From: Nitratireductor basaltis
GTDB taxonomy: Bacteria > Pseudomonadota > Alphaproteobacteria > Rhizobiales > Rhizobiaceae
Length of the DNA: 64,000 bases
Assembly (NCBI RefSeq): GCF_000733725.1
Contig: NZ_JMQM01000001.1
Location: 2,170,001-2,234,000, forward strand
Direction: 5' to 3'
Numbering within the stretch: position 1 is the stretch's first letter; the number at the start of each line of letters is the position of its first letter. Under the pieces are notes generated by a model. The model was not told the DNA's origin. It saw nothing but the letters and a program-made list of their open reading frames with translations, and made no database searches. Position numbers and translations under genes: made by a program. Of this stretch, positions 1-64,000 are shown piece after piece.

Positions 1-34
1 TCTTTCGCGGGGAACGCCCCATCGGCGGCTAAAC

Positions 35-1462
35 TCACTGGAAATCATAGGCGGAGAAACCGGTGACGGCTTCATCAAGCCCGATCGGCCTTGTCAGCGG
101 CGGCTCGGCGCGGGAGAGGCAACCGGTGCGTTCGCACAGGCGACAGGCCGGACCGATTGGAAGCGCGGCCACATCCTTTGACACCAGCAGGGATGGGCGA
201 TAGGCGAGCTTATCGGTATGTTCCAGATCGCATCCAAGCAGGATTGCGGTGCGGCGCGGACGCTCGTGATAGGCTGTTGCCGGACCATCCACAGTTCGCG
301 CAATCGTGGCAAACAGTCCGCCATCGGGCATCTCCGCCGCTTCGACGAGCACACGCCCTGGTTCCGCGAAGCAGGCATGATGGCTGAGCTTGGGACAGGC
401 GCCGCCGAAGCGGTCATGCGGGAAACCTTCCGCACCGATGCGGCGAAGGCGGTTGCCTGCGTGATCGATTTCGACCAGGAAAAAAGGGATTGCCGAAGCA
501 CCGGGTCTTGCCAAGGTCACCAGCCTTGTCGCCGCCTGCTCGAAAGACACCGAGAAACGCGAAGCCAGCACCGCCACGTCATGTTTTGCGCGTCCGGCCT
601 GCGTGAGAAACGCCTGATATGGCATCATCAGCGCGAGCGCCGCATAGCGGGCCATCTCGAAGCGGGCGAGCCTGCGTGCCTCATCGGTGCTCAACTTCAG
701 ATCTGCCACACCCCGATCGATGGCGACCTGCATGCGGATGAGAGCGGTCTCCATCGCGATCTCGCGCAACTGGTCTGCCGGCGAAAGCCGCTCCGATATG
801 AAAAGACGCTGGGAGTGGCGATCATAACGCCGGCGCCAGTTGGGCATGGTTGCAGCCGGCAGCACACGCACGGAAATCCCCTGCTCACGCAACAGCCAGT
901 CCTTGAGCGCCGGAAGCAAGCCTTCCTTCACATCCAGAAGCTTCAAGAACGATTCGGCCTCGTCTTCGATCGCGGGGAAGTGGTAGGGCCGACGCTCGAG
1001 CGCTCCGCGGACTTCATCCACGGGCAGTCGCTTGGCGGTGACGGCGGTGGCGCGCCCTTCGCTGGCAAGCATCTGTGACAGATCGCTGAGGCGCTCGGCC
1101 TGCTCGCGATAGGCGCGGTAGAGCTTCACCAGCGCCAGGGCAGCATTGGGAGAAGCCTCTACGGTCTCGGCCAGTTCGTGCATGCCCGGCATCTCGCCGG
1201 CAAGAAGGGGGTCGGCAAAAACCTCTTTCAGTTCAGCCAGAGAGGTGGCGTTCTCGCCCTGCAATTCCTCCGGATTGATCCGATAGACCGAAGCCAGCTT
1301 GAGCAGAAGCTGCACGGTGAGTGGCCGCTGATTGCGCTCGATCAGATTGAGATAGGACGGGGATATGCCAAGGCCCTCCGCCATCGCGGTCTGGCTGAGG
1401 CCCTTTTCGTTGCGAATGCGCCTGATCCGGGCGCCAGCAAATATCTTCTGACTCGCAGCCAT
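35..1462 (-). CDS. ScfR/RamB-type short-chain fatty acid/glyoxylate-shunt transcriptional regulator
   Basis: A 475-residue XRE-family regulator with an N-terminal helix-turn-helix at about residues 10-65 ([20 protein letters not shown], then a [13 protein letters not shown] recognition helix). An IrrE/ImmA-like middle region follows, and the C-terminal domain has a cysteine cluster (CRLCERTGC) typical of the ScfR/RamB family. RamB and ScfR proteins control acetate, glyoxylate and propionate genes. This gene is divergent from isocitrate lyase, which fits that role. I chose the ATG at 1462 because AAAGGGATG lies just upstream. A longer reading to 1546 runs through TTTACA operator-like boxes and adds an unlikely leader. 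Function is inferred from domains and context; confidence in the family is high. Confidence 0.9.
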
Positions 1463-1666
1463 TTTACATCCCTTTACAGATGCTCTCCAATGGAAGCATT
1501 CTTTTACATTTTTTACAAATTTACTGAAGCGACTTGTCGAAAGCAATACAATTCAACGCGTTTCTGCAGCTGTAAAATCATGTTTTCCTCTACATCCGCC
1601 GATACACCTGCGTATCTTCCAGAAAAGCCATGCTGATTGGGCATCAGGTTTTACGGACTTTACAAA
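1463..1666. promoter_or_regulatory. TTTACA(AA) boxes between the regulator and aceA
   Basis: The divergent intergenic region has repeated boxes: TTTACAT at 1463-1469, TTTACAG at 1473-1479, TTTACATT at 1503-1510, TTTACAAA at 1512-1519, TGTAAAA at 1571-1577 and TTTACAAA at 1659-1666. The last box overlaps the aceA Shine-Dalgarno sequence (AAAGGAG, 1664-1670), and two boxes sit at the start codon of the regulator. The form resembles the ACTTTGCAAA core known for RamB, with A in place of G. Likely operators for the adjacent regulator and for its autoregulation. Confidence 0.6.
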
Positions 1667-1676
1667 GGAGACTGCA

Positions 1677-2963
1677 ATGAGCGAATTCGACAACTTGATC
1701 CAGAACGCACCCGCTGGCCGCTATGAGGGCATTTCGCGGCCCTATACGGCAGAAGACGTAAAGCGGCTGCGGGGTTCGGTGGAGATTCGCTACACCCTGG
1801 CAGAAAAGGGTGCCGAGCGCCTCTGGAAGCTCATTCACGAGGAAGATTTCGTCAATGCGCTCGGCGCGCTTTCCGGCAACCAGGCGATGCAGATGGTTCG
1901 CGCCGGCCTGAAGGCCATCTATCTGTCGGGCTGGCAGGTTGCCGCCGACGCCAATACCGCATCTGCCATGTATCCGGACCAGTCGCTCTACCCCGCAAAT
2001 GCCGGACCGGAGCTTGCCAAGCGCATCAACAAGACCCTGCAGCGAGCAGACCAAATCGAGACGGCAGAAGGCAATCGCTCGGTCGACACATGGTTCGCAC
2101 CGATTGTTGCAGATGCGGAAGCCGGTTTCGGCGGACCGCTCAACGCCTTCGAGATCATGAAGGCCTATATCGAGGCCGGTGCGGCAGGCGTTCACTTCGA
2201 GGATCAGCTCGCTTCTGAAAAGAAGTGCGGCCATCTGGGCGGCAAGGTCCTGATCCCGACCTCGGCGCATATCCGCAACCTGACCGCAGCACGACTGGCT
2301 GCCGATGTCATGGGCACGTCGACGCTCGTCATTGCACGCACGGATGCGGAAGCGGCAAAGCTTCTCACCTCCGACATCGATGAGCGCGACCGCCCCTTCG
2401 TCGACTATGACCGGGAGCGTACGGCGGAAGGCTTCTATCATGTCCGCAACGGGCTGGAGGCCTGTATTGCCCGCGCGAACGCCTATGCACCCTATTGCGA
2501 CCTCATCTGGTGCGAGACATCCAAGCCGGATCTCGACCAGGCGCGGCGTTTCGCAGAAGGCGTGCACAAGGAGCATCCGGGCAAGCTACTCGCCTACAAC
2601 TGCTCGCCGTCCTTCAACTGGAAGAAGAACCTGGACGATGCGACCATTGCCAAGTTCCAGCGCGAGCTGGGCGCCATGGGCTACAAGTTCCAGTTCATCA
2701 CGCTCGCAGGTTTCCACCAGCTCAATTACGGCATGTTCGAGCTGGCCCGCGGCTACAAGGACCGGCAGATGGCAGCCTATTCGGAACTGCAGGAAGCGGA
2801 GTTTGCCTCCGAGGCCAATGGCTACACCGCCACAAAGCATCAGCGCGAAGTCGGTACCGGATATTTCGATGCCGTATCCATGGCCATAACGGGTGGCCAG
2901 TCATCAACCACCGCCATGAGCGAATCTACCGAAACAGCACAATTCCGCCCTGCTGCGGAATAA
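1677..2963 (+). CDS. aceA: Isocitrate lyase
   Basis: Isocitrate lyase cleaves isocitrate to glyoxylate and succinate, the first step of the glyoxylate shunt used on acetate and fatty acids. The 428-residue protein has the family signature KKCGHLGGK at about residue 183, with the catalytic cysteine, and the upstream acidic metal-binding region ([10 protein letters not shown]). Length is normal for the short bacterial form. The ATG at 1677 follows a strong AAAGGAG. The gene is divergent from an ScfR/RamB-type regulator and shares its TTTACAAA boxes, so it is probably under that control. A small orphan gene follows 28 bases after the stop. Malate synthase is not in the window. Confidence 0.97.
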
Positions 2964-2991
2964 CGGCAAAGTCTGACGAAAGGAGCCAGTC

Positions 2992-3240
2992 ATGAAGCCG
3001 AATACCCGAGTCAAGGAACGCACTGAAGAACAGGCCACGGCAATGAACGCCGATCAGCAGGCGCTCGTACGCATGGTTGCCAATGACCTGCATCGCCTGA
3101 ACCAGTCGGTCATGAAAGCGGTCGAGGCGGGTGTGTCGGTCGAACTGGTCCGCTCGGCCCGCCATCACGGGCAAGGCAATTGGGGCGACCTGCTGGTGCC
3201 GGTCATCGTCACCAACGGCCTTGCTGCCGCGGCCCAATAG
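2992..3240 (+). CDS. Small conserved-type hypothetical protein downstream of aceA
   Basis: An 82-residue protein of unknown function. It has a good ribosome site (AAAGGAG) before the ATG and lies 28 bases after aceA with a terminator directly after it, so it is probably cotranscribed with isocitrate lyase. It has no signal peptide or membrane segment. The middle is amphipathic helical (ALVRMVANDLHRLNQSVMKA) and the C-terminal third is hydrophobic (WGDLLVPVIVTNGLAAA). I do not recognise a family with certainty. Because of its position it may modulate or accompany the glyoxylate shunt, but nothing in the sequence shows this. Confidence 0.75.
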   Translation: MKPNTRVKERTEEQATAMNADQQALVRMVANDLHRLNQSVMKAVEAGVSVELVRSARHHGQGNWGDLLVPVIVTNGLAAAAQ

Positions 3241-3268
3241 CACACAGACAAACTTCCCTGCCCCAGGA

Positions 3269-3298
3269 GCCTCGCATCGCCAGATGCGGGGCTTTCTT
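3269..3298 (+). terminator. Rho-independent terminator after aceA and its small partner
   Basis: A 10-bp stem GCCTCGCATC / GATGCGGGGC (one T-G wobble) with a 4-base GCCA loop is followed by TTTCTTT. It sits 29 bases after the stop of the small orphan gene and closes the aceA transcript. Confidence 0.75.
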
Positions 3299-3351
3299 TC
3301 CGTATTCGCGTGGTTCCGCACTACAACTGTTTACCCGCATAGTTATGCGGG

Positions 3352-3385
3352 TTGACAACCTTCAATACTGGTACAGTATGCAATA
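3352..3385 (+). promoter_or_regulatory. Promoter-like TTGACA with embedded inverted repeat
   Basis: TTGACA at 3352-3357 is a consensus -35 element. Downstream is the inverted repeat ATACTG-GTA-CAGTAT (3365-3379), partly overlapping possible -10 sequences (TACAGT or TATGCA). The placement suggests a regulated promoter for the receiver-like gene and possibly the putrescine genes that follow. The binding protein is unknown. Confidence 0.45.
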
Positions 3386-3479
3386 CTTGATTCAACCGGG
3401 CATTGCGCAACCGGCCGTATTGGTTTCAGACATGCAGAAACGATCTTGGGAAGCAGCAGCTCCACTTGAAGCTGCTGAC

Positions 3480-3875
3480 ATGGGTGGGAGAACAAACAAT
3501 GAAGCCGGCAAAAATGTACTGATCGTATCGCAGTCGCCCGTAAACCGTATTGTGGTTGCACGCTCGCTGGAGCGTTCGCTTCTGAAATCCGAAGCCGTTG
3601 CACCGGATGTTGCTCTCGCCGCGCTGGAACGCGTGAAGCCATGGCTCGTCATCATCGATGAGCAGGGAAGCGAGCCGGTTCTGGACAAACTCCTGGCAAG
3701 GCTCGCGCAGCAGCGAAAGGCGAGCGAAACCCGCGCACTTCCCCTGGCGCTTCTCATCGCGCGTGACAGCAATGCCAAGGAAGCCGCTTCGCAAATCTTC
3801 AATTCCGTGCTGGTCAGGCCGGTGACACCCGATGTCCTCTTGCCTGTAGTGGAGCGACTGGCGCGGACGGTGTGA
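3480..3875 (+). CDS. Degenerate receiver-like (REC-fold) protein
   Basis: About 131 residues with the layout of a response-regulator receiver domain: a beta strand KNVLIVSQSPVNR, a strand PWLVIIDEQ and a C-terminal strand-proline element VLVRPVTPD. The usual acidic pair after the first strand is replaced by SQ. The conserved Lys-Pro near the end is Arg-Pro. An Asp remains at the phosphoacceptor-like position (IIDE). It may therefore be a pseudo-receiver. No output domain is present. The start is uncertain: ATG codons at 3432 and 3480 are both in frame and neither has a good ribosome site, while a good GGTGGGAG at 3483-3490 leads into a 7-codon out-of-frame mini-ORF. The gene precedes a glutamine synthetase-like gene by 69 bases. 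Confidence 0.6.
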   Translation: MGGRTNNEAGKNVLIVSQSPVNRIVVARSLERSLLKSEAVAPDVALAALERVKPWLVIIDEQGSEPVLDKLLARLAQQRKASETRALPLALLIARDSNAKEAASQIFNSVLVRPVTPDVLLPVVERLARTV

Positions 3876-3944
3876 GTGCCCCCCCCTTCCCTCGAAGAAG
3901 GCCGGTGATATACTCGGCCAATTCGAAGCACTCATTGGTGATTG

Positions 3945-5378
3945 ATGCTGGACAAGAAAAAAGACGGCCGCTCCGCCGGCAAAGGCGGGCGGGTTCGCAC
4001 GCCGGCATTCGTGAAAAATCTGCGTGGGGTTCGCGACTGGAAAGAGGCCAGCGGCTGGCTGGACTGGCGCGGTATCGAAGATATCGAGTGCATAACCCCG
4101 GATCAGGCGGGCGTGGCACGCGGCAAGATGATGCCGTCGAAGAAGTTCACCTCGAATACGTCCCTGGCCCTGCCTTCGGCTGTTTTCATGACAACGATCT
4201 CCGGTGCGTATCCGGAAGATGGCGGCGGTTTCGTCTATCCGCAGGATGACGGCGACCTGAAGCTGGTGCCCGACCTCTCGACGCTCTGCGTCGTGCCATG
4301 GGAGAGCGACCCGACTGCGCAGGTGATCTGCGATCTCGTGCGCCAGGATGGCCAACTGGTCGAGTTCACGCCGCGCAACGTGCTGCGCCGCGTGCTTGAT
4401 GTCTATGCCGAGCATGGCCTGAAGCCCATCGTGGCGCCGGAGATCGAATTCTACCTCGTTCACAAGAACCCCGATCCCGACTATCCGCTGACACCGCCGG
4501 TGGGGCGCACCGGTCGTCCCATTGGCGGTGGACAGGGCTATTCCATTGCGGGCGTCAACGAGTTCGACGAACTGATCGACGACATCTACCACTTCTCCGA
4601 AAGCCAGGGGTTGGAGATCGATACGCTGATCCACGAAGAGGGCGCTGGCCAGCTTGAGATCAATCTGCGCCACGGCGACCCGATCGTGCTGGCCGACCAG
4701 GTGTTCATGTTCAAGCGCACGATCCGCGAGGCAGCGCTGAAACATGACATCTACGCGACCTTCATGGCAAAGCCGATCGCCGACCAACCCGGTTCGGCCA
4801 TGCATATCCACCAGTCCATCGTGGATGCGAAGACCGGCAGGAACGTCTTTTCCGACGAGAATGGCGAAGAAACCGACACGTTCCGCCACTTCATCGGCGG
4901 ACTACAGCGCCACATACCGAACGCGCTCATCATGCTTGCGCCTTATGTGAATTCCTATCGCCGGCTGACACAGGGCACCTCGGTTCCGGTCAACACGCGC
5001 TGGGGTTACGACAACCGCACCACTGCATTCCGTGTGCCCCGCTCTGATCCGGCCGCAAGGCGCGTGGAGAACCGCATCCCATCCTCGGATGCCAATCCCT
5101 ATCTGGCGCTCGCCTGCTCGCTTGCCTGCGGTCTTGTCGGCATTCTCGACAAGACGGAGCCCGATGCACCGGCCGGTACCGCGGTAAACCAGGACGAGAT
5201 CGAGCTGCCACGCGGTCTTCTGGAAGCGGTGGCGCTCTTCGAGGCCGATGACGCGCTGCGCCGCATCCTTGGCGACAGCTTCGTCACCACCTATGCCGCC
5301 ATCAAGAAGGCCGAATTCGAGACCTTCATGCGTGTGATCAGCCCGTGGGAGCGGGAGTATCTGTTGTTGAATGTTTGA
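3945..5378 (+). CDS. puuA: Glutamine synthetase family; probable gamma-glutamylputrescine synthetase
   Basis: A 477-residue glutamine synthetase fold enzyme. Catalytic and nucleotide-site motifs are visible: PEIEFYLVH, EEGAGQLEINL, AMHIHQS, and the C-terminal RVENRIPSSDANPYL. It ends in SPWEREYLLLNV, an ending I associate with PuuA-type gamma-glutamylputrescine synthetases rather than GlnA. It also lacks the GlnA adenylylation loop in its usual form. The role is ATP-dependent attachment of glutamate to putrescine or another amine, the first step of the Puu pathway. A DAO-family oxidase of the PuuB type follows 158 bases later, supporting this. An in-frame TTG at 3942 is a possible alternative start. 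The exact amine substrate cannot be read from sequence. Confidence 0.82.
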   Translation: MLDKKKDGRSAGKGGRVRTPAFVKNLRGVRDWKEASGWLDWRGIEDIECITPDQAGVARGKMMPSKKFTSNTSLALPSAVFMTTISGAYPEDGGGFVYPQDDGDLKLVPDLSTLCVVPWESDPTAQVICDLVRQDGQLVEFTPRNVLRRVLDVYAEHGLKPIVAPEIEFYLVHKNPDPDYPLTPPVGRTGRPIGGGQGYSIAGVNEFDELIDDIYHFSESQGLEIDTLIHEEGAGQLEINLRHGDPIVLADQVFMFKRTIREAALKHDIYATFMAKPIADQPGSAMHIHQSIVDAKTGRNVFSDENGEETDTFRHFIGGLQRHIPNALIMLAPYVNSYRRLTQGTSVPVNTRWGYDNRTTAFRVPRSDPAARRVENRIPSSDANPYLALACSLACGLVGILDKTEPDAPAGTAVNQDEIELPRGLLEAVALFEADDALRRILGDSFVTTYAAIKKAEFETFMRVISPWEREYLLLNV

Positions 5379-5418
5379 ATGGTGAATGGTGAATGGTGAA
5401 TGGTGAATGGTGAATGGT
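5377..5418. repeat. Six tandem copies of the 7-mer GAATGGT
   Basis: GAATGGT is repeated six times without interruption, starting inside the stop codon of the glutamine synthetase-like gene. A degenerate inverted set of the same unit lies about 75 bases downstream (5491-5518), so the two could form an imperfect hairpin. Confidence 0.9.
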
Positions 5419-5490
5419 GAGGCAGCGATGACCTAGCTTGCCTGTCAAGCAAAGCTGGAAGATTTGCGGCATCCGTCGCGCCTTCTTCCT

Positions 5491-5518
5491 ATTCACTATT
5501 CCCTATTCTCCATTCACC
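5491..5518. repeat. Inverted, degenerate copies of the 7-bp repeat
   Basis: Four 7-base units ATTCACT, ATTCCCT, ATTCTCC and ATTCACC occur head to tail. They are variants of the reverse complement of the upstream GAATGGT array and end about 20 bases before the next start codon. The pair of arrays brackets the gap between the puuA-like and puuB-like genes. Confidence 0.75.
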
Positions 5519-5536
5519 ACCCATCCCGAGCCTTCC

Positions 5537-6823
5537 ATGCCCTATCAATCTCCAATCTCCCCCGGCATATCCTGGTACGAAGCAACGGTCGGCGAGCGGC
5601 CGGAATATGCGCCGCTGGATGGTGACGCGCGTTGCGACGTGGTGGTTGTTGGCGGCGGGTTTACCGGGGTCTCTGCCGCGGTGCATCTGGCGAAGGCCGG
5701 GGTCAATGTCATCCTTGTCGAGGCGCATCGCATCGGCGATGGCGCATCCGGGCGCAATGGCGGGCAGATGGGCACCGGTCAACGCGCCTGGCCGGAAGAG
5801 CTCGAGGAAGAGCTCGGCTTCACCCGTGCCAAGGCACTTTTCGATCTTGCGGAAGAAGCCAAGCATCATCTCATGGACTTTGCCGAAACCAACGGCATCG
5901 AGATCGACTACATGCCGGGGCAGATTTCGGTCGCGCACAAGAAGCGCTACCTGAAAGACTATCGCGCCCATGCAGAGATCATGGCGACGCGTTTCGGCTA
6001 TCCGCATGTCAGCTATATCGACGGCGATGAGGCTGCATCGCTCTTGGGCTCCCACCGCTACCATGGCGGAGTGCGCGACTCTGGTACCGGGCATATCCAT
6101 CCGATGAAGCTTGTCGTGGGCAGCGCGCGCGTTGCGGCTGAAGCCGGTGCACGGCTTTGCGAAAAGACGCCTGCTACGAAGATCGCCTCGGACGGTGGGA
6201 AGGTGTGCGTCAGCACCCCATACGGAACCATAACTGCCGACAAATGCCTGATGGCCACCAATGCCTATGGCAAGGATCTGGAGCCGAAGACGGCCTCACA
6301 TCTGATGCCGATCGGGTCCTTCATTGCAGCCACCGAGCCTCTTGGCGATGACAGCGATGTTCTTCCCGGTCGCGAAGCCGTGGACGACTCCCGCTTCGTG
6401 GTCCGCTATTTCCGCCGCACCAAGGACGGGCGCCTGCTCTTTGGTGGGCGCGAGGCCTATTCGCAGTCAACGCCAGCCGCCATCGAAGAATTGCTGCGTC
6501 GGCAGATCACAGAGGTCTATCCGCAGCTCGACGGGGTGAAGATCACCCATGCCTGGGGCGGGTATGTGGGCATCACCATGCCGCGCAAGCCCTTCGTGCG
6601 CGAGGTCATGCCCAATGTCATATCCGCCGGTGGCTATTCCGGCCATGGCGTGATGCTCTCCAACTTCACCGGCAAGCTCTATGCCGAAGCCGTCAGCGGC
6701 AATCGCGACCGGTTGAAGTTGCTTGAAGAATTGAAGATCCCGTCGTTCCCGGGCGGCTCCATGTTCCGCCCGGCCCTGCTCTTTCTCGCGCTCAACTGGT
6801 ACGCGCTGCGCGACCGTATCTGA
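5537..6823 (+). CDS. puuB: FAD-dependent oxidoreductase, probable gamma-glutamylputrescine oxidase
   Basis: A 428-residue DAO-family flavoenzyme. The dinucleotide-binding motif VVVVGGGFTGVSAAVHLAKAG lies at about residues 35-55. The FAD-contact segment GDGASGRNGGQMGTG follows, and the C-terminal GGYSGHGVMLSNFTGK closes the FAD site. PuuB oxidises gamma-glutamylputrescine to gamma-glutamylaminobutyraldehyde with peroxide release. The adjacent PuuA-like synthetase supports this. I chose the ATG at 5537 because the upstream in-frame extension translates the 7-bp repeat array, although the ribosome site is weak. A PuuC-type aldehyde dehydrogenase is not adjacent; an aldehyde dehydrogenase at 11.5-13.0 kb on the other strand is a possible partner. 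Confidence 0.82.
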   Translation: MPYQSPISPGISWYEATVGERPEYAPLDGDARCDVVVVGGGFTGVSAAVHLAKAGVNVILVEAHRIGDGASGRNGGQMGTGQRAWPEELEEELGFTRAKALFDLAEEAKHHLMDFAETNGIEIDYMPGQISVAHKKRYLKDYRAHAEIMATRFGYPHVSYIDGDEAASLLGSHRYHGGVRDSGTGHIHPMKLVVGSARVAAEAGARLCEKTPATKIASDGGKVCVSTPYGTITADKCLMATNAYGKDLEPKTASHLMPIGSFIAATEPLGDDSDVLPGREAVDDSRFVVRYFRRTKDGRLLFGGREAYSQSTPAAIEELLRRQITEVYPQLDGVKITHAWGGYVGITMPRKPFVREVMPNVISAGGYSGHGVMLSNFTGKLYAEAVSGNRDRLKLLEELKIPSFPGGSMFRPALLFLALNWYALRDRI

Positions 6824-6948
6824 TATCCGTCTGGAACACCGCCATGCACAGAGCGCATGACAGAAGCGCGTATTGCTAAGGTCTACGAACTAGCGCTGCG
6901 TGAAACTATGGGTTTACCATGTTCTCCTCACCTCGGAGGGAGAACAAA

Positions 6949-8409
6949 ATGAACAATAACGACTTCAACATCACGGGCGGCGATCCGTCTCTTTACAACG
7001 AAGATCTGGCACCATTGCCCCTGTCGGAACGCAAATGGGGCTCGTTCGAGATCTTCAATGTGTGGTCCAACGATATCCAGTCGCTCTTTGGCTACACGCT
7101 TGCAGCGACACTTTTCGTGACATCGGGACTGAATGGCTGGTGGGTCTTTGCTGCCATCATTCTGGCAGGACTGATCGTGATGGGGCTCGTGAACCTGACC
7201 GGCAAGCCCTCGGTTGAATATGGCATTCCCTATCCGGTGATCGCGCGTGCCGCGATGGGTGTGCGTGGGGCGAATTTCCCCGCCATGGTTCGCGGCATCG
7301 TCGCCATTTTCTGGTACGGCGTGCAGACCTATTTTGCCTCCACTGCGGTGGCCATGCTGATTTACGCGCTGTTTGGCGGCAAGGAAGGAGGCACCTTTTT
7401 AGGCCTGACTGGTGTTGACTGGATTGCCTATCTATTCGTTTCCGCGTTCCAGGTCGCGCTGTTCATGCGCGGGATGGACTGGGTGACGAAGTTCCTGAAC
7501 TTTGCCGGCCCCGCCGTCTATGCGGTCATGATCCTGATGGCGCTTTATATCTGGTACGCGGCGGGTAACGAGCTGTTTTCAGCACTGGGTGCGATCTTCG
7601 AGCCAGCGGAGGGAAGCACCAGCGGTCTTCTGGCCTTTTTGGGCGTTGTCGGCACGATGATCGCGTATTTCGCGGCAGTGGTGATCAACTATGGAGACTT
7701 CTCACGCTTCGTGAAAAGCCCGGCCAAAATGCGCATGGGCAATTTTCTGGGCCTGCCGGTCAGCCTGGCGCTGTTCAGCTTCCTGACCATGTGGACGACA
7801 GCCGGCGCTACGGTGCTGTTTGGCGAGACGCTGACCAGCCCCGCGGAGATGGTCGCCAAGGTGGACAGCGTGTTTTTGACCCTGATCGCGGCCCTGACCT
7901 TCTTCGGCGCCACGGTGGGTATCAATCTCGTCGCGAACTTCATCCCGCCAGCCTATGACCTCGCCAATTTGGCACCGTCCAAGATTTCGGCGCGGACCGG
8001 GGGGCTGATTACCGCAGCCATCGCCTTCTTCATCGGCGCTCTCTGGGTGACCGCGATCTCGAATATGGGCATCCCGGTCTTCGTCGACACGCTCGGAGCC
8101 GTACTCGCACCGCTCTACGGCATTCTGGTCGCCGACTACTATCTGGTGCATAAGGGCAAGCTGGACCTGGCCGACCTTTACTCGACAGATCCGGATGCAC
8201 GCTACGCCTACAGCAATGGCTGGAACAAGCGCGCTTTCATCGCCTTTGGCATTGCCGCCTTCTTCTCGGTTCTGACCGTGCATGTGCCGATGCTGCAGGC
8301 ACTTTCCGGCTTTGCCTGGATCATGGGCGCGATCCTTGGCGGCGGCATCCATGTCTTCCTGTCGAGACAAGCTGCCATCGAAACGCCGGGCATGGCCCCG
8401 GCGGAATGA
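6949..8409 (+). CDS. NCS1 family nucleobase/cation symporter
   Basis: A 486-residue integral membrane protein with about twelve hydrophobic segments. Its N-terminus (WGSFEIFNVWSNDIQSLFGYTLAATLF) and the VEYGIPYPVIARAAMG segment are characteristic of NCS1 permeases for purines, pyrimidines, hydantoins or allantoin. The ATG at 6949 follows a strong GGAGGGAG; an upstream in-frame ATG at 6919 has none. It follows the Puu-like pair by 125 bases and ends at a good terminator, so it may be cotranscribed or separate. Substrate is unknown. A role with amine catabolism would be unusual for this family. Confidence 0.85.
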   Translation: MNNNDFNITGGDPSLYNEDLAPLPLSERKWGSFEIFNVWSNDIQSLFGYTLAATLFVTSGLNGWWVFAAIILAGLIVMGLVNLTGKPSVEYGIPYPVIARAAMGVRGANFPAMVRGIVAIFWYGVQTYFASTAVAMLIYALFGGKEGGTFLGLTGVDWIAYLFVSAFQVALFMRGMDWVTKFLNFAGPAVYAVMILMALYIWYAAGNELFSALGAIFEPAEGSTSGLLAFLGVVGTMIAYFAAVVINYGDFSRFVKSPAKMRMGNFLGLPVSLALFSFLTMWTTAGATVLFGETLTSPAEMVAKVDSVFLTLIAALTFFGATVGINLVANFIPPAYDLANLAPSKISARTGGLITAAIAFFIGALWVTAISNMGIPVFVDTLGAVLAPLYGILVADYYLVHKGKLDLADLYSTDPDARYAYSNGWNKRAFIAFGIAAFFSVLTVHVPMLQALSGFAWIMGAILGGGIHVFLSRQAAIETPGMAPAE

Positions 8410-8432
8410 GCGGATAGCTATCGACCATAGCG

Positions 8433-8465
8433 ACACCCCGTCCCAATCCGACGGGGTGTATTCGC
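8433..8465 (+). terminator. Terminator after the NCS1 permease
   Basis: A perfect 10-bp stem ACACCCCGTC / GACGGGGTGT (8433-8442 and 8450-8459) with a 7-base loop is followed by ATTCGCTTTT. It lies 24 bases after the permease stop codon. Confidence 0.75.
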
Positions 8466-8491
8466 TTTTCGGGCAGAAGCATCCGGAATGG

Positions 8492-8842
8492 CTACCAGCT
8501 TATGCTACCGCCAATGCCGTGGGAATCGGATTGCGATCCGGTAGCCCATTCCGGCAACTCACCCGTCGTGTTGTCCCTGTATATCTGCGCACCGTTGGCC
8601 GTAGGACGATCGGCTATGAGTTTGTCGTAGTGGGGCACATTGGCGGCATCGGACGCACGCGAAATGGGAAACGAGTTCTTCGTCGCCGCCGACCTGGAAG
8701 GATGTGCAGCGCCAACCGCAGCATCTGATCCACGAGCATGCGGTACCGAACTTTTCTGCGCGATTGGCGTGAATTCCACATCAGGATCAGCACAACCGGC
8801 GAGCGAGAGCGTCGACAGGATTCCCAGTACTTGCAATCTCAT
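8492..8842 (-). CDS. Small predicted lipoprotein
   Basis: A 116-residue protein with a lipoprotein signal: a charged start (MRLQ), a hydrophobic stretch and the lipobox LAGC with the lipidated Cys at about residue 17. Asp follows soon after the Cys. The mature part is low complexity and polar, rich in Ala and Ser, with no domain I recognise. The start ATG at 8842 is preceded by GGAG at suitable distance. It lies alone between the NCS1 permease and the SLC13 operon, with its end 50 bases from the permease terminator. Function unknown. Confidence 0.65.
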   Translation of the reverse strand: MRLQVLGILSTLSLAGCADPDVEFTPIAQKSSVPHARGSDAAVGAAHPSRSAATKNSFPISRASDAANVPHYDKLIADRPTANGAQIYRDNTTGELPEWATGSQSDSHGIGGSISW

Positions 8843-8932
8843 TTTCAAAACTCCGAAAAACTCGATTGCAGCCCGCCCAAAGTGACAATTTCACGGCTGG
8901 GCGCGTGACCGATTGTCACGCGCCAATATCAT

Positions 8933-10705
8933 CTAAAGCGGCCAGAAAATCAGGATCGCGGGCACCGCCACGGCGATTATGAGGATTTCCAGCGGCAGGC
9001 CCATGCGCCAGTAATCGCCGAAGCGGTAGCCGCCCGGGCCCATGATGATGGTGTTGTTCTTGTGGCCGATGGGCGTGAGGAAGGCGCAGGATGCGGCAAC
9101 CGCGACACCCATAAGGAACGGGTCGGGCGAAACGTTCAGCGATTGCGCAATGGACAGGCCGACCGGCGCGGCCACGAGAGCGGTGGCGACATTGTTCAGG
9201 AAGTCCGACAGGGTCATGGTCACGATCATCAGAAGCGTGAGGATTGCCCAGGCCGGCAGCGCGCCTGTGAGCGACAGGATGGCTTCAGCGATAAGCTGCG
9301 TTCCGCCGGATGTTTCGAGCGCGAGGCCCAGCGGGATGAGCGAGGCGAGCAGCACGATTACCGGCCATTCCACGGCCTCATAGACTTCGCGGGCGCTGAC
9401 AATGTTGAAGAGCGCGTAGATACCCACAACTGCCGCAAGTGCAACGGCCAGGGGCACGAAGCCTGCAACCGCAGTTGCTACTGCTGCAGCAAATATGCCG
9501 ATCGCGAAGAGTGCCTTTGAACGCTGGATAACAGTGTGGCTCTTTTCCGCCAGCGGCAGGACGCCGAGCCACTCCGCAGCATCGTTGACGCGGCTTTGCG
9601 GTCCCAAAAGCAGAACGACGTCGCCCGGTTTGATTGTGAGCTTGCGCACGCGCTCACGGAAGCGGCGGCCCTGGCGGGAGACGCCGAGCAGCGTCACGCC
9701 GCGACGGTAGAGCAGGCGCAAATCCATGGCGGTGCGGCCCACCATGCGCGCATTGTCGGGAACGATCGCCTCGACCAGCGTCAGCGACTTTCCACGCAAC
9801 CCGCCGTGATCCTCGGTACCTGGCGTGTCGAGATCGGCAGCACCGATGAAGGCTTCGATCGACTTGGGATCACCTTCGAGCACGATATGATCGCTCTTGC
9901 GGATCTCCTCGCCTGCCGCGAAGCCGCGCAGGCGCTTGCCGTTGCGCACGAGGCCCAGAATGGTGATGTCGTGCTCGTCTGCGAGCGGGAAGAGGTCGCT
10001 TGGCGTCTTGCCGATGCTTTTCGATTTCTCGCTCACACCGGCTTCGGCAACGAAAAGGCCCGTGTCTCCGCCCTCGCCTACGGTGGCACGGGTGGCGCTT
10101 TCGGGGATCAGACGCCAGCCGATGGTCGTGACAAAAGCGATGCCAACAAACGCGCAGACAAGACCTACCGGTGAGAAGTCGAACATGGAGAAGGGTTCGC
10201 CAAGCGCGCGGTCGCGAAACTGGGCGATGACGATGTTCGGCGGCGTGCCGATCAGAGTGATCATGCCGCCGAGGATCGTTGCGAAAGACAGAGGCATCAG
10301 CGAGCGGGAGACCGGCCGCTTGGCCTTCTCCGCCGCCTCGATGTCGAGCGACATCAGCATGACGAGTGCCGCGACATTGTTGATGATCGCGGACATGGCA
10401 GCACCAACGACGGACATGATGCCGATATGGGTGGAAAGCGAGCGTCCGGCTGAAATCACGAAGCGGGCTACGAGCTCAACCGCGCCTGCATTCATCATGG
10501 CACGCGAGACAATCAGCACCAGCGCAATAATGATGACGGCCTCGTGGCCGAAACCTTCAAACGCATGTTCGGCGGGGATGACCCCGCCGATAACTGCAAT
10601 GACCAGAGCGGCAAATGCCACCAGATCGTATCTGATGCGCCCCCAGACGAGAAAGGCAAAAACGAAGCCCAGAAGCGTGAAAAGGAATATCTGCTCGTAA
10701 GTCAT
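8933..10705 (-). CDS. SLC13 family permease with RCK_C/TrkA-C domains
   Basis: A 590-residue anion:sodium symporter-type protein. Five or six membrane segments precede two regulatory TrkA-C (RCK_C) domains at about residues 205-375, and further membrane segments follow. The motif LGMITLIGTPPNIVIAQF-like (GGMITLIGTPPNIVIA) and the mirrored LTPIGHKNNTIIMGPGGY near the C-terminus are typical of the DASS superfamily. Such proteins carry dicarboxylates, sulfate or related anions. It is the last gene of a minus-strand operon with an SDR (49-base gap) and an aldehyde dehydrogenase. I start at the ATG at 10705; a TTG three codons upstream is possible. Confidence 0.88.
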   Translation of the reverse strand: MTYEQIFLFTLLGFVFAFLVWGRIRYDLVAFAALVIAVIGGVIPAEHAFEGFGHEAVIIIALVLIVSRAMMNAGAVELVARFVISAGRSLSTHIGIMSVVGAAMSAIINNVAALVMLMSLDIEAAEKAKRPVSRSLMPLSFATILGGMITLIGTPPNIVIAQFRDRALGEPFSMFDFSPVGLVCAFVGIAFVTTIGWRLIPESATRATVGEGGDTGLFVAEAGVSEKSKSIGKTPSDLFPLADEHDITILGLVRNGKRLRGFAAGEEIRKSDHIVLEGDPKSIEAFIGAADLDTPGTEDHGGLRGKSLTLVEAIVPDNARMVGRTAMDLRLLYRRGVTLLGVSRQGRRFRERVRKLTIKPGDVVLLLGPQSRVNDAAEWLGVLPLAEKSHTVIQRSKALFAIGIFAAAVATAVAGFVPLAVALAAVVGIYALFNIVSAREVYEAVEWPVIVLLASLIPLGLALETSGGTQLIAEAILSLTGALPAWAILTLLMIVTMTLSDFLNNVATALVAAPVGLSIAQSLNVSPDPFLMGVAVAASCAFLTPIGHKNNTIIMGPGGYRFGDYWRMGLPLEILIIAVAVPAILIFWPL

Positions 10706-10754
10706 GAGGGGCAAAGTCCGTCGAACTGAAAAGGTTCAAAGCCCCTCGCAACTA

Positions 10755-11504
10755 TCAGATGCAGCGGCCTCCATCTACCTCGAGCGCAACACCGGTGATG
10801 AATTCGGCTTCATCGGAGGCAAGCCACAGGGCGGCGTTGGCGATGTCGAGCGGCGTCGACAGGCGGCCAAGCGGTACGGAAGCGCGGAACTGCGCGCGTT
10901 TTTCAGGTGTGTCCTCGCCCATGAACTGCGCCAGCATGCCGGTTTCGCCAGCCACCGGGCAGAGGCAGTTCACACGCACATTCTTCGGGGCAAGCTCCAC
11001 GGCCATGGACTTGGTGGCGGTGATGGCCCAGCCTTTAGAGGCGTTGTACCAGGTCAGCCCCGGACGCGGACGAAGGCCTGCCGTCGAAGCGGTGGTGATG
11101 ATGGAGCCGCCGCCCTGCTTCTCCATGATCGGCACCACCACGAGTGCCGCATGGTAGATCGCCTTCATGTTGACGGCAGTGATCAGGTCGAACGTGTTCT
11201 CGTCCACATCCAGCATGCTGCCATTGGTATGGGTGTAGCCGGCATTGTTGACCATGATGTCGATGCGGCCGAATTTTTCCATTGCCGTGTCGGCCATGTG
11301 CTGAACGTCTTCCTTGCGGGAGACGTCCGCCTTTACGGGAACAGCCGCGTCACCGATCTCACCGGCGACACGTTCTGCACCTTTGATGTTGAGATCGGCG
11401 ACGATCACCTTTGCGCCTTCCTCGGCAAAGCGCTTGGCCATGCCCTCACCGAAACCGGAAGCCGCTCCGGTGATGATGGCGGTCTTGCCTTCCAGACGAG
11501 CCAT
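10755..11504 (-). CDS. SDR family NAD(P)-dependent oxidoreductase
   Basis: A 249-residue classical short-chain dehydrogenase. It has the cofactor motif TGAASGFGEGMA at about residues 12-23, the NNAG motif (MVNNAGYTHTNG), a catalytic Ser in TTASTAG, the catalytic YNASK (Tyr-X-X-X-Lys) and a C-terminal VDGG. An acidic residue after the second strand (VADLN) suggests NAD preference. It lies 24 bases after an aldehyde dehydrogenase gene and before an SLC13 permease, all on the minus strand. An alcohol-to-aldehyde-to-acid oxidation pair is plausible. The substrate is unknown; annotations such as glucose dehydrogenase are not supported beyond the family. Confidence 0.88.
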   Translation of the reverse strand: MARLEGKTAIITGAASGFGEGMAKRFAEEGAKVIVADLNIKGAERVAGEIGDAAVPVKADVSRKEDVQHMADTAMEKFGRIDIMVNNAGYTHTNGSMLDVDENTFDLITAVNMKAIYHAALVVVPIMEKQGGGSIITTASTAGLRPRPGLTWYNASKGWAITATKSMAVELAPKNVRVNCLCPVAGETGMLAQFMGEDTPEKRAQFRASVPLGRLSTPLDIANAALWLASDEAEFITGVALEVDGGRCI

Positions 11505-11528
11505 GAATGGATCCTTCTTTTTCTGTTC

Positions 11529-13004
11529 TTATCCGTGATTGAAGACGACGGTCTTGGTGGCCGACATGTCGAAGAGGGCCTCGAAGCCCTTCTCGCGCCC
11601 GTGACCGGACTTGCCGAAGCCGCCAAAGGGCAGCTCGATGCCGCCGCCTGCGCCATAGCCGTTGACGAATACCTGACCGGCGCGCACGCGTTTGGCGACG
11701 CGATGCTGGCGCGCGCCATTGGCGGTCCAGATGCCCGCAACAAGGCCATAGTCTGTGCTGTTGGCGAGGCGGATGGCATCTGCCTCATCCTCGAAGCTGA
11801 AGAGTGACAGGACGGGGCCGAATACCTCTTCGCGGGCGATATCCATTTCAGGATCGACCGCGCCGAAGAGTACCGGTGCATGGTAGTAGCCGGCTTCGGG
11901 GGCATCGGCAGCGATCGAGCCGCGGGCCAGAACCTTGGCACCGGCCTTTTCCGCCGCTTCCACCATGGCTGCGACCTTTGTCTGCTGGTTGCGATTGACC
12001 AGCGGACCAAGATCGAGATCGGCATCATGTGGACCGGCCACCAGCTTTGCGAAACGCTCGGCCAGCGCATCGGCCACGCGGTCATAGACCGGCTTCTCGA
12101 TCAGGATGCGGCTGCCGGCAGAGCAGGTCTGCCCGCCATTCTGGATGATGGCGTTGACGAGGACGGGAAGTGCCGCCTCGATATCTGCATCGGCGAAGAC
12201 GATCTGGGGCGACTTCCCGCCAAGTTCCATCGTGACGCCGCGATTGTTGGTCGCCGCTGCCTGCTGGATGGCCGTACCCGTGCCTGGTGAACCGGTGAAG
12301 GTGACATAGTCGACCAGCGGATGGGCGGACAGTGCCGCACCGGCATCGCGGCCATAGCCGGTCACGACGTTGAAGACGCCTTCGGGAAAGCCTGCTTCCA
12401 GAGCCAGTTCGGCGATGCGGATGGTGGTCAGCGAAGCATCCTCCGCAGGCTTCACCACCAGGGTGTTACCCATGGCAAGTGCTGCACCGGCAACACGAGC
12501 CAGGATCTGCAGCGGGTAGTTCCACGGGATGATGCCAGCCACCACGCCATGCGGCTCGCGCGTGGTGAGTGCGGTGTAACCATCAAGGAAGGGGATCGTG
12601 TCGCCATGAACCTTGTCCGCCGCACCGCCATAAAACTCGTAATAGCGCATGGTGGCGGTGACATCGGCGCGCCCCTGGCGGACCGGCTTGCCGGTGTCGC
12701 GCGACTCAAGTGCTGCCAGTTCCTCGAAATTCTCTTCGACCAGTGTTCCAAGCCGCGTGATAAGACGACCGCGCTCGACTGCCGGCATGCGGCTCCAGGG
12801 GCCCTCGTGGAAGGCCTTGTGTGCCGAGCGCACCGCGCGGTCGACATCCGCCTCTCCCGAAGCCGGAATGGATGCGAAGACCTCGCCATCCGATGGCGAA
12901 GCGACATCAATGCGCTCGCCTGAAAGCGCATCAACCGACTTTCCGTCGATGAGCTGCATGAAGGCGCGCCCTTGCGCCACCGTGGTGGAAAAATGACTAC
13001 CCAT
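11529..13004 (-). CDS. NAD(P)-dependent aldehyde dehydrogenase
   Basis: A 491-residue aldehyde dehydrogenase superfamily enzyme. The general base glutamate is in TMELGGKSPQIVF, the catalytic cysteine in GGQTCSAGSR, and the cofactor region is IIPWNYPLQ with EEVFGPV later. It oxidises an aldehyde to an acid. It is the first gene of an operon with an SDR and an SLC13 permease. It resembles the betaine, gamma-aminobutyraldehyde and gamma-glutamylaminobutyraldehyde group, so it could complete the Puu-like pathway encoded a few kilobases away, or act on the product of the adjacent SDR. The ATG at 13004 has an excellent GGAGGA site; an upstream reading to 13109 lacks one. Confidence 0.9.
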   Translation of the reverse strand: MGSHFSTTVAQGRAFMQLIDGKSVDALSGERIDVASPSDGEVFASIPASGEADVDRAVRSAHKAFHEGPWSRMPAVERGRLITRLGTLVEENFEELAALESRDTGKPVRQGRADVTATMRYYEFYGGAADKVHGDTIPFLDGYTALTTREPHGVVAGIIPWNYPLQILARVAGAALAMGNTLVVKPAEDASLTTIRIAELALEAGFPEGVFNVVTGYGRDAGAALSAHPLVDYVTFTGSPGTGTAIQQAAATNNRGVTMELGGKSPQIVFADADIEAALPVLVNAIIQNGGQTCSAGSRILIEKPVYDRVADALAERFAKLVAGPHDADLDLGPLVNRNQQTKVAAMVEAAEKAGAKVLARGSIAADAPEAGYYHAPVLFGAVDPEMDIAREEVFGPVLSLFSFEDEADAIRLANSTDYGLVAGIWTANGARQHRVAKRVRAGQVFVNGYGAGGGIELPFGGFGKSGHGREKGFEALFDMSATKTVVFNHG

Positions 13005-13185
13005 ATTCTTGTCCTCCGGCTTGCCTTGTAACGAGGCCGGCCTATCCTGCCTTGGGCCAAGTGAGAAACCTTCGCCACACCAGGTGTCAAGCCACACCAA
13101 GGCCTGCAATGGTAGGGGGTGGCTTTTCTAAATCGATTAGATTAAACAGCAGACATTCGAGCCGAGATCATTTTGCGGAGCGCAC

Positions 13186-14658
13186 ATGACCAGCCAGACC
13201 ATTCCCGTCGAACCCTTTGATCTCGTCGTGTTCGGCGCCACAGGCGACCTTGCCGAACGCAAGCTTCTGCCCGCGCTCTATCAGCGCCAGCGCGCCGGAC
13301 AGTTTTCCGAGCCAACCCGTATCATCGGCTCATCTCGCAGCGCCCATACCAGCGAGGAATATCGCGAGATCGCACGTCAGGCACTGACCGAGCATGTGGC
13401 TTCTGAGGATATCGACCAGGATGAGCTTGAGCGGTTCATCGCGCGGCTAAGCTATATTCCGGCCAATGCCCGTAGCGGGGAAGGATTCGAGGACCTGAAG
13501 GCGGCCATAGGCGACAGCGATGCCATCCGCGCATTCTACCTCGCCGTGGCGCCGGGTCTGTTCGGCGACATCGTGCAGCAGATCGATCAGCATGATCTTG
13601 CAACGCCAACTTCGCGCATCATCGTGGAAAAGCCGATCGGGCGCAGCTTGGAGACCGCGCGCGAGGTGAATGCCACGATCGGCAAGGTGTTCGACGAGCA
13701 GCGCATCTTCCGCATCGACCATTATCTCGGCAAGGAGACGGTGCAGAACCTGATGGCGCTGCGCTTTGCCAATGCGCTTTACGAGCCGCTCTGGAACTCC
13801 GCGCATATCGACCATGTCCAGATCACCGTGGCGGAGTCGGTTGGCCTTGAAGGTCGTGCGGACTATTACGACAAGGCCGGCGCGCTGCGTGACATGGTGC
13901 AGAACCACATCCTCCAGCTTCTTTGTCTTGTGGCCATGGAAGCACCGGCCTCAATGGATGCCGATGCGGTGCGCGACGAGAAGCTGAAGGTGCTGCGTGC
14001 GCTGCGTCCGATCACAGCGCACAATTCGCAGAAATTCACGGTACGCGGACAATATCGTGCAGGCGCTTCGGCCGGTGGCGCCGTCAAGGGCTATGCGGAA
14101 GAACTCACCGAAGGGCAGAGCAACACGGAAACCTTCGTTGCGCTCAAGGCAGAGATCGAAAACTGGCGCTGGGCGGGCGTGCCCTTCTATCTTCGCACGG
14201 GCAAGCGTCTGGCAGCGCGCGTCTCCGAAATCGTCATCCAGTTCAAGCCGGTACCTCACTCCATCTTCGACGAAGGTGCGGGCAAGGCTGTTGCCAACCA
14301 GCTGGTCATCCGCCTTCAGCCAGACGAGGGCGTGAAGCAGTGGATCATGATCAAGGACCCGGGCCCCGGTGGCATGCGGCTGCGGCATGTACCGCTCGAC
14401 ATGAGCTTTGCCGAGTCCTTCGACGTGCGCAATCCGGATGCCTATGAGCGGCTGATCATGGACGTGATCCGCGGCAACCAGACCCTGTTCATGCGTCGCG
14501 ACGAGGTTGAGGCCGCATGGCGGTGGATCGATCCGATCGTTGCGGCATGGGAAGACGGCGCACAGGCCGTGCAGGCCTATACCGCGGGCACATGGGGCCC
14601 GTCGGCGTCCATCGCCCTGATCGAGCGCGACGGCCGCACCTGGCATGAGAGCATCTGA
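13186..14658 (+). CDS. zwf: Glucose-6-phosphate 1-dehydrogenase
   Basis: A 490-residue enzyme oxidising glucose 6-phosphate to 6-phosphogluconolactone with NAD(P). The cofactor motif FGATGDLAERKLLPALY is near the N-terminus and the substrate-site motif RIDHYLGKE, with the catalytic His-Asp region, is at about residue 180. Length matches the bacterial family. It heads a tight operon with pgl (2-base gap) and edd (4-base overlap), the upper Entner-Doudoroff pathway. The divergent neighbour is an aldehyde dehydrogenase, and the 181-base gap carries the promoters for both. No eda or HexR gene is adjacent. Confidence 0.97.
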   Translation: MTSQTIPVEPFDLVVFGATGDLAERKLLPALYQRQRAGQFSEPTRIIGSSRSAHTSEEYREIARQALTEHVASEDIDQDELERFIARLSYIPANARSGEGFEDLKAAIGDSDAIRAFYLAVAPGLFGDIVQQIDQHDLATPTSRIIVEKPIGRSLETAREVNATIGKVFDEQRIFRIDHYLGKETVQNLMALRFANALYEPLWNSAHIDHVQITVAESVGLEGRADYYDKAGALRDMVQNHILQLLCLVAMEAPASMDADAVRDEKLKVLRALRPITAHNSQKFTVRGQYRAGASAGGAVKGYAEELTEGQSNTETFVALKAEIENWRWAGVPFYLRTGKRLAARVSEIVIQFKPVPHSIFDEGAGKAVANQLVIRLQPDEGVKQWIMIKDPGPGGMRLRHVPLDMSFAESFDVRNPDAYERLIMDVIRGNQTLFMRRDEVEAAWRWIDPIVAAWEDGAQAVQAYTAGTWGPSASIALIERDGRTWHESI

Positions 14659-14660
14659 CG

Positions 14661-15373
14661 ATGACTGAAGTGAAGTGGCACGAATTCGCCTCGGCGCAAC
14701 CTCTGGCCGAGGCATTGGCGGAAACGGTGGCGAACCGTCTGCGCGAGGCGATCGAGGCACGTGGCTTGGCTGTCATTGCGGTATCCGGTGGTTCAACGCC
14801 ACCGCCCTTCTTCAACGCGCTTTCACGCAAGGAGCTGGACTGGGCGAAGGTGACCGTGACACTGGTGGACGAGCGCTTCGTGCCGCCCTCCTCAGAGCGC
14901 TCCAATGCGCGACTGGTCGCCCATCACCTCCTGCAGAACGAGGCAGCGAAGGCCGATTTCGTTCCGCTCTATCGCGAATGCGACGAAGCCAGGGATGCAG
15001 CAGCGCAGGCAAGTGCCGCCATGGAATCGATTTCCGCAATCGATGTGGTTGTTCTGGGAATGGGAACGGACAAGCATACCGCTTCGTTCTTCCCTGACGC
15101 AGGCAATATTCGCGAGATCCTCGAGCAGGACGACGGCGACAGCGTGCTGTGCGTTGAAGCGCCCTCGGCCGGTGAGCCGCGCCTGACACTTTCGGTACCA
15201 CGCGTCATCGGCGCACCTTTCGTGGCGCTGCATATCGAGGGCATCGACAAGAAGGATGCCTTCAATGACGCAATCGCTCAGCAGGAGGGCACGCTCTCTC
15301 CCATCCGCGCGGTGACCGAACGTCTCGGAAAAGCACTGCATGTCTATTGGGCACCCAAACAGGACAAGACGCC

Positions 15374-15377
<4 letters not shown>
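14661..15377 (+). CDS. pgl: 6-phosphogluconolactonase
   Basis: A 238-residue lactonase of the glucosamine-6-phosphate isomerase/lactonase fold (DevB type). It hydrolyses 6-phosphogluconolactone to 6-phosphogluconate. Visible motifs are [12 protein letters not shown] near residue 35, [10 protein letters not shown], and the active-site segment [18 protein letters not shown]. It sits between zwf and edd with its stop overlapping the edd start (ATGA), so translation is probably coupled. Length and position are typical. Confidence 0.95.
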
Positions 15378-17188
<1,811 letters not shown>

Positions 17189-17272
17189 AACAGCACACAA
17201 GCGTAGTTCTCCGGCAGCTTCATCTTCCGGAACCAGCTGAGCCTCTGAGTGTTTCTCCTGAAGGGAGCGGTC

Positions 17273-18568
17273 ATGGGCACATTCTGGGTACTCTTCAATC
17301 GCGTCGTGCGGGCATTGTGGTTCTTGCCCGCCATCTTTTCGGTGGCGGCACTTGTTGTCGTCTCGGCAGCGATACTGGTCTCCAGCTGGTTCCCCTTCGA
17401 CGTCGATACGGAAAAACTACCCTTCACCATTTCTGCGGATGCGGTGGAGAGCATTCTGACCATCGTCGCCTCCAGCATGCTGGCGGTTGCGGTTTTCGCG
17501 CTGTCGACGCTCGTCGCGCTGCTGAACAACGTCTCGCAAAACGCCACCCCGCGTGCGGTTCCCCTGATCGTCGCAGACCGTGCGGCGCAGACGGCCATCT
17601 CGATCTTCATCGGCGCTTTCCTTTTCTCCGTGGTGGGCATTATCGGCCTGTCGGCCGGGATTTACTCGGAGCTGGGCAGGATCATCCTCTTTTCCTCCAG
17701 TATCTTCGTCGTACTGGTCGTGGTGTGGGCGCTTTTGAGATGGATCAGCGAAATCTCGCGTATCGGACGTATCGAGGAGACAGTGGAGCGTGCCGAAAAT
17801 GCCACCTGGTCCGCGCTGAAGCGCATGGGGCGCGCCGGCCAGTTCGGTTGCAAGGCGCGGCGCTCGATCCCCGCGCAGGCAACGCCGCTGAACTGCAGCG
17901 AGATCGGATATCTTCAGCATTTCGATCCGGTGGCGCTGCAAAAAGTGGCAGAGATGAAGGATCTGCACATCCATCTGCCGATCCGTCCCGGCTCCTATGT
18001 CGACCATCAGACGCCTCTTGCCTGGGTGGAAGGTGATGCGGATGAGGAGTGCATGGACGAATTGCGCAGTGCCTTTCTCGTGGGCAGTCGACGCACCTTT
18101 GAATATGACCCCGGCTTCGGACTTATCGTGTTGAGCGAGATCGCACAGCGCGCGCTTTCTCCCTCACTGAATGATCCGAAAACCGCCATCCACGTCGCGA
18201 CCGTCCAGACGCGACTTCTTGCCGATTGGGAAAGCCGGTGGGAGGCGCTGGCGGAAGCCGATCAGCATGACCGCGTCAGCCTTGTCCCTGTTGACGATGC
18301 AGAAATGCTGCGCGCCGCGTTCGACGGTCTGGTAACCGACGGCGTTGAATCGCGCGAGGTCGTCAATGTCATCCTGCGCAGCTTGCACACGATCCAGAAG
18401 ATTGCCCCCCAACGTCTGGCAGGCCCCGCGAGACAGCTTGCCGGCGAAGTGCTGGAACGCTGCTATGATACGCTCGCACATGAGCTGGACATAGAAGCCG
18501 TTCGCGAAACCGCGATCGCCTATGGCTTCGAACAGGCACAGGATGCAGGCAGCAACGCCACGCACTAA
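17273..18568 (+). CDS. DUF2254 family membrane protein
   Basis: A 431-residue protein of the DUF2254 family. Four hydrophobic segments fill the first 160 residues (two before, and two after, a SQNATPRAVPLI segment), followed by a soluble domain of about 250 residues. The family is of unknown function. The C-terminal domain contains the conserved-looking SPSLNDPKTAIH segment and regularly placed acidic residues. The ATG at 17273 follows GAAGGGAG; an earlier GTG at 17249 is less likely. It lies 84 bases after edd and may share its transcript or stand alone. It converges with the GlxA-type regulator. Confidence 0.85.
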   Translation: MGTFWVLFNRVVRALWFLPAIFSVAALVVVSAAILVSSWFPFDVDTEKLPFTISADAVESILTIVASSMLAVAVFALSTLVALLNNVSQNATPRAVPLIVADRAAQTAISIFIGAFLFSVVGIIGLSAGIYSELGRIILFSSSIFVVLVVVWALLRWISEISRIGRIEETVERAENATWSALKRMGRAGQFGCKARRSIPAQATPLNCSEIGYLQHFDPVALQKVAEMKDLHIHLPIRPGSYVDHQTPLAWVEGDADEECMDELRSAFLVGSRRTFEYDPGFGLIVLSEIAQRALSPSLNDPKTAIHVATVQTRLLADWESRWEALAEADQHDRVSLVPVDDAEMLRAAFDGLVTDGVESREVVNVILRSLHTIQKIAPQRLAGPARQLAGEVLERCYDTLAHELDIEAVRETAIAYGFEQAQDAGSNATH

Positions 18569-18583
18569 TGTCCGGGATGCATC

Positions 18584-19552
18584 TCAGCTCACCATGCTGC
18601 GTCGTTCCTCGCTGGGCGGGCGACCGAATTGCAGGCGGTAGCTTTGCGCAAAATAGGAATGCGAGGAGAAGCCGGTTGCAAGCGCGACGCTCAAGATCGG
18701 CATATTAGTCTGGCGCAAGAGCTCGCGCGCGCGCTCGAGCCTCATGCGCATGTAGTAACGGCTCGGCGTCACGTTCAGGTGCCGCAGGAACAGGCGCTCC
18801 ACCTGCCTGACCGACAGATTGGCGGCCTTCGCAAGCTGGGCTGCAGAGAAGGGTTCGTCGAGATTGTCTGCCATTAGCTCAACTATCTTCTTCAACTTCT
18901 CGGATTTGCCGGCAAGTTCGCTTTCCGGTCCCGTACGCTGCCTGTCCCCCTGGGAGCGGATGCGCTCGTGCTGCACCTGGTTGGCGACCGCGGTTGCCAG
19001 CGTGGAGCCGAAATCGGCGCGGACTATCTCAAGCATCAGGTCAATGGAGGTGCTGGCACCGGCGCAAGTATAGCGGTTGCGGTCGATCTCATAGACATTG
19101 TTGGTGCACTCGATATCGGGGTACCGCTCCTGGAAGCTTGCCCTGTTCTCCCAATGTATCGTGCAACGATAGCCGTCCAACTGGCCCGCTTCGGCAAGCA
19201 GGAACGTGCCTGCTGCGAGCGCACCGAGCCCCCTGCCCTGACGCCCCCAGTTTCGAAGCGCTGAAAGCACCTTGCTTTTGGCCGGGAACTCGGTCGTCAG
19301 ACCGACACAGGTGAAAAGAATATCCTGCGGCGGAAGGTCGGCCACCGCATAGTCGACCTTCAGCGCGAGGCCATTGGAGGCCATGACCGTTTCACCGTCC
19401 GCCGAAGCCGTGGTCCAGCTGTAGTAGTCCCTTTCAAGCAGGCGGTTCGAGGTGCGCACCACATCGATGGCGGCTGCCAGTGACAGCATCGAAAACTTGT
19501 CGACCAGCAGAAAGGCAAATTGCCGCCCTGCGGGCGTAAGATCCTTCAACAT
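18584..19552 (-). CDS. GlxA family AraC-type transcriptional regulator
   Basis: A 322-residue regulator with an N-terminal DJ-1/PfpI class I amidotransferase-like domain (about residues 10-190) and a C-terminal AraC helix-turn-helix pair (about 220-315, with LSVRQVERLFLRHLNVTPSRYY). The nucleophile elbow of the DJ-1 domain reads ALAAGTFLLAEAG, without the catalytic Cys, as expected of a ligand sensor rather than an enzyme. GlxA-type regulators often control glycine betaine, carnitine, sarcosine or arginine catabolism, and FolD-dependent one-carbon supply fits such a theme. The stop of folD lies 38 bases upstream. Its targets are not evident here. Confidence 0.88.
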   Translation of the reverse strand: MLKDLTPAGRQFAFLLVDKFSMLSLAAAIDVVRTSNRLLERDYYSWTTASADGETVMASNGLALKVDYAVADLPPQDILFTCVGLTTEFPAKSKVLSALRNWGRQGRGLGALAAGTFLLAEAGQLDGYRCTIHWENRASFQERYPDIECTNNVYEIDRNRYTCAGASTSIDLMLEIVRADFGSTLATAVANQVQHERIRSQGDRQRTGPESELAGKSEKLKKIVELMADNLDEPFSAAQLAKAANLSVRQVERLFLRHLNVTPSRYYMRMRLERARELLRQTNMPILSVALATGFSSHSYFAQSYRLQFGRPPSEERRSMVS

Positions 19553-19590
19553 GTGACCACCATGGCAGCGTCAGCAGGATTCGCCAAGCC

Positions 19591-20487
19591 TTACAGGCGC
19601 GGCGCGGGCATGCCGGCGGCCCGGCAGGCGGAAGCAAGCGTGTTGGCCATGAGCATGGCGATCGTCATCGGGCCGACGCCTCCGGGCACGGGCGTTATGG
19701 CTCCTGCCACCCGTTCAGCTTCTGCATAGGCGACGTCACCCACAAGCCGCGTCTTTCCCTCTCCACGCTCGGGCGCATCTATGCGATTGATGCCGACATC
19801 GATGACGGTAGCGCCTGGCTTTATCCAGTCACCACGCACCATCTCCGGACGACCGACCGCAGCGACGAGAATATCGGCGCTGCGTGCAAGGGTGGGCAGA
19901 TCGCCGGTTCGGCTATGCGCGATGGTGACGGTGGCATTTGCCGCCAGAAGCAGGCTCGCCATGGGTTTTCCGACAATGTTGGAGCGGCCAATGACGACTG
20001 CGTTTTTGCCGGAAAGGTCGCTGCCCAGTTCGCGCTCGATCATCAGCATCGCACCGGCAGGGGTGCAAGGCACGAAAGCCCTGCCGGCACTGCCCGTCGC
20101 AACCATCCCCACATTCATGTAGTGGAAACCGTCGACATCCTTCTTAGGCGCAATGGCCTGGATCACGCGGTCGGGATCGATCTGTTCAGGCAAGGGAAGC
20201 TGGACCAGGATGCCGTGGATGGCCGGGTCCGCATTCAGGCGCGCGATCAATTCGAGGAGTTCATTTTCCGGCGTGTCGGCGGCCAGGTCATGCTGCACGG
20301 AATGAAAGCCACACTCCTTGGCGCGTTTGGATTTCGCGCCGACATAAACCTGGCTTGCAGGATCTTCACCGACCAACACGACTGCCAGACCGGGGACGAT
20401 GCCCTTCTCGCTCAAATCGCGAGCGTGATGCGCAACCTTCCCCGTGGTTTCTGCCGCAAGAGCCTTACCGTCGATGATGCGCGCCAT
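19591..20487 (-). CDS. folD: Methylenetetrahydrofolate dehydrogenase/cyclohydrolase
   Basis: A 298-residue bifunctional enzyme interconverting 5,10-methylene-, methenyl- and 10-formyl-tetrahydrofolate with NADP. Characteristic features are the N-terminal [14 protein letters not shown]-type substrate site with catalytic Lys, the LPLPEQID loop, the NADP motif [11 protein letters not shown] and the C-terminal [15 protein letters not shown]. The ATG at 20487 has AAGGGGAAG upstream. It is followed by a GlxA-type regulator on the same strand. Some relatives carry a second folD copy with C1 or methylamine genes; whether this is the only copy cannot be told. Confidence 0.97.
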
Positions 20488-20626
20488 GGTCTTCCCCTTC
20501 GCTCCACCGGAGCGTGTGCCAGCTCAAGACGCGCTCCATGAATTGCGTTTAGGCAGCTATGACCGGCAAGGCAATGACTAGTTGCCCCTGCATGCGCTTT
20601 CCCCAACCTTTGTGCCGCAGCTGGTT

Positions 20627-22657
20627 CTAGCGATAGGCAGCGCGTTTGGCGGCGAGCATATCCATTTCCATGCGCAAGGCGCGCAGCTCCTCGCGCAGTT
20701 GATGGACCTGTTCATCTACCTGTTCACCAGCATCATGGTAGGCGGTGCGCTCGTCCCGGTCATATTGATATTGTCCATGGGTGCCGTAATCTGCGCGCGG
20801 CGCAGCTGCGTAGGTCTCCTGACCATAGGGATAGCCTGAGACCTCCCTGTCCCGTGCACGATCTTCGGCATAGCGTTCCCTGCCGCGCGGCGGAGGGTTG
20901 TCATGGTCAGAGGAATAGACCGGGGCTCCGGCTGGTTGGCCACGCATATTGTCCCGCAGGCTCGTCCATGCTCCCCAGAGCGCGCCCAGAGCCACACCGG
21001 CAAGAAAGCCGAGCAATGCGCCGGCAATCGCTATCGTCTTTCGCGTCGGCGGTTCGGAAAGCAGCGGCGCATAGGCCGGGGAGATGACACTCACATTCGA
21101 GGTGTTCAAATCGCGCTGCTCCCCTGTTTCGCGGGCGCGCAACAGAAATGCCTCATAGACGGAGCGACGGGCACCGGCCTCGCGCTCCAGTTCGCGCAGC
21201 TTGACCTGATCGGTTTCAAGATCGCCTTTCTGCACTTTCAACCGGGCAAGACGAGCAGCCAGATCCTGCTCAAGCTCCACTGCACGTTTCAGTTCAACCT
21301 GCATGGACGCCGCGACACGGCGCAGTTCCCGCGCGATGGCATCACGAACGCCTGCCAGTTCCGCTTGAATGGCCTGATTGTCGGGATGACGCGGTCCAAG
21401 CCTGATGCTTGCGCGATCCGCCTGCTGTTTGAGCGCCGTGTATTGGCTTAGCAGCTCGGTCATGACGGGTGAGGCCACCTGCTCAGGCAAAGCGCCTCCC
21501 AGAACATCCTCGACTCCCAGTTCACGGGCGGTGCTCACACGGGCGTTCAGTTCGGCGGTGCGCGCGCGGGCGGTGCTAAGCTGATCGTTCAGCTTGAGGA
21601 TTTCGTCTTCGGAGATCAGGCGCCCCTGGACGTCGATGATGTCGTTCTGCGCCTTGAAGTCGGCGACCGCCTGCTCTGCGGCGGCCAGTTCGGTCTGCAA
21701 TTCGCCGAGCCGGTCCGTGATCTCGTTGGTTGCGCGGTCTGCCGTCTGCGCCTGCATGTTGCCGGCGGTTTCCATGTAGACTTCCGCGACCGTGGTGGCC
21801 ACATCGACGGATTTGTCGGGGTCCTGCGTCGTCGCACCGATATAGATGATGAATGTGCGAGCGGACCGGCCGACGGACAGTTTTTCGGCCAGATTGCTCA
21901 CAGCAAGCGCTTTACGCTCGGCTTCACTTGACGCGGTGCTGCCTGCTGCACGGCCGAGAATGGTTGTCAGCAATCCACCGCTGCCTTGCCCGTTGAATTC
22001 GGGATCTTCGTCCAAAGCCAGACGGTCGACGACCTGATTCAAGACCGTCCCGGACCGGATGATGCTGACCTGGTTCTCGATGAGCGCCAGCGTCGCATCC
22101 GATGGTAGACCGTCACGGGTCAGCTCCCGCTCCACGAGTTGGAGATTGCGGGGATCGAACAGAAGTTCGGTGGAGGCGTAATATTCCTTCGGCGTGGACA
22201 GCGCCACGAGTACACCCAGCACGCCGCCAATGATCGTGGTCAGCACGATGACCCATCGCGCGGCGGCAATTCCGGAGATCACCCTCATGGGATCAATGAT
22301 GGGGCGCCAGTACTGGTCCTGTCGTTCATTCGATCCATCCCGCACCTGATTGTCGGACCTGGAACGCGGAGGCGGACTGGTATCAGGCTGCGGTTCATGC
22401 CTTGCATCCCGGCCCTTCAGGCGCTCCCACCAGCTTGTTTTTGCGCGGTCATCGCGCGGTGGCATCTTTTCCGCAGCTTGATGGTCACGAAAGCGGGCTT
22501 CATTGCCTCGTTGATATTCGTCCTCATGGAGCGGCTCTGGCCTGCGCTGGCCCTGATGGGAAGCAGAAAGCAGCGAATTGGAGCGGCGCGCCCTTTTCGC
22601 ATCAGCAGCAGAAGAAGCTGCCCTGCGCCCTTTCGCACCAGACGATGTGTCAAACAT
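20627..22657 (-). CDS. Wzz/GumC-type polysaccharide chain-length/export protein
   Basis: A 676-residue inner-membrane protein of the exopolysaccharide co-polymerase type. A long basic, disordered cytoplasmic head covers about residues 1-130. It is followed by a first membrane segment (WVIVLTTIIGGVLGVLVAL), a periplasmic domain with a coiled coil (about 320-500), a second membrane segment (IAIAGALLGFLAGVALGALWGAW) and an unusual hydrophilic C-terminal tail of about 90 residues rich in Arg, Tyr and Asp. There is no Walker-type BY-kinase domain. The long head and tail are atypical and suggest extra partners. It is divergent from a Wzx-like flippase, in an exopolysaccharide locus. Confidence 0.85.
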   Translation of the reverse strand: MFDTSSGAKGRRAASSAADAKRARRSNSLLSASHQGQRRPEPLHEDEYQRGNEARFRDHQAAEKMPPRDDRAKTSWWERLKGRDARHEPQPDTSPPPRSRSDNQVRDGSNERQDQYWRPIIDPMRVISGIAAARWVIVLTTIIGGVLGVLVALSTPKEYYASTELLFDPRNLQLVERELTRDGLPSDATLALIENQVSIIRSGTVLNQVVDRLALDEDPEFNGQGSGGLLTTILGRAAGSTASSEAERKALAVSNLAEKLSVGRSARTFIIYIGATTQDPDKSVDVATTVAEVYMETAGNMQAQTADRATNEITDRLGELQTELAAAEQAVADFKAQNDIIDVQGRLISEDEILKLNDQLSTARARTAELNARVSTARELGVEDVLGGALPEQVASPVMTELLSQYTALKQQADRASIRLGPRHPDNQAIQAELAGVRDAIARELRRVAASMQVELKRAVELEQDLAARLARLKVQKGDLETDQVKLRELEREAGARRSVYEAFLLRARETGEQRDLNTSNVSVISPAYAPLLSEPPTRKTIAIAGALLGFLAGVALGALWGAWTSLRDNMRGQPAGAPVYSSDHDNPPPRGRERYAEDRARDREVSGYPYGQETYAAAPRADYGTHGQYQYDRDERTAYHDAGEQVDEQVHQLREELRALRMEMDMLAAKRAAYR

Positions 22658-22826
22658 GGAATTCCGCCCATACCCAAGCAGGCCCGGAAGCAGCCTGCGT
22701 TTATGTCAAGCAAAGCTAAACTCACACGGGTAACAAAGGGTTAATTGCACCGAAGCGCGGTTACAACCAACCGGACATTAAGCTTTGCATGATAGGCGGT
22801 CCTCCTGAACAAGCAGGGGCACTACC

Positions 22827-24083
22827 ATCAGACCGCTTCAAATCATTGCACAGAAGGCACATCTGCTGCGCGACTACTTCAAGGCGATCAGCGGCTCGGC
22901 GGGACGACTCGTCTTCTCGCTCGCCTATTTCGTGCTTTTGGCGAACGCGCTCTCCATCGCGGAGTTTGGCCTGTTTGCCACGGCGTCAGCGGCGGGCGTG
23001 GTGCTTTCGCGCATTTTGGGCTTCGGCTTCATCGCGCCGCTCTACCGGATCGCCACGGTCAAACCGCGACTGCTGGGGGCCTATACGGCCGGTTTCATGG
23101 GACTGAGCGCCCTTTCGCTGCCCGTGCTCGCTGGTGCCGCGTGGTTGATGTATCTGTTGTTTTTCGCGAGCGACATGCCGCTTGGCATTTTCGCGGCCAT
23201 TGTTGCGTCCGAAGCGTTGCTTTGGCGACCGACCGAAGCAGTCATCATCGTCAATAACGGGCTCAATCGCTTTGGGCGCGGCGCGTTTCTGACAATCATG
23301 GGCACGGCAATCCGATGCGCGGCGGCCTTTGTTTTCGTCTTCGCATCCGAACGTAACCTGGCGAACTGGGCGGTCTATTATCTGGCCGCAAATGGACTGT
23401 CTCTGCTCATCGCCGCCGGCTTCTTCTATCCGTGGAGGCGTTTGAAGTTCACGCCGGAACTTTACGGTCGGCGGCTGCCGGACGCGCTTTATGTCTCGGC
23501 CGCAGAGATCCTGTTCTATCTGCAGATGGAACTCGACAAGCTTCTGGTTCTGGCACTCGGAAATCCGCAGTTGGCCGGGATCTATGCCATCATAATGCGC
23601 CTTGTCGACCTGACCGCCATACCGATCCGCACCTTCTCGATGCTGCTGGTCCAAAAGATGATGCGGATGCCCGACCTCCTGAAGCGGCTGACCGTCCGCT
23701 TCGGCATTGAAGGCGCGATATTCGCCGTCTCCACAATGGGACTGTTGGGGCTGGCGATCATCCTGCATTTCCATCCACGGCTTCTTGGCGACAATGTCGC
23801 CGAAGCCGCACCACTCGTGATGCTGGCGCTTGCCATCCCCGGATTGCGCAATCTGGTTGAATATCAGGCCGAGCTGCTCTTTGCCCGCGGTCAGACGGCT
23901 TGGCGGGCAATCAACCTTGTCCTGATCGGTGCTCTCAAGGCAGGTGCACTTGCGCTGATCCTGTCGCTGCACGAAGCGCCACGGGAAATCGTATTGTCGC
24001 TGAACTGGGCGTTTCTAGCGCTGTATCTTCTCTCGCTGGCACTCACCAGCATAGCTCTCACGCACCCGGCCAAGCGGGTCTAG
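22827..24083 (+). CDS. Wzx-like polysaccharide flippase, start codon unclear
   Basis: A polytopic membrane protein (about twelve hydrophobic segments) of the MATE/Wzx polysaccharide flippase group, translocating lipid-linked repeat units. The first canonical start in frame is GTG at 22932, but it falls inside the first membrane segment. Coding-like sequence continues in frame upstream (HLLRDYFKAISGSAGRLVFS) to a stop at 22806-22808 with no ATG, GTG or TTG. I therefore infer a non-canonical start, for example ATC at 22827 after AGCAGGGGC, giving about 418 residues, the usual size. A lost start codon is the alternative. It is divergent from the Wzz-like gene and converges with the DUF6492 gene. 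Confidence 0.8.
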   Translation: MRPLQIIAQKAHLLRDYFKAISGSAGRLVFSLAYFVLLANALSIAEFGLFATASAAGVVLSRILGFGFIAPLYRIATVKPRLLGAYTAGFMGLSALSLPVLAGAAWLMYLLFFASDMPLGIFAAIVASEALLWRPTEAVIIVNNGLNRFGRGAFLTIMGTAIRCAAAFVFVFASERNLANWAVYYLAANGLSLLIAAGFFYPWRRLKFTPELYGRRLPDALYVSAAEILFYLQMELDKLLVLALGNPQLAGIYAIIMRLVDLTAIPIRTFSMLLVQKMMRMPDLLKRLTVRFGIEGAIFAVSTMGLLGLAIILHFHPRLLGDNVAEAAPLVMLALAIPGLRNLVEYQAELLFARGQTAWRAINLVLIGALKAGALALILSLHEAPREIVLSLNWAFLALYLLSLALTSIALTHPAKRV

Positions 24084-24091
24084 GATGCATG

Positions 24092-24970
24092 TCAGAGTAA
24101 GAGGCGGCGCAAGGTGTCAAGATTGGTACCAGTGAAGGACTGAATACCGACTGCGACCTGCTCAGGCGTCATGGAAGCGGCAAAATGCTCCAGTCCCGCC
24201 ACGTCGAGGCCTGGGCCATCCCAGTAGACCTTGCACAGCGAACGATCCGCGTGGAAGTGGCCGGCACCGTGCAGCACCTCGTCCACATACCGGCCATAGA
24301 GAATGCATTCGGAGAATTTGCGGACCCGCGCGACCGCCTGAACCCAAGAGGTTCCATGGCGGGATTCCACGTGACGCATCATGGAAAGAACTGTGTCGCG
24401 CCGCCACGCGATGACGGTGGATATGTAGTCGTGCGGGGGCACAGGCTCCGCCGGCAGGCCGAGTGTTCTGCCTGCATTGGCCGACCAGGTCAGGTGATCG
24501 CCGTCAGCGGGCAATGCATCATCGCGCCGGTAGAGGCGGAGTGCGCTGCCGTGCCAGAATTGCGCGAGGTGGAAATCCTTCAGGAACAAGACGTCCGAAT
24601 CGCAATAGGCGATGGTCTTCTGCGGGATATGTGCGGCAATGGCTATGCGGCGAAGCTGCTGCACATGCCAGCCCCGCAATGGCGGCAGTTTCGTGCTGAC
24701 CCAGATGCGGCGGCGCAGAAGGCTCGTCGGATCAGGCAAGTCGTGCAGCCATGAGGGGAGAATGTCACGTTCGTCCACGACTTCACGGCGTCTGCTTTCC
24801 AGTTGCCTGAAGCGGGATACGTCGCGACCGGAGACGAGCAGATAGTGCTTGTCCATGCCGGAGACATGGCGATCTATGGATTCACACAGGAGCCTGCATC
24901 GCTCCAGATCCGGCCCATAGCTCGGCGTCGCGATCGCCGCACCATTGTGACCATCGTTTGTCATGCTCAT
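24092..24970 (-). CDS. DUF6492-type putative glycosyltransferase
   Basis: A 292-residue protein with glycosyltransferase A-fold character. The N-terminal IATPSYGPDLERCRLLCESI strand-helix and a DxD-like motif in IAYCDSDVLFLKDF (about residue 123) suggest a nucleotide-sugar, metal-binding site. I associate it with the DUF6492 group found in exopolysaccharide loci; no activity is established. Its start overlaps the stop of the WecG-type transferase by four bases (ATGA), and that gene overlaps a GT4-type gene in the same way, so the three are translationally coupled. It is likely to add one residue of the repeat unit, but donor and linkage are unknown. Confidence 0.72.
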   Translation of the reverse strand: MSMTNDGHNGAAIATPSYGPDLERCRLLCESIDRHVSGMDKHYLLVSGRDVSRFRQLESRRREVVDERDILPSWLHDLPDPTSLLRRRIWVSTKLPPLRGWHVQQLRRIAIAAHIPQKTIAYCDSDVLFLKDFHLAQFWHGSALRLYRRDDALPADGDHLTWSANAGRTLGLPAEPVPPHDYISTVIAWRRDTVLSMMRHVESRHGTSWVQAVARVRKFSECILYGRYVDEVLHGAGHFHADRSLCKVYWDGPGLDVAGLEHFAASMTPEQVAVGIQSFTGTNLDTLRRLLL

Positions 24971-25755
24971 GCGCCACCTGCGCTACCAGCAATCTTCTGG
25001 CGCAAGACGCGCGTCAGGAAAAGCGGATTGCCGAGGATATAGCGGCGCCAGAGGCGCTTGGGCTCAAGAGCAAGGCGATAGAGCCACTCCATCCGCAAGC
25101 TGCGTACCCATTGCGGTGCGCGCGGAATGTCCTCGCTCAGAAAGTCGAGAAGTGCACCGATGCCGAAGGCGAGCGTGCAATGTCGGTGATCAAGCTTGTC
25201 CGCGATCCAGAATTCCTGTCGCGGAACACCCATTCCTACAAGGAGGATATCCGGCCGTGCCTCAGCCAGCCCCGCCAAAAGCGCTGCCTCCTCGGCCGGG
25301 GAAAAAAATCCGTGGTGACGGAATACAATCTGGTGCTGCTTGTATCGGTCTTGCAGAAGAACCGCAGCAGCGCTGTTTCGCTCCTCGGTCGTGCCTATGA
25401 GGCCGATGCGCAAGGGCGTTGCCGTTGCGGCTAGAAGCGCCGGCACGAAATCGGTGCCATTCAGATTGGCCGGGAAAGGCTGGCCGTAAAGCAGTCGCGC
25501 GGCGATGTCGACGCCCAAACCGTCGGGCAGCACCGTGAATCGTTCGAGGACCTGTTTGAAATTCCGAGCCGTGCTGGCCAGATTCGCGTTATGTGCGTTC
25601 AGGAATGAAATTCGCGTGAAGCTTCGCCTGGAGATCGCAGCCTGCAATTCGAAGATGGCCTCCTCCCATCCCAATACGCGGACCTGATTGCCCAGAATGT
25701 CGTGGGAACAGGGTCGAGATCGCGATGCTGCTTCGAGCTTTGCGGCCTGGCTCAT
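24967..25755 (-). CDS. WecG/TagA/CpsF family glycosyltransferase
   Basis: A 262-residue glycosyltransferase of the GT26 family (WecG, TagA, CpsF). The family fingerprint GVDIAARLLYGQPFPANLNGTDF is visible near residue 85, and the conserved VGMGVPRQEFWI near residue 180. Known members transfer N-acetylmannosamine(-uronate) or glucose to a polyprenyl-linked sugar as the second step of repeat-unit synthesis. It overlaps both neighbours by four bases in the order GT4, this gene, DUF6492. It is probably membrane-associated by its C-terminus, as in the family. The sugar cannot be assigned from sequence. Confidence 0.9.
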   Translation of the reverse strand: MSQAAKLEAASRSRPCSHDILGNQVRVLGWEEAIFELQAAISRRSFTRISFLNAHNANLASTARNFKQVLERFTVLPDGLGVDIAARLLYGQPFPANLNGTDFVPALLAATATPLRIGLIGTTEERNSAAAVLLQDRYKQHQIVFRHHGFFSPAEEAALLAGLAEARPDILLVGMGVPRQEFWIADKLDHRHCTLAFGIGALLDFLSEDIPRAPQWVRSLRMEWLYRLALEPKRLWRRYILGNPLFLTRVLRQKIAGSAGGA

Positions 25756-26927
25756 GCGGCGGCCCCGATCCGGACACCACCCAAAGCGGCAAGGCCCCTG
25801 GCCAGTTCGGTGTCGAGCCGTCCGATCTGGTCTTGATAGAACTTGCTGCCATCAACAACGGGTGGCGGATTTTCCACGAGCTGCAACAACGCCTCGGCAA
25901 AAGCCTTGGGTGCGTCCGCCCGAATGCAGTTGTCGGGGATGCTGGCGATGCCGCGCAGGGAGTGTGTCGTGGCAACAGCGGGCAGGCCCAGTTCGAAAGT
26001 CTCGATGGTCTTGAGCTGCACGCCCGTGCCAGCGCGGCTGACAAGCGGCACGACCTTCGCTGCCGAGACAAATTCCTGTGCATCGGGAACCCGCCCCGCG
26101 AAAGTGACTGCGCGATATCGGTCTGCCATCCCTTCCGGAGCGCGTCCGCCGATGCGAATATCGAGCTTGCCCTCGAGCAGCGGGACCACCTCATCGAGGA
26201 ACCAGCGAAGTCCGATCATGTTCGGCGCCCAGGTCCAGGTGCCGATCAGTGCTGCGTCGAAAACTGCCTCGCCCCTGCGCGTGGAAGCAGGCAGCGTGGT
26301 GCGTGTGACGAGCGGCAGCGCAGCCGAGCGATCCGGCGTTGCAACGCCCAGCTTCTCCCGGTCGTCTTCGGCAAAGGTGTAGACAAAACGCGCTCCCTCG
26401 CAGAGCCTCCTTTCGAGGTCACGCAGGAGGCGTGCCTCGCGGCGAAAGAGACAGCGCGTGAGGAAGCTGTCGGCGGCTGCAGCATTCTCGACAGCCGAAA
26501 CATGCTCCACATTATGCGCGATATAGAGATAGGGCCAGCGCGTCAGCACCTTCTCGAATGCGCCCGCGAACTGCACGGAGTTGAGTATCAAACCGTCGAT
26601 TGGCCCGAGTTTTTTCAACTCGTCCTCGACATTCTCCGGCGAAACCGTGCGCAATTTGGCGCTCGCGAATGTCAGGCCGTTCTGCACCGCGGTTGCCAGC
26701 CACGAAAGCTTCTGCCTGGTGGAGGCACCATCGGTGGTCACATCGACGGCATCCAGCACCACCGTGCGGTCGGGCTCCAGCGCGTCTTTTCCGGGCCACA
26801 CGAAACCAAGGATAGAAACCTTCACACCCGCGCGGCGCAAGGCATCCAGTACCGCGGCGTTGGCGATCTCGTAACCGGTTTCCGGTGTCCCGCATGGCAC
26901 GAGCGATGTGGCAAAGACTAGATGCAT
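25752..26927 (-). CDS. GT4-like glycosyltransferase
   Basis: A 391-residue glycosyltransferase with a GT-B layout. The N-terminal half carries YLYIAHNVEHVSAVEN, and the C-terminal donor-binding half carries AALIGTWTWAPNMIGLRWFLDEVVP and GTGVQLKTIETFELGLPAVATTHSLRGI, the typical E-X7-E type region of GT4 enzymes. It is the first gene of a three-gene unit with overlapping stops and starts. It would extend the polysaccharide repeat unit at the cytoplasmic face. The 173-base gap to the divergent GT2 gene contains the promoters. Confidence 0.85.
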   Translation of the reverse strand: MHLVFATSLVPCGTPETGYEIANAAVLDALRRAGVKVSILGFVWPGKDALEPDRTVVLDAVDVTTDGASTRQKLSWLATAVQNGLTFASAKLRTVSPENVEDELKKLGPIDGLILNSVQFAGAFEKVLTRWPYLYIAHNVEHVSAVENAAAADSFLTRCLFRREARLLRDLERRLCEGARFVYTFAEDDREKLGVATPDRSAALPLVTRTTLPASTRRGEAVFDAALIGTWTWAPNMIGLRWFLDEVVPLLEGKLDIRIGGRAPEGMADRYRAVTFAGRVPDAQEFVSAAKVVPLVSRAGTGVQLKTIETFELGLPAVATTHSLRGIASIPDNCIRADAPKAFAEALLQLVENPPPVVDGSKFYQDQIGRLDTELARGLAALGGVRIGAAA

Positions 26928-27100
26928 CTGGCTCCTCTTGTGCTCGCACTGCTCTAGCAGAAACGCGTGAAGTGAAGATTAAGCGCGGCGGTATAACCGG
27001 AACCGGCGACACAATGCGCGTAAAGGTGGTGAAGGTATTTAACGCGCCCTTAATGGCGTGTGCATAAAAGAAGCTCGAGGCCAAGGGCGGGGATGACTGA

Positions 27101-28093
27101 ATGACCACTGCACAGACAGGTGCAAATGTTGAGATTTTCGCGCGCTCACCGGGCGTGCTGGAACCGGAGATCGTCGTCACGGTCCCGACATTTCGCCGTC
27201 CCCGGCAGATTCTGGAAACCTTGCAATCACTGATCCAGCAGCGCACCACCCGCCCATTTGCGGTGATCGTGATGGAGAACGAAACGAACGGTGGTGAAGG
27301 TGCCCATGCGGCCGCCCCGCTTTTCCAGGACGGAAGCATTGATGGCCTGGTTCTTCTTGCTCACGATCGCGGCAATTGTTGCGCGTACAATGCCGGCTTT
27401 GAAACTGCCCTGGCCGAATTTCCGGGCGCCCGCGCGATAGCCATAATCGATGACGACGAGTTGGCCGATCCGGATTGGCTTGAGGAAATGGCGGCCTGTG
27501 CCGATCGTCTGGCGGCAGACATCGTTGGCGGGCCGCAGATACCGATCTTTGCCGACCCCGAACATGAAGCATGGCGCACACATCCGGTCTTTTCGCCACC
27601 CTATGAGCGCACGCAGAAAGTGGAGGCGCTCTATTCCTCCGGAAATCTTTATATTCGCCGGGGCGTGCTTGAAGCCATGCCGAAGCCCTATCTGGACCTG
27701 AAGTTCAATTTCCTGGGCGGTGGGGATTCCGATTTCCTCAGCCGGGCGCGCCAGAAAGGCTTCCAGCTTGCCTGGTGCGCGGAAGCGCCGGTTCGCGAGA
27801 CCGTCCCGTCCAGGCGCCTTGAGGCCGACTGGATACGCGCACGCTCGCTGCGCAACGGCGTCATCTCCACCCTGGTAGAGAAGAAGAAGCGTGCCGGCGA
27901 AAGGGCTGGAAACCTCAAGGTCATTGCCAAGAGCCTCGCACTACTTTGTCTTTCGCCCCTGCGGGGGTTGCGCCGCTACATCGCGACCCGCTCCTGCTCC
28001 ATCGGCATGTATCCGATCTATGTTGGTCTCGGACGCGTCTTGGCAGAATTCGGCTATATGAATGAGCAGTATCGCGAACCCGAGAAAAACTGA
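27101..28093 (+). CDS. Family 2 glycosyltransferase
   Basis: A 330-residue GT-A glycosyltransferase. The N-terminal VVTVPTFRRPRQILETLQSL is the start of the nucleotide-binding fold, the metal motif IIDDDELADPDWL lies near residue 115, and NFLGGGDSDFLSRAR near residue 210 contains the acceptor-site acidic residues. No strong membrane domain is present beyond a short hydrophobic segment near the C-terminus. Its end overlaps the start of the O-antigen ligase-like gene by 32 bases, so the two form an operon in the exopolysaccharide locus. Confidence 0.9.
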   Translation: MTTAQTGANVEIFARSPGVLEPEIVVTVPTFRRPRQILETLQSLIQQRTTRPFAVIVMENETNGGEGAHAAAPLFQDGSIDGLVLLAHDRGNCCAYNAGFETALAEFPGARAIAIIDDDELADPDWLEEMAACADRLAADIVGGPQIPIFADPEHEAWRTHPVFSPPYERTQKVEALYSSGNLYIRRGVLEAMPKPYLDLKFNFLGGGDSDFLSRARQKGFQLAWCAEAPVRETVPSRRLEADWIRARSLRNGVISTLVEKKKRAGERAGNLKVIAKSLALLCLSPLRGLRRYIATRSCSIGMYPIYVGLGRVLAEFGYMNEQYREPEKN

Positions 28094-29363
28094 CATCGCC
28101 CCGGCGAGCGTCGAGCGCATCAGCGCACAAGTCGCGACGGTCATCGCCAGCGTGATTCTCACGCTTGGACTGGTGTCCTTCCGCCCGTTCCAGCCTTCCG
28201 GACCGGAAGGCGAAACAGGCGGCGACATCCTGAACCAGCTTGGTTATGGCAGCCTTGGCGTACTGGCACTGGCGGCCATGGTGATGCTTGTCAATCGCCG
28301 CACGCTCTCGGCGTTGCTGAGCCCGTGGTGGCTCATTCTCCTGGGTTTCGTCGCGCTGGCCGTGACCAACGCGCTCTACCCTTCAAGCTCGATGCGTTCT
28401 GCAGCCTTCACCATTATCGGCGTCATCTGCATGTGCGGCGTGCTTGTCATACCGCGCAACGTCGATGCTTTCTCACGCGTGCTTGCGGTCGCCTCGCTGG
28501 CTGCACTGGCAATCAGCTATTACGGCATCCTGTTCAAGGCCGGCATTGCCATACACGGCGGCGACGGCTTCGAACCGCAGCATGCCGGGCTGTGGCGTGG
28601 CAGCTTTTCGCACAAGAACATCGCGGCTCCGGTCATGGCCTGCATCAGCCTTTGCGGACTTTACCTCCTTCGGCGCGGCTGGCGCCTCGTCGGTGCGATC
28701 ATTCTTGTGAGCGCATTGTTCTTCATGACGCAAACGGGCTCCAAGACCACGCTCGCCACGGTGCCACTGGCAATCGCGATGGTGATGCTACCCGGCATGA
28801 TCGGCATGCGCGCCATGGCACCGATCTGTGTGGCCACGGCATTGATCGTGCTTGCGCTGGGCACGCTGGGAACCGTGTTCATTGAGCCGCTGAAAGAGCT
28901 GCGCGAGGCGATCAGCCCAGACCTTACATTCACAGGCCGCACGGCCCTGTGGGACTTCATGGGCGAGCATATCGCCGAGCGCCCGCTGACCGGTTATGGT
29001 TTTGCCAGTTTCTGGGGCACCGAACATGTGCTGCTTGCGGATCTGCCTTTCGATCGTGAATGGGACATTCGCGGGATCGTGCATGGCCATAACGGCTATC
29101 TCGACCTGGCCATCATCATGGGGCTGCCGGCACTCGCAGTTGCGATAATCGCATTCGTTATCGCACCCATCCGCGATTATGTGCGTACGCCGCTGCTGCG
29201 CGAAAATGTCCTGATGTCGGAATTCTTCATGATGGTGCTCACCTTCACGCTGATGAACGCATTCCTGGAAAGCTTCTTCTTCCGGCGCGCCGATCCGGTC
29301 TGGCTGTTCTTCGTTCTCGCTGTTTTCGGTCTGCGCGTGGTGGCACGTTTCCCTATCCGCTAG
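28062..29363 (+). CDS. O-antigen ligase/polymerase family protein
   Basis: A 433-residue polytopic membrane protein with about eleven hydrophobic segments. The large periplasmic loop near residues 280-360 carries the Wzy_C/O-antigen ligase signature (TGYGFASFW and the downstream HGHNGYLDLAIIMGLP). It may polymerise repeat units (Wzy role) or transfer a finished polymer. Given the Wzx- and Wzz-like genes in the locus, polymerase is the better guess. The ATG at 28062 lies inside the end of the GT2 gene. Confidence 0.88.
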   Translation: MSSIANPRKTDIAPASVERISAQVATVIASVILTLGLVSFRPFQPSGPEGETGGDILNQLGYGSLGVLALAAMVMLVNRRTLSALLSPWWLILLGFVALAVTNALYPSSSMRSAAFTIIGVICMCGVLVIPRNVDAFSRVLAVASLAALAISYYGILFKAGIAIHGGDGFEPQHAGLWRGSFSHKNIAAPVMACISLCGLYLLRRGWRLVGAIILVSALFFMTQTGSKTTLATVPLAIAMVMLPGMIGMRAMAPICVATALIVLALGTLGTVFIEPLKELREAISPDLTFTGRTALWDFMGEHIAERPLTGYGFASFWGTEHVLLADLPFDREWDIRGIVHGHNGYLDLAIIMGLPALAVAIIAFVIAPIRDYVRTPLLRENVLMSEFFMMVLTFTLMNAFLESFFFRRADPVWLFFVLAVFGLRVVARFPIR

Positions 29364-29432
29364 GCCTGCGGTTTCCCAGCGCCAGCGCATCGTGTAGATG
29401 CGGTACTCCAGTAAAGCGAATGGGAGCGCGTC

Positions 29433-30233
29433 ATGGGCAAATCAGTCATCCTCGTTGGTTGCGGCAATATGGGCTACGCCATGCTGAAGGGCTGGATTGC
29501 CTCGGGAAAGCTGGTCCCGGCAGATGTGAACGTGGTCGAGCCCAACGAGGCGCTTCGCGCTCGCGCGCAGGAACTCGGTGTCACGACGGTTGAGGACGCG
29601 TCTGATCTTGCCTCCGGAGACCTCATCGTGTTTGCGGTCAAGCCGCAGGTGATGGGCAAGATCGTTCCTGCCTATCAGCGTTTCGAAGATGCAACATTCG
29701 TGAGTGTCGCCGCGGGTACCGGCGTCGCGACATTTACCGAAATTCTCGGCCCTTCAAGCGCGGTTATCCGCTGCATGCCCAATACTCCGGCTGCAATCGG
29801 CAAGGGGATGATGGTTGTCTTCGCAAACGGGAATGTAAAACCGGCCATGCTGGACTTCGTGAAGGCTCTGCTGGCCACCAGCGGCGAAGTCACGATGATC
29901 GACAGCGAAGAGCTCATGGATGCCGTAACGGCAGTCTCGGGCTCGGGACCTGCCTACATATTCCACTTCATCGAATGCCTCACCTCAGCAGGGGAGAAAG
30001 CGGGGCTTCCCGCCGAAACCGCGAAACTTCTTGCCATGCAGACGGTATGGGGTGCAGCCTGTCTGGCAAAGGAAAGCGGCGAAGAGCCGGGCCTGTTGCG
30101 CGAACAGGTGACAAGCCCCAATGGCACCACGGCTGCAGCGTTGTCGGTTTTCATGGATCAGCACGAGCTCGAAGAGCTTGTCGGAAAAGCGGTTGCAGCC
30201 GCCAAGAAGCGGTCGATGGAGCTTGGGCAGTAG
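29433..30233 (+). CDS. proC: Pyrroline-5-carboxylate reductase
   Basis: A 266-residue reductase making proline from 1-pyrroline-5-carboxylate with NAD(P)H. The Rossmann motif LVGCGNMGYAMLKGW opens the protein. RCMPNTPAAIGKGM and the substrate-site AVSGSGPAYIFHFIE are both family signatures. Length is normal. Ribosome site GGGAGCG precedes the ATG. It stands alone between the exopolysaccharide genes and an ABC transporter. Confidence 0.96.
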   Translation: MGKSVILVGCGNMGYAMLKGWIASGKLVPADVNVVEPNEALRARAQELGVTTVEDASDLASGDLIVFAVKPQVMGKIVPAYQRFEDATFVSVAAGTGVATFTEILGPSSAVIRCMPNTPAAIGKGMMVVFANGNVKPAMLDFVKALLATSGEVTMIDSEELMDAVTAVSGSGPAYIFHFIECLTSAGEKAGLPAETAKLLAMQTVWGAACLAKESGEEPGLLREQVTSPNGTTAAALSVFMDQHELEELVGKAVAAAKKRSMELGQ

Positions 30234-30360
30234 CCAGCTTGGACCTGGGAGGCGTTTCTGTGGTGCGGTTGACGGACTTGTGCGGGCCCATTGCCCCTTG
30301 CCCGTCCAACCACCCTGTGCAAAGTGCCTTTCGAACTCGGCAATACAGGGAGGATGACCT

Positions 30361-31377
30361 ATGCCACGCATCACACGCAGACTTTTCAGTGCGCTTGCAC
30401 TTTCAACTGCCGCGGCCTTCGCTTTCCCCGCGAATGCTGCCGACAAGATCAATGTGGGCATTCTGTCGCTGACGTCGCATTCGCCCAGCATCATTGCCGA
30501 GGCAAAGGGTTATTTCGACGAGCAGGAGCTTGAGGTCGAATTCGTTTCCTTCCAGGCAGCACAGCCCATGGCTGTCGCGATCGCATCGGGGGATGTCGAT
30601 TTCGGCATGACGGCCATCTCCGGCGGTCTGCTCAGCCTTGCCGACAAGGGTGTGGTGAAGATCATCGGCGGCGCGCTGCAGGAAACACCGGACGTCGAAG
30701 GACAGAAGATACTGGCCTCCAAGGCGGCTCACGACGACGGTGTGAAGACACCGGCTGATCTGAAGGGACGCAGCTTCGGCATCACCACCACCGGATCGTC
30801 CTTCCACTACATGGCGCACAAGATCGCCGACAAGGAAGGTTTCGACCGCTCCGAGATCAAGGTAAAGCCGCTGCAGAAGGTGCCGGCCGTGATTGCCTCG
30901 CTCAAGAGCGGGCAGATCGACGCCTGGTCGATCGTGCCGAATATCGCCGGCGCGCTGACCAAGGGTCCGGAAGTGGTCGAGATCGGCAAGGTTTCCGACT
31001 ATATCGACAACTATCAGGTGACGACGGTCTTCACCTCCACCTCCAATGTCGAAGAGAAGCCGGAACTGGTGAAGCGCTTTCTTGCCGCCCTCTCCAAGGG
31101 CATCTCCGACTATAATGCGGCCCTCGTCGACAAGAGCATGAGTGAGGAAGAGACCGCGGAGATCGTCAAGGCGATCCACCAGTATGTCTATTCCGACCAG
31201 CCCATCGACAAGGCGGACCCGCGCATTCGCGCCGGCGCAATGCGCATCAATGAAAATGCTGCCCTTTCGATGGCCAGTGTCGAGGACCAGCTTGAATGGT
31301 TCAAGTCGGAAGGTCTCGCGCCCGAAGGCGTGACGATCGAAAAGCTGGTCGATACCAGCTTCGTCGAGGCCCGCTAA
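30361..31377 (+). CDS. ABC transporter substrate-binding protein, NMT1/SsuA-like
   Basis: A 338-residue periplasmic binding protein with a Sec signal peptide (MPRITRRLFSALALSTAAAFAFPANA, cleavage after ANA by rule). The mature part is of the NMT1/THI5/SsuA group: VGILSLTSHSPSIIAEAKGYFDEQ and the domain-hinge region DVDFGMTAISGG. This group binds sulfonates, nitrate, taurine or pyrimidine precursors. It is followed by ATPase and permease genes, forming a complete importer. GGGAGG before the ATG supports the start. Substrate unknown; its position upstream of sulfonate-type catabolic genes is suggestive only. Confidence 0.88.
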   Translation: MPRITRRLFSALALSTAAAFAFPANAADKINVGILSLTSHSPSIIAEAKGYFDEQELEVEFVSFQAAQPMAVAIASGDVDFGMTAISGGLLSLADKGVVKIIGGALQETPDVEGQKILASKAAHDDGVKTPADLKGRSFGITTTGSSFHYMAHKIADKEGFDRSEIKVKPLQKVPAVIASLKSGQIDAWSIVPNIAGALTKGPEVVEIGKVSDYIDNYQVTTVFTSTSNVEEKPELVKRFLAALSKGISDYNAALVDKSMSEEETAEIVKAIHQYVYSDQPIDKADPRIRAGAMRINENAALSMASVEDQLEWFKSEGLAPEGVTIEKLVDTSFVEAR

Positions 31378-31429
31378 CATCATCGGGCGCAGCCTTGGCC
31401 GCTGCGCCCGCCTACACCCCGGACAAGCC

Positions 31430-32197
31430 ATGCAGCTCATCGCACGCAACATAACGCACCGCTATGGCGGACGGCTGGTGCTGGACGATATCTCCTTTTC
31501 AATAGGTGAAGGCGAGATCGTTTGCGTCGTCGGGCCTTCGGGCTGCGGTAAATCCACGCTGCTGCGCATATTGGGGGGACTTGAAAAAGCCGATGAGGGC
31601 GAGGCACTTGTTGCCGGCGAAGCGCCCGAAGGTTCACTGAACCCGCTGACATACATCTTCCAGGATTTCGCGCTTCTGCCCTGGCGCAGCGTGCGCGGCA
31701 ATGTGAGCCTTGTTCTGGAAGATCATGGCATTCGCGGCGCGCGCGCAAACGCGATCATCGACGATGTTCTTGCGCGCACAAACCTCTCCGATTTCAGGGA
31801 TGCCCTGCCCCGCCAGCTTTCCGGCGGCATGAAGCAGCGCGTGGCGATTGCCCGGGCGCTTGCCGTCAAACCCGCCATCATGCTCATGGACGAGCCGCTC
31901 TCCGCGCTGGACAGCCAGACGCGCGAACTCCTGATGGATGACCTTGTCAGCCTATGGAGCCGCGAGCCGTTTTCCGCCTGCTACGTCACGCACAATCTCA
32001 ACGAGGCCGTGAGGCTTGGCACGCGCATTGTAGTATTGTCGCGCCGACCCGGACGCATCCGCGAAATCGTCGAGATCGACATGCCTATCGATGAGCGCGC
32101 CGAGCGGCTGGTCGAACTGGAAAAGCTTCAGCGCCATGTCTGGGAGATTATGCGCGAGGAAGCACGTGAAGCGGATCGGGAGATCGCCAATGTCTGA
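31430..32197 (+). CDS. ABC transporter ATP-binding protein (SsuB/TauB-like)
   Basis: A 255-residue ABC ATPase. Walker [10 protein letters not shown] lies at about residue 36, the signature LSGGMKQRVAIARAL in the middle, and Walker B IMLMDEPLSALD follows, with the switch histidine in YVTHNLNEAVRLG. Its end overlaps the permease start by eight bases. It energises the importer whose binding protein lies 52 bases upstream. Family members of this type serve sulfonate, taurine, nitrate and pyrimidine uptake. Confidence 0.92.
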   Translation: MQLIARNITHRYGGRLVLDDISFSIGEGEIVCVVGPSGCGKSTLLRILGGLEKADEGEALVAGEAPEGSLNPLTYIFQDFALLPWRSVRGNVSLVLEDHGIRGARANAIIDDVLARTNLSDFRDALPRQLSGGMKQRVAIARALAVKPAIMLMDEPLSALDSQTRELLMDDLVSLWSREPFSACYVTHNLNEAVRLGTRIVVLSRRPGRIREIVEIDMPIDERAERLVELEKLQRHVWEIMREEAREADREIANV

Positions 32198-33023
32198 CCA
32201 GACCGCAAACGCGCCAATCAAGAGGGAACCGCATGAGGGCTTGCGACCGGTGCCTTTCCGCGGCGGGGGCTTTCGCCATCGCAAGCTTGGGCCTGTTGCA
32301 CCCGTGGTGTTTCTCGCCATCCTGCTCGTTTGGGAACTTGGTTCGCGCTCCGGCTTCATCAGCCAGATCGCATTGCCTGCACCATCGGCTGCACTGGCGG
32401 CCCTTGGTGATCTCATCTCCACGGGCATGCTGTGGAAGCATCTTGGCGCGAGCCTTTACCGCCTTCTGGTGGGCTGGGCTTTCGGCAGCCTGCTGGGCAT
32501 TGCCGTGGGCCTTCTGATCGGGCTTTTCTCGCTTGCGCGCGCAGGCCTGCTGCCGCTCGTTTCGGCTCTCTTCCCGATCCCGAAGATCGCGCTTCTGCCG
32601 CTCTTCATCATCTGGTTCGGCATCGGCGAAGGCTCCAAGGTCGCGACCATCCTGTTCGGCACCTTCTTCCCGACCGTCATCGCCACCTATGGCGGGGTGG
32701 ACAATGTGGACCGCAATCTGATCCGCATGGGCCAGTCCTTCGGCATGAGCTGGCTTTCCATAGTGCGCAAGATCATCATTCCCGGCGCCATGCCCGCCAT
32801 CCTGTCAGGCGCGCGCATTTCCGCCTCCATCGCCATTGTCCTGCTGGTCGCGGCCGAGATGATCGGCGCGGAATTCGGTATCGGCGCCTATATCCTGATG
32901 GCAGGCGCGCTCTTTGCCCTCGACCAGTTGATCGCGGGCGTGGCGATCCTCTCCATCCTGGGTCTGAGCATTGCGTGGCTGATCGGAAAAGCCGAGCAAC
33001 GGCTGCTAGCCTGGCGCAACTGA
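32190..33023 (+). CDS. ABC transporter permease (SsuC/TauC-like)
   Basis: A 277-residue inner-membrane permease with about six hydrophobic segments and the BPD_transp_1 cytoplasmic loop (ATIAxxG-type: MPAILSGARISASIAI). I use the ATG at 32190, overlapping the ATPase stop by eight bases. The upstream in-frame sequence lies inside the ATPase gene. It completes the NMT1-type importer. Confidence 0.9.
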   Translation: MSDQTANAPIKREPHEGLRPVPFRGGGFRHRKLGPVAPVVFLAILLVWELGSRSGFISQIALPAPSAALAALGDLISTGMLWKHLGASLYRLLVGWAFGSLLGIAVGLLIGLFSLARAGLLPLVSALFPIPKIALLPLFIIWFGIGEGSKVATILFGTFFPTVIATYGGVDNVDRNLIRMGQSFGMSWLSIVRKIIIPGAMPAILSGARISASIAIVLLVAAEMIGAEFGIGAYILMAGALFALDQLIAGVAILSILGLSIAWLIGKAEQRLLAWRN

Positions 33024-33077
33024 GCCGGCACAGAAAAATAAAATCGGAAGAGTGCAAAATTTCCCCGATCGGGGCGC

Positions 33078-33105
33078 TGGACAGACAAAATTCTCGTGCT
33101 ATAAC
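33078..33105 (+). promoter_or_regulatory. Likely promoter of tRNA-Phe
   Basis: TGGACA (33078-33083) and TATAAC (33100-33105) with a 16-base gap lie about 50 bases upstream of the tRNA. A 12-base palindrome CCCCGATCGGGG lies just before. Confidence 0.5.
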
Positions 33106-33157
33106 CCACGCGCCTCAGGCGGAAACCAACACCGCCCCGCGACACTCGCGCAGGCAA

Positions 33158-33233
33158 GCCCGGATAGCTCAGTTGGTAGAGCAGCGGATTGAAAATCCGC
33201 GTGTCGGTGGTTCGAATCCGCCTCCGGGCACCA
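33158..33233 (+). tRNA. tRNA-Phe (GAA)
   Basis: A 76-base cloverleaf including an encoded CCA. The acceptor stem is GCCCGGA / TCCGGGC, the D-arm has AGCTCAGTTGGTAGAGC, the anticodon loop reads TTGAAAA with GAA at 33191-33193, and the T-arm has GGTTCGAATCC. A GNAT/DUF1778 toxin-antitoxin pair begins 45 bases downstream on the other strand. Confidence 0.97.
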
Positions 33234-33277
33234 TTTTCCAGGATGCCTTCGCTCCGCATCCCTATCAAAGTGCAGAG

Positions 33278-33826
33278 TTAATTTTCGCCCCATAATTGGT
33301 GAATTGTAACGACTGGCAAGAACATCCGCATGGGATCTGAGGGAAGCGGCTGGAAGCCATAATTCGCATAGAGCCTGCTGCGCCTTTCGACCAGTTCCGG
33401 TTGACCATTATCCAGAACGTCCAGAACAACGATCGCGATACCCACATGCTCAGCCGCTCTGGCCACACGAATGAGGGCGTCGACCAGCAGTTCACCACCC
33501 AAGCCTTGCCCCGAGTAGCGCTGATCAACACCTATCATGGAGAGGAATGCCGCTGGTATGCTGCCATGCGAGGGACGGTTTCGCGCGAATCGAGCAGGCA
33601 GACGCGTATAGTCGACAGCATGTGCATTGAGCGCATAGTAGCCGATGACCCTGTCCTCATCATCTAGCATCACATAAATGCGGGAGTTATTAACTTTCGA
33701 AAGTTTTCGTGCTGTTCGCTTCAGAAAATTATCGACTGCCGCGACGCCACAAGAGAAACCGCTGCGGTCATGTCTCTCCGTGTCGAGCAACTCGATCCGG
33801 TAGCTGCGCAGATCGTGGTTCGTCAC
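33278..33826 (-). CDS. GNAT acetyltransferase toxin (TacT-like)
   Basis: A 182-residue GCN5-type acetyltransferase of the TacT/AtaT toxin group. The typical N-terminal FSCGVAAVDNFLKRTA segment is present, as is the acetyl-CoA-binding region containing RYSGQGLGGELLVDALI (Q/RxxGxG/A) and a C-terminal LYANYGF. Toxins of this group acetylate aminoacyl-tRNA and block translation. Its start overlaps the stop of a DUF1778 antitoxin by four bases. The pair lies directly beside tRNA-Phe. Confidence in the toxin-antitoxin call is high; target tRNA is unknown. Confidence 0.9.
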   Translation of the reverse strand: MTNHDLRSYRIELLDTERHDRSGFSCGVAAVDNFLKRTARKLSKVNNSRIYVMLDDEDRVIGYYALNAHAVDYTRLPARFARNRPSHGSIPAAFLSMIGVDQRYSGQGLGGELLVDALIRVARAAEHVGIAIVVLDVLDNGQPELVERRSRLYANYGFQPLPSDPMRMFLPVVTIHQLWGEN

Positions 33827-34131
33827 TGAGACTTGGCTCTTCGAGAATGCCTTTTGTAGGCGGCGCGCAACTTCTCGGTCGGCGCGGGCGGTGTGTCCAG
33901 CGCCTCAAAGAAGGCTGCATGATCAACGACCTGTAGTGTCGTCCGCTCATGTGCCGCGATCGTCTGCAAGGCGGACTGATAAGCCGCATTCATCGTGAAG
34001 ACGCTGTCATCCACTCCACTTAGCGCCGCTGCCTGCTGAATGGCATGCTTGATGCGCGGCTTTGTACGGAAATTCATCCGCTCACTGGCCCGCTCATCAA
34101 TCTCAGCAGTGGCGTCTGCAAACATGCGCAT
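33823..34131 (-). CDS. DUF1778 ribbon-helix-helix antitoxin
   Basis: A 102-residue antitoxin. The DNA-binding part is RMNFRTKPRIKHAIQQAAALSGVDDSVF, a DUF1778 ribbon-helix-helix. The C-terminal tail (about residues 65-102) would wrap the toxin. AAGGAG precedes the ATG at 34131. The upstream bases 34150-34195 contain imperfect dyads (for example ACTT-N9-AAGT and GTACGCC/GACGTAC) that may be the autoregulatory operator. It neutralises and, with the toxin, represses the GNAT gene downstream. Confidence 0.9.
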   Translation of the reverse strand: MRMFADATAEIDERASERMNFRTKPRIKHAIQQAAALSGVDDSVFTMNAAYQSALQTIAAHERTTLQVVDHAAFFEALDTPPAPTEKLRAAYKRHSRRAKSQ

Positions 34132-34191
34132 GGTGGAACTCCTTCCATGCGGCGAAATGTACGCCGTTGTGACGTACTTTTCAAGAGTAAG

Positions 34192-35295
34192 TCACCCCAG
34201 CCAGTTCCCGCAACCCAGTTCCACCGGCCTTTTCTCCGCAATCGATTGCTGCGCTGCCAGCCCCATGGCGACTGCTTTCAGCCCGTCTTCCAGGCTGACT
34301 TCCGGTGCGCCGCCTTCGCGGACCAGGCGGTTGAAGCCTAGATGCTGGAAATAGGTGGAGCCGTGGTGGTCGCCCTGGGCGAGGATCTTGGGATCTACCT
34401 TCATGACCTCGATCTGCTCCTTGCGGGCAGCGCGGTCGGCCACGACATATTCGGCGTGTTTGACCTGGCCATCAGGCTCGAAGCGGCCGGGGCCCGGCAC
34501 GCGTGCCTCCAGCAGCGCGGTGGAGCCGATGGCGCTGACGCGTTCCTGAAAGTGGGAGCCTTCGGCAAACATGCAAAGCTCCAGCATGGCACTGACTCCA
34601 TTGGCGAATTCTATGGTCGTGAAACTGTGGTCGAGGATATCGGGCACGCGCCCGTCATAGGCTTCGTCCAGGTGGTTGATCGCCTGCCCGCCGATGGCAT
34701 GGATGCGCACGGGCTCCGACTTGATCATCAGGCGCATCAGGTCGAAGAAGTGGCAGCATTTTTCCACCAAAGTGCCGCCGGAGGAGATGTTGAAGCGGTT
34801 CCAGTTTCCGACCTTCTGCAGGAAGGGAAAGCGACGCTCGGTAATGGAGACCATGGCGAGCTTGCCGGCTCTGCCCGCTTCCAGATCCTCCAGCAGGCGG
34901 GTAACGCCCGGCATATAGCGATATTCCATTGCCACCCAAATCGGGGTCTGGAAGCGCGCCGCTTTTTCTGCGATGCGCCGCGCCTCTTCCCAGTCCTTCA
35001 CCACCGGCTTCTCGATGAGGATCGGGCGTTTCTGTTCGATAAGGGCGTCGAGGATGATGGCGTGGGTGTGGTTGGGGGAAGCTACAAGAAAAGCGTCGGC
35101 ATCGCTGTGTCTGAGCAGCTCCCGGAAGTCGCCGAAAAGCGCCACCTCGTTTGGCACCAGCGAGGCTGCCGCCGCGCGCATGGCCGCATCGGGTTCGGCG
35201 ATGGCGGTGATCTGCGCGCCCTCCACGAGGTTCAGATTGCGTATATGCTCCTGGCCCATCATGCCGGAGCCGATAATGGCGTATTTGACGGTCAT
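34192..35295 (-). CDS. Gfo/Idh/MocA family protein, candidate NAD-dependent sulfoquinovosidase-like enzyme
   Basis: A 367-residue NAD(P)-binding protein. The Rossmann motif IIGSGMMGQEH is at the N-terminus and the family EKP motif in ILIEKPVVKD at about residue 95. The C-terminal domain has FPFLQKVGNWNRFN and LVEKCCHFFDLM. It is the last gene of a minus-strand operon with a FucI/AraA-like isomerase (4-base overlap), LacD-type aldolase and YihV-like kinase. Gfo/Idh/MocA proteins in sulfo-EMP2-type clusters have been described as NAD-dependent sulfoquinovosidases (GH188); I propose that role from context only. An inositol- or sugar-dehydrogenase role is the alternative. No export signal, so it is cytoplasmic. 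Confidence 0.85.
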   Translation of the reverse strand: MTVKYAIIGSGMMGQEHIRNLNLVEGAQITAIAEPDAAMRAAAASLVPNEVALFGDFRELLRHSDADAFLVASPNHTHAIILDALIEQKRPILIEKPVVKDWEEARRIAEKAARFQTPIWVAMEYRYMPGVTRLLEDLEAGRAGKLAMVSITERRFPFLQKVGNWNRFNISSGGTLVEKCCHFFDLMRLMIKSEPVRIHAIGGQAINHLDEAYDGRVPDILDHSFTTIEFANGVSAMLELCMFAEGSHFQERVSAIGSTALLEARVPGPGRFEPDGQVKHAEYVVADRAARKEQIEVMKVDPKILAQGDHHGSTYFQHLGFNRLVREGGAPEVSLEDGLKAVAMGLAAQQSIAEKRPVELGCGNWLG

Positions 35296-36686
35296 TGCGT
35301 GAGGTCCAATACGGGGAGACCGAGCTCGTGCGCCACATGTTCAAGCGCTGCACGGTGGTCGCCATAAACGAGTGCGATATGGTGCTCGAGACCAGCTGCA
35401 AGCAGGTCGTCACGCACTTCAGCGGTGCGCCGATCCAGTTTCAGAACGCCGGATGTGCCGGAGAAGGAAGGTGGTGCTTCCTGCATCTCGCCACCGGCAA
35501 TGACCATGAACTGATGCCCGCCCGCCTGGCTGATGCGCGCCAGTGTGACGCGGCCCGCTTTCAGCGCGAACTGGAAGAGAAGCGGCATCCGACGGTTTGA
35601 ATGTATGGTCGCAGAGACAGGCTCAGCCTCACTTGCCATGGAGGCGGGTGCCTGTCCGCAATGCCAGAGAACCGTCGTGTCGGTTGTGGCATCCATATCA
35701 ACGATATCAGCCAAAAAGGCTGGCGCATCTGCGATGGTCTGCAGAAGATAGGAACTGAGAGCGCCATAGACATCCGCCTCGCAGGCGCATGGCGTACGCT
35801 TCTCGCCCATCATCGAAACAGGCCCGCAAACCGCGCCGCCATATTCGGTGAAGGTTTCGGGCCAGCAGCGGATTGCGAAAGCATCGAAGCGCCCTTGCCG
35901 CTTCAGCTGGTCCAAGGCATTGCGCAGACGCAGTGAACGGTCGAGTTGTGCCTGATCGACTTCGGCGAGACCGGCGACGTCGCGCAGGCCCTCACGCGTC
36001 TGCAGAACGTCACCGTCATCCACCGCACGGGCCTGGTCGAAGAGATGTGAAAGCGCGATCTGCTCCACGCTGACATCAGCAAGAGCGCTCAAACGCGCCG
36101 TGTCATAGGCGCAGGTGTCGAAACCTGCCGGATGCTCTCCGATGCGCCCGATGCGCATGCCGCGCAAAGCTTCAAGGCCGCGTTCGCCCTCCCGCGACAA
36201 GGCGGGTTCAGCCGGGCGCATGGCAGGTGCAGGTTGCGGTTGCGTTTTCAGCCAATCTTCCACTGCATAGGCGATGCCGGCGCCATCAGCCGCGAGGTAG
36301 AGCGGAACAATGGGCTTGGATCTGAGGCCCAAGGCATGGGCTGCGAGATTGAGACCGCAAAAGGCGTTGAGGCGCAGGCGCCCGCCGGTGCGTGGTTCGG
36401 GCAGCGCCCAAATGTGGAGCGGCGTGTCGAAGTGTTCCGCGATCATGCAGATTGCCTCGGCGTCGGTGAAGGTGGACTGGATGACCACCACGCCATCGGC
36501 TCGGGCCTCGCCCTGCGCCTCGATTTCCGCTGCGAGCGAAGCGTTGTCGAAGAGAATTTCTCCGTCACCGACAAGGCCAATGCCGCTTTCCCGCAGTGCT
36601 GCGATCGCCGCTGCCGAGCAGGCACGGGCATATTCGACATCGAATGTCGGGCGTCCGAGAACAAAGAGCCGATAGGTCCTAGCCAT
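35292..36686 (-). CDS. L-fucose/L-arabinose isomerase-like protein
   Basis: A 464-residue protein of the FucI/AraA fold. The N-terminal domain (RLFVLGRPTFDVEYARACSAAAI) resembles the substrate-recognition domain of this superfamily. The central AIRCWPETFTEYGGAVCGPVSMMGEK and the nearby CACEADVYGAL carry the metal-binding acidic residues, and HCGQAP is near residue 325. It would interconvert an aldose and a ketose. In a sulfo-EMP-type scheme it would convert sulfoquinovose to sulfofructose. I use the ATG at 36686, which overlaps the aldolase stop by eight bases; longer starts overlap more. The specific sugar is not proved by sequence. Confidence 0.8.
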   Translation of the reverse strand: MARTYRLFVLGRPTFDVEYARACSAAAIAALRESGIGLVGDGEILFDNASLAAEIEAQGEARADGVVVIQSTFTDAEAICMIAEHFDTPLHIWALPEPRTGGRLRLNAFCGLNLAAHALGLRSKPIVPLYLAADGAGIAYAVEDWLKTQPQPAPAMRPAEPALSREGERGLEALRGMRIGRIGEHPAGFDTCAYDTARLSALADVSVEQIALSHLFDQARAVDDGDVLQTREGLRDVAGLAEVDQAQLDRSLRLRNALDQLKRQGRFDAFAIRCWPETFTEYGGAVCGPVSMMGEKRTPCACEADVYGALSSYLLQTIADAPAFLADIVDMDATTDTTVLWHCGQAPASMASEAEPVSATIHSNRRMPLLFQFALKAGRVTLARISQAGGHQFMVIAGGEMQEAPPSFSGTSGVLKLDRRTAEVRDDLLAAGLEHHIALVYGDHRAALEHVAHELGLPVLDLTQ

Positions 36687-37713
36687 TCCCGAACCCCGCA
36701 TAGGCTGAGCGGAAACCGGCGTCACCGGGTTCCACCGTTTTCTGATCCCGATGAAGGGGATGCTCGTGCCACGGCGTGGCCGCCTCGTCGGTCAGGCGGT
36801 TGATCTCCTGCATGTATGAAACGGCCTCACCGCGCAGGCCGCTCTCGATTTCCGACCAATCGGGAAAGGCCTTGAAGGCCTCAAGCCATATAGCGCGACC
36901 GGCGAGATAGCCGGATGCACCGGCGGCATAGGCGTGCTTCAGGATCGTCTTGAATTCCGGCTTTCCGGCACCGGCAGACAGCATGACCCAAGGGCGACCA
37001 GTGAGGCGTCCCATTTCGTCGAAAAGCGACTGGGTCTGTTTCTCGTCACCGCCCAGATCACCGGCAGCAACAGGGCTTTCCAGCTTGAAGACATCGACGC
37101 CGTAGTCCGCCTTTGCAAACTCCTCCACGCTTTGAAGCACGTGGTCGGCGCGTTTGGTGCGCATCTCGACATAGTCGCGGGTCTGCTCGGCATCACTGGC
37201 CAAAGGATAGACCAGAAGCTCGAAGAGGAAGGGAATGTCGTAGCGGGCGCAGGCCTCGCCGATGCGTTTGGTAAAATCCTGCTGCGCGCGGCATATATCG
37301 GCATCGGCATCCGGGCGATACCAGGCCAGCACCTTGACGGCATCGCCACCGGCCCGCTTGATCTTCTCGACCGACCAGTCGTCGATTTCCGATGAAAGGC
37401 GACCACCTGGCTCTTCCCCGAAGACGGAATCCTCAAGGGTGAGGATCAGGCCCTTGCGGGGGTCCATGATGTCCACGGCACCAGGATAGGCGTAATGAGG
37501 GTCGAGAAGCATCGCCGTAGATTCACCCTGCAACGTCTCGACGAGCAGGCGCTTGAAGCGGGCGACATCGTCATAGGGCGCTTCGGATGTGCCGCGTGCC
37601 TTTGCGATCGGGTTCTTGATGGGCGGGCGCTGATCGACCGCCGTCATCTTGAAGCGCCCGCTGCCATCGGCCATGCGCCGCATGCCCCACAATTTGCCAG
37701 CCGTAAGGCTCAT
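36679..37713 (-). CDS. LacD/YihT-type class I aldolase
   Basis: A 344-residue aldolase of the tagatose-bisphosphate (LacD)/6-deoxy-6-sulfofructose-1-phosphate (YihT) family. Motifs are KMTAVDQRPP at residues 22-31, GGDAVKVLAWYRPD at about 122, the Schiff-base lysine in DVFKLESP (Lys210) and a C-terminal ASGYLAGRAIW whose Arg matches the phosphate/sulfonate-side Arg of YihT. It would split a 1-phosphorylated ketose into dihydroxyacetone phosphate and an aldehyde, here perhaps sulfolactaldehyde. It follows a PfkB kinase by 41 bases. The ATG at 37713 has AAAGGGAGGG. Tagatose bisphosphate is the alternative substrate, but no other tagatose or galactose gene is present. Confidence 0.85.
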   Translation of the reverse strand: MSLTAGKLWGMRRMADGSGRFKMTAVDQRPPIKNPIAKARGTSEAPYDDVARFKRLLVETLQGESTAMLLDPHYAYPGAVDIMDPRKGLILTLEDSVFGEEPGGRLSSEIDDWSVEKIKRAGGDAVKVLAWYRPDADADICRAQQDFTKRIGEACARYDIPFLFELLVYPLASDAEQTRDYVEMRTKRADHVLQSVEEFAKADYGVDVFKLESPVAAGDLGGDEKQTQSLFDEMGRLTGRPWVMLSAGAGKPEFKTILKHAYAAGASGYLAGRAIWLEAFKAFPDWSEIESGLRGEAVSYMQEINRLTDEAATPWHEHPLHRDQKTVEPGDAGFRSAYAGFGNG

Positions 37714-37754
37714 GAATCCCTCCCTTTGAGCGGCTTGGCCGCTCGACAATTCGT

Positions 37755-38660
37755 TCAGTTTGGTGCGCCACCGCCGGTCATCATTGCCAGCGTCTCCTCA
37801 CGACCCGGCAATGCGTCCGGCCCGGTGCCGTTGCGGCATTTGAGAGCGGCTGCGGCATTGGCGAAGCGGACGGCCTGGAAAACAGAGCGGCCCTCAGCAA
37901 GTCCCAACGTGAATGCGCCGTGCCAGACATCGCCAGCACCAAGTGTGTCCACCGCCCGCACAGCGAAAGCGGCCACATGGGAAACGGCCCCCTCGTCGAG
38001 ATAGATGACGCCTTTTTCCCCATGGGTAACGCCGGCCCAAGCCGCGTAGCGGCTGGCGCAGTAGCGCAGACCCGCAACCACATCCTCCTCACCGGAGAAG
38101 CTCTTGAGCCCCTGCGTGGAAAACGCGATATGGGTGGCTCCAGCCATGGCGCCATCCAGCGCCTCGAGATCACTTTCGGCATCCACCACGGCAGGAATGC
38201 CGCGCTTGCGTGCCAATGACACGAGCCTTTCCGCGCCTTCAGGCCAGCGCGGGTCGACAAGCACTGCGTCTACGCCGTCCAACTGATGATCGCCCAACAT
38301 TGCAGCCGTAACGGCCAATCCCTCGCCCCGAAAATTGACGATCTGGCGTTCTCCGTCCTCGTCGACATAGACGGAGGACACCGGAGCCACGGCGCCGGGC
38401 ATGATGACCGAAGGCGACCAATCGACACCCGCCTTCTCCAGCTCAGCCATTATGGCGTGCGAATTGGCATCGTCGCCAAGACGCGCGCAAAGGCTGGCAC
38501 CGCCGCCAAGTCGGCGAACGGCCAGTGCGGCCATGGTGGCAGGTCCGCCAATCTGGGTTCGATAGGCATCGGCGCGGTATTTTTCGCCTTCGCGCGGAAA
38601 CGCGCCGAGGTGAAAGACATGATCCAGAACCGCCATACCGAGTGTCAGGACACGAGCCAC
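37755..38660 (-). CDS. PfkB family sugar kinase, sulfofructose kinase (YihV)-like
   Basis: A 301-residue ribokinase-fold kinase with a GTG start. It has the PfkB C-terminal motif AVDTLGAGDVWHGAF, with the catalytic Asp, and the N-terminal IGGPATMAALA. It aligns well by eye with E. coli YihV throughout: EKYRADAY, VDPRWPEGAERL, HIAFSTQGLKSF, AAAALKC. Lys27, Asn109 and Arg138 fall at the positions I recall as the sulfonate contacts of YihV. It heads the minus-strand operon and would phosphorylate a ketose at C1. A TCTTATATATGT operator-like site lies ten bases upstream of the start. Substrate is inferred, not proved. Confidence 0.85.
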   Translation of the reverse strand: MARVLTLGMAVLDHVFHLGAFPREGEKYRADAYRTQIGGPATMAALAVRRLGGGASLCARLGDDANSHAIMAELEKAGVDWSPSVIMPGAVAPVSSVYVDEDGERQIVNFRGEGLAVTAAMLGDHQLDGVDAVLVDPRWPEGAERLVSLARKRGIPAVVDAESDLEALDGAMAGATHIAFSTQGLKSFSGEEDVVAGLRYCASRYAAWAGVTHGEKGVIYLDEGAVSHVAAFAVRAVDTLGAGDVWHGAFTLGLAEGRSVFQAVRFANAAAALKCRNGTGPDALPGREETLAMMTGGGAPN

Positions 38661-38669
38661 ATCATCTAC

Positions 38670-38723
38670 TCTTATATATGTTCGTGCAGATATCTTCTCT
38701 GCCTACAAAATTCCTATATAAGA
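38670..38723. promoter_or_regulatory. Two GntR operator-like 12-mers between the kinase and gntR
   Basis: TCTTATATATGT at 38670-38681 (10 of 12 against TCTTATATAAGA) and TCCTATATAAGA at 38712-38723 (11 of 12) lie 30 bases apart in the divergent region of the kinase operon and its GntR regulator. The same palindrome recurs at 39633 and, exactly, at 52204. Confidence 0.6.
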
Positions 38724-38826
38724 ATTGCAAGTCTTTTACAAGACCTGTCTCAAACTCCACTCCTAGCGTGTGGCAGCAAGACGCGGTATAGACATGCAAC
38801 TGATGTAAAAGACCGGCAGCTGCCTG

Positions 38827-39594
38827 ATGTCCGACAAGACCGATGCCAAAGCATCTTCATCCAAGGCGGGAACAGGCACGGGCGTGGAACTGGGGTTTAC
38901 GCCGCTTTATCTGCAGGTCCGCCAGAAGATGCTGGACAAGATCATCGCAGGCACCTGGCAGCCCGGCACGGCACTGCCTTCCGAACAGCAACTCGCCCTG
39001 CAAATGGGTGTATCGCAGGGGACACTGCGCAAGGCACTAGACGCGCTAGCCTCGGATCGCGTGATCGTCAGGCACCAGGGGCGCGGCACCTTTGTTGCCG
39101 AGCATGACCAGCGGCGCACGCTTTTCCAGTTCTTCAAGATTGCCAGTGACAGCGACGGGCGGATGCCGCCGGAAACACTGTTTTGCCAGGTGGCAGAACG
39201 TGCGGCCGAATCGGAAGAGAGCCAGGCCCTGCAACTTGCGGGTGACAAGGTTTGGCACATCCACCGGCACCGAGCGCTTAGGGGGCGGGTACTGCTTCTC
39301 GAAGATATCATGGTCGACCGGGATCGGTTTCCCGCCCTGGATGACAGGGTGCCGCTGCCTAACAATATCTACGAGCTCTACGAGCGGCACTTCGCCATCA
39401 CCGTGGCCCACGCACGCGAACGCCTGAAAGCAATCAGCGCAAATGAGAAACAGGCCGAGCTCTTGGGCTGCGATGTGGGGCATGCACTGCTCCAGATCGA
39501 ACGAACCGCCACGGCGCTGAACGGTTCCCCCATCGAATTCCGCCGCACCCTATGCCTCACGGATCACTATCACTATTCGAGCGATCTCAGATAA
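38827..39594 (+). CDS. GntR/UTRA family transcriptional regulator
   Basis: A 255-residue regulator with an N-terminal GntR winged helix (about residues 30-95: PLYLQVRQKMLDKII, ALQMGVSQGTLRKALDALAS, RHQGRGTFV) and a C-terminal UTRA ligand-binding domain. It lies between the kinase operon (divergent) and the NagB-like/ChbG/TRAP operon (same strand). It is a clear paralog of the regulator at 52311, sharing GVSQGT(L/V)RKALD and the downstream ILFQFF/TLFQFFK segment. Both flanking intergenic regions carry TATATAAGA sites, so it is probably the local repressor, released by a sugar phosphate or a sulfonated intermediate. Confidence 0.9.
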   Translation: MSDKTDAKASSSKAGTGTGVELGFTPLYLQVRQKMLDKIIAGTWQPGTALPSEQQLALQMGVSQGTLRKALDALASDRVIVRHQGRGTFVAEHDQRRTLFQFFKIASDSDGRMPPETLFCQVAERAAESEESQALQLAGDKVWHIHRHRALRGRVLLLEDIMVDRDRFPALDDRVPLPNNIYELYERHFAITVAHARERLKAISANEKQAELLGCDVGHALLQIERTATALNGSPIEFRRTLCLTDHYHYSSDLR

Positions 39595-39632
39595 GTGTAT
39601 GAATTTCATCCAGAGCCTCTTGTTGACGAAAT

Positions 39633-39653
39633 TCATATATAAGAGTTATAAGA
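39633..39653. promoter_or_regulatory. GntR operator-like site upstream of the NagB-like operon
   Basis: TCATATATAAGA at 39633-39644 differs by one base from the perfect palindrome TCTTATATAAGA found upstream of suyA, and a second half-site TTATAAGA follows at 39646-39653. It is 31-51 bases before the start of the NagB-like gene. Confidence 0.6.
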
Positions 39654-39683
39654 ATTTTAGCCACGCGAGAGGAGGAGAACGCG

Positions 39684-40535
39684 TTGCGGGAATATGAGGG
39701 TGTCGATGCTGCCACGCTTGCAGCTCTACGCGCCAGTGAGGAGGAGCTTGTTTCCCGGGCCGGAACACGGCTGACGGTGCACGAGGACGCGCGTTCGCTG
39801 CGGGCGGCGATGGCTGACACGCTTTTCGCGGATATCCATGACTGCCTTTCCGGCAAGGGCCGCTGCAGCCTCATCGTGCCGGTTGGACCGGTCGGACAAT
39901 ACGCGCTTCTGGCGGAACGCTGCCTGCACGAGAAGGTCTCCCTCTCCAAGACAACCATAATTGTCATGGACGAATATCTGACGCTGGACAACCAGTGGAT
40001 TGACGAGGGCGATCCCTTGAGTTTCCGCGCTCACTTGAAGCGAAATCTCATCGACCTCCTGCCTGAGGACATGCGCCCTTCCCTGCTCGTACCGGACCCG
40101 CATCGTCTGGCCGCAATCCCCGACCATATTGCCGAACATGGGCTGGACTTCACCTATGCAGGGGTTGGGATAACCGGTCATCTGGCGTTCAACGATCCGA
40201 TCTCCGACTGCAGGAATCCGGAAGAATTTGCATCCCTGCCGACCCGCATAGTGCAGCTTTCGGAACAGACGCGCCTGATCAATTCGGTCACGGCTGCACG
40301 CGGCAACATCCAGCGCATTCCGCATATGGCCGTGACCGTCGGCATGAATGAAATTCTCTCTGCAAGAAAGCTGCGGGTCTGGATGAACCGCGACTGGCAG
40401 AGTGCCGCCATCCGGCGCATGCTGCTTGGCCCGCAATCGGCGGACTTTCCAGCCTCACTTGTGCAACGTCACGACAATCTGACGGTGGATGTGACGCGGG
40501 AGGTTCTGTCCCTGCCAGAACCGGGCCTGCGATAG
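39684..40535 (+). CDS. Divergent glucosamine-6-phosphate isomerase (NagB)-like protein
   Basis: A 283-residue protein of the NagB/RpiA fold with a TTG start (GGAGGAG seven bases upstream; no better start). The NagB base motif is kept as VMDEYLTLD. The second catalytic motif reads GVGITGHLAFNDP where NagB has N-D-G-H-I-A-F-N-E: the Asp is Thr, the His is kept and the Glu is Asp. The enzyme may thus deaminate/isomerise a different amino sugar or use a different ring-opening step. Its stop abuts the start of a ChbG-like gene, and TRAP transporter genes follow. In this context it could yield sulfofructose from an amino sulfosugar, which is speculative. Confidence 0.8.
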   Translation: MREYEGVDAATLAALRASEEELVSRAGTRLTVHEDARSLRAAMADTLFADIHDCLSGKGRCSLIVPVGPVGQYALLAERCLHEKVSLSKTTIIVMDEYLTLDNQWIDEGDPLSFRAHLKRNLIDLLPEDMRPSLLVPDPHRLAAIPDHIAEHGLDFTYAGVGITGHLAFNDPISDCRNPEEFASLPTRIVQLSEQTRLINSVTAARGNIQRIPHMAVTVGMNEILSARKLRVWMNRDWQSAAIRRMLLGPQSADFPASLVQRHDNLTVDVTREVLSLPEPGLR

Positions 40536-41393
40536 ATGAGCGGCGAGAAGACATTCCTGCCGCATCTCGATGATGTCGGCGCAACTGCCGGCTCCGTGAT
40601 TGCATGGAAGGCGCTGCGCGAGGCAGGAACCGTCACCAGCGCGTCCGTGATGGTGCCATGCCCCTACTACCCCATGGCGGTTGAGGACTTCCAGGCGGAC
40701 CCCGCACAGGATCTGGGCATCCATATCACCCTGACATCCGAATGGAGCCGTTATCGCTGGCGCCCGCTGATCGGGAATGTCGGAGGCCTGTGCGATGCGG
40801 ATGGTTATTTCCACCGCCGTCCGCAGGATGTGCTGACGCATGCCGATCCGATTGCCGTGGAAGAGGAGATGCAGGCGCAGATAGAGCGTGCATTTCAGGA
40901 CGGGATCAAGCCGACCCATATCGATGCGCATATGGGCACCGCGTTTCTTACGCCCTTCATGGACGGGTTGTGGAAGCTCGCCGAGCGATATCAGCTTGCC
41001 GTCCCTTTCTGCCGTGACAGTTCCGCCCTGTTCAAGGCGGTACGCGCGGAAGATGCCGATCTCGGACTATATCGGGAACTGACTGCCCAGGCCGATGCTG
41101 CAGGCGAGATCGTCTTTGACAGCTTCCAGATCGGTTTCACGCCGCAGAATCATCCCGCTGATGTGTTCTTTGCCGAGATGCTGGGCCAGGCACCGGGTGG
41201 CCTACACTGGTTGGCACTTCACGCCAATGCGCCGGATGATACGGCGCATTTCGCGCCGCATATGGTGTGGCCACGCACGCAGGAACACGCCTTGTTCTCC
41301 GCTCCCGAAAGCCGCAAAGTCTTTGCCGGCAGCCGTCTCGTCAACTGGCATGCCCTTGGCCCCAAGCGTGGAGCGCGTGCATGCGCCTGTTGA
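40536..41393 (+). CDS. ChbG/YdjC family carbohydrate deacetylase-like protein
   Basis: A 285-residue member of the ChbG/YdjC family, which removes N-acetyl groups from chitooligosaccharides and related amino sugars. The metal ligands are recognisable: HLDDVG (family NADDFG), LGIHITL and PTHIDAHMG. It starts directly after the NagB-like stop and overlaps the TRAP small permease by 13 bases, so it is part of that operon. With the NagB-like gene it suggests an N-acylated amino sugar substrate. No signal peptide is seen, so it acts in the cytoplasm after uptake. The substrate could also be non-amino, as the family is broad. Confidence 0.85.
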   Translation: MSGEKTFLPHLDDVGATAGSVIAWKALREAGTVTSASVMVPCPYYPMAVEDFQADPAQDLGIHITLTSEWSRYRWRPLIGNVGGLCDADGYFHRRPQDVLTHADPIAVEEEMQAQIERAFQDGIKPTHIDAHMGTAFLTPFMDGLWKLAERYQLAVPFCRDSSALFKAVRAEDADLGLYRELTAQADAAGEIVFDSFQIGFTPQNHPADVFFAEMLGQAPGGLHWLALHANAPDDTAHFAPHMVWPRTQEHALFSAPESRKVFAGSRLVNWHALGPKRGARACAC

Positions 41394-42025
41394 TCAGCCT
41401 CATCTCCCGCATCAACCGGATCATGTCGGAGACAGGTGTCGCGCTTGCCTGCCTGTTTCTCGTGATGATGACGGCCGCCGTCATCCTGCAGGTCGTCAGC
41501 CGCGAAATGCGCGCTCCCATCGGTTGGACCGAGGAGGTCGCACTGGCATCGATGGTCTGGGTATCCTTTCTGGTTGGCCCCTGGGCCTACAGGCACCACC
41601 AGTTCACGCGCATTGACGTGGCGGTGGAGATGATGTCGACGCGCAGCCGCGCGATCCTCAACATCATGATACATCTCTTCGAAGCCGCCCTGCTTGTCGG
41701 TGCGATCTATTACAGCTGGCGCTTTTTCACCGGCGGCAACAGCCTGCTGCCGCAAACGACGCGCCTTGTGCGCGGGCTTGCTGAACCCATTATCGGCGCC
41801 GATGCCGCAGGCGCGATCGTGGTGAAGAACAAGTATGTCTATTTCATACTTCCAGCCGGATTTACCGGCCTTCTGATGGTTGCTCTTGAACATCTGCTGC
41901 GTACGCTGCGGGCCCTGCTAACCGGCCAGGAAGAGCATCGGAATTTCGACCTGGACGGAACAGCGCGCACGCCTGAAGGTGATGCTGGCGGCAGCCGGTC
42001 GGACCAGACCGGCAGGGAGGGCTGA
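41381..42025 (+). CDS. TRAP transporter small permease (DctQ)
   Basis: A 214-residue membrane protein with four predicted helices and the DctQ-type core ALACLFLVMMTAAVILQVVSREMRAPIGWTEEVA. TRAP small subunits stabilise the large permease. An additional hydrophilic C-terminal tail of about 35 residues is present. I start at the ATG at 41381, overlapping the ChbG-like gene by 13 bases. The DctM gene follows by four bases. Confidence 0.9.
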   Translation: MRLLISLISRINRIMSETGVALACLFLVMMTAAVILQVVSREMRAPIGWTEEVALASMVWVSFLVGPWAYRHHQFTRIDVAVEMMSTRSRAILNIMIHLFEAALLVGAIYYSWRFFTGGNSLLPQTTRLVRGLAEPIIGADAAGAIVVKNKYVYFILPAGFTGLLMVALEHLLRTLRALLTGQEEHRNFDLDGTARTPEGDAGGSRSDQTGREG

Positions 42026-42029
42026 GCTC

Positions 42030-43391
42030 ATGGGTGGTTTCGCCTTCGCGATCAAAGGACTGGCGGTCTTCTGGGGCTTCCTCATCCTTCTGGGGATCGG
42101 CGTTCCGGTATTCTATGCCATGATCGGTGCCGGGGTTTTCCAGCTCTGGCAGATCGACCGCATGGCGTTCCTCGGCATGCAGGTGAACCGGGTCTATTCC
42201 GGCATTTCCTCATTCCCGATCATGGCGGTGCCCTTCTTCATCCTTGCTGGCGAGATCATGAATTCGGGCATGGTCACGCGCGCCCTCGTTGATTTCTCGC
42301 GCGCCATGCTTGGCCATATCCGTGGCGGACTGGCTCACGTGAATATCGCCGCCAGCGTTCTGTTCGCCGGACTCTCAGGCTCGGCCGTGGCCGACACGTC
42401 GGCGCTTGGCTCCATGCTGATCCCGGCCATGGAAAAGAACGGCTATTCGCGCAAGTTTGCAGCGGCAATCACTGCGGCAAGCTCGGTCATCGGGCCGGTC
42501 ATCCCGCCATCGGGCCTGATGGTGCTCTATGCGTTTGTCATGAATGTCGATGTCGCGCGCATGTTTCTGGGCGGTATCATCCCCGGCCTGATGCTGGCGG
42601 GGTCGCTGATGGTCGTGACCGCCTTCATGGCCAAGCGATACGATTTCCCTGTCGCCAATGAGCGCATGGCGTGGAGCCAGCGCGGTCGGGCAGGACTGCG
42701 GGCCTTCTTTCCGCTGCTCACACCGGTAATTCTTCTGGGGGGCATTCTTTCAGGCTATTTCACGCCCACAGAAGCGGCGGCTGTGGCCGTTGCATATGCG
42801 CTGTTTCTGAACATCGCGGTCAAGATCGCCCATCGCATGGGCCTGCTTGACGAAGACGGTTTCGGGCTGAGAGCATTTATCGGCATTCTGCGGCGCACGG
42901 CCATCCAGTCGGGTGTGGTGCTGCTTCTGGTCGGCGTGGCCACCGGGTTCAGCCAGATCGTCGCCATTGCTGGTGTTCCTGCCACGCTGACGAACATGAT
43001 GCTGACCGTCTCGGACAACATCATCGTCTTCCTGCTCATGGTGAACATCTTCCTGTTCATCGTCGGCATGGTGCTTGATGCGGGGCCGGCGATCCTGATC
43101 CTCGGGCCAATCCTTGCACCGGCTGCTGCTGCCTATGGCATGGATCCGGTGCACTTCGCCGTCATGATGTGCCTCAATGTCACGGTGGGTCTGGCGACAC
43201 CGCCCATGGGGCTGGTGCTGTTCGTCGCCACTTCGATTTCCGGAGCGCGCTTTGCCGATATCGTGCGCGCCATCATCCCGTTCCTAATCGCCGAGGTCCT
43301 GGTCATCCTGTTGGTCGCCTATGTGCCGATCTTCACGCTTGGTCTGCCCTGGCTCTGGGACAATTGGGGGAACCTGTTTTCCGGCGGCTGA
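42030..43391 (+). CDS. TRAP transporter large permease (DctM)
   Basis: A 453-residue membrane protein with about twelve segments. DctM motifs are LFAGLSGSAVADTSALGSMLIPAM, SSVIGPVIPPSGLMVLYA and LNVTVGLATPPMGLVLFV. It forms the ion-coupled channel of the transporter. The ATG at 42030 is preceded by GGGAGGG and lies four bases after dctQ. Sodium-driven uptake of an organic acid, sugar acid or sulfonate is expected. Confidence 0.95.
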   Translation: MGGFAFAIKGLAVFWGFLILLGIGVPVFYAMIGAGVFQLWQIDRMAFLGMQVNRVYSGISSFPIMAVPFFILAGEIMNSGMVTRALVDFSRAMLGHIRGGLAHVNIAASVLFAGLSGSAVADTSALGSMLIPAMEKNGYSRKFAAAITAASSVIGPVIPPSGLMVLYAFVMNVDVARMFLGGIIPGLMLAGSLMVVTAFMAKRYDFPVANERMAWSQRGRAGLRAFFPLLTPVILLGGILSGYFTPTEAAAVAVAYALFLNIAVKIAHRMGLLDEDGFGLRAFIGILRRTAIQSGVVLLLVGVATGFSQIVAIAGVPATLTNMMLTVSDNIIVFLLMVNIFLFIVGMVLDAGPAILILGPILAPAAAAYGMDPVHFAVMMCLNVTVGLATPPMGLVLFVATSISGARFADIVRAIIPFLIAEVLVILLVAYVPIFTLGLPWLWDNWGNLFSGG

Positions 43392-43459
43392 TCGCTTCCG
43401 GCAATGATTTCACAAGAGCGCTGCCAAGGCGCCTTTTCAAACAACCGAAGGAGGAAGAG

Positions 43460-44521
43460 ATGAAGTTTCTCAAACATGCACTCGCCGCATCCGCACTGGC
43501 GCTCGGGCTTGCCAGCGGAGCATCCGCGCAGGAGGAGCCGGAATTCAAGCTGGTCACGCCGCTTGCGACCGGCGAAGACAACTACAACTACCAGGCCATG
43601 CAGGCCTTCCGGAACCATGTGTTCAACAAGTCGAACGGTCGCGTGGACATCGAGATCTATACCGGCGGCACGCTTTGTGCTTCCGGCCGCGAATGCTTCG
43701 AGGGCATGCAGGCCGGGCTCGTGGACATCTACCAGTCGAATTTCGGTGAGCCGGGCAATCTGTGGCCTGCCTTTGCCGGTCTCGACCTGCCCTATATGCT
43801 GCGCGACGATCAGGTTGCCGAATGCGTCTTCGACGATGAAGAATTCATGGCCACCCTGCGTCAGGGCATGATGGAGCAGACAGGCAATATCCGCCTGATG
43901 GTCATCTCCAACTCCGGCGGCTGGCGCAATTTTGCCACCACGAACAAGCCGATCCTCAAGCCGGAAGACGTGAAGGGCATGAAGCTGCGCACGATCCCTG
44001 CGGAAATCCAGCAGGAGCTGGTACGCCAGCTTGGCGGCGCGCCGACCGGCATTTCATGGCCGGAGGTTTACACTTCGCTTGCGACCGGTGTCGTGGAAGG
44101 CACGAAGAACGGCATCACCGATATCGTGACCATGAATTTCCACGAGCATCTCAAGCACATCACGTTGGACGGGCACGCCTATATGGGCGGAACCTGGTTC
44201 ATCAACAATGACAAGTTCATGGCCATGGACGAGGATCTGCGCAAGATCGTTTTCGAGGGCTTCGAGGTCATCGAGCAGTATCTGCGTTCCTACCCGAAAT
44301 ATCACGATGTGAAGTCCTTCAAAGCCTTCACCGATGCCGGCGGCACGATTCACAGCCTGACCAACGAGGAAAAGGCAGCCTTCCGCGAGGCGGCAAGCGG
44401 CATGGAAGAGTGGTTCACCAGCCAGGATCCTGCCAATCAGGAATTCCTCGACAGCTACAAAGCAGCCATTTCGCAGTGTGAGGCCGCTGTCGATGAAAAG
44501 CTTCAGGCGGTGGTTCAGTAA
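43460..44521 (+). CDS. TRAP transporter substrate-binding protein (DctP)
   Basis: A 353-residue periplasmic protein with a clear Sec signal (MKFLKHALAASALALGLASGASAQ, cleavage after ASA). The DctP-family core has the ELVRQLGGAPTGISWPEVYTSLATGVVEG segment with the conserved arginine region before it (LRTIPAEIQ), which normally contacts the carboxylate or sulfonate. Here the sequence is unusually acidic at the N-terminus. GGAGGAAG precedes the ATG. It ends the ChbG/TRAP operon and is followed by a strong terminator. The ligand is unknown. Confidence 0.92.
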   Translation: MKFLKHALAASALALGLASGASAQEEPEFKLVTPLATGEDNYNYQAMQAFRNHVFNKSNGRVDIEIYTGGTLCASGRECFEGMQAGLVDIYQSNFGEPGNLWPAFAGLDLPYMLRDDQVAECVFDDEEFMATLRQGMMEQTGNIRLMVISNSGGWRNFATTNKPILKPEDVKGMKLRTIPAEIQQELVRQLGGAPTGISWPEVYTSLATGVVEGTKNGITDIVTMNFHEHLKHITLDGHAYMGGTWFINNDKFMAMDEDLRKIVFEGFEVIEQYLRSYPKYHDVKSFKAFTDAGGTIHSLTNEEKAAFREAASGMEEWFTSQDPANQEFLDSYKAAISQCEAAVDEKLQAVVQ

Positions 44522-44542
44522 CCACGGCTTTCAGTGCACAAG

Positions 44543-44578
44543 AAAAACCCCCGGCAATCATCATTGCCGGGGGTTTTT
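44543..44578. terminator. Bidirectional terminator between dctP and suyZ
   Basis: A perfect 16-bp stem (AAAAACCCCCGGCAAT / ATTGCCGGGGGTTTTT) with a 4-base CATC loop. It has a T-run on both strands, so it can end both the TRAP operon on the plus strand and the sulfolactate operon on the minus strand (stop at 44602). Confidence 0.92.
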
Positions 44579-44601
44579 CGTTTCAGTCCCGTCGATGTCT
44601 G

Positions 44602-45609
44602 TCAGACATAGCCGACGGTGAGTATCGCAAAGACCATCAGGAAGAGCGTGATGGCGACGACCACGCTGACATGGCCCGCACCGAGTGCGAACATGTCCTT
44701 GAGTGCCGTGCGGGCGCCAAGTGCTGCGATGGCTGTAATCAGCATCCAGCGCGATGCTTCCGAGAGAAAGTCGGCCACCATTGAAGGCAGGAGGCCGAAG
44801 CTGTTGGCTGCTGCGAGGGCTGCGAAAAGCAGGACGAAGCCTGGCAGGGTCACGCGCCCGCGCCCTCCCTCTCCGCGCATGGAAAAGAGCATGATGGCGA
44901 TGATGACGACCGGCAACAGGGCGACACGCAGTAGCTTGACCAGCGTGGCAATGTCGCCCGCGGTATCGGACACCGCATAACCGGCACCGACAACCTGCGC
45001 CACGTCGTGAATGGTGGCACCTATCATGATGCCGATGGCGCGTTCGTCGAAGCCGAGAGCCGTGAAGAGTATGGGATAGGCGATCATGGCCACGGTCGAC
45101 AGGCCGGTCACGGCAATGACCGTGAAGAGCGTGTTCTGTTCGCGATCCGATCGCTCCGGAAGGACAGCCGAGATGGCGAGTGCTGCAGAGGCACCGCAGA
45201 TCGCAACAGCACCACCGGTCAGAAGGCCGAAGGTCCAGTGGCGCCGAAAGAGTTTGGCCATCAGGAGCCCGCAACCGATCGTGAGCACCACACTCATCAG
45301 CACCAGGAGCACGGGCTTGGGACCGAGCGTCATCATCTGCTCGAAGGTGATGCGTGCGCCAAGCAGGCCCACGCCCAGGCGCAGGAGCGACTTCGAGGCG
45401 AACTCAATGCCTTCAACTGCGCGACCTTCCTCCGACATGAAGTGAAATGCCATGCCTAGAAGAAGCGCGAACAGCATGACGGGCGCGCCGTAATGCTCCG
45501 ACAGAAAATTCGCCGCCAGTGCCAGCACGAGGGCGAACATGAGTCCCGGCATGTACCGCTTCAAGGTATCGAAACGGTCCGGGCTCTTGAGCGTTGTCAT
45601 GAGTGTCAT
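44602..45609 (-). CDS. suyZ: YeiH family exporter; probable sulfite exporter SuyZ
   Basis: A 335-residue membrane protein of the YeiH (PF03601) family with about ten hydrophobic segments and the motifs GGAVAICGASAALAISAVLPE and GATIHDVAQVVGAGYAVS. In sulfolactate degraders, a member of this family beside suyAB is called SuyZ and is proposed to export sulfite. Here it closes the operon suyAB-tctCAB-slcC-comC. Its ATG is two bases after the comC stop. Sulfate or sulfite specificity is not shown by sequence; the role is from genetic context. Confidence 0.85.
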   Translation of the reverse strand: MTLMTTLKSPDRFDTLKRYMPGLMFALVLALAANFLSEHYGAPVMLFALLLGMAFHFMSEEGRAVEGIEFASKSLLRLGVGLLGARITFEQMMTLGPKPVLLVLMSVVLTIGCGLLMAKLFRRHWTFGLLTGGAVAICGASAALAISAVLPERSDREQNTLFTVIAVTGLSTVAMIAYPILFTALGFDERAIGIMIGATIHDVAQVVGAGYAVSDTAGDIATLVKLLRVALLPVVIIAIMLFSMRGEGGRGRVTLPGFVLLFAALAAANSFGLLPSMVADFLSEASRWMLITAIAALGARTALKDMFALGAGHVSVVVAITLFLMVFAILTVGYV

Positions 45610-45611
45610 CT

Positions 45612-46622
45612 TCAGCTTGTGGCTTCAGCGCGTCCCAGCGCTTCGATCTGTTGTAGAAGCGCGTCATCGACTTCGATACCATTCGCTTCCAGTTCGGCTG
45701 ACAGCGCCTGCCGTCTGCGGCCGGGCAACCTTGTCCCATCCATGCCTTCTATCGCTTCGGCGAGCACGGAGAAGCGCGCCAGCGCATGATCGCCGAAGGC
45801 GGAGGGGTCGATGGCGATGATGATCTGCCCGGTGCCGGGCGCCTGACCATCGGCATCAAAGAACGAGGTGGCTTCGTAGCCATAGTTGGCGCCGGTGAGG
45901 CCAGCGCACAGGAGCTCCACCATGATCGCGAGAGCCGTTCCCTTGGCGTCGCCCATCGGCACCATGGTGCCTTTCATGGCCGCACTCGGGTCGGTGGTCG
46001 GATTGCCGTCGGCGTCAAGCGCCCAGCCCTCTGGAATGGGTTTGCCCTGCTGTTCGGCAGCCATGATCTTGCCGCGTGCCACCTTCGAAAGGGAAATGTC
46101 GACGACGACCGGTTCGCCATCGGCAAGTGGCGCGGCGAAGGCTATCGGGTCGGTGCCGAAGAGCGGTTTCTTTCCACCCCAGGGCGCGATCGCCGCAGGG
46201 GCATTGGCGAATAGCAGACCGATCAGCCCCTTCTGCGCCAGTGCTTCGACGGTGATGCCTGCCACGCCGCAATGGTGGGAGCGGTGGATACCGGCCATGG
46301 CAATGCCATTGGTCCTGGCTGCTTTCGGAAGCCATTCCAACGCCTTCTCGATCGCCGGATATGCAAAACCGTTTGCAGCATCGATCCTGAGTGCACCCGG
46401 GCGCATCTCCTGCGCCACGGGCTCTGCCATGCCGTCGACCTTGCCCGACAGTGCCTGCGCGCAATAGGAGGGCATGCGCCTCAGCCCATGACCGGCCTGA
46501 CCGGCAAGCTCGGCGCCCAGCAGCGCGCGCGCCACTGCCTGCGCGTTTTCGCGCGATGTGTGGCAGCGCTCCAGCGTGGATATGACGAGGTCGGTGACCT
46601 GCTGTGGGGTCATGGTGCTCAC
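45612..46622 (-). CDS. comC: Ldh/MDH-type 2-hydroxyacid dehydrogenase; probable (R)-sulfolactate dehydrogenase ComC
   Basis: A 336-residue NAD(P)-dependent dehydrogenase of the malate/L-sulfolactate family (Ldh_2), not the Rossmann-type lactate dehydrogenase. Family signatures are AGQAGHGLRRMPSY, HRSHHCGVAGITVEALAQKG and the NAD-site GGKKPLFGTDPIAFA. With SlcC it would interconvert the two enantiomers of sulfolactate via sulfopyruvate, so that both can enter the R-specific SuyAB lyase. It overlaps slcC by four bases. Confidence in the family is high; the substrate is by synteny. Confidence 0.88.
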   Translation of the reverse strand: MSTMTPQQVTDLVISTLERCHTSRENAQAVARALLGAELAGQAGHGLRRMPSYCAQALSGKVDGMAEPVAQEMRPGALRIDAANGFAYPAIEKALEWLPKAARTNGIAMAGIHRSHHCGVAGITVEALAQKGLIGLLFANAPAAIAPWGGKKPLFGTDPIAFAAPLADGEPVVVDISLSKVARGKIMAAEQQGKPIPEGWALDADGNPTTDPSAAMKGTMVPMGDAKGTALAIMVELLCAGLTGANYGYEATSFFDADGQAPGTGQIIIAIDPSAFGDHALARFSVLAEAIEGMDGTRLPGRRRQALSAELEANGIEVDDALLQQIEALGRAEATS

Positions 46623-47551
46623 TGCGAGCCTCCCAGATGTTCCAAGACTTTTTTCGCAGTAAGCGCACTTACACGCACATTGGATTCGGCGGTAACGCCA
46701 GCGATGTGGGGTGTTAGAACCAGATTCTCCAAACCAGCGAATTTTTGGCCGGAAGTTGCGGAAAGTGGCTCTTCCTCGAAAACATCGAGTGCTGCGCCTG
46801 CCAATTGGCCGTTGCGCAACGCGTCGGCCAAAGCCTGTTCATCAACCACACCGCCGCGGGCGGCATTGATAAGGACGGCGTCGTTCTTCATGCCAGCCAG
46901 AGCCTTGGCATCGATCATGTGGCGCGTCTTGGGGGTAAGTGGCGTGTGAAGGCTGATGACGTCCGCCTCGCCGAGCAATTGCGGCAGATCGCGCTTCTGC
47001 GCGAGCTTCCATGCTGCATCACCTTCATCGAGGAACGGGTCGAAGGCGATGACCTTCATGCCGAGCGCATCGGCCCTGCGCGCGACTTCGCGCGCGATGG
47101 CGCCGAAGCCGACCAGCCCGATCACCTTGCCGGAAATCTCGCGACCGATCAGCCGCGAACGCGGCCATTTGCCGTCGATGACGTGCGAAGTCGACAGATA
47201 AGCCTCGCGCATCAAGATGAAGGCGGTGGTGATGACATATTCGGCAACCGCCAGATCGTTGGCACCGGTGGCCGGGTAGACCGCGACATCGCGGCCTTCG
47301 CACGCTTCGAGGTCGATATTGTCGAGACCGACGCCAAGTCGCCCCACGCATTCCAGCTTCTGTGCCGCGCCCAGCAGATCGCCGCGCACCTGCGTGCGGT
47401 TGCGCACGATCAGCGCGCGCGCATCCTGCAGCTTCTCCGCCAGCTCCTGCGGACGGTCGACAAGGTCGGGGTCATAGAGGGTTTCATATCGAGCACGCAG
47501 TGTCTCGACGGCGTCTTCGTCCATGAATTCGGAAATGACGATCTCAGGCAT
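46619..47551 (-). CDS. slcC: D-isomer-specific 2-hydroxyacid dehydrogenase; probable (S)-sulfolactate dehydrogenase SlcC
   Basis: A 310-residue Rossmann-type hydroxyacid dehydrogenase. The NAD motif VIGLVGFGAIAREVA lies near residue 143. The catalytic Arg is in INAARGGVVDE, and Glu and His follow in FEEEPL and LTPHIAG. In known sulfolactate operons, the enzyme at this position (SlcC) oxidises (S)-sulfolactate to sulfopyruvate. It lies after tctB by 21 bases and overlaps comC by four bases. D-3-phosphoglycerate or other hydroxyacid activity is the generic alternative. Confidence 0.88.
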   Translation of the reverse strand: MPEIVISEFMDEDAVETLRARYETLYDPDLVDRPQELAEKLQDARALIVRNRTQVRGDLLGAAQKLECVGRLGVGLDNIDLEACEGRDVAVYPATGANDLAVAEYVITTAFILMREAYLSTSHVIDGKWPRSRLIGREISGKVIGLVGFGAIAREVARRADALGMKVIAFDPFLDEGDAAWKLAQKRDLPQLLGEADVISLHTPLTPKTRHMIDAKALAGMKNDAVLINAARGGVVDEQALADALRNGQLAGAALDVFEEEPLSATSGQKFAGLENLVLTPHIAGVTAESNVRVSALTAKKVLEHLGGSQ

Positions 47552-47572
47552 GCAATATCCGTGACTGTTCGA

Positions 47573-48046
47573 TCAAAAGAAAATGCCGCGCGGCATGGGG
47601 ATATGAAGAAGCTTGCTCATCAGCAGGTAGAACGAAACCACCATGCCAAGGACAGCGCCGAGATAGAGGGCGAGGCGCTGCGGCGGGATGCGCTCGAAAA
47701 GGCCGGTAAACATCAGGATCACGCAGGCAGTCAGGCTGGTGACAAACATGCCGACCAGCGGAAAGAGCAGAGCCCAACCGATCATCACCGCAAGAAGTGT
47801 CAGGCGGCGGCCCAGGCCCTCCGCCTGCTCGCTCGCGCTGGAGGTGGTCTCCACCGCCTCCCCGCGATAGCCGCGCAACGCGGCAACCACATAGATGGCA
47901 GAGAGTATCGCGAGGGCTGCGCCCACGGTGCGCGGGAACATGGCAGCCATTCGCGACATCTCGAAGCTCATGGCAAAGACACCGGCGCCGATAAAGAAGA
48001 AGAACAGTGAACCTATCACTCCACCGATGTCACGATCAGATGTCAT
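47573..48046 (-). CDS. Tripartite tricarboxylate transporter small membrane subunit (TctB-like)
   Basis: A 157-residue membrane protein with four hydrophobic segments (for example SLFFFFIGAGVFAMSF and LTLLAVMIGWALLFPLVGMFVTSL), the architecture of TctB. AAGGAGG precedes the ATG at 48046. It overlaps the end of tctA by 11 bases. In the sulfolactate operon of Chromohalobacter the transporter is encoded by slcHFG, and this would be the small membrane component. The letter assignment is uncertain, so no symbol is given. Confidence 0.85.
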   Translation of the reverse strand: MTSDRDIGGVIGSLFFFFIGAGVFAMSFEMSRMAAMFPRTVGAALAILSAIYVVAALRGYRGEAVETTSSASEQAEGLGRRLTLLAVMIGWALLFPLVGMFVTSLTACVILMFTGLFERIPPQRLALYLGAVLGMVVSFYLLMSKLLHIPMPRGIFF

Positions 48047-49562
48047 TCGTAGCCTCCTTCCCCTTGGCCTTTCGCTGACGCAATTGCCTCCAAAGGGGCA
48101 GGCCCAGCGTGATGATGATGAGAGCGAAGATTGCCCAGCTGATGGGGCGGTCGAACAGAAGCTGACCACCGAAATTGCCGCGTGCACCGCCGATCATGTA
48201 GGCGCGCATGAAGCCCTGTTCGGCAATCTGACCCAGAACCAGCCCGAGCACGATAGGCGAGGGTCCGAAACCGGCGAGACTCAGGAGCCAGCCAAGGGCA
48301 CCCATCGACACCATGACGAGCACATCGTGTGGGTTGGAGTGGATGGCGAAGCTGCCGACAACCGTCATGAAGGCGATAAGCGGGACGAGCAGCGCCTTGG
48401 GCGTGTTCACGATGAACCGGTAAGCATAGCGTCCGATGAGCAGGCCCACCGGCAGCATCATGACTGTCGCAATCAGCAGGCCCAGCATGAAGATATAGAC
48501 GATGCCGCTTTGCTGGGTGAAAAGCTCCGGTCCCGTGCGGATGCCCTGCACCAAAAGCGCGCCGAGGATGACCGCATCAGGTGGAGTGCCCGGGATACCC
48601 AGCACCAGTGTCGGGATGAAGCCGCCGCCAACAGTGGCATTGTTTGCACTTTCAGTCGCCAGCAGGCCACCCGGTTCGCCCGTGCCGAAGCGTTCCGGAT
48701 GTCGGCTGGCGCGGCGGGCTTCCGAATAGGATACAAGCGAGGCGATCGAGCCGCCGGCACCCGGCAGGATGCCGACCACCGTGCCGATGACCGAGGAGCG
48801 GAAGAGGTTGAAGGCGTTGGTCGCGCAGTGGCCGAGCGCTTCGAAGAAGCGGAAGCCCCGGCCCAAGGGTGCTGGCTCAAGATGGCGATCGGGGCGGGCA
48901 ACCATGTCGATCAGGACGGGAATGCAATAGAGCCCGATCAGCGCGGAGACGATGTCGATGCCGCCCAAAAGCCCGGATATGCCGAAGGTCATGCGCACAT
49001 CGCCGCCGACCACAGCCACGCCGATCATGGACAGGATGAGGCCGAATGCACCACCGATCAGGCCTTTGAGAACATTGCCGGTGGAGAGGCTTGCAATGAG
49101 GGTGAGCCCCAGAATGGCGAGCCAGAAATATTCGCTGGACTGGAAGGCGAGCGCGATATTGGCCAGTAGCGGCGACAATGTCATCAGCGCGATCGCGCCA
49201 ATCACGCCGCCAATCACGCTGGCCAGGGTGGCAAGCGTCATGGCGAGGTCACCATCGCCGCGCTTGGCCATCGGAAAACCGTCGAAGGTTGTTGCGATCG
49301 CGGACGGTGTGCCGGGTGTATTCACCAGAATGGCCGCATAGGCACCACCGTAGATGGCGCCGGTATAGATCGCTCCGAGCATGATGAGGCCGGATGCCGG
49401 GTCCATTGCGAAGGTGAATGGCACCAGCACGGCAATGGCCATGGTGGCGGACAGGCCCGGCAGTGCGCCGATAACCGTTCCAAGCACCACGCCCAGAAGC
49501 GCGAGCAACAGGTTGAAAGGGCTGATCGCCTGGGCAAGAACCGATCCGATATCGAATGCCAA
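48036..49562 (-). CDS. Tripartite tricarboxylate transporter large membrane subunit (TctA-like)
   Basis: A 508-residue permease with about eleven hydrophobic segments and the TctA fingerprints LPGLSATMAIAVLVPFTF, YGGAYAAILVNTPGTPSAIATTFDG and LPGAGGSIASLVSYSEARRAS. It is the main translocator for sulfolactate in this operon type. The start is a TTG at 49562 preceded by GGGAG, with no ATG at suitable distance. The binding-protein gene lies 63 bases upstream. Confidence 0.93.
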   Translation of the reverse strand: MAFDIGSVLAQAISPFNLLLALLGVVLGTVIGALPGLSATMAIAVLVPFTFAMDPASGLIMLGAIYTGAIYGGAYAAILVNTPGTPSAIATTFDGFPMAKRGDGDLAMTLATLASVIGGVIGAIALMTLSPLLANIALAFQSSEYFWLAILGLTLIASLSTGNVLKGLIGGAFGLILSMIGVAVVGGDVRMTFGISGLLGGIDIVSALIGLYCIPVLIDMVARPDRHLEPAPLGRGFRFFEALGHCATNAFNLFRSSVIGTVVGILPGAGGSIASLVSYSEARRASRHPERFGTGEPGGLLATESANNATVGGGFIPTLVLGIPGTPPDAVILGALLVQGIRTGPELFTQQSGIVYIFMLGLLIATVMMLPVGLLIGRYAYRFIVNTPKALLVPLIAFMTVVGSFAIHSNPHDVLVMVSMGALGWLLSLAGFGPSPIVLGLVLGQIAEQGFMRAYMIGGARGNFGGQLLFDRPISWAIFALIIITLGLPLWRQLRQRKAKGKEATNDI

Positions 49563-49625
49563 TGGAAGCTCCCTCGAGATGAGTGGAAGCTGGCGGCGAA
49601 AACGGGTTCCGCCGCCAGGAGTGTT

Positions 49626-50573
49626 TTACTGCAGCGAACCCAGTTTGCGGGCCGTGTCTTCATAGACCTTCTGGCGCTCGGCCATGAAGGCATCCATCTC
49701 GTTGTAAGGCACGTTCAGCATCGCAAATCCTGCATCTTCCATCTCCTTGATGAATTCAGGATCCGCATTGATCTTGCCGATGATGTCGGACAGCTGCTGG
49801 CGGACTTCCTCGGGTGTGGACTTCGGCACCGCGATGCCGCGATAGGCACCGCCGACCATATCGATCCCCAGCTCCTTGAAGGTCGGCACGTCGGGGAAGA
49901 GCGGGTGACGCTCGTCCTGGGCAACGGCCAGCATGCGCACCTTGTCGCCCTGCCCTGCTGCCACAGTCGTGTAGCCCCACAGCAGTTCTACCTCGCCGCC
50001 GAGCAGGCCGGGGATGGTCGCGCCCGTGCCGGTATAGGGGATGTAGGTCATTTCAGCACCGGTGAGATCGGCAAAGCGCTGATGCGCGATATGGTTTGCC
50101 GTGTTGGTCGCCACGCCACCGACGGTGAGTGCGCCTGGATTTTCCTTGGACGCGTCGATGACATCCTGAACCGTCTTGAATTCGCTGTCTGCGCGCACGA
50201 GCAGGGCGTCAGGCGTGAAATGGAACATGTAGATATTCGTCAGATCCTCGGTCTTGTAACCGGGGTTCTGGAGAAGCGGCTGCAGGATGATATGCGGCAG
50301 GTTGGTACCCATGATCGTGTAGCCGTCGCCCGGCTGGTCATTGAGCACCGACCAGGCCTGCGCACCACCGGCACCCGCCTGATACTGGATGATGAGATCT
50401 TCGCCCGTGATCTTCTTGAAGTAGGGCTGCTGCAGACGGGCGGAGATATCGCTTTCACCACCTGCATTGAACGGAATGATGTAGTTCACCGGCTTGTCCG
50501 GAAATGCCTGAGCGGCCCCGGCTGTCATGGCGAAAGCAGCTGCGGCTGCCAGCAAAGTCAGTTTCTTCAGCAT
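49626..50573 (-). CDS. Tripartite tricarboxylate transporter substrate-binding protein (TctC-like)
   Basis: A 315-residue periplasmic protein with a Sec signal (MLKKLTLLAAAAAFAMTAGAAQA). The TctC/Bug fold is shown by FPDKPVNYIIPFNAGGESDISAR at the mature start, and by YQAGAGGAQAWSVLNDQPGDGYTIMGT. It captures the substrate, inferred to be sulfolactate, for TctAB. I start at the ATG at 50573 with GGGAGG. A strong hairpin separates it from suyB, so expression may be partly independent of the lyase genes. A longer upstream reading lacks a signal peptide. Confidence 0.92.
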   Translation of the reverse strand: MLKKLTLLAAAAAFAMTAGAAQAFPDKPVNYIIPFNAGGESDISARLQQPYFKKITGEDLIIQYQAGAGGAQAWSVLNDQPGDGYTIMGTNLPHIILQPLLQNPGYKTEDLTNIYMFHFTPDALLVRADSEFKTVQDVIDASKENPGALTVGGVATNTANHIAHQRFADLTGAEMTYIPYTGTGATIPGLLGGEVELLWGYTTVAAGQGDKVRMLAVAQDERHPLFPDVPTFKELGIDMVGGAYRGIAVPKSTPEEVRQQLSDIIGKINADPEFIKEMEDAGFAMLNVPYNEMDAFMAERQKVYEDTARKLGSLQ

Positions 50574-50643
50574 TGTTATCCTCCCAGATTGGCTGAAAAA
50601 GTTTGGTCTGCCTCCCGCCCCTCCCGCGGTGACAGACCGGAAG

Positions 50644-50666
50644 AAGCCCCGCACGAGGCGGGGCTT
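50644..50666 (-). terminator. Hairpin after suyB, before tctC
   Basis: AAGCCCCGC / GCGGGGCTT is a 9-bp stem with a 5-base loop, followed on the minus strand by TCTTCC. It lies just past the suyB stop and may attenuate transcription into tctC. Confidence 0.6.
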
Positions 50667-50673
50667 GCAAGCA

Positions 50674-51855
50674 TCAGGCGCTGCGGTAGAGCTTGGTCAT
50701 CGAGAATTCGCGATGCCCGAGAGCTTCCGCCGCCGTGTTGCGGCCATTGGCCGTGCGCAGGATCATCTCGATCAGCGCGTCACCGGCTTCGTCGATGGTC
50801 TGGTCGCGGCGCAGGATGCCCGACACGTCGACGTCGATATGTTCGCTCATGGTGCGGACGGTGCGCGGATTGGCAGTGATCTTGATGACCGGCACGATGG
50901 GGTTGCCGACCACATTGCCCTGACCTGTCGGGAAGGTGTGGATCACGGCACCACCGGCAGCCATCAGCGTCACACATTCGGCGGCAGCCGAAGAGCTGTC
51001 CATGAAGTAGAGGCCATTGCCGGATTTCGGCATCTCAGCCGGTTCGAGAATGTCGATATATTTCGATGTGCGGCCGATCTTCTCCAGATTGCCGAGCGCC
51101 TTTTCCTCGATCGTGGTCAGACCGCCGAGAATGTTGCCCTTGGTGGGCTGGCTGTCGGAAAGGTCGTCGGTCTGGTGGGCGAAGATGACGTCGTCCTGAT
51201 AGGCCTTCCACATCTTGTACCAGCGCTCGCCAACCTCCTCGTTGATCGCGCGCTCCTTGCAGATGTGTTCGGCACCGGTGATCTCCGATGTCTCGCCGAA
51301 GAAGCCGGTGATGCCTTCGGGCAGGAGCTTGTCATACATGTTGCCGACGGTCGGGCAGGAACCAAGGCCCGTGGTGGTGTCGCTCTCGCCGCATTTGGTG
51401 GAGACCCAGAGTTCGGAGATGTTGCACTCCTCACGCTGCATTTCAGTCGCCTTGTGGACGAAGTCCTTGGCGGCCCAGCTTGCCGCGCGGATCGTCTCGA
51501 AATCGCCCTTCTGCTCAATGGAGAATTCGGCAACTTCCTTGCCCGTTTCGCGGATGCCATCGGCAATGCGCTTGGTCCAGCCGGGCTCGATGCCGATCAC
51601 CACGACCGAGTGAACATTCGGGTTGGCGCCGGTGCCGATGATCGTGCGGAAGTGAAGCTCAAGGTCCTCGCCAAACTGCAGGCGACCATAGGCATGGGGG
51701 ATCGCCAGCGTGCCCTTCACGTTGTTTGCGACCGCCTCGCAGGCTGCGTTGGAAATGTCATCGACGGGCAGGATCACGACGTGATTGCGCACGCCCACGC
51801 GGCCGTTCTCGCGCCGATAGCCCTTGAAGGTGAGGTTGGAGTATTTCGAAGCCAT
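50674..51855 (-). CDS. suyB: Sulfolactate sulfo-lyase large subunit SuyB (UxaA family)
   Basis: A 393-residue protein of the UxaA/altronate dehydratase C-terminal family. In sulfolactate operons the SuyA+SuyB pair (iron-dependent) cleaves (R)-sulfolactate to pyruvate and sulfite. Motifs are [39 protein letters not shown] with cysteine ligand candidates, and [28 protein letters not shown] precedes the ATG. It follows suyA by 18 bases and heads the long operon with transporter and dehydrogenase genes. The split into two subunits and the neighbours argue for a sulfo-lyase over an altronate dehydratase. Confidence 0.9.
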
Positions 51856-51873
51856 TTTTGTTGTCCTCCCGCC

Positions 51874-52161
51874 TTACCAGCGCTTTGTCTTGAGATTGTG
51901 CGTGTGGACATGGCCGCCCTTTTTCACGCCGGCGACGAATTTGCCGATATCCTCGCCATACTTGATCGCCGTGTCGCCCTCGCTCAGGTCAGTCAGCGCG
52001 ACCTTGTGGCCGATCGGCACATCGTCATGCACTTCCATCTCGAAGCTGGAATTGTCGTGGGTGACCACGCACAGCATCTTGGTGCCGGCCTTCAGGCCTT
52101 CGACGACGACAACGCCGACATTGTCCTTCTTTTCGTGAATTAACAGGTGGGGAACCGTCAC
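51874..52161 (-). CDS. suyA: Sulfolactate sulfo-lyase small subunit SuyA (SAF domain)
   Basis: A 95-residue protein with an SAF-type beta fold, equivalent to the N-terminal domain of altronate dehydratase. It carries VTHDNSSFEMEVHDDVPIGHKVAL and the ending GGHVHTHNLKTKRW with the conserved His-Val-His-X-His-Asn motif. It is the small subunit that pairs with SuyB. The start is a GTG at 52161 with GAGGAG upstream. It is the first gene of the minus-strand operon. A 24-base near-perfect palindrome lies at 52198-52221, just upstream. Confidence 0.92.
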   Translation of the reverse strand: MTVPHLLIHEKKDNVGVVVVEGLKAGTKMLCVVTHDNSSFEMEVHDDVPIGHKVALTDLSEGDTAIKYGEDIGKFVAGVKKGGHVHTHNLKTKRW

Positions 52162-52197
52162 AAATGATCTCCTCTCGCGATATGCCCGTTTTTTAGA

Positions 52198-52221
52198 CTT
52201 ATGTCTTATATAAGATATAAG
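52198..52221. promoter_or_regulatory. Near-perfect 24-base palindrome; GntR operator
   Basis: Between divergent suyA and the GntR gene lies TCTTATATAAGA (52204-52215), a perfect 12-base palindrome. It is flanked by CTTATG and TATAAG, giving a 24-base dyad with a single mismatched pair. Near-identical sites occur at 38670, 38712 and 39633 by the neighbouring cluster. Confidence 0.75.
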
Positions 52222-52310
52222 CTAGAAGACACTGGCCTTGTCAAGCCACTTGCGCTAATGAATGTGTCTGGGGCAATCACTGGACAATTCTGGCCCCTCA
52301 CGAGAGACGA

Positions 52311-53018
52311 ATGGAATACAAGCCGCTCTATACGCAGATCCGCGACCAACTGGTGCGACGCCTGGTCGAGGGGGAATGGTCACCGGGGATGCTTATTCCC
52401 AGCGAGATGGAGCTTGCCCGGCAGATGGGGGTAAGCCAGGGAACGGTGCGCAAGGCGCTGGATGTAATGACGGCGGAAAACCTGCTGATCCGCCGGCAGG
52501 GCAAGGGCACATTCGTCGCCCAGCCCGAAGATTCGCGGATCCTGTTCCAGTTCTTCCGCCTCGTGCCGGATAATGGCCAGCCCGATTTCCCGCGGAGTGA
52601 AGTGCTTTCGCGCACGTCCTCCAGCGCTACCCCGGCGGAAGCTGATGACCTGGAAATTGGTGCGGGCGATTCCGTCTGGCGCATCGAGCGGCTACGCCAT
52701 CTGGCCGAAGAACGGATCCTTGTGGAAACCATCGTTCTGCCAACCGAGCGGTTTCCGGATTTTCCGGAAGCCGAAGACATGCCGAACAATATCTACCAGC
52801 TCTTCTCCGCGCGCTGGCGCATCACCATCGCGCAGGCGGAAGAGCGGATCAAAGCGGTGGCGGCAACCAGCGCAGATGCGGCTTTGCTAGGATGCGCCAA
52901 GAATTGGCCACTGCTGCGCATCCACCGCGTGGCGAAGGATCTTGAAAACAAGCCGGTGGAACTTCGCGTCTCGCGCTGCCTGACCGACAACATCCACTAC
53001 GCGGTCAATCTGCGTTGA
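52311..53018 (+). CDS. GntR/UTRA family regulator of the sulfolactate operon (SuyR-like)
   Basis: A 235-residue GntR regulator with the winged helix at residues 1-70 (PLYTQIRDQLVRRLV, ARQMGVSQGTVRKALDVMTA, RRQGKGTFV) and a UTRA effector domain after it. It is divergent from suyA with the palindrome between, so it is the probable local regulator. It closely resembles the GntR protein at 38827, including the recognition helix, which fits the shared operator sequence. The effector is likely sulfolactate or sulfopyruvate by analogy. It converges with an Lrp-type gene four bases away. Confidence 0.88.
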   Translation: MEYKPLYTQIRDQLVRRLVEGEWSPGMLIPSEMELARQMGVSQGTVRKALDVMTAENLLIRRQGKGTFVAQPEDSRILFQFFRLVPDNGQPDFPRSEVLSRTSSSATPAEADDLEIGAGDSVWRIERLRHLAEERILVETIVLPTERFPDFPEAEDMPNNIYQLFSARWRITIAQAEERIKAVAATSADAALLGCAKNWPLLRIHRVAKDLENKPVELRVSRCLTDNIHYAVNLR

Positions 53019-53021
53019 CCT

Positions 53022-53486
53022 TCAAATCGGGAGCGGTCTGCGCTCCTCGATCGCTTCCATGGCAAAATAGGATGTGACCGATTCCAGCTCCACCTTCTGG
53101 ATGAGGCGCTGATAGACGGAGTCGTAGCTCGCCATGTCTTCCGTGACGATTCTCAGCATATAGTCGTAGTCACCGCCGATGCGGTAGAAATCGACCACTT
53201 CGGGGATGCTGGAGACGTGCTTGCGGAATGTCTGCAGCCAGCTCGCCGAGTGGTGACGGGTTTTCACCATCACGAAGACGACGAGGCCAAGCCCCAATCG
53301 CGCGCGATCAAGCCGCAGCGTGCGGCCCAGGATGACACCCTTTTCCTCAAGTATCCGAAGGCGGCGCCAGCAGGCATTCTGCGACAGCCCTACCCTGTCG
53401 GCCAGATCGCGCTGTGACAGCGAAGAGTCCCGCTGCAGGGTACGTATGATCTTAATATCAAATTGATCGAGTTCTTGGCGCTTCAT
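53022..53486 (-). CDS. Lrp/AsnC family transcriptional regulator
   Basis: A 154-residue regulator. The helix-turn-helix at about residues 5-60 (LDQFDIKIIRTLQRDSSLSQRDLADRVGLSQNACWRRLRILEEKGVI) is followed by an Asn/Lrp ligand-binding (RAM) domain with RIGGDYDYMLRIV. I chose the ATG at 53486; the longer frame begins at a TTG inside an inverted repeat. It is divergent from a class V aminotransferase gene, its likely target. It probably senses an amino acid. Confidence 0.9.
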   Translation of the reverse strand: MKRQELDQFDIKIIRTLQRDSSLSQRDLADRVGLSQNACWRRLRILEEKGVILGRTLRLDRARLGLGLVVFVMVKTRHHSASWLQTFRKHVSSIPEVVDFYRIGGDYDYMLRIVTEDMASYDSVYQRLIQKVELESVTSYFAMEAIEERRPLPI

Positions 53487-53506
53487 TCGTTCATATGACA
53501 ACCAAA

Positions 53507-53522
53507 ATTGCAATCATGCAAT
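53507..53522. promoter_or_regulatory. Inverted repeat ATTGCA-N4-TGCAAT, Lrp operator candidate
   Basis: ATTGCA and TGCAAT with a 4-base gap lie 20 bases upstream of the lrp-type start and 74 bases before the aminotransferase. Position and symmetry suit autoregulation and control of the divergent gene. Confidence 0.5.
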
Positions 53523-53595
53523 CGATTTTGTGATTTTGAACGTCTTCAGCTGTGTGACCGTACCATGACAGTATTTCGGAAATGGAAGCTATTTC

Positions 53596-55059
53596 ATGCA
53601 GCACGGAGCGCTGAAAAGATTTGCCCAATCGCTTGAAGGCGGAGATCTTCCCGCTCGACTAGCCGCAGGCCTGATCGGCGAAGGCATCCTGATCGATGGT
53701 CCCGTGGGCCCGCGCCCATTGATTTATGCGGACTTCGTGGCTTCCGGCCGCGCGCTTTCACAGGTGGAGGATTTCGTCCGCGCCGAGGTGCTGCCCTTCT
53801 ACGCAAACAGCCATACCGAAGCCTCCTGGTGTGGCCAGTATTCGACGCGCCTCAGGGAAGAAGCACGACAGGTCGTCAGAGACTCCGTGAATGCATGCGA
53901 CAGTTCCAGCGTCATATTCTGCGGTTCGGGTGCGACGACAGGCGTGAACAAGCTGGTGAAGCTTCTTCAGGTGGAAGAGCGCCTGCGCGCTGGTCAGAAA
54001 GTCGTGATTTTCACCGGCCCTTATGAGCACCACTCCAATATTCTGCCCTGGCGGGAAACGGGTGCGGAAATCATCTGCATCGGGGAAGCAAGCACGGGTG
54101 GGCCGGACATGAACGCCCTGGCCCGCGCCCTCTCCTCCCATTCGGATGCAGACCTTAAGGTCGGCGCATTCTCCGCGGCATCCAACGTCACCGGTATCAT
54201 CGTGGACACCGACGCCGTCACGCGCCTCCTCAAGTCGCACGGCGCCTGCGCCGTCTGGGATTATGCGGGCGGTGCGCCTTACCTGCCGATGGACATGAAA
54301 CCCGGCACGGATCATGCCAAGGACGCAATCGTGTTCTCTCCGCACAAATTTCCCGGCGGTCCGGGTGCTACGGGCGTGCTGGTCCTGCGCGACGCGATCG
54401 CACAGACGGACAAGCCCACCGCGCCGGGCGGAGGCTCTGTCACCTTTGTATCCCCATGGGACCACGACTATGCCGCTTGTCTTGCGACACGCGAGGAAGC
54501 CGGGACGCCCAATGTGATCGGCGATGTTCGCGCGGCGATGAGCCTGATCGTGAAGCAGGCGCTGGGTCAGGACTATATCGACCAGCGCGACGCCGAATTG
54601 CGGGCACGTGCTCTGGCAGCCTTCCGCAAGAATCCGATGATCGAGTTGCTGGGCAATCTTGATGCTCCGGCGCTTCCAATCTTCTCATTCCGCGTCAGGT
54701 CGAAGGACGGGAGTTTCGTCCATCACCAGCTTTTCACCCGCATGCTGAGCGACTATTACGGGATACAGGTCCGCGGTGGCTGCGCTTGCGCAGGGCCCTA
54801 TGCCCACCAGCTTCTGAACATCGACGAGCAGCAATCGCGACAGCTCCATGCGGATATTCGCGCTGGCCGAGAGATGGAGAAGCCCGGCTGGGTAAGGCTG
54901 AATTTCAGCTATCTCCTGAGCGACGCGCGTGCCGACGAGATCATTGAAGCGGTGAACGAACTTTCTTTGGAAGCCGAACGCTTTGCCCGGTTTTACGACT
55001 TTGACCCGCTGACCGCCCGCTTTACACACAAGGCCCGACCGGAGCGGCTGGCCGGATAA
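53596..55059 (+). CDS. Class V aminotransferase (cysteine desulfurase-like fold)
   Basis: A 487-residue PLP enzyme of the class V family. The PLP lysine is in FSPHKFPGGPGATGVL, the phosphate-binding Thr-Gly region is GSGATTGVNKLV, and the Asp partner is in AVWDYAGGAPYLPMD. The C-terminal GCACAGPYAHQLL contains two cysteines. The N-terminus carries an extra segment (about 60 residues). It may be a cysteine desulfurase, a selenocysteine lyase or another class V lyase. Divergent from an Lrp-type regulator and followed by an MFS transporter gene 28 bases later. The true substrate is unclear. Confidence 0.85.
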   Translation: MQHGALKRFAQSLEGGDLPARLAAGLIGEGILIDGPVGPRPLIYADFVASGRALSQVEDFVRAEVLPFYANSHTEASWCGQYSTRLREEARQVVRDSVNACDSSSVIFCGSGATTGVNKLVKLLQVEERLRAGQKVVIFTGPYEHHSNILPWRETGAEIICIGEASTGGPDMNALARALSSHSDADLKVGAFSAASNVTGIIVDTDAVTRLLKSHGACAVWDYAGGAPYLPMDMKPGTDHAKDAIVFSPHKFPGGPGATGVLVLRDAIAQTDKPTAPGGGSVTFVSPWDHDYAACLATREEAGTPNVIGDVRAAMSLIVKQALGQDYIDQRDAELRARALAAFRKNPMIELLGNLDAPALPIFSFRVRSKDGSFVHHQLFTRMLSDYYGIQVRGGCACAGPYAHQLLNIDEQQSRQLHADIRAGREMEKPGWVRLNFSYLLSDARADEIIEAVNELSLEAERFARFYDFDPLTARFTHKARPERLAG

Positions 55060-55087
55060 ACCAATCAGCGGCCAGAAAGGAGTCTTG

Positions 55088-56443
55088 ATGCTGGCCATAT
55101 TGCGCAATCGACAGTTCAGACGGCTTTTTTCCGCTCAGCTTCTTTCGCTTGGCGGCATCGGGCTGATGACCGTCGGTCTGGCGCTTCTGGCCTATGACAT
55201 GAGTGGCGGCGATGCTGGCATCGTCCTGGGTACGCTGCTCGCCATCAAGATGATTGCCTATGTCGGGTTTGCACCGCTGGCGAGCGCGCTTTTCGACCGG
55301 ATGCCCACGCGTCGACTGCTGGTTGCGCTGGACGCACTGCGCTTCGGGCTTGTACTCTTCCTGCCCTTCGTCACAGCCGTCTGGCAGCTTTACGTCATCA
55401 TCTTTCTCTTCCAGCTGTGCTCGGCTGCATTCACGCCAGCCTTCCAGAGTGTCATTCCGGACATCCTGCCCGAGGAGAAGGATTACACCTCCGCCCTCTC
55501 CCTCTCCCGGCTGGCATACGACATGGAATCGCTTCTGAGCCCGCTGGTGGCCGGACTGCTTCTCGGCTTCGTCGACAACCGGATGCTCTTCATCGGCACA
55601 GCCGTCGGCCTGCTCGGCTCCGCCGGTTTCGTGCTTGTCAGCGGCTATCGCGGCAGCCGGGACACCGGTGCCGCCACACCCTTCTTTCAGCGACTGACCC
55701 GCGGCTTCAACATCTATGTTCACACGCCGCGCCTCGTCGCCCTTTTTGCGCTTGGACTGGCCGTTTCCTTCGTTGGCGCCTGGGTCATCGTCAATACCGT
55801 GTTGGTAGCCCGCGAGATGCTTGGCGGGACGCAGCAAACCTACACGCTGCTTCTTGCGGCCTACGGGTTGGGATCGATGGCAACTGCGATCACAATGCGC
55901 AGCCTCATCGACCGTGTAGGCGCGCGCAATGCGATGATCGGCGGGGCCGCGCTCCTGAGCATCGTACCCCACACTCTACTCCTTCAGCCGGGTCTGGCGG
56001 GAGCGATTGTCATCTGGTTTGCGCTTGGCTGTGCAACGGCGCTCGTGCTCACGCCCGGCGGACTGCTTTTGAAGCGGTCCTCGCATGACAAGGACCGCCC
56101 CGCCCTGTTTGCCGCCCAGTTCTCGATCTCCCATGCGGGCTGGCTGCTTACCTATCCAGTGGCGGGATATCTGGGCGCGTCTCTCGGACTGGAAAATTCC
56201 TTCGCGGTGATGGCAGGCGGCGCATTTGCGGCAACGCTTGCCGCCTGGTTCATCTGGCCCCGACCAGACGAGCTTGAGCGCTGGCACACACATGAGTCCT
56301 TCGAACATGATCATGCCAATCCGCATGATGCTGAGCATGATCAAACCGAGGAGGGCAGCTTGCCCCGGCGTCATCGTCACAAGCCGGTTCGGCACAAGCA
56401 CGCCTTCGTCATCGACGAACATCACCCGAACTGGAACATGTGA
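55088..56443 (+). CDS. MFS transporter with His-rich C-terminal tail
   Basis: A 451-residue major facilitator protein with twelve hydrophobic segments. The typical loop motif is present in weakened form (FDRMPTRRLLVALDA). After the last helix a cytoplasmic tail of about 55 residues is rich in His, Asp and Glu (HTHESFEHDHANPHDAEHD, later HRHKPVRHKHAF), which could bind metal. It follows a class V aminotransferase by 28 bases, with AAAGGAG before the ATG. Exporters with His tails of this type handle nickel, cobalt or other metals in some bacteria; that is a suggestion only. Confidence 0.88.
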   Translation: MLAILRNRQFRRLFSAQLLSLGGIGLMTVGLALLAYDMSGGDAGIVLGTLLAIKMIAYVGFAPLASALFDRMPTRRLLVALDALRFGLVLFLPFVTAVWQLYVIIFLFQLCSAAFTPAFQSVIPDILPEEKDYTSALSLSRLAYDMESLLSPLVAGLLLGFVDNRMLFIGTAVGLLGSAGFVLVSGYRGSRDTGAATPFFQRLTRGFNIYVHTPRLVALFALGLAVSFVGAWVIVNTVLVAREMLGGTQQTYTLLLAAYGLGSMATAITMRSLIDRVGARNAMIGGAALLSIVPHTLLLQPGLAGAIVIWFALGCATALVLTPGGLLLKRSSHDKDRPALFAAQFSISHAGWLLTYPVAGYLGASLGLENSFAVMAGGAFAATLAAWFIWPRPDELERWHTHESFEHDHANPHDAEHDQTEEGSLPRRHRHKPVRHKHAFVIDEHHPNWNM

Positions 56444-56523
56444 GGTAAAATATTCCAACTGCCTTGGGGATTGCACTGTTTAGTAACTTTTCTAATCATA
56501 CCAGCGGATGAAAATAGGCTGAA

Positions 56524-58023
56524 ATGACCAGAACCGATAATACTCACAGTCCGGAAGGCTTGGCGGCGCTGGAAGCGCGGCTGAAGCAGGATCTCGAATA
56601 TCTATGTCTTCCCGCCACCAACTGGGTGCCGGCGCACCAGCACGAAGGTGAGAAGGTGCATGACGTGGTCGTGGTCGGCGGCGGCATGTGCGGTCTGGTC
56701 GCGTGGTTCGCGCTGTGGAGCGGCGGCATCCGAAATCTGCGGATTCTGGACAAGAACCCGGCCGGTCTCGAAGGTCCGTGGCTCAATTATGCGCGCATGG
56801 AGACGCTGCGCTCGCCAAAGCAGCTGACCGGCCCTGCCTATGGCCAGGCATCCCTGACTTTCCGCGCCTGGTTCACCGCCCAGTTCGGTCAAGCGGAGTG
56901 GGAGAAGCTGGACAAGATCCCGCGCCCGATGTGGATGGAATATCTCGTCTGGTACCGGAAGGCACTGGATGTCCCGATCGAAAACGAGGTTGAAGTCACC
57001 TCCATTACGCAGGAAGGGCCCTATCTGCGCCTTCAGCTTGCAGGCAGCGGCGCGCGTGAGCGCTCCATCCTGACGCGCCGCTACGTCATGGCGACGGGCC
57101 GCGATGGCACCGGCCATCCCAACATTCCCGGTTTCGTTGACGGCCTGCCGCAGCATCTTTGGGCGCATTCCTCAGACGAAATCGACTTCGCCGGCTTGAA
57201 GGACAAGCGCGTCGTCGTGATCGGCGTGGGTGCCTCGGCGGTCGACAATTCCGCGGAGGCACTCGAGGCAGGTGCGAAAGAGGTTCGTCATCTCATTCGA
57301 CGAAAGGAGATGCCGACCATCAACAAGATGATGGGCATCGGTTCATTCGGTTTCACCTGCGGCTATGCGCAGCTTCCCGATGAATGGCGCTGGCGCTTCA
57401 TGCAATATTCCTTCGCCACGCAGACACCTTCACCGCGCGGCTCGACGCTTCGCGTCAGCCGCCACGACAACGCCTATTTTCACTTTGGCCAAGGCATTGA
57501 GCGCGTCTGGAACGAGGGTGACGAGGTGGTCATCCGCACGACAGCGGGCAAGACCGTCCGTACCGATTTCCTGATCCTTGGAACGGGCTTCACCGTGGAC
57601 CCGATGGCGCGCGCGGAACTTGGTGAGGCATCAGGAAACGTGCTCTTGTGGCGCGACCGGTACACGCCCCCAGCCAACGAAGAGAACCGCGACCTGGCGA
57701 ACTTCCCCTATCTTGCAGCGGATTTCACCTTTCAGGAGCGCGAAGCGGGTAAAACCCCGTTCCTCACCCAGATCCACTGCTTCAACTTCGGCGCGGCTGC
57801 GAGCCTGGGCAAGGTTTCGGGCGACATACCCGGCATCAGTGAAGGTGCCTCGTGGCTGGCTCGTGCAATCGCCGCCACGCTCTATCGCCAGGACGTGGAG
57901 ACGCACTGGCAGGGGATGCTCGACTATTCCAAGCCGGAGCTTCAGGGCGACGAATGGAGGGCAAGCGAACTGGAAGATCAAGAACAGGCAGCGCCGATGG
58001 TTGCTGCAAGCGGCGGGAATTGA
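56524..58023 (+). CDS. FAD/NAD(P)-dependent monooxygenase-type flavoprotein
   Basis: A 499-residue flavoprotein of the class B monooxygenase kind. The FAD motif VVVVGGGMCGLVAWFAL is near residue 48 and the second Rossmann NAD(P) motif KRVVVIGVGASAVDNSAEAL near residue 228. An ATGRDG and a late LGTGF element precede the C-terminal region. It is likely to oxygenate a nitrogen- or carbon-containing substrate. It starts a run of genes with the same orientation: two CMD proteins, an opine-dehydrogenase-like enzyme and an ABC importer. The ATG follows TGAAATG with a weak ribosome site. Confidence 0.85.
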   Translation: MTRTDNTHSPEGLAALEARLKQDLEYLCLPATNWVPAHQHEGEKVHDVVVVGGGMCGLVAWFALWSGGIRNLRILDKNPAGLEGPWLNYARMETLRSPKQLTGPAYGQASLTFRAWFTAQFGQAEWEKLDKIPRPMWMEYLVWYRKALDVPIENEVEVTSITQEGPYLRLQLAGSGARERSILTRRYVMATGRDGTGHPNIPGFVDGLPQHLWAHSSDEIDFAGLKDKRVVVIGVGASAVDNSAEALEAGAKEVRHLIRRKEMPTINKMMGIGSFGFTCGYAQLPDEWRWRFMQYSFATQTPSPRGSTLRVSRHDNAYFHFGQGIERVWNEGDEVVIRTTAGKTVRTDFLILGTGFTVDPMARAELGEASGNVLLWRDRYTPPANEENRDLANFPYLAADFTFQEREAGKTPFLTQIHCFNFGAAASLGKVSGDIPGISEGASWLARAIAATLYRQDVETHWQGMLDYSKPELQGDEWRASELEDQEQAAPMVAASGGN

Positions 58024-58024
58024 G

Positions 58025-58531
58025 ATGAGCGGAATTTCACTGAACGATGTGGTCATTGCGCAGGCGGGCATCGAGCCCGGCACGCCTGTCCATCACGCGC
58101 TGGAAGGGCGTGCGGATGTGATGGAGATGACGCAGGCCACCCATGATGCGGCACTCAAGCCCAATGATCCGGGCGGCCTGTCCCATGCTCTCCGTGCGGC
58201 TCTGGCCGCCCGCATCGCGCGCCTGAATGATGATGAAGCGCTGGCCGAGCATTATGACGGGCTGGTCGGGGAAGCCGGTGCCACGGAAGAGATCACCGAT
58301 ATTGCCGATCCGCGTGCGCCTGCACCATCCGACGGATGGCTGGCAGCAGTGGTTGCCTATACCGATCTGGTCGCTGCACGCCCGCGCGACACTCAGGCAG
58401 GCGATATCAAGGCCCTGAAGGCGGCTGGCGTAAGCGATGCGGACATCGTGCGCCTTTCAGAGCTGAACGCATTTCTGGCCTATCAGATACGCGTGATTGC
58501 CGGACTGAAGCTTATGCGGGGGGCGAAATGA
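58025..58531 (+). CDS. CMD domain protein (Avi_7170-type)
   Basis: A 168-residue helical protein of the carboxymuconolactone decarboxylase/AhpD-related group that I recall as the Avi_7170 family. It lacks the AhpD CxxC motif. It starts one base after the monooxygenase stop, and its end overlaps the next CMD gene by four bases, so the three are translationally coupled. The partner downstream keeps the CxxC motif. Function unknown; the pair may form a heteromeric hydroperoxidase or lyase-like unit. Confidence 0.8.
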   Translation: MSGISLNDVVIAQAGIEPGTPVHHALEGRADVMEMTQATHDAALKPNDPGGLSHALRAALAARIARLNDDEALAEHYDGLVGEAGATEEITDIADPRAPAPSDGWLAAVVAYTDLVAARPRDTQAGDIKALKAAGVSDADIVRLSELNAFLAYQIRVIAGLKLMRGAK

Positions 58532-59109
58532 GCGATACCATCCACGAATTCACCACCACGATTCCGCATTGGCAGCCGCGCGTGAAGCCGATCAAGCTTG
58601 ACGAGGCAACGCCCGAACAGCTGGACGCGCTGAAGGTCACGCCATCCAACACCAAGGTGTCGGACTATGTTCTCGTGCTTGCCAATGATGTCGAGACGCT
58701 GAAAGTCCGCACCCCACTCTTCAACGCGATCATGTATAATCGCGGCGGCATGAGCCGGGCAGAGCGCGAAATCGGCGCGACGGCGGCATCGGTGGTCAAT
58801 CGCTGCGTCTATTGCGCGGCCGTGCATGCCAGCCGCTACAACCAGCTTGCCAAGGATGAAGAGGTGATGAAACGCATTTTCGCCAAGGGCGAAGATGCCG
58901 ATCTCGACCCACGACAAAGCGCCATACTGCGCTTCGCGACACGTCTGTCCAAGGCACCCAGCGAAGCATCCGAGAGCGACATGCAGGCGCTTCGCGAAGC
59001 GGGATTGAACGACGAGGAAATCCTCGACCTGATCCTCTCGGCTTCACTTTTCGGCTGGGCGAACAGGTTGATGCACACACTGGGCGACCCGGTCGCCAAA
59101 CAGGACTGA
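58528..59109 (+). CDS. AhpD-like alkylhydroperoxidase domain protein (Avi_7169-type)
   Basis: A 193-residue CMD/AhpD-fold protein with the redox motif NRCVYCAAVHASRYNQ: two cysteines in CxxC followed by the histidine. AhpD-type proteins reduce peroxides or relay electrons. It overlaps the Avi_7170-type gene by four bases. The two together accompany a flavin monooxygenase and a transporter, so they may protect against peroxide or process an oxygenated intermediate. Confidence 0.88.
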   Translation: MSDTIHEFTTTIPHWQPRVKPIKLDEATPEQLDALKVTPSNTKVSDYVLVLANDVETLKVRTPLFNAIMYNRGGMSRAEREIGATAASVVNRCVYCAAVHASRYNQLAKDEEVMKRIFAKGEDADLDPRQSAILRFATRLSKAPSEASESDMQALREAGLNDEEILDLILSASLFGWANRLMHTLGDPVAKQD

Positions 59110-59133
59110 AACGAATTCGGGGGCGAACAGAGC

Positions 59134-60240
59134 GTGACGCAGGAAAGCAAGACAGTAGGTATCGCAGGCGCCGGAGCCATCGCATTCGGTGCGGCATGCC
59201 TTCTGGAAACGAATGGCCACAAGCCGGTATTGTGGTCGCCATCCGGTGAGCGCACCAAGGCTCTGGCCGAAGGGCAGCCACTCGTCGCCAGCGGCGCATT
59301 GGAAGGCGAATTCCGCCCGGCCGTCGCGCAGTCCGCAGAAGACCTGGCAGCGCGCAGCGATGTGATCATGGTTGCTCTTCCCGCCTACGGACACCGCATG
59401 GTGTTTGATGCGCTTGCCCCTCATCTTCGCGAGGGTCAGACGGTCATCATCTCCTCGCATGCCTCCTTCGGGGCGCTCTATCTTTCGAAACTTCTGGCGC
59501 AGCGCGGCGTGTCTCTTCCCATCATTGCCTGGGGCACCACGGTCACTACGGGTCGTCAGCCCTCGCCGACGCAGGCCAGCGTCAACACGGTGCGCAAGAA
59601 GGTCGATATGAGCGCCGTTCCGCTGAGCGCCGTTGAGGAAGGCCACGCCCTTTGCACCCGGCTTTTCGGCGATCGCTTCGTCATCCGCGACGGGCTGCTT
59701 GCAATTGCGCTCTCCAACCTCAACCCACAGAACCATCTGGGCATTGCGCTTGGCAACATGACCCGCATGGAGCATGGCGAAACCTGGAACCAGGGCCTGA
59801 ACACCACGCCCAATGTGGGACGCCTGCTTGAAGCGCTGGATCGCGAGCGGATCGAGATCGCCGACAGCCTCGGCCTCGCCGTTCGCAACATCCACCAGCA
59901 TTTCAGCCTTTCCTTCCATGTGCCGGAAGGCCCGGTCTCCGACCAGAACATGCAGATGTACAAGGACGGGCGCATCGGCAACGGACCAACCACGGCCGAC
60001 TCCCGCTATGTCACTGAAGACGCGCCCTACGGGCTTTGGGCGACAGTCAAACTTGGCGAACTGACGGGGAAGGAAGCGCGGCTTCACCGTGCCGGCGTGG
60101 ACATTCTGTCAGCCATGTATGGTCGTGATTTCGCCGGCGAGAACGATCTCCTCAAGGAACTTGATTTCAATGATCTCAGCCTTGAGGACCTGCAGATGCT
60201 TTGTGAACGCGGCTTTGTTCGCGCAGCTGCAGCAGTCTGA
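59134..60240 (+). CDS. Octopine/nopaline dehydrogenase family oxidoreductase
   Basis: A 368-residue dehydrogenase with a GTG start. The N-terminal Rossmann motif VGIAGAGAIAFGAACLLETNGHKPVLW is followed by a 6-phosphogluconate/opine dehydrogenase C-terminal helical domain (from about residue 185) containing NPQNHLGIALGN, with the His-containing region of opine dehydrogenases. It oxidises or forms a secondary amine N-linked between an amino acid and a 2-oxoacid. It lies 24 bases after the AhpD-like gene and 69 bases before the binding protein of an ABC importer, so it probably acts on the imported substrate. Confidence 0.87.
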   Translation: MTQESKTVGIAGAGAIAFGAACLLETNGHKPVLWSPSGERTKALAEGQPLVASGALEGEFRPAVAQSAEDLAARSDVIMVALPAYGHRMVFDALAPHLREGQTVIISSHASFGALYLSKLLAQRGVSLPIIAWGTTVTTGRQPSPTQASVNTVRKKVDMSAVPLSAVEEGHALCTRLFGDRFVIRDGLLAIALSNLNPQNHLGIALGNMTRMEHGETWNQGLNTTPNVGRLLEALDRERIEIADSLGLAVRNIHQHFSLSFHVPEGPVSDQNMQMYKDGRIGNGPTTADSRYVTEDAPYGLWATVKLGELTGKEARLHRAGVDILSAMYGRDFAGENDLLKELDFNDLSLEDLQMLCERGFVRAAAAV

Positions 60241-60309
60241 ACAAAGGTGCCCGCAAGAGCGCTGAGTAGAAAAACAAACCGAACCTGAACCAGAGAGAAG
60301 GAACGAGAA

Positions 60310-61419
60310 ATGAAAAAGCTCATCACGAACCGCAGAACATTCATCAAGTCGAGTGCGGCTGGTGCTGCCATCCTGGCGGCCCCGGCCTATCTGCGCTCCA
60401 CCGCCGCCCGCGCTTCCGGCACGGTCAATGTCTGGACCTATGCGAATTTCATCCCGGATGACTTCAAGGCCGAGTTCGAAAAGGAAACCGGCATCCAGGT
60501 AAATGTCCGTCTCGTCGACGACCAGGGCAAGCAGTTCAACCTTCTGGCCGCAGAAGCGCCGAATCCGACCGCGGATATCGTGACCGTTGCCGGGCACCGC
60601 TTCTTGCAGTTCATCGAATCCGACCTGCTGTCACCGCTCGACACGGATCGTCTCTCCAACTGGGGCAACATCAACCCGATCTATTCGGAAAGCGACTGGT
60701 CCACGATCAATGGCAACAAGTGGGGCGCGCCGATCCTGTCGGGTGCCGAAGTTCTGGCCTACAACACCGAAGTCGTCTCCGAAGACGAGGTGAAGAGCTG
60801 GGACGTCATGTTCGCAGACAAGTACAAGGGCCAGACCGCCTACATCATCCAGGACATGATGTCGGTGATGATGCTCTATCTCGGCTATGACGGTAACATG
60901 GTCGAATACAAGGACGACCCGGAGAAGGCCGCCCAGATCGTCAAGGAGACGCGCGATCTCCTGATCGAGAACAAGGACATGGTCCGCAAGTTCTACGATT
61001 CCGGTGCCGAGGTTCAGCAGATGTTCGTCAATCAGGACATCGTGCTCGCTCACGCATGGAACGGCCCGATCGCCTCGCTCATCGCCGACGGTTTCCCCGT
61101 CGCCATGACCATTCCGAAGGAAGGCTCCTACGGCTTCGTCTACACGCTGAACGTGACGAACAACGGCCCGAACACGGACAATGCTTACAAGCTGCTTGAT
61201 GCGCTTCTGGCCAAGCCCGAGATCGGCGCGCAGATGACCAAGGCCTCCGGCTTCATCTCCACCTACAAGGGTGCGGACCAGCATCTGACCGAGCTGGAGC
61301 GCAAGGCTTCCTCCTTCACCGAAGAGGAACTTGCCGGTCTTCAGTTCTTCCGCGCCGAAGCCAATGACATGAAGTACAAGCTTCTTGATCCGGCTGTTGA
61401 AGAGATCAAGGCCGCCTGA
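60310..61419 (+). CDS. ABC transporter substrate-binding protein, polyamine/PotD-type
   Basis: A 369-residue binding protein with a Tat-like signal (NRRTFIKSSAAGAAILAAPAYL, twin Arg). The mature part is of the PotD/PotF extracellular binding family: VNVWTYANFIPDDFKAEFEKETGIQVNV and later GAPILSGAEVLAYNTE. It would capture a polyamine-like or opine-like compound. Ribosome site AGAAGGA precedes the ATG. The permeases and ATPase follow in order. Confidence 0.9.
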   Translation: MKKLITNRRTFIKSSAAGAAILAAPAYLRSTAARASGTVNVWTYANFIPDDFKAEFEKETGIQVNVRLVDDQGKQFNLLAAEAPNPTADIVTVAGHRFLQFIESDLLSPLDTDRLSNWGNINPIYSESDWSTINGNKWGAPILSGAEVLAYNTEVVSEDEVKSWDVMFADKYKGQTAYIIQDMMSVMMLYLGYDGNMVEYKDDPEKAAQIVKETRDLLIENKDMVRKFYDSGAEVQQMFVNQDIVLAHAWNGPIASLIADGFPVAMTIPKEGSYGFVYTLNVTNNGPNTDNAYKLLDALLAKPEIGAQMTKASGFISTYKGADQHLTELERKASSFTEEELAGLQFFRAEANDMKYKLLDPAVEEIKAA

Positions 61420-61527
61420 GGCTGAGTTGATCCGGCAGGCGGCCTCAGCGCCGCCTGCCACCTTCGCCTTTTGGTTTTCATCTACCCGACCGACCTACGC
61501 GCGGGCGGGCAGGCTGCAAGTGATAAG

Positions 61528-62514
61528 ATGGCCCACGCCGATACCGATCGGGCGGACACGCCCTTGCCTTCCACGGCACGCGAAAAGCGCAGCATGTGGG
61601 GCGCCCTGATGAATAACGGCCTGTACAAGGGCGTAACGGATGTCCTGTTCAAGACGCCGAGGCGGCAGTTTCTACTGTTGGCCAGCTTCCCGCTCTTCTG
61701 GGTCTTCTTCGCCCATCTCGGTCCGATCATCGAGATGTTCTATATCAGCTTTCTCGACTCCTACCCGCCGGCTGCAGGTTATGAACCACAGCTGACGCTG
61801 GCCAACTGGAGCCGCTTCTTCGAAGAACGCATCTTCATGATCCCGTTCTTCCGCACGCTGGGCTTCGCCTTCACGCTGACATTCGTCACGCTACTGATCA
61901 CCTATCCGGTCGCCTATTTCCTGGCCAAGCATGTGAAGCGGAAGAACCAGCTCCTGTTCCTGCTCCTGCTGCTCATCCCGTTCTGGGTTGGCGAGATCGT
62001 GCGCACCTATGCGATCATGATCCTGCTTGGCAACAATGGTGCGGTGAACCTGCTCCTGAAGTCGATCGGGCTGATCGATCGCCCGATCCCCTTCATGTAT
62101 ACGAGCTTTTCGCTCGGCGTGGGCATCATCTATCTGACAGCGCTCTACATGCTGCTGCCACTCTATTCGGCGCTTGAAAAGATCCCGGACAACTATCTGG
62201 AAGCAGCAGCCGATCTCGGTGCGGGCTCCTGGACACGCTTCCGCCGTGTCACGCTGCCCCTGTCGAGAGAAGGCATCGCGTCGGGCTGCACGCTCGTCTT
62301 CCTGATCTCCACGGGCTACTACGCGACGCCGGTGCTGCTTGGCGGACCGAGCACCACCGTCTTTGCGGAAAGCATTGCGGGCTTCTTCCATGTTGCGGGG
62401 GATGAGTGGCCAACGGGTGCGGCATTCTCCGCGATCATGCTGATCACCACACTTTCGCTCACCGGCATCTTCCTGAAACTGATGGGCCGCGACGGGAAAG
62501 GACTACTGAAATGA
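61528..62514 (+). CDS. ABC transporter permease (PotB-type)
   Basis: A 328-residue permease with six predicted helices after an N-terminal stretch of about 50 residues. The BPD_transp_1 loop is EAAADLGAGSWTRFRRVTLPLSREGI. The start is uncertain: the ATG at 61528 has a weak ribosome site, and an ATG at 61594 or 61612 is possible. Its stop overlaps the next permease start (ATGA). Confidence 0.85.
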   Translation: MAHADTDRADTPLPSTAREKRSMWGALMNNGLYKGVTDVLFKTPRRQFLLLASFPLFWVFFAHLGPIIEMFYISFLDSYPPAAGYEPQLTLANWSRFFEERIFMIPFFRTLGFAFTLTFVTLLITYPVAYFLAKHVKRKNQLLFLLLLLIPFWVGEIVRTYAIMILLGNNGAVNLLLKSIGLIDRPIPFMYTSFSLGVGIIYLTALYMLLPLYSALEKIPDNYLEAAADLGAGSWTRFRRVTLPLSREGIASGCTLVFLISTGYYATPVLLGGPSTTVFAESIAGFFHVAGDEWPTGAAFSAIMLITTLSLTGIFLKLMGRDGKGLLK

Positions 62515-63296
62515 CCCGCCATACACGCATATTGATGTCGGTCATTTATTGGGCCTTCGTCGTATATCTCTTCGTGCCGCTTGTCCTGATGGTCGTCATG
62601 GGCTTCAAGGATTCCAAGTTCATCGGCTTCCCGATCCGCGCCTGGACCATGGAGTGGTATACGGGCGTCTTCCAGGACGGGCAGGTGCTGGGCGTCTTCG
62701 CCTTCTCCATGGCGATTGCGCTTGCCTCAACCTTCCTGTCGCTCGTCATTGGCACCTGGGTTGCGGCTTTCCTGGGTCCCAACAATTTCCGCGGCAAGCT
62801 GATCGTCTTTGCGGTGACCTGCCTCCCGGCGGTCATTCCCGGCATCATCTCGGCCATCTCTCTTCGTATCTTCGCCCGGTTTCTTTCCATCGAACCGGGA
62901 ATGATGGCGATCATCCTTGGTCACACGGTGCACAATGTGCCGTTTGTGGCGCTGGTGGTGATGGCACGGCTGGCAACACTACCGAGAAGCCAGATCGAAG
63001 CTGCGCAGGACCTTGGCGCCGACAGTGTGGTTGCCTTTTTCCGCATCACCATGCCCTATCTGAAGCCGGCGCTGATCGGTGCGGGCATCTTCTGCATGCT
63101 CCTGTCCTTCGACGACTTCGTGCGTGCCTTCTTCCTTGGCGGCTACGAGCCGACGCTTCCCGTACTCATCTTCGCAAAGCTGCGTTCGGGCATGTCGCCG
63201 GAGATCAACGCCATCTCGACAATCGTACTGATCCTCACCGCGGTGCTGGGCCTGTGGGCTGAGCGTTCCATGCGGCGCATGAACAAGGGAGCCTGA
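62511..63296 (+). CDS. ABC transporter permease (PotC-type)
   Basis: A 261-residue permease with six predicted helices and the loop [28 protein letters not shown], the EAA motif of this family. It overlaps the previous permease by four bases and the ATPase starts one base after its stop. It forms the membrane channel with its PotB-type partner. Confidence 0.92.
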
Positions 63297-63297
63297 A

Positions 63298-64000
63298 ATG
63301 GCTGACACAATCGTTCACATCGACAATGTGACCAAGCGCTTCGGCAATGTGGTGGCGGTCGACCATCTGGACATGAAGATCATGGCCGGCGAGTTCGTCA
63401 CCTTCCTGGGGCCGTCCGGCTGCGGCAAGTCCACGACGCTGCGCATGCTTGGCGGGTTCGAGACACCGACCGAGGGGCGCATCATTCTGGGTGGTGAAGA
63501 CGTGACGCGTCAGCCGCCGAACCGCCGTGACGTGAACATGGTGTTCCAGGACTACGCGCTCTTCCCGCATATGACGGTTGCGCAGAATGTCGCCTTCGGT
63601 CCGGAGCTGAAAGGCAAATCGCGCCCGCAAATCGAAAAGCGCACGGCGGAGCTTCTGGACTTCCTCCAGCTTTCGGCGCTTGGCGATCGCACGCCCGACC
63701 AGCTTTCCGGCGGGCAACGCCAGCGCGTGGCCTTAGCCCGCGCACTTGCACCAGATCCGAAGCTGCTGCTGCTCGATGAGCCGCTTGGCGCTCTGGACGC
63801 GAAGCTCAGGGCGCAGGTACAGGTGGAGCTGAAGGACATCCAGAAGCGCACCGGCAAGACCTTCTTCTTCGTCACCCATGATCAGGACGAGGCGCTGACC
63901 ATGTCGGACCGCATCGTGGTCATGAATGCAGGTCGCGTCGAGCAATCGGGCACGCCGGAAGACCTCTATTTTCGCCCGCAAAGCCGCTTCGTGGCAGAGT
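63298..64000 (+). CDS. ABC transporter ATP-binding protein (PotA-type), cut by the window edge
   Basis: The first 234 residues of a PotA-type ATPase. Walker [10 protein letters not shown] is at about residue 40, the signature [15 protein letters not shown] in the middle, Walker [13 protein letters not shown] after it, and the switch His in [13 protein letters not shown]. The reading frame is open to the last base. The C-terminal TOBE regulatory domain, usually another 100 residues or more, lies beyond the window. It powers the PotD/B/C-type importer. Confidence 0.92.

Follow-up and report, generated by a model that had tools for sequence, protein, structure and literature searches.

A probable hybrid sulfo-EMP operon for sulfoquinovose glycosides, linked to sulfolactate genes in Nitratireductor basaltis

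Sulfoquinovose (SQ), the sugar of the plant sulfolipid, with a production put at 10 billion tons a year (PMC10755693), is degraded by several bacterial routes. One closely related to the present genes is the sulfo-EMP pathway of E. coli and Arthrobacter (YihS/YihV/YihT), which in Arthrobacter includes a GH188 enzyme and an SLA dehydrogenase (PMC8873060, PMC10755693). Sulfo-EMP2 (SqvD/SqiK/SqiA) is defined by the kinase SqiK (PF00365) and the class II aldolase SqiA (PF01116) and is placed by PMC9594981 in Firmicutes, not in actinobacteria as a preliminary description of the present locus had it. Hybrid clusters mixing EMP and EMP2 enzymes have been described in Proteobacteria and Actinobacteria (PMC10599462, for Proteobacteria; PMC12890257, citing Sharma 2023). 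An actinobacterial cluster with nearly the enzymes reported here plus sulfolactate sulfolyase is described in PMC11465081. In the tandem sulfofucolytic-sulfolactate sulfolyase pathway of Paracoccus wurundjeri, SlcC, ComC and SuyAB adjoin sugar genes and breakdown is completed in one cell, the upper route being of the ED type (PMC12421959). In rhizobia and the Roseobacter clade, SQ breakdown is attributed to the oxygenolytic sulfo-SMO route (PMC13372026).

In the window, the whole 64,000-nucleotide stretch of DNA analysed, the ORF listing gave four minus-strand reading frames in a row (34192-35295, 35292-36725, 36679-37749 and 37755-38660), at the positions given in the preliminary description. 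Their Pfam families are, in that order, GFO_IDH_MocA, Fucose_iso_C, DeoC/LacD and PfkB:

34192..35295, minus strand: predicted GH188-type NAD-dependent sulfoquinovosidase (8qc3/8qc2, 365/352 bits; catalytic and sulfonate-binding residues kept)
35292..36725, minus strand: FucI/AraA-fold isomerase of the divergent SqvD/SftI type, proposed sulfoquinovose isomerase (NF048012; AlphaFold2 fold match)
36679..37713, minus strand: LacD/PRK12858-subfamily (DUF2090) class I aldolase, a candidate sulfofructose-1-phosphate aldolase (NF009498; Schiff-base Lys210)
37755..38660, minus strand: YihV-type PfkB kinase, proposed sulfofructose 1-kinase (PF00294; best PDB match YihV 7ag6; K27/N109/R138 kept)

The isomerase and GH188 genes overlap by 4 bases, and the gap between kinase and aldolase is 41 bases given an aldolase start at ATG 37713, which was our choice; by eye, the true isomerase start is probably an internal ATG near 36686. 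From homology, residues, synteny and operator-like sites we infer, with a probability of about 0.82, that the four genes form a hybrid sulfo-EMP operon for SQ glycosides that shares a regulon with an operon for sulfolactate mineralisation. The enzyme activities, import and regulation are all predictions, by which the operon should convert sulfoquinovosides to DHAP and sulfolactaldehyde. This is a known kind of route with an uncommon enzyme mix, hybrid sulfo-EMP clusters having already been published. It shares with E. coli and Arthrobacter a YihV-type PF00294 kinase, a PF01791 class I aldolase and the same predicted intermediates, but differs in its SqvD-like isomerase in place of YihS, its aldolase of the 8tnf/PRK12858 branch, and its coupling to SuyAB mineralisation and TRAP import.

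In the GH188 protein, K96, Y125, E178, H182 and H310 match the catalytic set, and R155, L159 and K161 correspond to the sulfonate triad R166/L170/K172, as counted by hand on the alignment to 8qc3/8qc2; catalytic residues and triad were likewise retained in 78/78 rows (74 distinct). The Tyr-variant clusters of PMC11465081 resemble the locus in carrying GH188, SF kinase, SFP aldolase, fucose isomerase, SuyAB and a phosphoglycerate-dehydrogenase-like gene; they differ in being actinobacterial, in having an ABC transporter, and in a Tyr at position 170, where the window protein has Leu159. Possibly the same operon underlies the GH188 clusters that PMC10755693 lists, in its Figure 5 legend, for Jannaschia, a Paracoccaceae bacterium and Mesorhizobium. 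That the route instead serves another 6-sulfohexose, for instance sulfofucose via sulfotagatose, is an improbable reading that draws on P. wurundjeri, a sulfofucose degrader whose sulfolactate cluster includes PF00294 and PF01791 genes and for which a sulfotagatose route was considered by the authors of that study (PMC12421959). However, that kinase/aldolase pair was uninduced on sulfofucose, which was degraded via the ED route (PMC12421959), the GH188 enzymes studied so far are SQ glycosidases (PMC10755693), and the C4-OH contact E189 is preserved here.

The other three enzymes fit the sulfo-EMP logic of isomerase, kinase and aldolase proposed earlier. YihV was the kinase's best PDB match (phmmer, 170.7 bits, 34% identity), aligning residues 1-293 on 1-293 and bearing out a full-length resemblance first judged by eye, and PF00294 was its only Pfam match. 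Lys27, Asn109 and Arg138, which we take to be the sulfonate contacts of YihV, carry the same numbers in the alignment, as had been claimed. Among operon kinases, K27 was conserved in 82/84 rows (79/80 distinct), R138 in 84/84 (80/80 distinct) and N109 in 70/84 (66/80 distinct), another residue standing there in 14; nine PfkB paralogues from the same genome scored 0/9, 1/9 and 0/9 at these positions, respectively, with gaps counted as misses. In a tree, YihV nested inside the operon kinases, apart from seven paralogues (support 97/98); these paralogues were flagged for long branches. The isomerase matched a single NCBIfam model, sulfoquinovose isomerase NF048012 (E = 8.5e-74; 248.9 bits, below the equivalog cut-off of 700), and its AlphaFold2 model (mean pLDDT 92.5) matched the folds of AraA and FucI, not that of YihS.

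The aldolase retains the class I family PF01791 and the Schiff-base lysine, although it is only 27% identical to YihT. Its best PDB match was 8tnf, on which a literature search returned nothing useful. Lys210 occupies the column of YihT Lys193 and is Lys in 82/82 operon aldolase rows, and R273, the arginine of the GRA(I/V)W motif, lies opposite YihT R253, so both residues singled out earlier hold up in alignment. Ordinary tagatose- or fructose-phosphate catabolism, in which a LacD-type aldolase, PfkB ketose kinase and FucI-like isomerase act on unsulfonated sugars, could draw on LacD structures scoring above YihT and on the aldolase passing NF009498, the PRK12858 model 'tagatose 1,6-diphosphate aldolase' (338.4 bits against a cut-off of 184). 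We consider it very unlikely, given that the kinase clusters with YihV, the GH188 partner retains the sulfonate-binding triad, the isomerase's sole NCBIfam match is to a sulfoquinovose isomerase, and the genes share linkage and an operator with sulfolactate genes. The original sulfo-EMP2 label finds its support in the SqvD-type isomerase but is refuted, leaving it hardly any probability, because in the operon a PfkB kinase (PF00294) and a class I aldolase (PF01791) stand in place of the PF00365 kinase and PF01116 aldolase. The Gfo/Idh/MocA gene once read as a sulfo-EMP2 feature is of the GH188 sulfoquinovosidase type and no hallmark of that route.

The hybrid sulfo-EMP module recurs in Alphaproteobacteria. 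Of 54 loci picked by the isomerase alone, with 5 kb present on both sides, 51 had the kinase, 48 the aldolase and 49 GH188. Either GH188 or GH31 occurred in 52/54 loci, never both; GH31 cluster 26 stands in for GH188 in three. We rejected this cluster as proof of a classical SQase on one scanned member, which scored 455 bits as YicI alpha-xylosidase and 210 bits with PRK10426, presumably the YihQ model. Any C3-sulfonate gene was present in 42/54 loci, and either suyAB or sulfopyruvate decarboxylase (comDE) in 27/54, again never together; the decarboxylase subunits of two relatives exceeded curated cut-offs. We counted conserved linkage, residues and operator sites as support beyond chance for the four-gene observation. 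The idea that such an operon would be new for Alphaproteobacteria is weakened because publications already describe proteobacterial hybrid clusters as well as a comparable cluster from an actinobacterium; the hybrid-cluster descriptions seen in PMC10599462 and PMC12890257 lack this gene set, its GntR operator and its TRAP/NagB-like branch.

A sulfolactate operon had also been reported nearby, and SuyAB-, SlcC- and ComC-like genes, assigned by family and arrangement, support it:

44602..45609, minus strand: YeiH/PF03601 membrane protein, possible sulfite/sulfate exporter, which we take to be SuyZ-like
45612..46622, minus strand: ComC-like sulfolactate dehydrogenase (PF02615)
46619..47551, minus strand: SlcC-like D-2-hydroxyacid dehydrogenase (PF02826/PF00389)
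47573..50576, minus strand: tripartite tricarboxylate-type transporter TctB-TctA-TctC, likely for sulfolactate uptake
50674..51855, minus strand: SuyB-like large subunit of sulfolactate sulfolyase (PF04295 and PF20629; conserved cluster 13)
51877..52161, minus strand: SuyA-like small subunit (N-terminal part of TIGR03248, E = 4.4e-10; no Pfam match; conserved cluster 14)

The operon itself holds no SLA dehydrogenase or mutarotase, the best homologues lying elsewhere in the genome. The dehydrogenase candidate, C1:853958-855388, is 67% identical to the ALDH that a relative encodes in its operon. SLA dehydrogenase candidate L117 keeps the two arginines, Arg171/Arg289, proposed for RlGabD, which succinate-semialdehyde dehydrogenase has as well.

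A palindrome search tied these genes to the kinase operon and to a third one:

38661..38826, no strand: divergent promoter region between kinase and GntR1, operator-like sites at 38670 (2 mismatches), 38712 (1) and 38732 (2)
38827..39594, plus strand: GntR/UTRA regulator 1 (PF00392 and PF07702; 42% identical to GntR2)
39633..39644, no strand: operator-like site TCATATATAAGA, 1 mismatch, upstream of the NagB-like gene
39684..40535, plus strand: NagB-like deaminase/isomerase with altered phosphate site
40536..41393, plus strand: YdjC-family carbohydrate deacetylase (PF04794; 8jqe)
41381..42025, plus strand: TRAP small permease DctQ, start chosen by us (PF04290 on longer ORF 41267-42022)
42033..43391, plus strand: TRAP large permease DctM, start chosen by us (TIGR00786, 396 bits, on longer ORF 41979-43388)
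43454..44521, plus strand: TRAP solute-binding protein DctP, start chosen by us (PF03480 on longer ORF 43169-44518)
52204..52215, no strand: exact operator palindrome TCTTATATAAGA between suyA and GntR2
52311..53018, plus strand: GntR/UTRA-type regulator 2

Allowing one mismatch, TCTTATATAAGA was found in 29/29 GntR-bearing loci and 0/51 others. Such sites precede the kinase, suyAB and NagB-like/deacetylase/TRAP operons in the window and therefore probably join all three in one regulon, on which the two related GntR regulators probably act. Shared words between two of the intergenic regions were no better than shuffles, the link being seen by the palindrome search only. The genome has four operator-like sites, hardly more than the three of a reversed-pattern control; only their placement, three of four inside the window, is unusual. 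The fourth lies just upstream of a gyrA-looking gene (by eye), for which we found no tie to the pathway. In three relatives, one exact site lies off-locus near a GH31 gene, upstream of a gene that by eye resembles an ABC binding protein; a scan of one of these genes gave no NCBIfam match.

In the pathway we propose, a TRAP carrier would import SQ or SQ-glycerol, the GH188 protein would release SQ, the SqvD-like isomerase would convert it to sulfofructose, and the YihV-like kinase would form sulfofructose 1-phosphate for cleavage by the class I aldolase, through Lys210, to DHAP and sulfolactaldehyde. The aldehyde dehydrogenase coded elsewhere would then yield sulfolactate, to be racemised by SlcC/ComC and split by SuyAB into pyruvate and sulfite, the two GntR regulators acting at TCTTATATAAGA sites. 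If this is true, a single cell of many Alphaproteobacteria could degrade SQ as far as pyruvate and sulfite, or sulfoacetaldehyde, and the 12-base operator offers a sequence handle for part of those carrying the module. The reference-protein searches of one 2026 survey used limits of 30% identity, 1e-50 and 70% coverage (PMC13372026); they would overlook a FucI-fold isomerase and an aldolase of 27% identity if YihS and YihT served as the sulfo-EMP references.

The NagB-like/YdjC/TRAP operon may, quite speculatively, be a second entry to the pathway for an N-acetylated 6-deoxy-6-sulfo-amino sugar, and would then indicate a sulfonated amino sugar that is still uncharted. After TRAP import and YdjC deacetylation, the NagB-like enzyme, with no phosphate site, could deaminate 6-sulfoglucosamine to sulfofructose with no prior kinase, much as GlcN6P gives Fru6P, joining the main route at the sulfofructose kinase. 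The protein has the GlcN6P deaminase (NagB) fold (1dea, E = 1.1e-17) and keeps the catalytic Asp72/His143 as D96/H166, with Asp141 replaced by Thr. Loop 43-44, Arg172 and Lys208, which we take to be the phosphate-binding sites of NagB, are an alignment gap, T and Q; position 208 is Q in 14/14 rows of the NagB-like clade (13 genomes), K being retained in two weak outlier rows. A literature search of titles and abstract openings returned O-sulfated GlcNAc and other topics, with no catabolism of a 6-sulfo-amino-sugar sulfonate. The substrate may equally be an amino sugar that is neutral or 6-O-sulfated, because NagB-like genes occur in a second context, with ABC and another Gfo gene, YdjC too in three loci, and a sulfatase in L155, the one such locus searched for it. 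In a class sample of 385 genomes, NagB-like genes occurred in 4 and the isomerase in 11, overlapping in the window genome only, which goes against a strict link between the two. An operator-like site also precedes the NagB-like gene in loci L027 (= L159) and L158. Among 297 family genomes, 7 of the 10 with a NagB-like gene (E 1e-20) also had the isomerase (E 1e-60; 40/297) (Fisher P = 4e-5; P = 2e-4 leaving out the window genome), the other three being G571 and G695, with weak matches, and G672, which is fragmentary.

The four consecutive minus-strand open reading frames of the preliminary description are present at its coordinates, and a domain search placed their products in the PfkB, DeoC/LacD, Fucose_iso_C and GFO_IDH_MocA families. 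This is a predicted sulfo-EMP operon of hybrid type, linked with the breakdown of sulfolactate; judged from the sequence, the 4-base overlap between the isomerase and GH188 genes is as in a translationally coupled operon. The features and operator-like sites considered are:

34192-35295, minus strand: Gfo/Idh/MocA protein of the GH188 type
35292-36725, minus strand: isomerase
36679-37713, minus strand: aldolase
37755-38660, minus strand: kinase
between kinase and GntR1: three sites resembling the 12-base palindrome TCTTATATAAGA
38827-39594, plus strand: GntR1
GntR1/NagB-like intergenic region: one TCTTATATAAGA-like site
39684-40535, plus strand: NagB-like protein
40536-41393, plus strand: YdjC deacetylase, followed by TRAP genes up to 44521
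50674-51855 and 51877-52161, minus strand: SuyB-like and SuyA-like proteins
between suyA and GntR2: one exact TCTTATATAAGA site
52311-53018, plus strand: GntR2

The kinase's best solved relative in a PDB sequence search was E. coli YihV (170.7 bits, residues 1-293 on 1-293), bearing out the full-length likeness first judged by eye; a 'sugar kinase', 2rbc, came second at 160.7 bits. Opposite K27, N109 and R138 of YihV (E. coli K-12 sequence), which we take to be sulfonate contacts, the window kinase has K, N and R, as had been proposed. Across 84 operon kinase rows, these positions hold K in 82 (two gaps), N in 70 (otherwise A, G, S or T) and R in 84; with four duplicates removed (one contig present twice), the counts are 79, 66 and 80 of 80. 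Nine other PfkB proteins of the genome have these residues in 0, 0 and 1 cases, with gaps scored as misses (three, three and one, respectively). In a 37-row tree (29 of 85 operon rows including the window, YihV and seven of the nine paralogues), YihV is nested among the operon kinases, adjoining those of loci L021 and L023, and the paralogues, which carry a long-branch warning, fall outside this group with support of 97/98.

The aldolase scores above the cut-off of NCBIfam PRK12858, and its best PDB match is 8tnf (326 bits); LacD types come next (119-133 bits) and YihT types lower still (72-76 bits). Its Schiff-base Lys, conserved across all 82 rows (78 distinct), and the Arg of its GRA(I/V)W motif align with YihT K193 and R253, in agreement with the earlier assignment; such family matches and kept residues cannot be diagnostic of substrate. 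For the isomerase, the sole NCBIfam match was the sulfoquinovose isomerase SftI (E = 8.5e-74, 248.9 bits vs a cut-off of 700), a model that scores four full-length relatives at 270-299 and three more distant, partial ones at 68-85. A PDB sequence search at E up to 1 returned no match; an AlphaFold2 model built from 35 rows (mean pLDDT 92.5) reaches TM-scores of about 0.5-0.6 in its matches to L-arabinose isomerase (E = 5e-23) and L-fucose isomerase (E = 1e-16), and E290, E316, D318, H355, H375, H448 and H449 are invariant in those rows.

The Gfo/Idh/MocA protein best matches 8zn9, 8qc3 and 8qc2 (381 to 352 bits, all others below 75), of which 8qc2 and 8qc3 are NAD-dependent sulfoquinovosidases of GH188 with key residues named in PMC10755693. 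It keeps K96 (K107 in that numbering), Y125 (Y136), R155 (R166), L159 (L170), K161 (K172), E178 (E189), H182 (H193) and H310 (H321), and all eight are conserved in 78 of 78 rows (74 distinct). By hand count, Glu163 of the same source maps one residue ahead of a conserved Glu in our alignment. A GH31 gene occupies the GH188 slot in loci L070, L093 and L104, and also in L021 and L022; that of L104, the one scanned, is YicI-like, and these genes perhaps encode a sulfoglycosidase of another GH31 branch.

The isomerase occurs in 40 of 297 genomes of the same family and 4 of 398 of a phylum sample (E 1e-60). At E 1e-10 it is present in 7 of 61 relatives and, at class level, in 11 of 385 genomes. A named-genome scan confirmed at least 541 relatives, and the best 80 loci were retained; these are alphaproteobacterial but for four gammaproteobacterial loci (L065, L093, L101 and L102, the last three presumably so placed). 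Loci were picked through the isomerase alone, and gene profiles were built from their own recurring ORFs. Among the 54 loci with at least 5 kb on either side, 51 carry the kinase, 48 the aldolase and 45 all three core genes; GH188 is present in 49, GH31 instead in 3, both in none and neither in 2. SlcC is linked in 40, a mutarotase in 33, an ALDH in 21, SuyB in 17 and sulfopyruvate decarboxylase in 10, with two relatives each having one decarboxylase subunit above NCBI's curated cut-offs. Either suyAB or comDE is found in 27 of the 54, together in none, and any C3-sulfonate gene in 42. These linked genes tie the module to C3 sulfonates, and thus to sulfolactaldehyde (SLA). A MauG-like di-haem protein gene (as at L051:5637-7430) lies near the operon in 31 of the 54, frequently with TRAP genes on one side and the kinase on the other.

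No SLA dehydrogenase gene was found within the operon; the genome's best candidate is 67% identical to the operon ALDH of a relative. Among eight genome ALDHs (of 12 matches), with positions assigned by motif rather than by alignment to RlGabD, Arg171 and Arg289 are both present in L117 and L119, Cys297 in L117 and L120, and all three in L117 only. PMC10599462, the source of these positions, also states that the equivalent Arg residues of human SSADH bind succinate semialdehyde, so these residues do not tell SLA dehydrogenase from SSADH activity. At L135 (G000:C1:846000-865900), the neighbours of the SLA dehydrogenase candidate include carrier and FabF-like genes that by eye resemble the flanks of the whole operon in L029, L031, L047 and L050, as though this site had lost the core operon or never received it.

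The window contains five copies of TCTTATATAAGA at up to two mismatches, vs 0.11 expected. At one mismatch the genome has four sites, three inside the window, and a reversed-pattern control has three, so it is their placement that is unusual, not their number (chance of at least three of four within 15 kb, about 3e-7). Of the 80 loci, all 29 bearing a GntR gene have a one-mismatch site (73 sites in 516,064 bases), as do 0 of the 51 lacking one (910,315 bases); same-letter control palindromes (29 draws, 18 distinct) gave at most one match. The 73 sites fall at GntR/Suy (29), kinase (20), TRAP (13), NagB-like (1) and other positions (10), preceding the kinase in 20 of 28 GntR loci with a called kinase. 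Across eight relatives' genomes, exact copies number 20 in seven and zero in G568, and the reversed word has no match; 17 lie at the sulfosugar locus (one just beyond the stretch first taken) and 3 precede an ABC binding-protein-like gene. GntR1 and GntR2 share 42% identity.

Within the same predicted regulon, the NagB-like, YdjC deacetylase and TRAP genes (39684-44521) are divergent from the kinase operon and represent a possible amino-sulfosugar branch. The NagB-like protein adopts a NagB fold, matching 1dea at E = 1.1e-17 (pLDDT of the model 81.8, built from 5 rows), and retains D72 and H143 (E. coli numbering). In the rows of its clade, position 148 is D or E, 141 is T or N, 43-44 falls in a gap and 172 is T, N or F; Q replaces K208 in 14 of 14 (13 distinct genomes, window aside), and two weak outliers retain K. 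We take loop 43-44, R172 and K208 of NagB to be phosphate-binding. The window, L027 (= L159), L038, L062, L098 and L158 each carry this gene at one locus with the kinase operon, and among these relatives only L158 was not found via the isomerase; an operator-like site lies upstream in the window, L027 and L158.

The earlier sulfo-EMP2 label did not hold, since PMC9594981 gives that as a Firmicutes pathway whose kinase and aldolase families differ from those here. PMC10599462 and PMC12890257 already state hybrid clusters in Proteobacteria, PMC11465081 describes an actinobacterial cluster with a near-identical enzyme set, and PMC10755693 figures alphaproteobacterial GH188 clusters. Neither the alphaproteobacterial operon nor its putative operator is described in the partial texts searched, a set without that cluster figure and the key 2021/2023 papers. 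PMC12421959 reports a Paracoccus wurundjeri sulfolactate cluster with a kinase/aldolase pair but without a linked isomerase, a YihS-family homologue elsewhere and no growth on sulfoquinovose, which fits a need for a linked isomerase but is not proof.

At L156 (G456), 19 bases separate the isomerase from a YdjC-like ORF plus a sugar ABC operon that includes a NagB-like gene, and IlvD/EDD and SMP-30 lactonase genes are in the vicinity; this different arrangement may combine EMP- and ED-type steps. The segment 53596-60240 of the window encodes proteins like a class V aminotransferase, an FAD/NAD-binding oxidoreductase and octopine dehydrogenase, then, as judged by eye, a polyamine-type ABC transporter, a block that looks unrelated to the sulfosugar genes.
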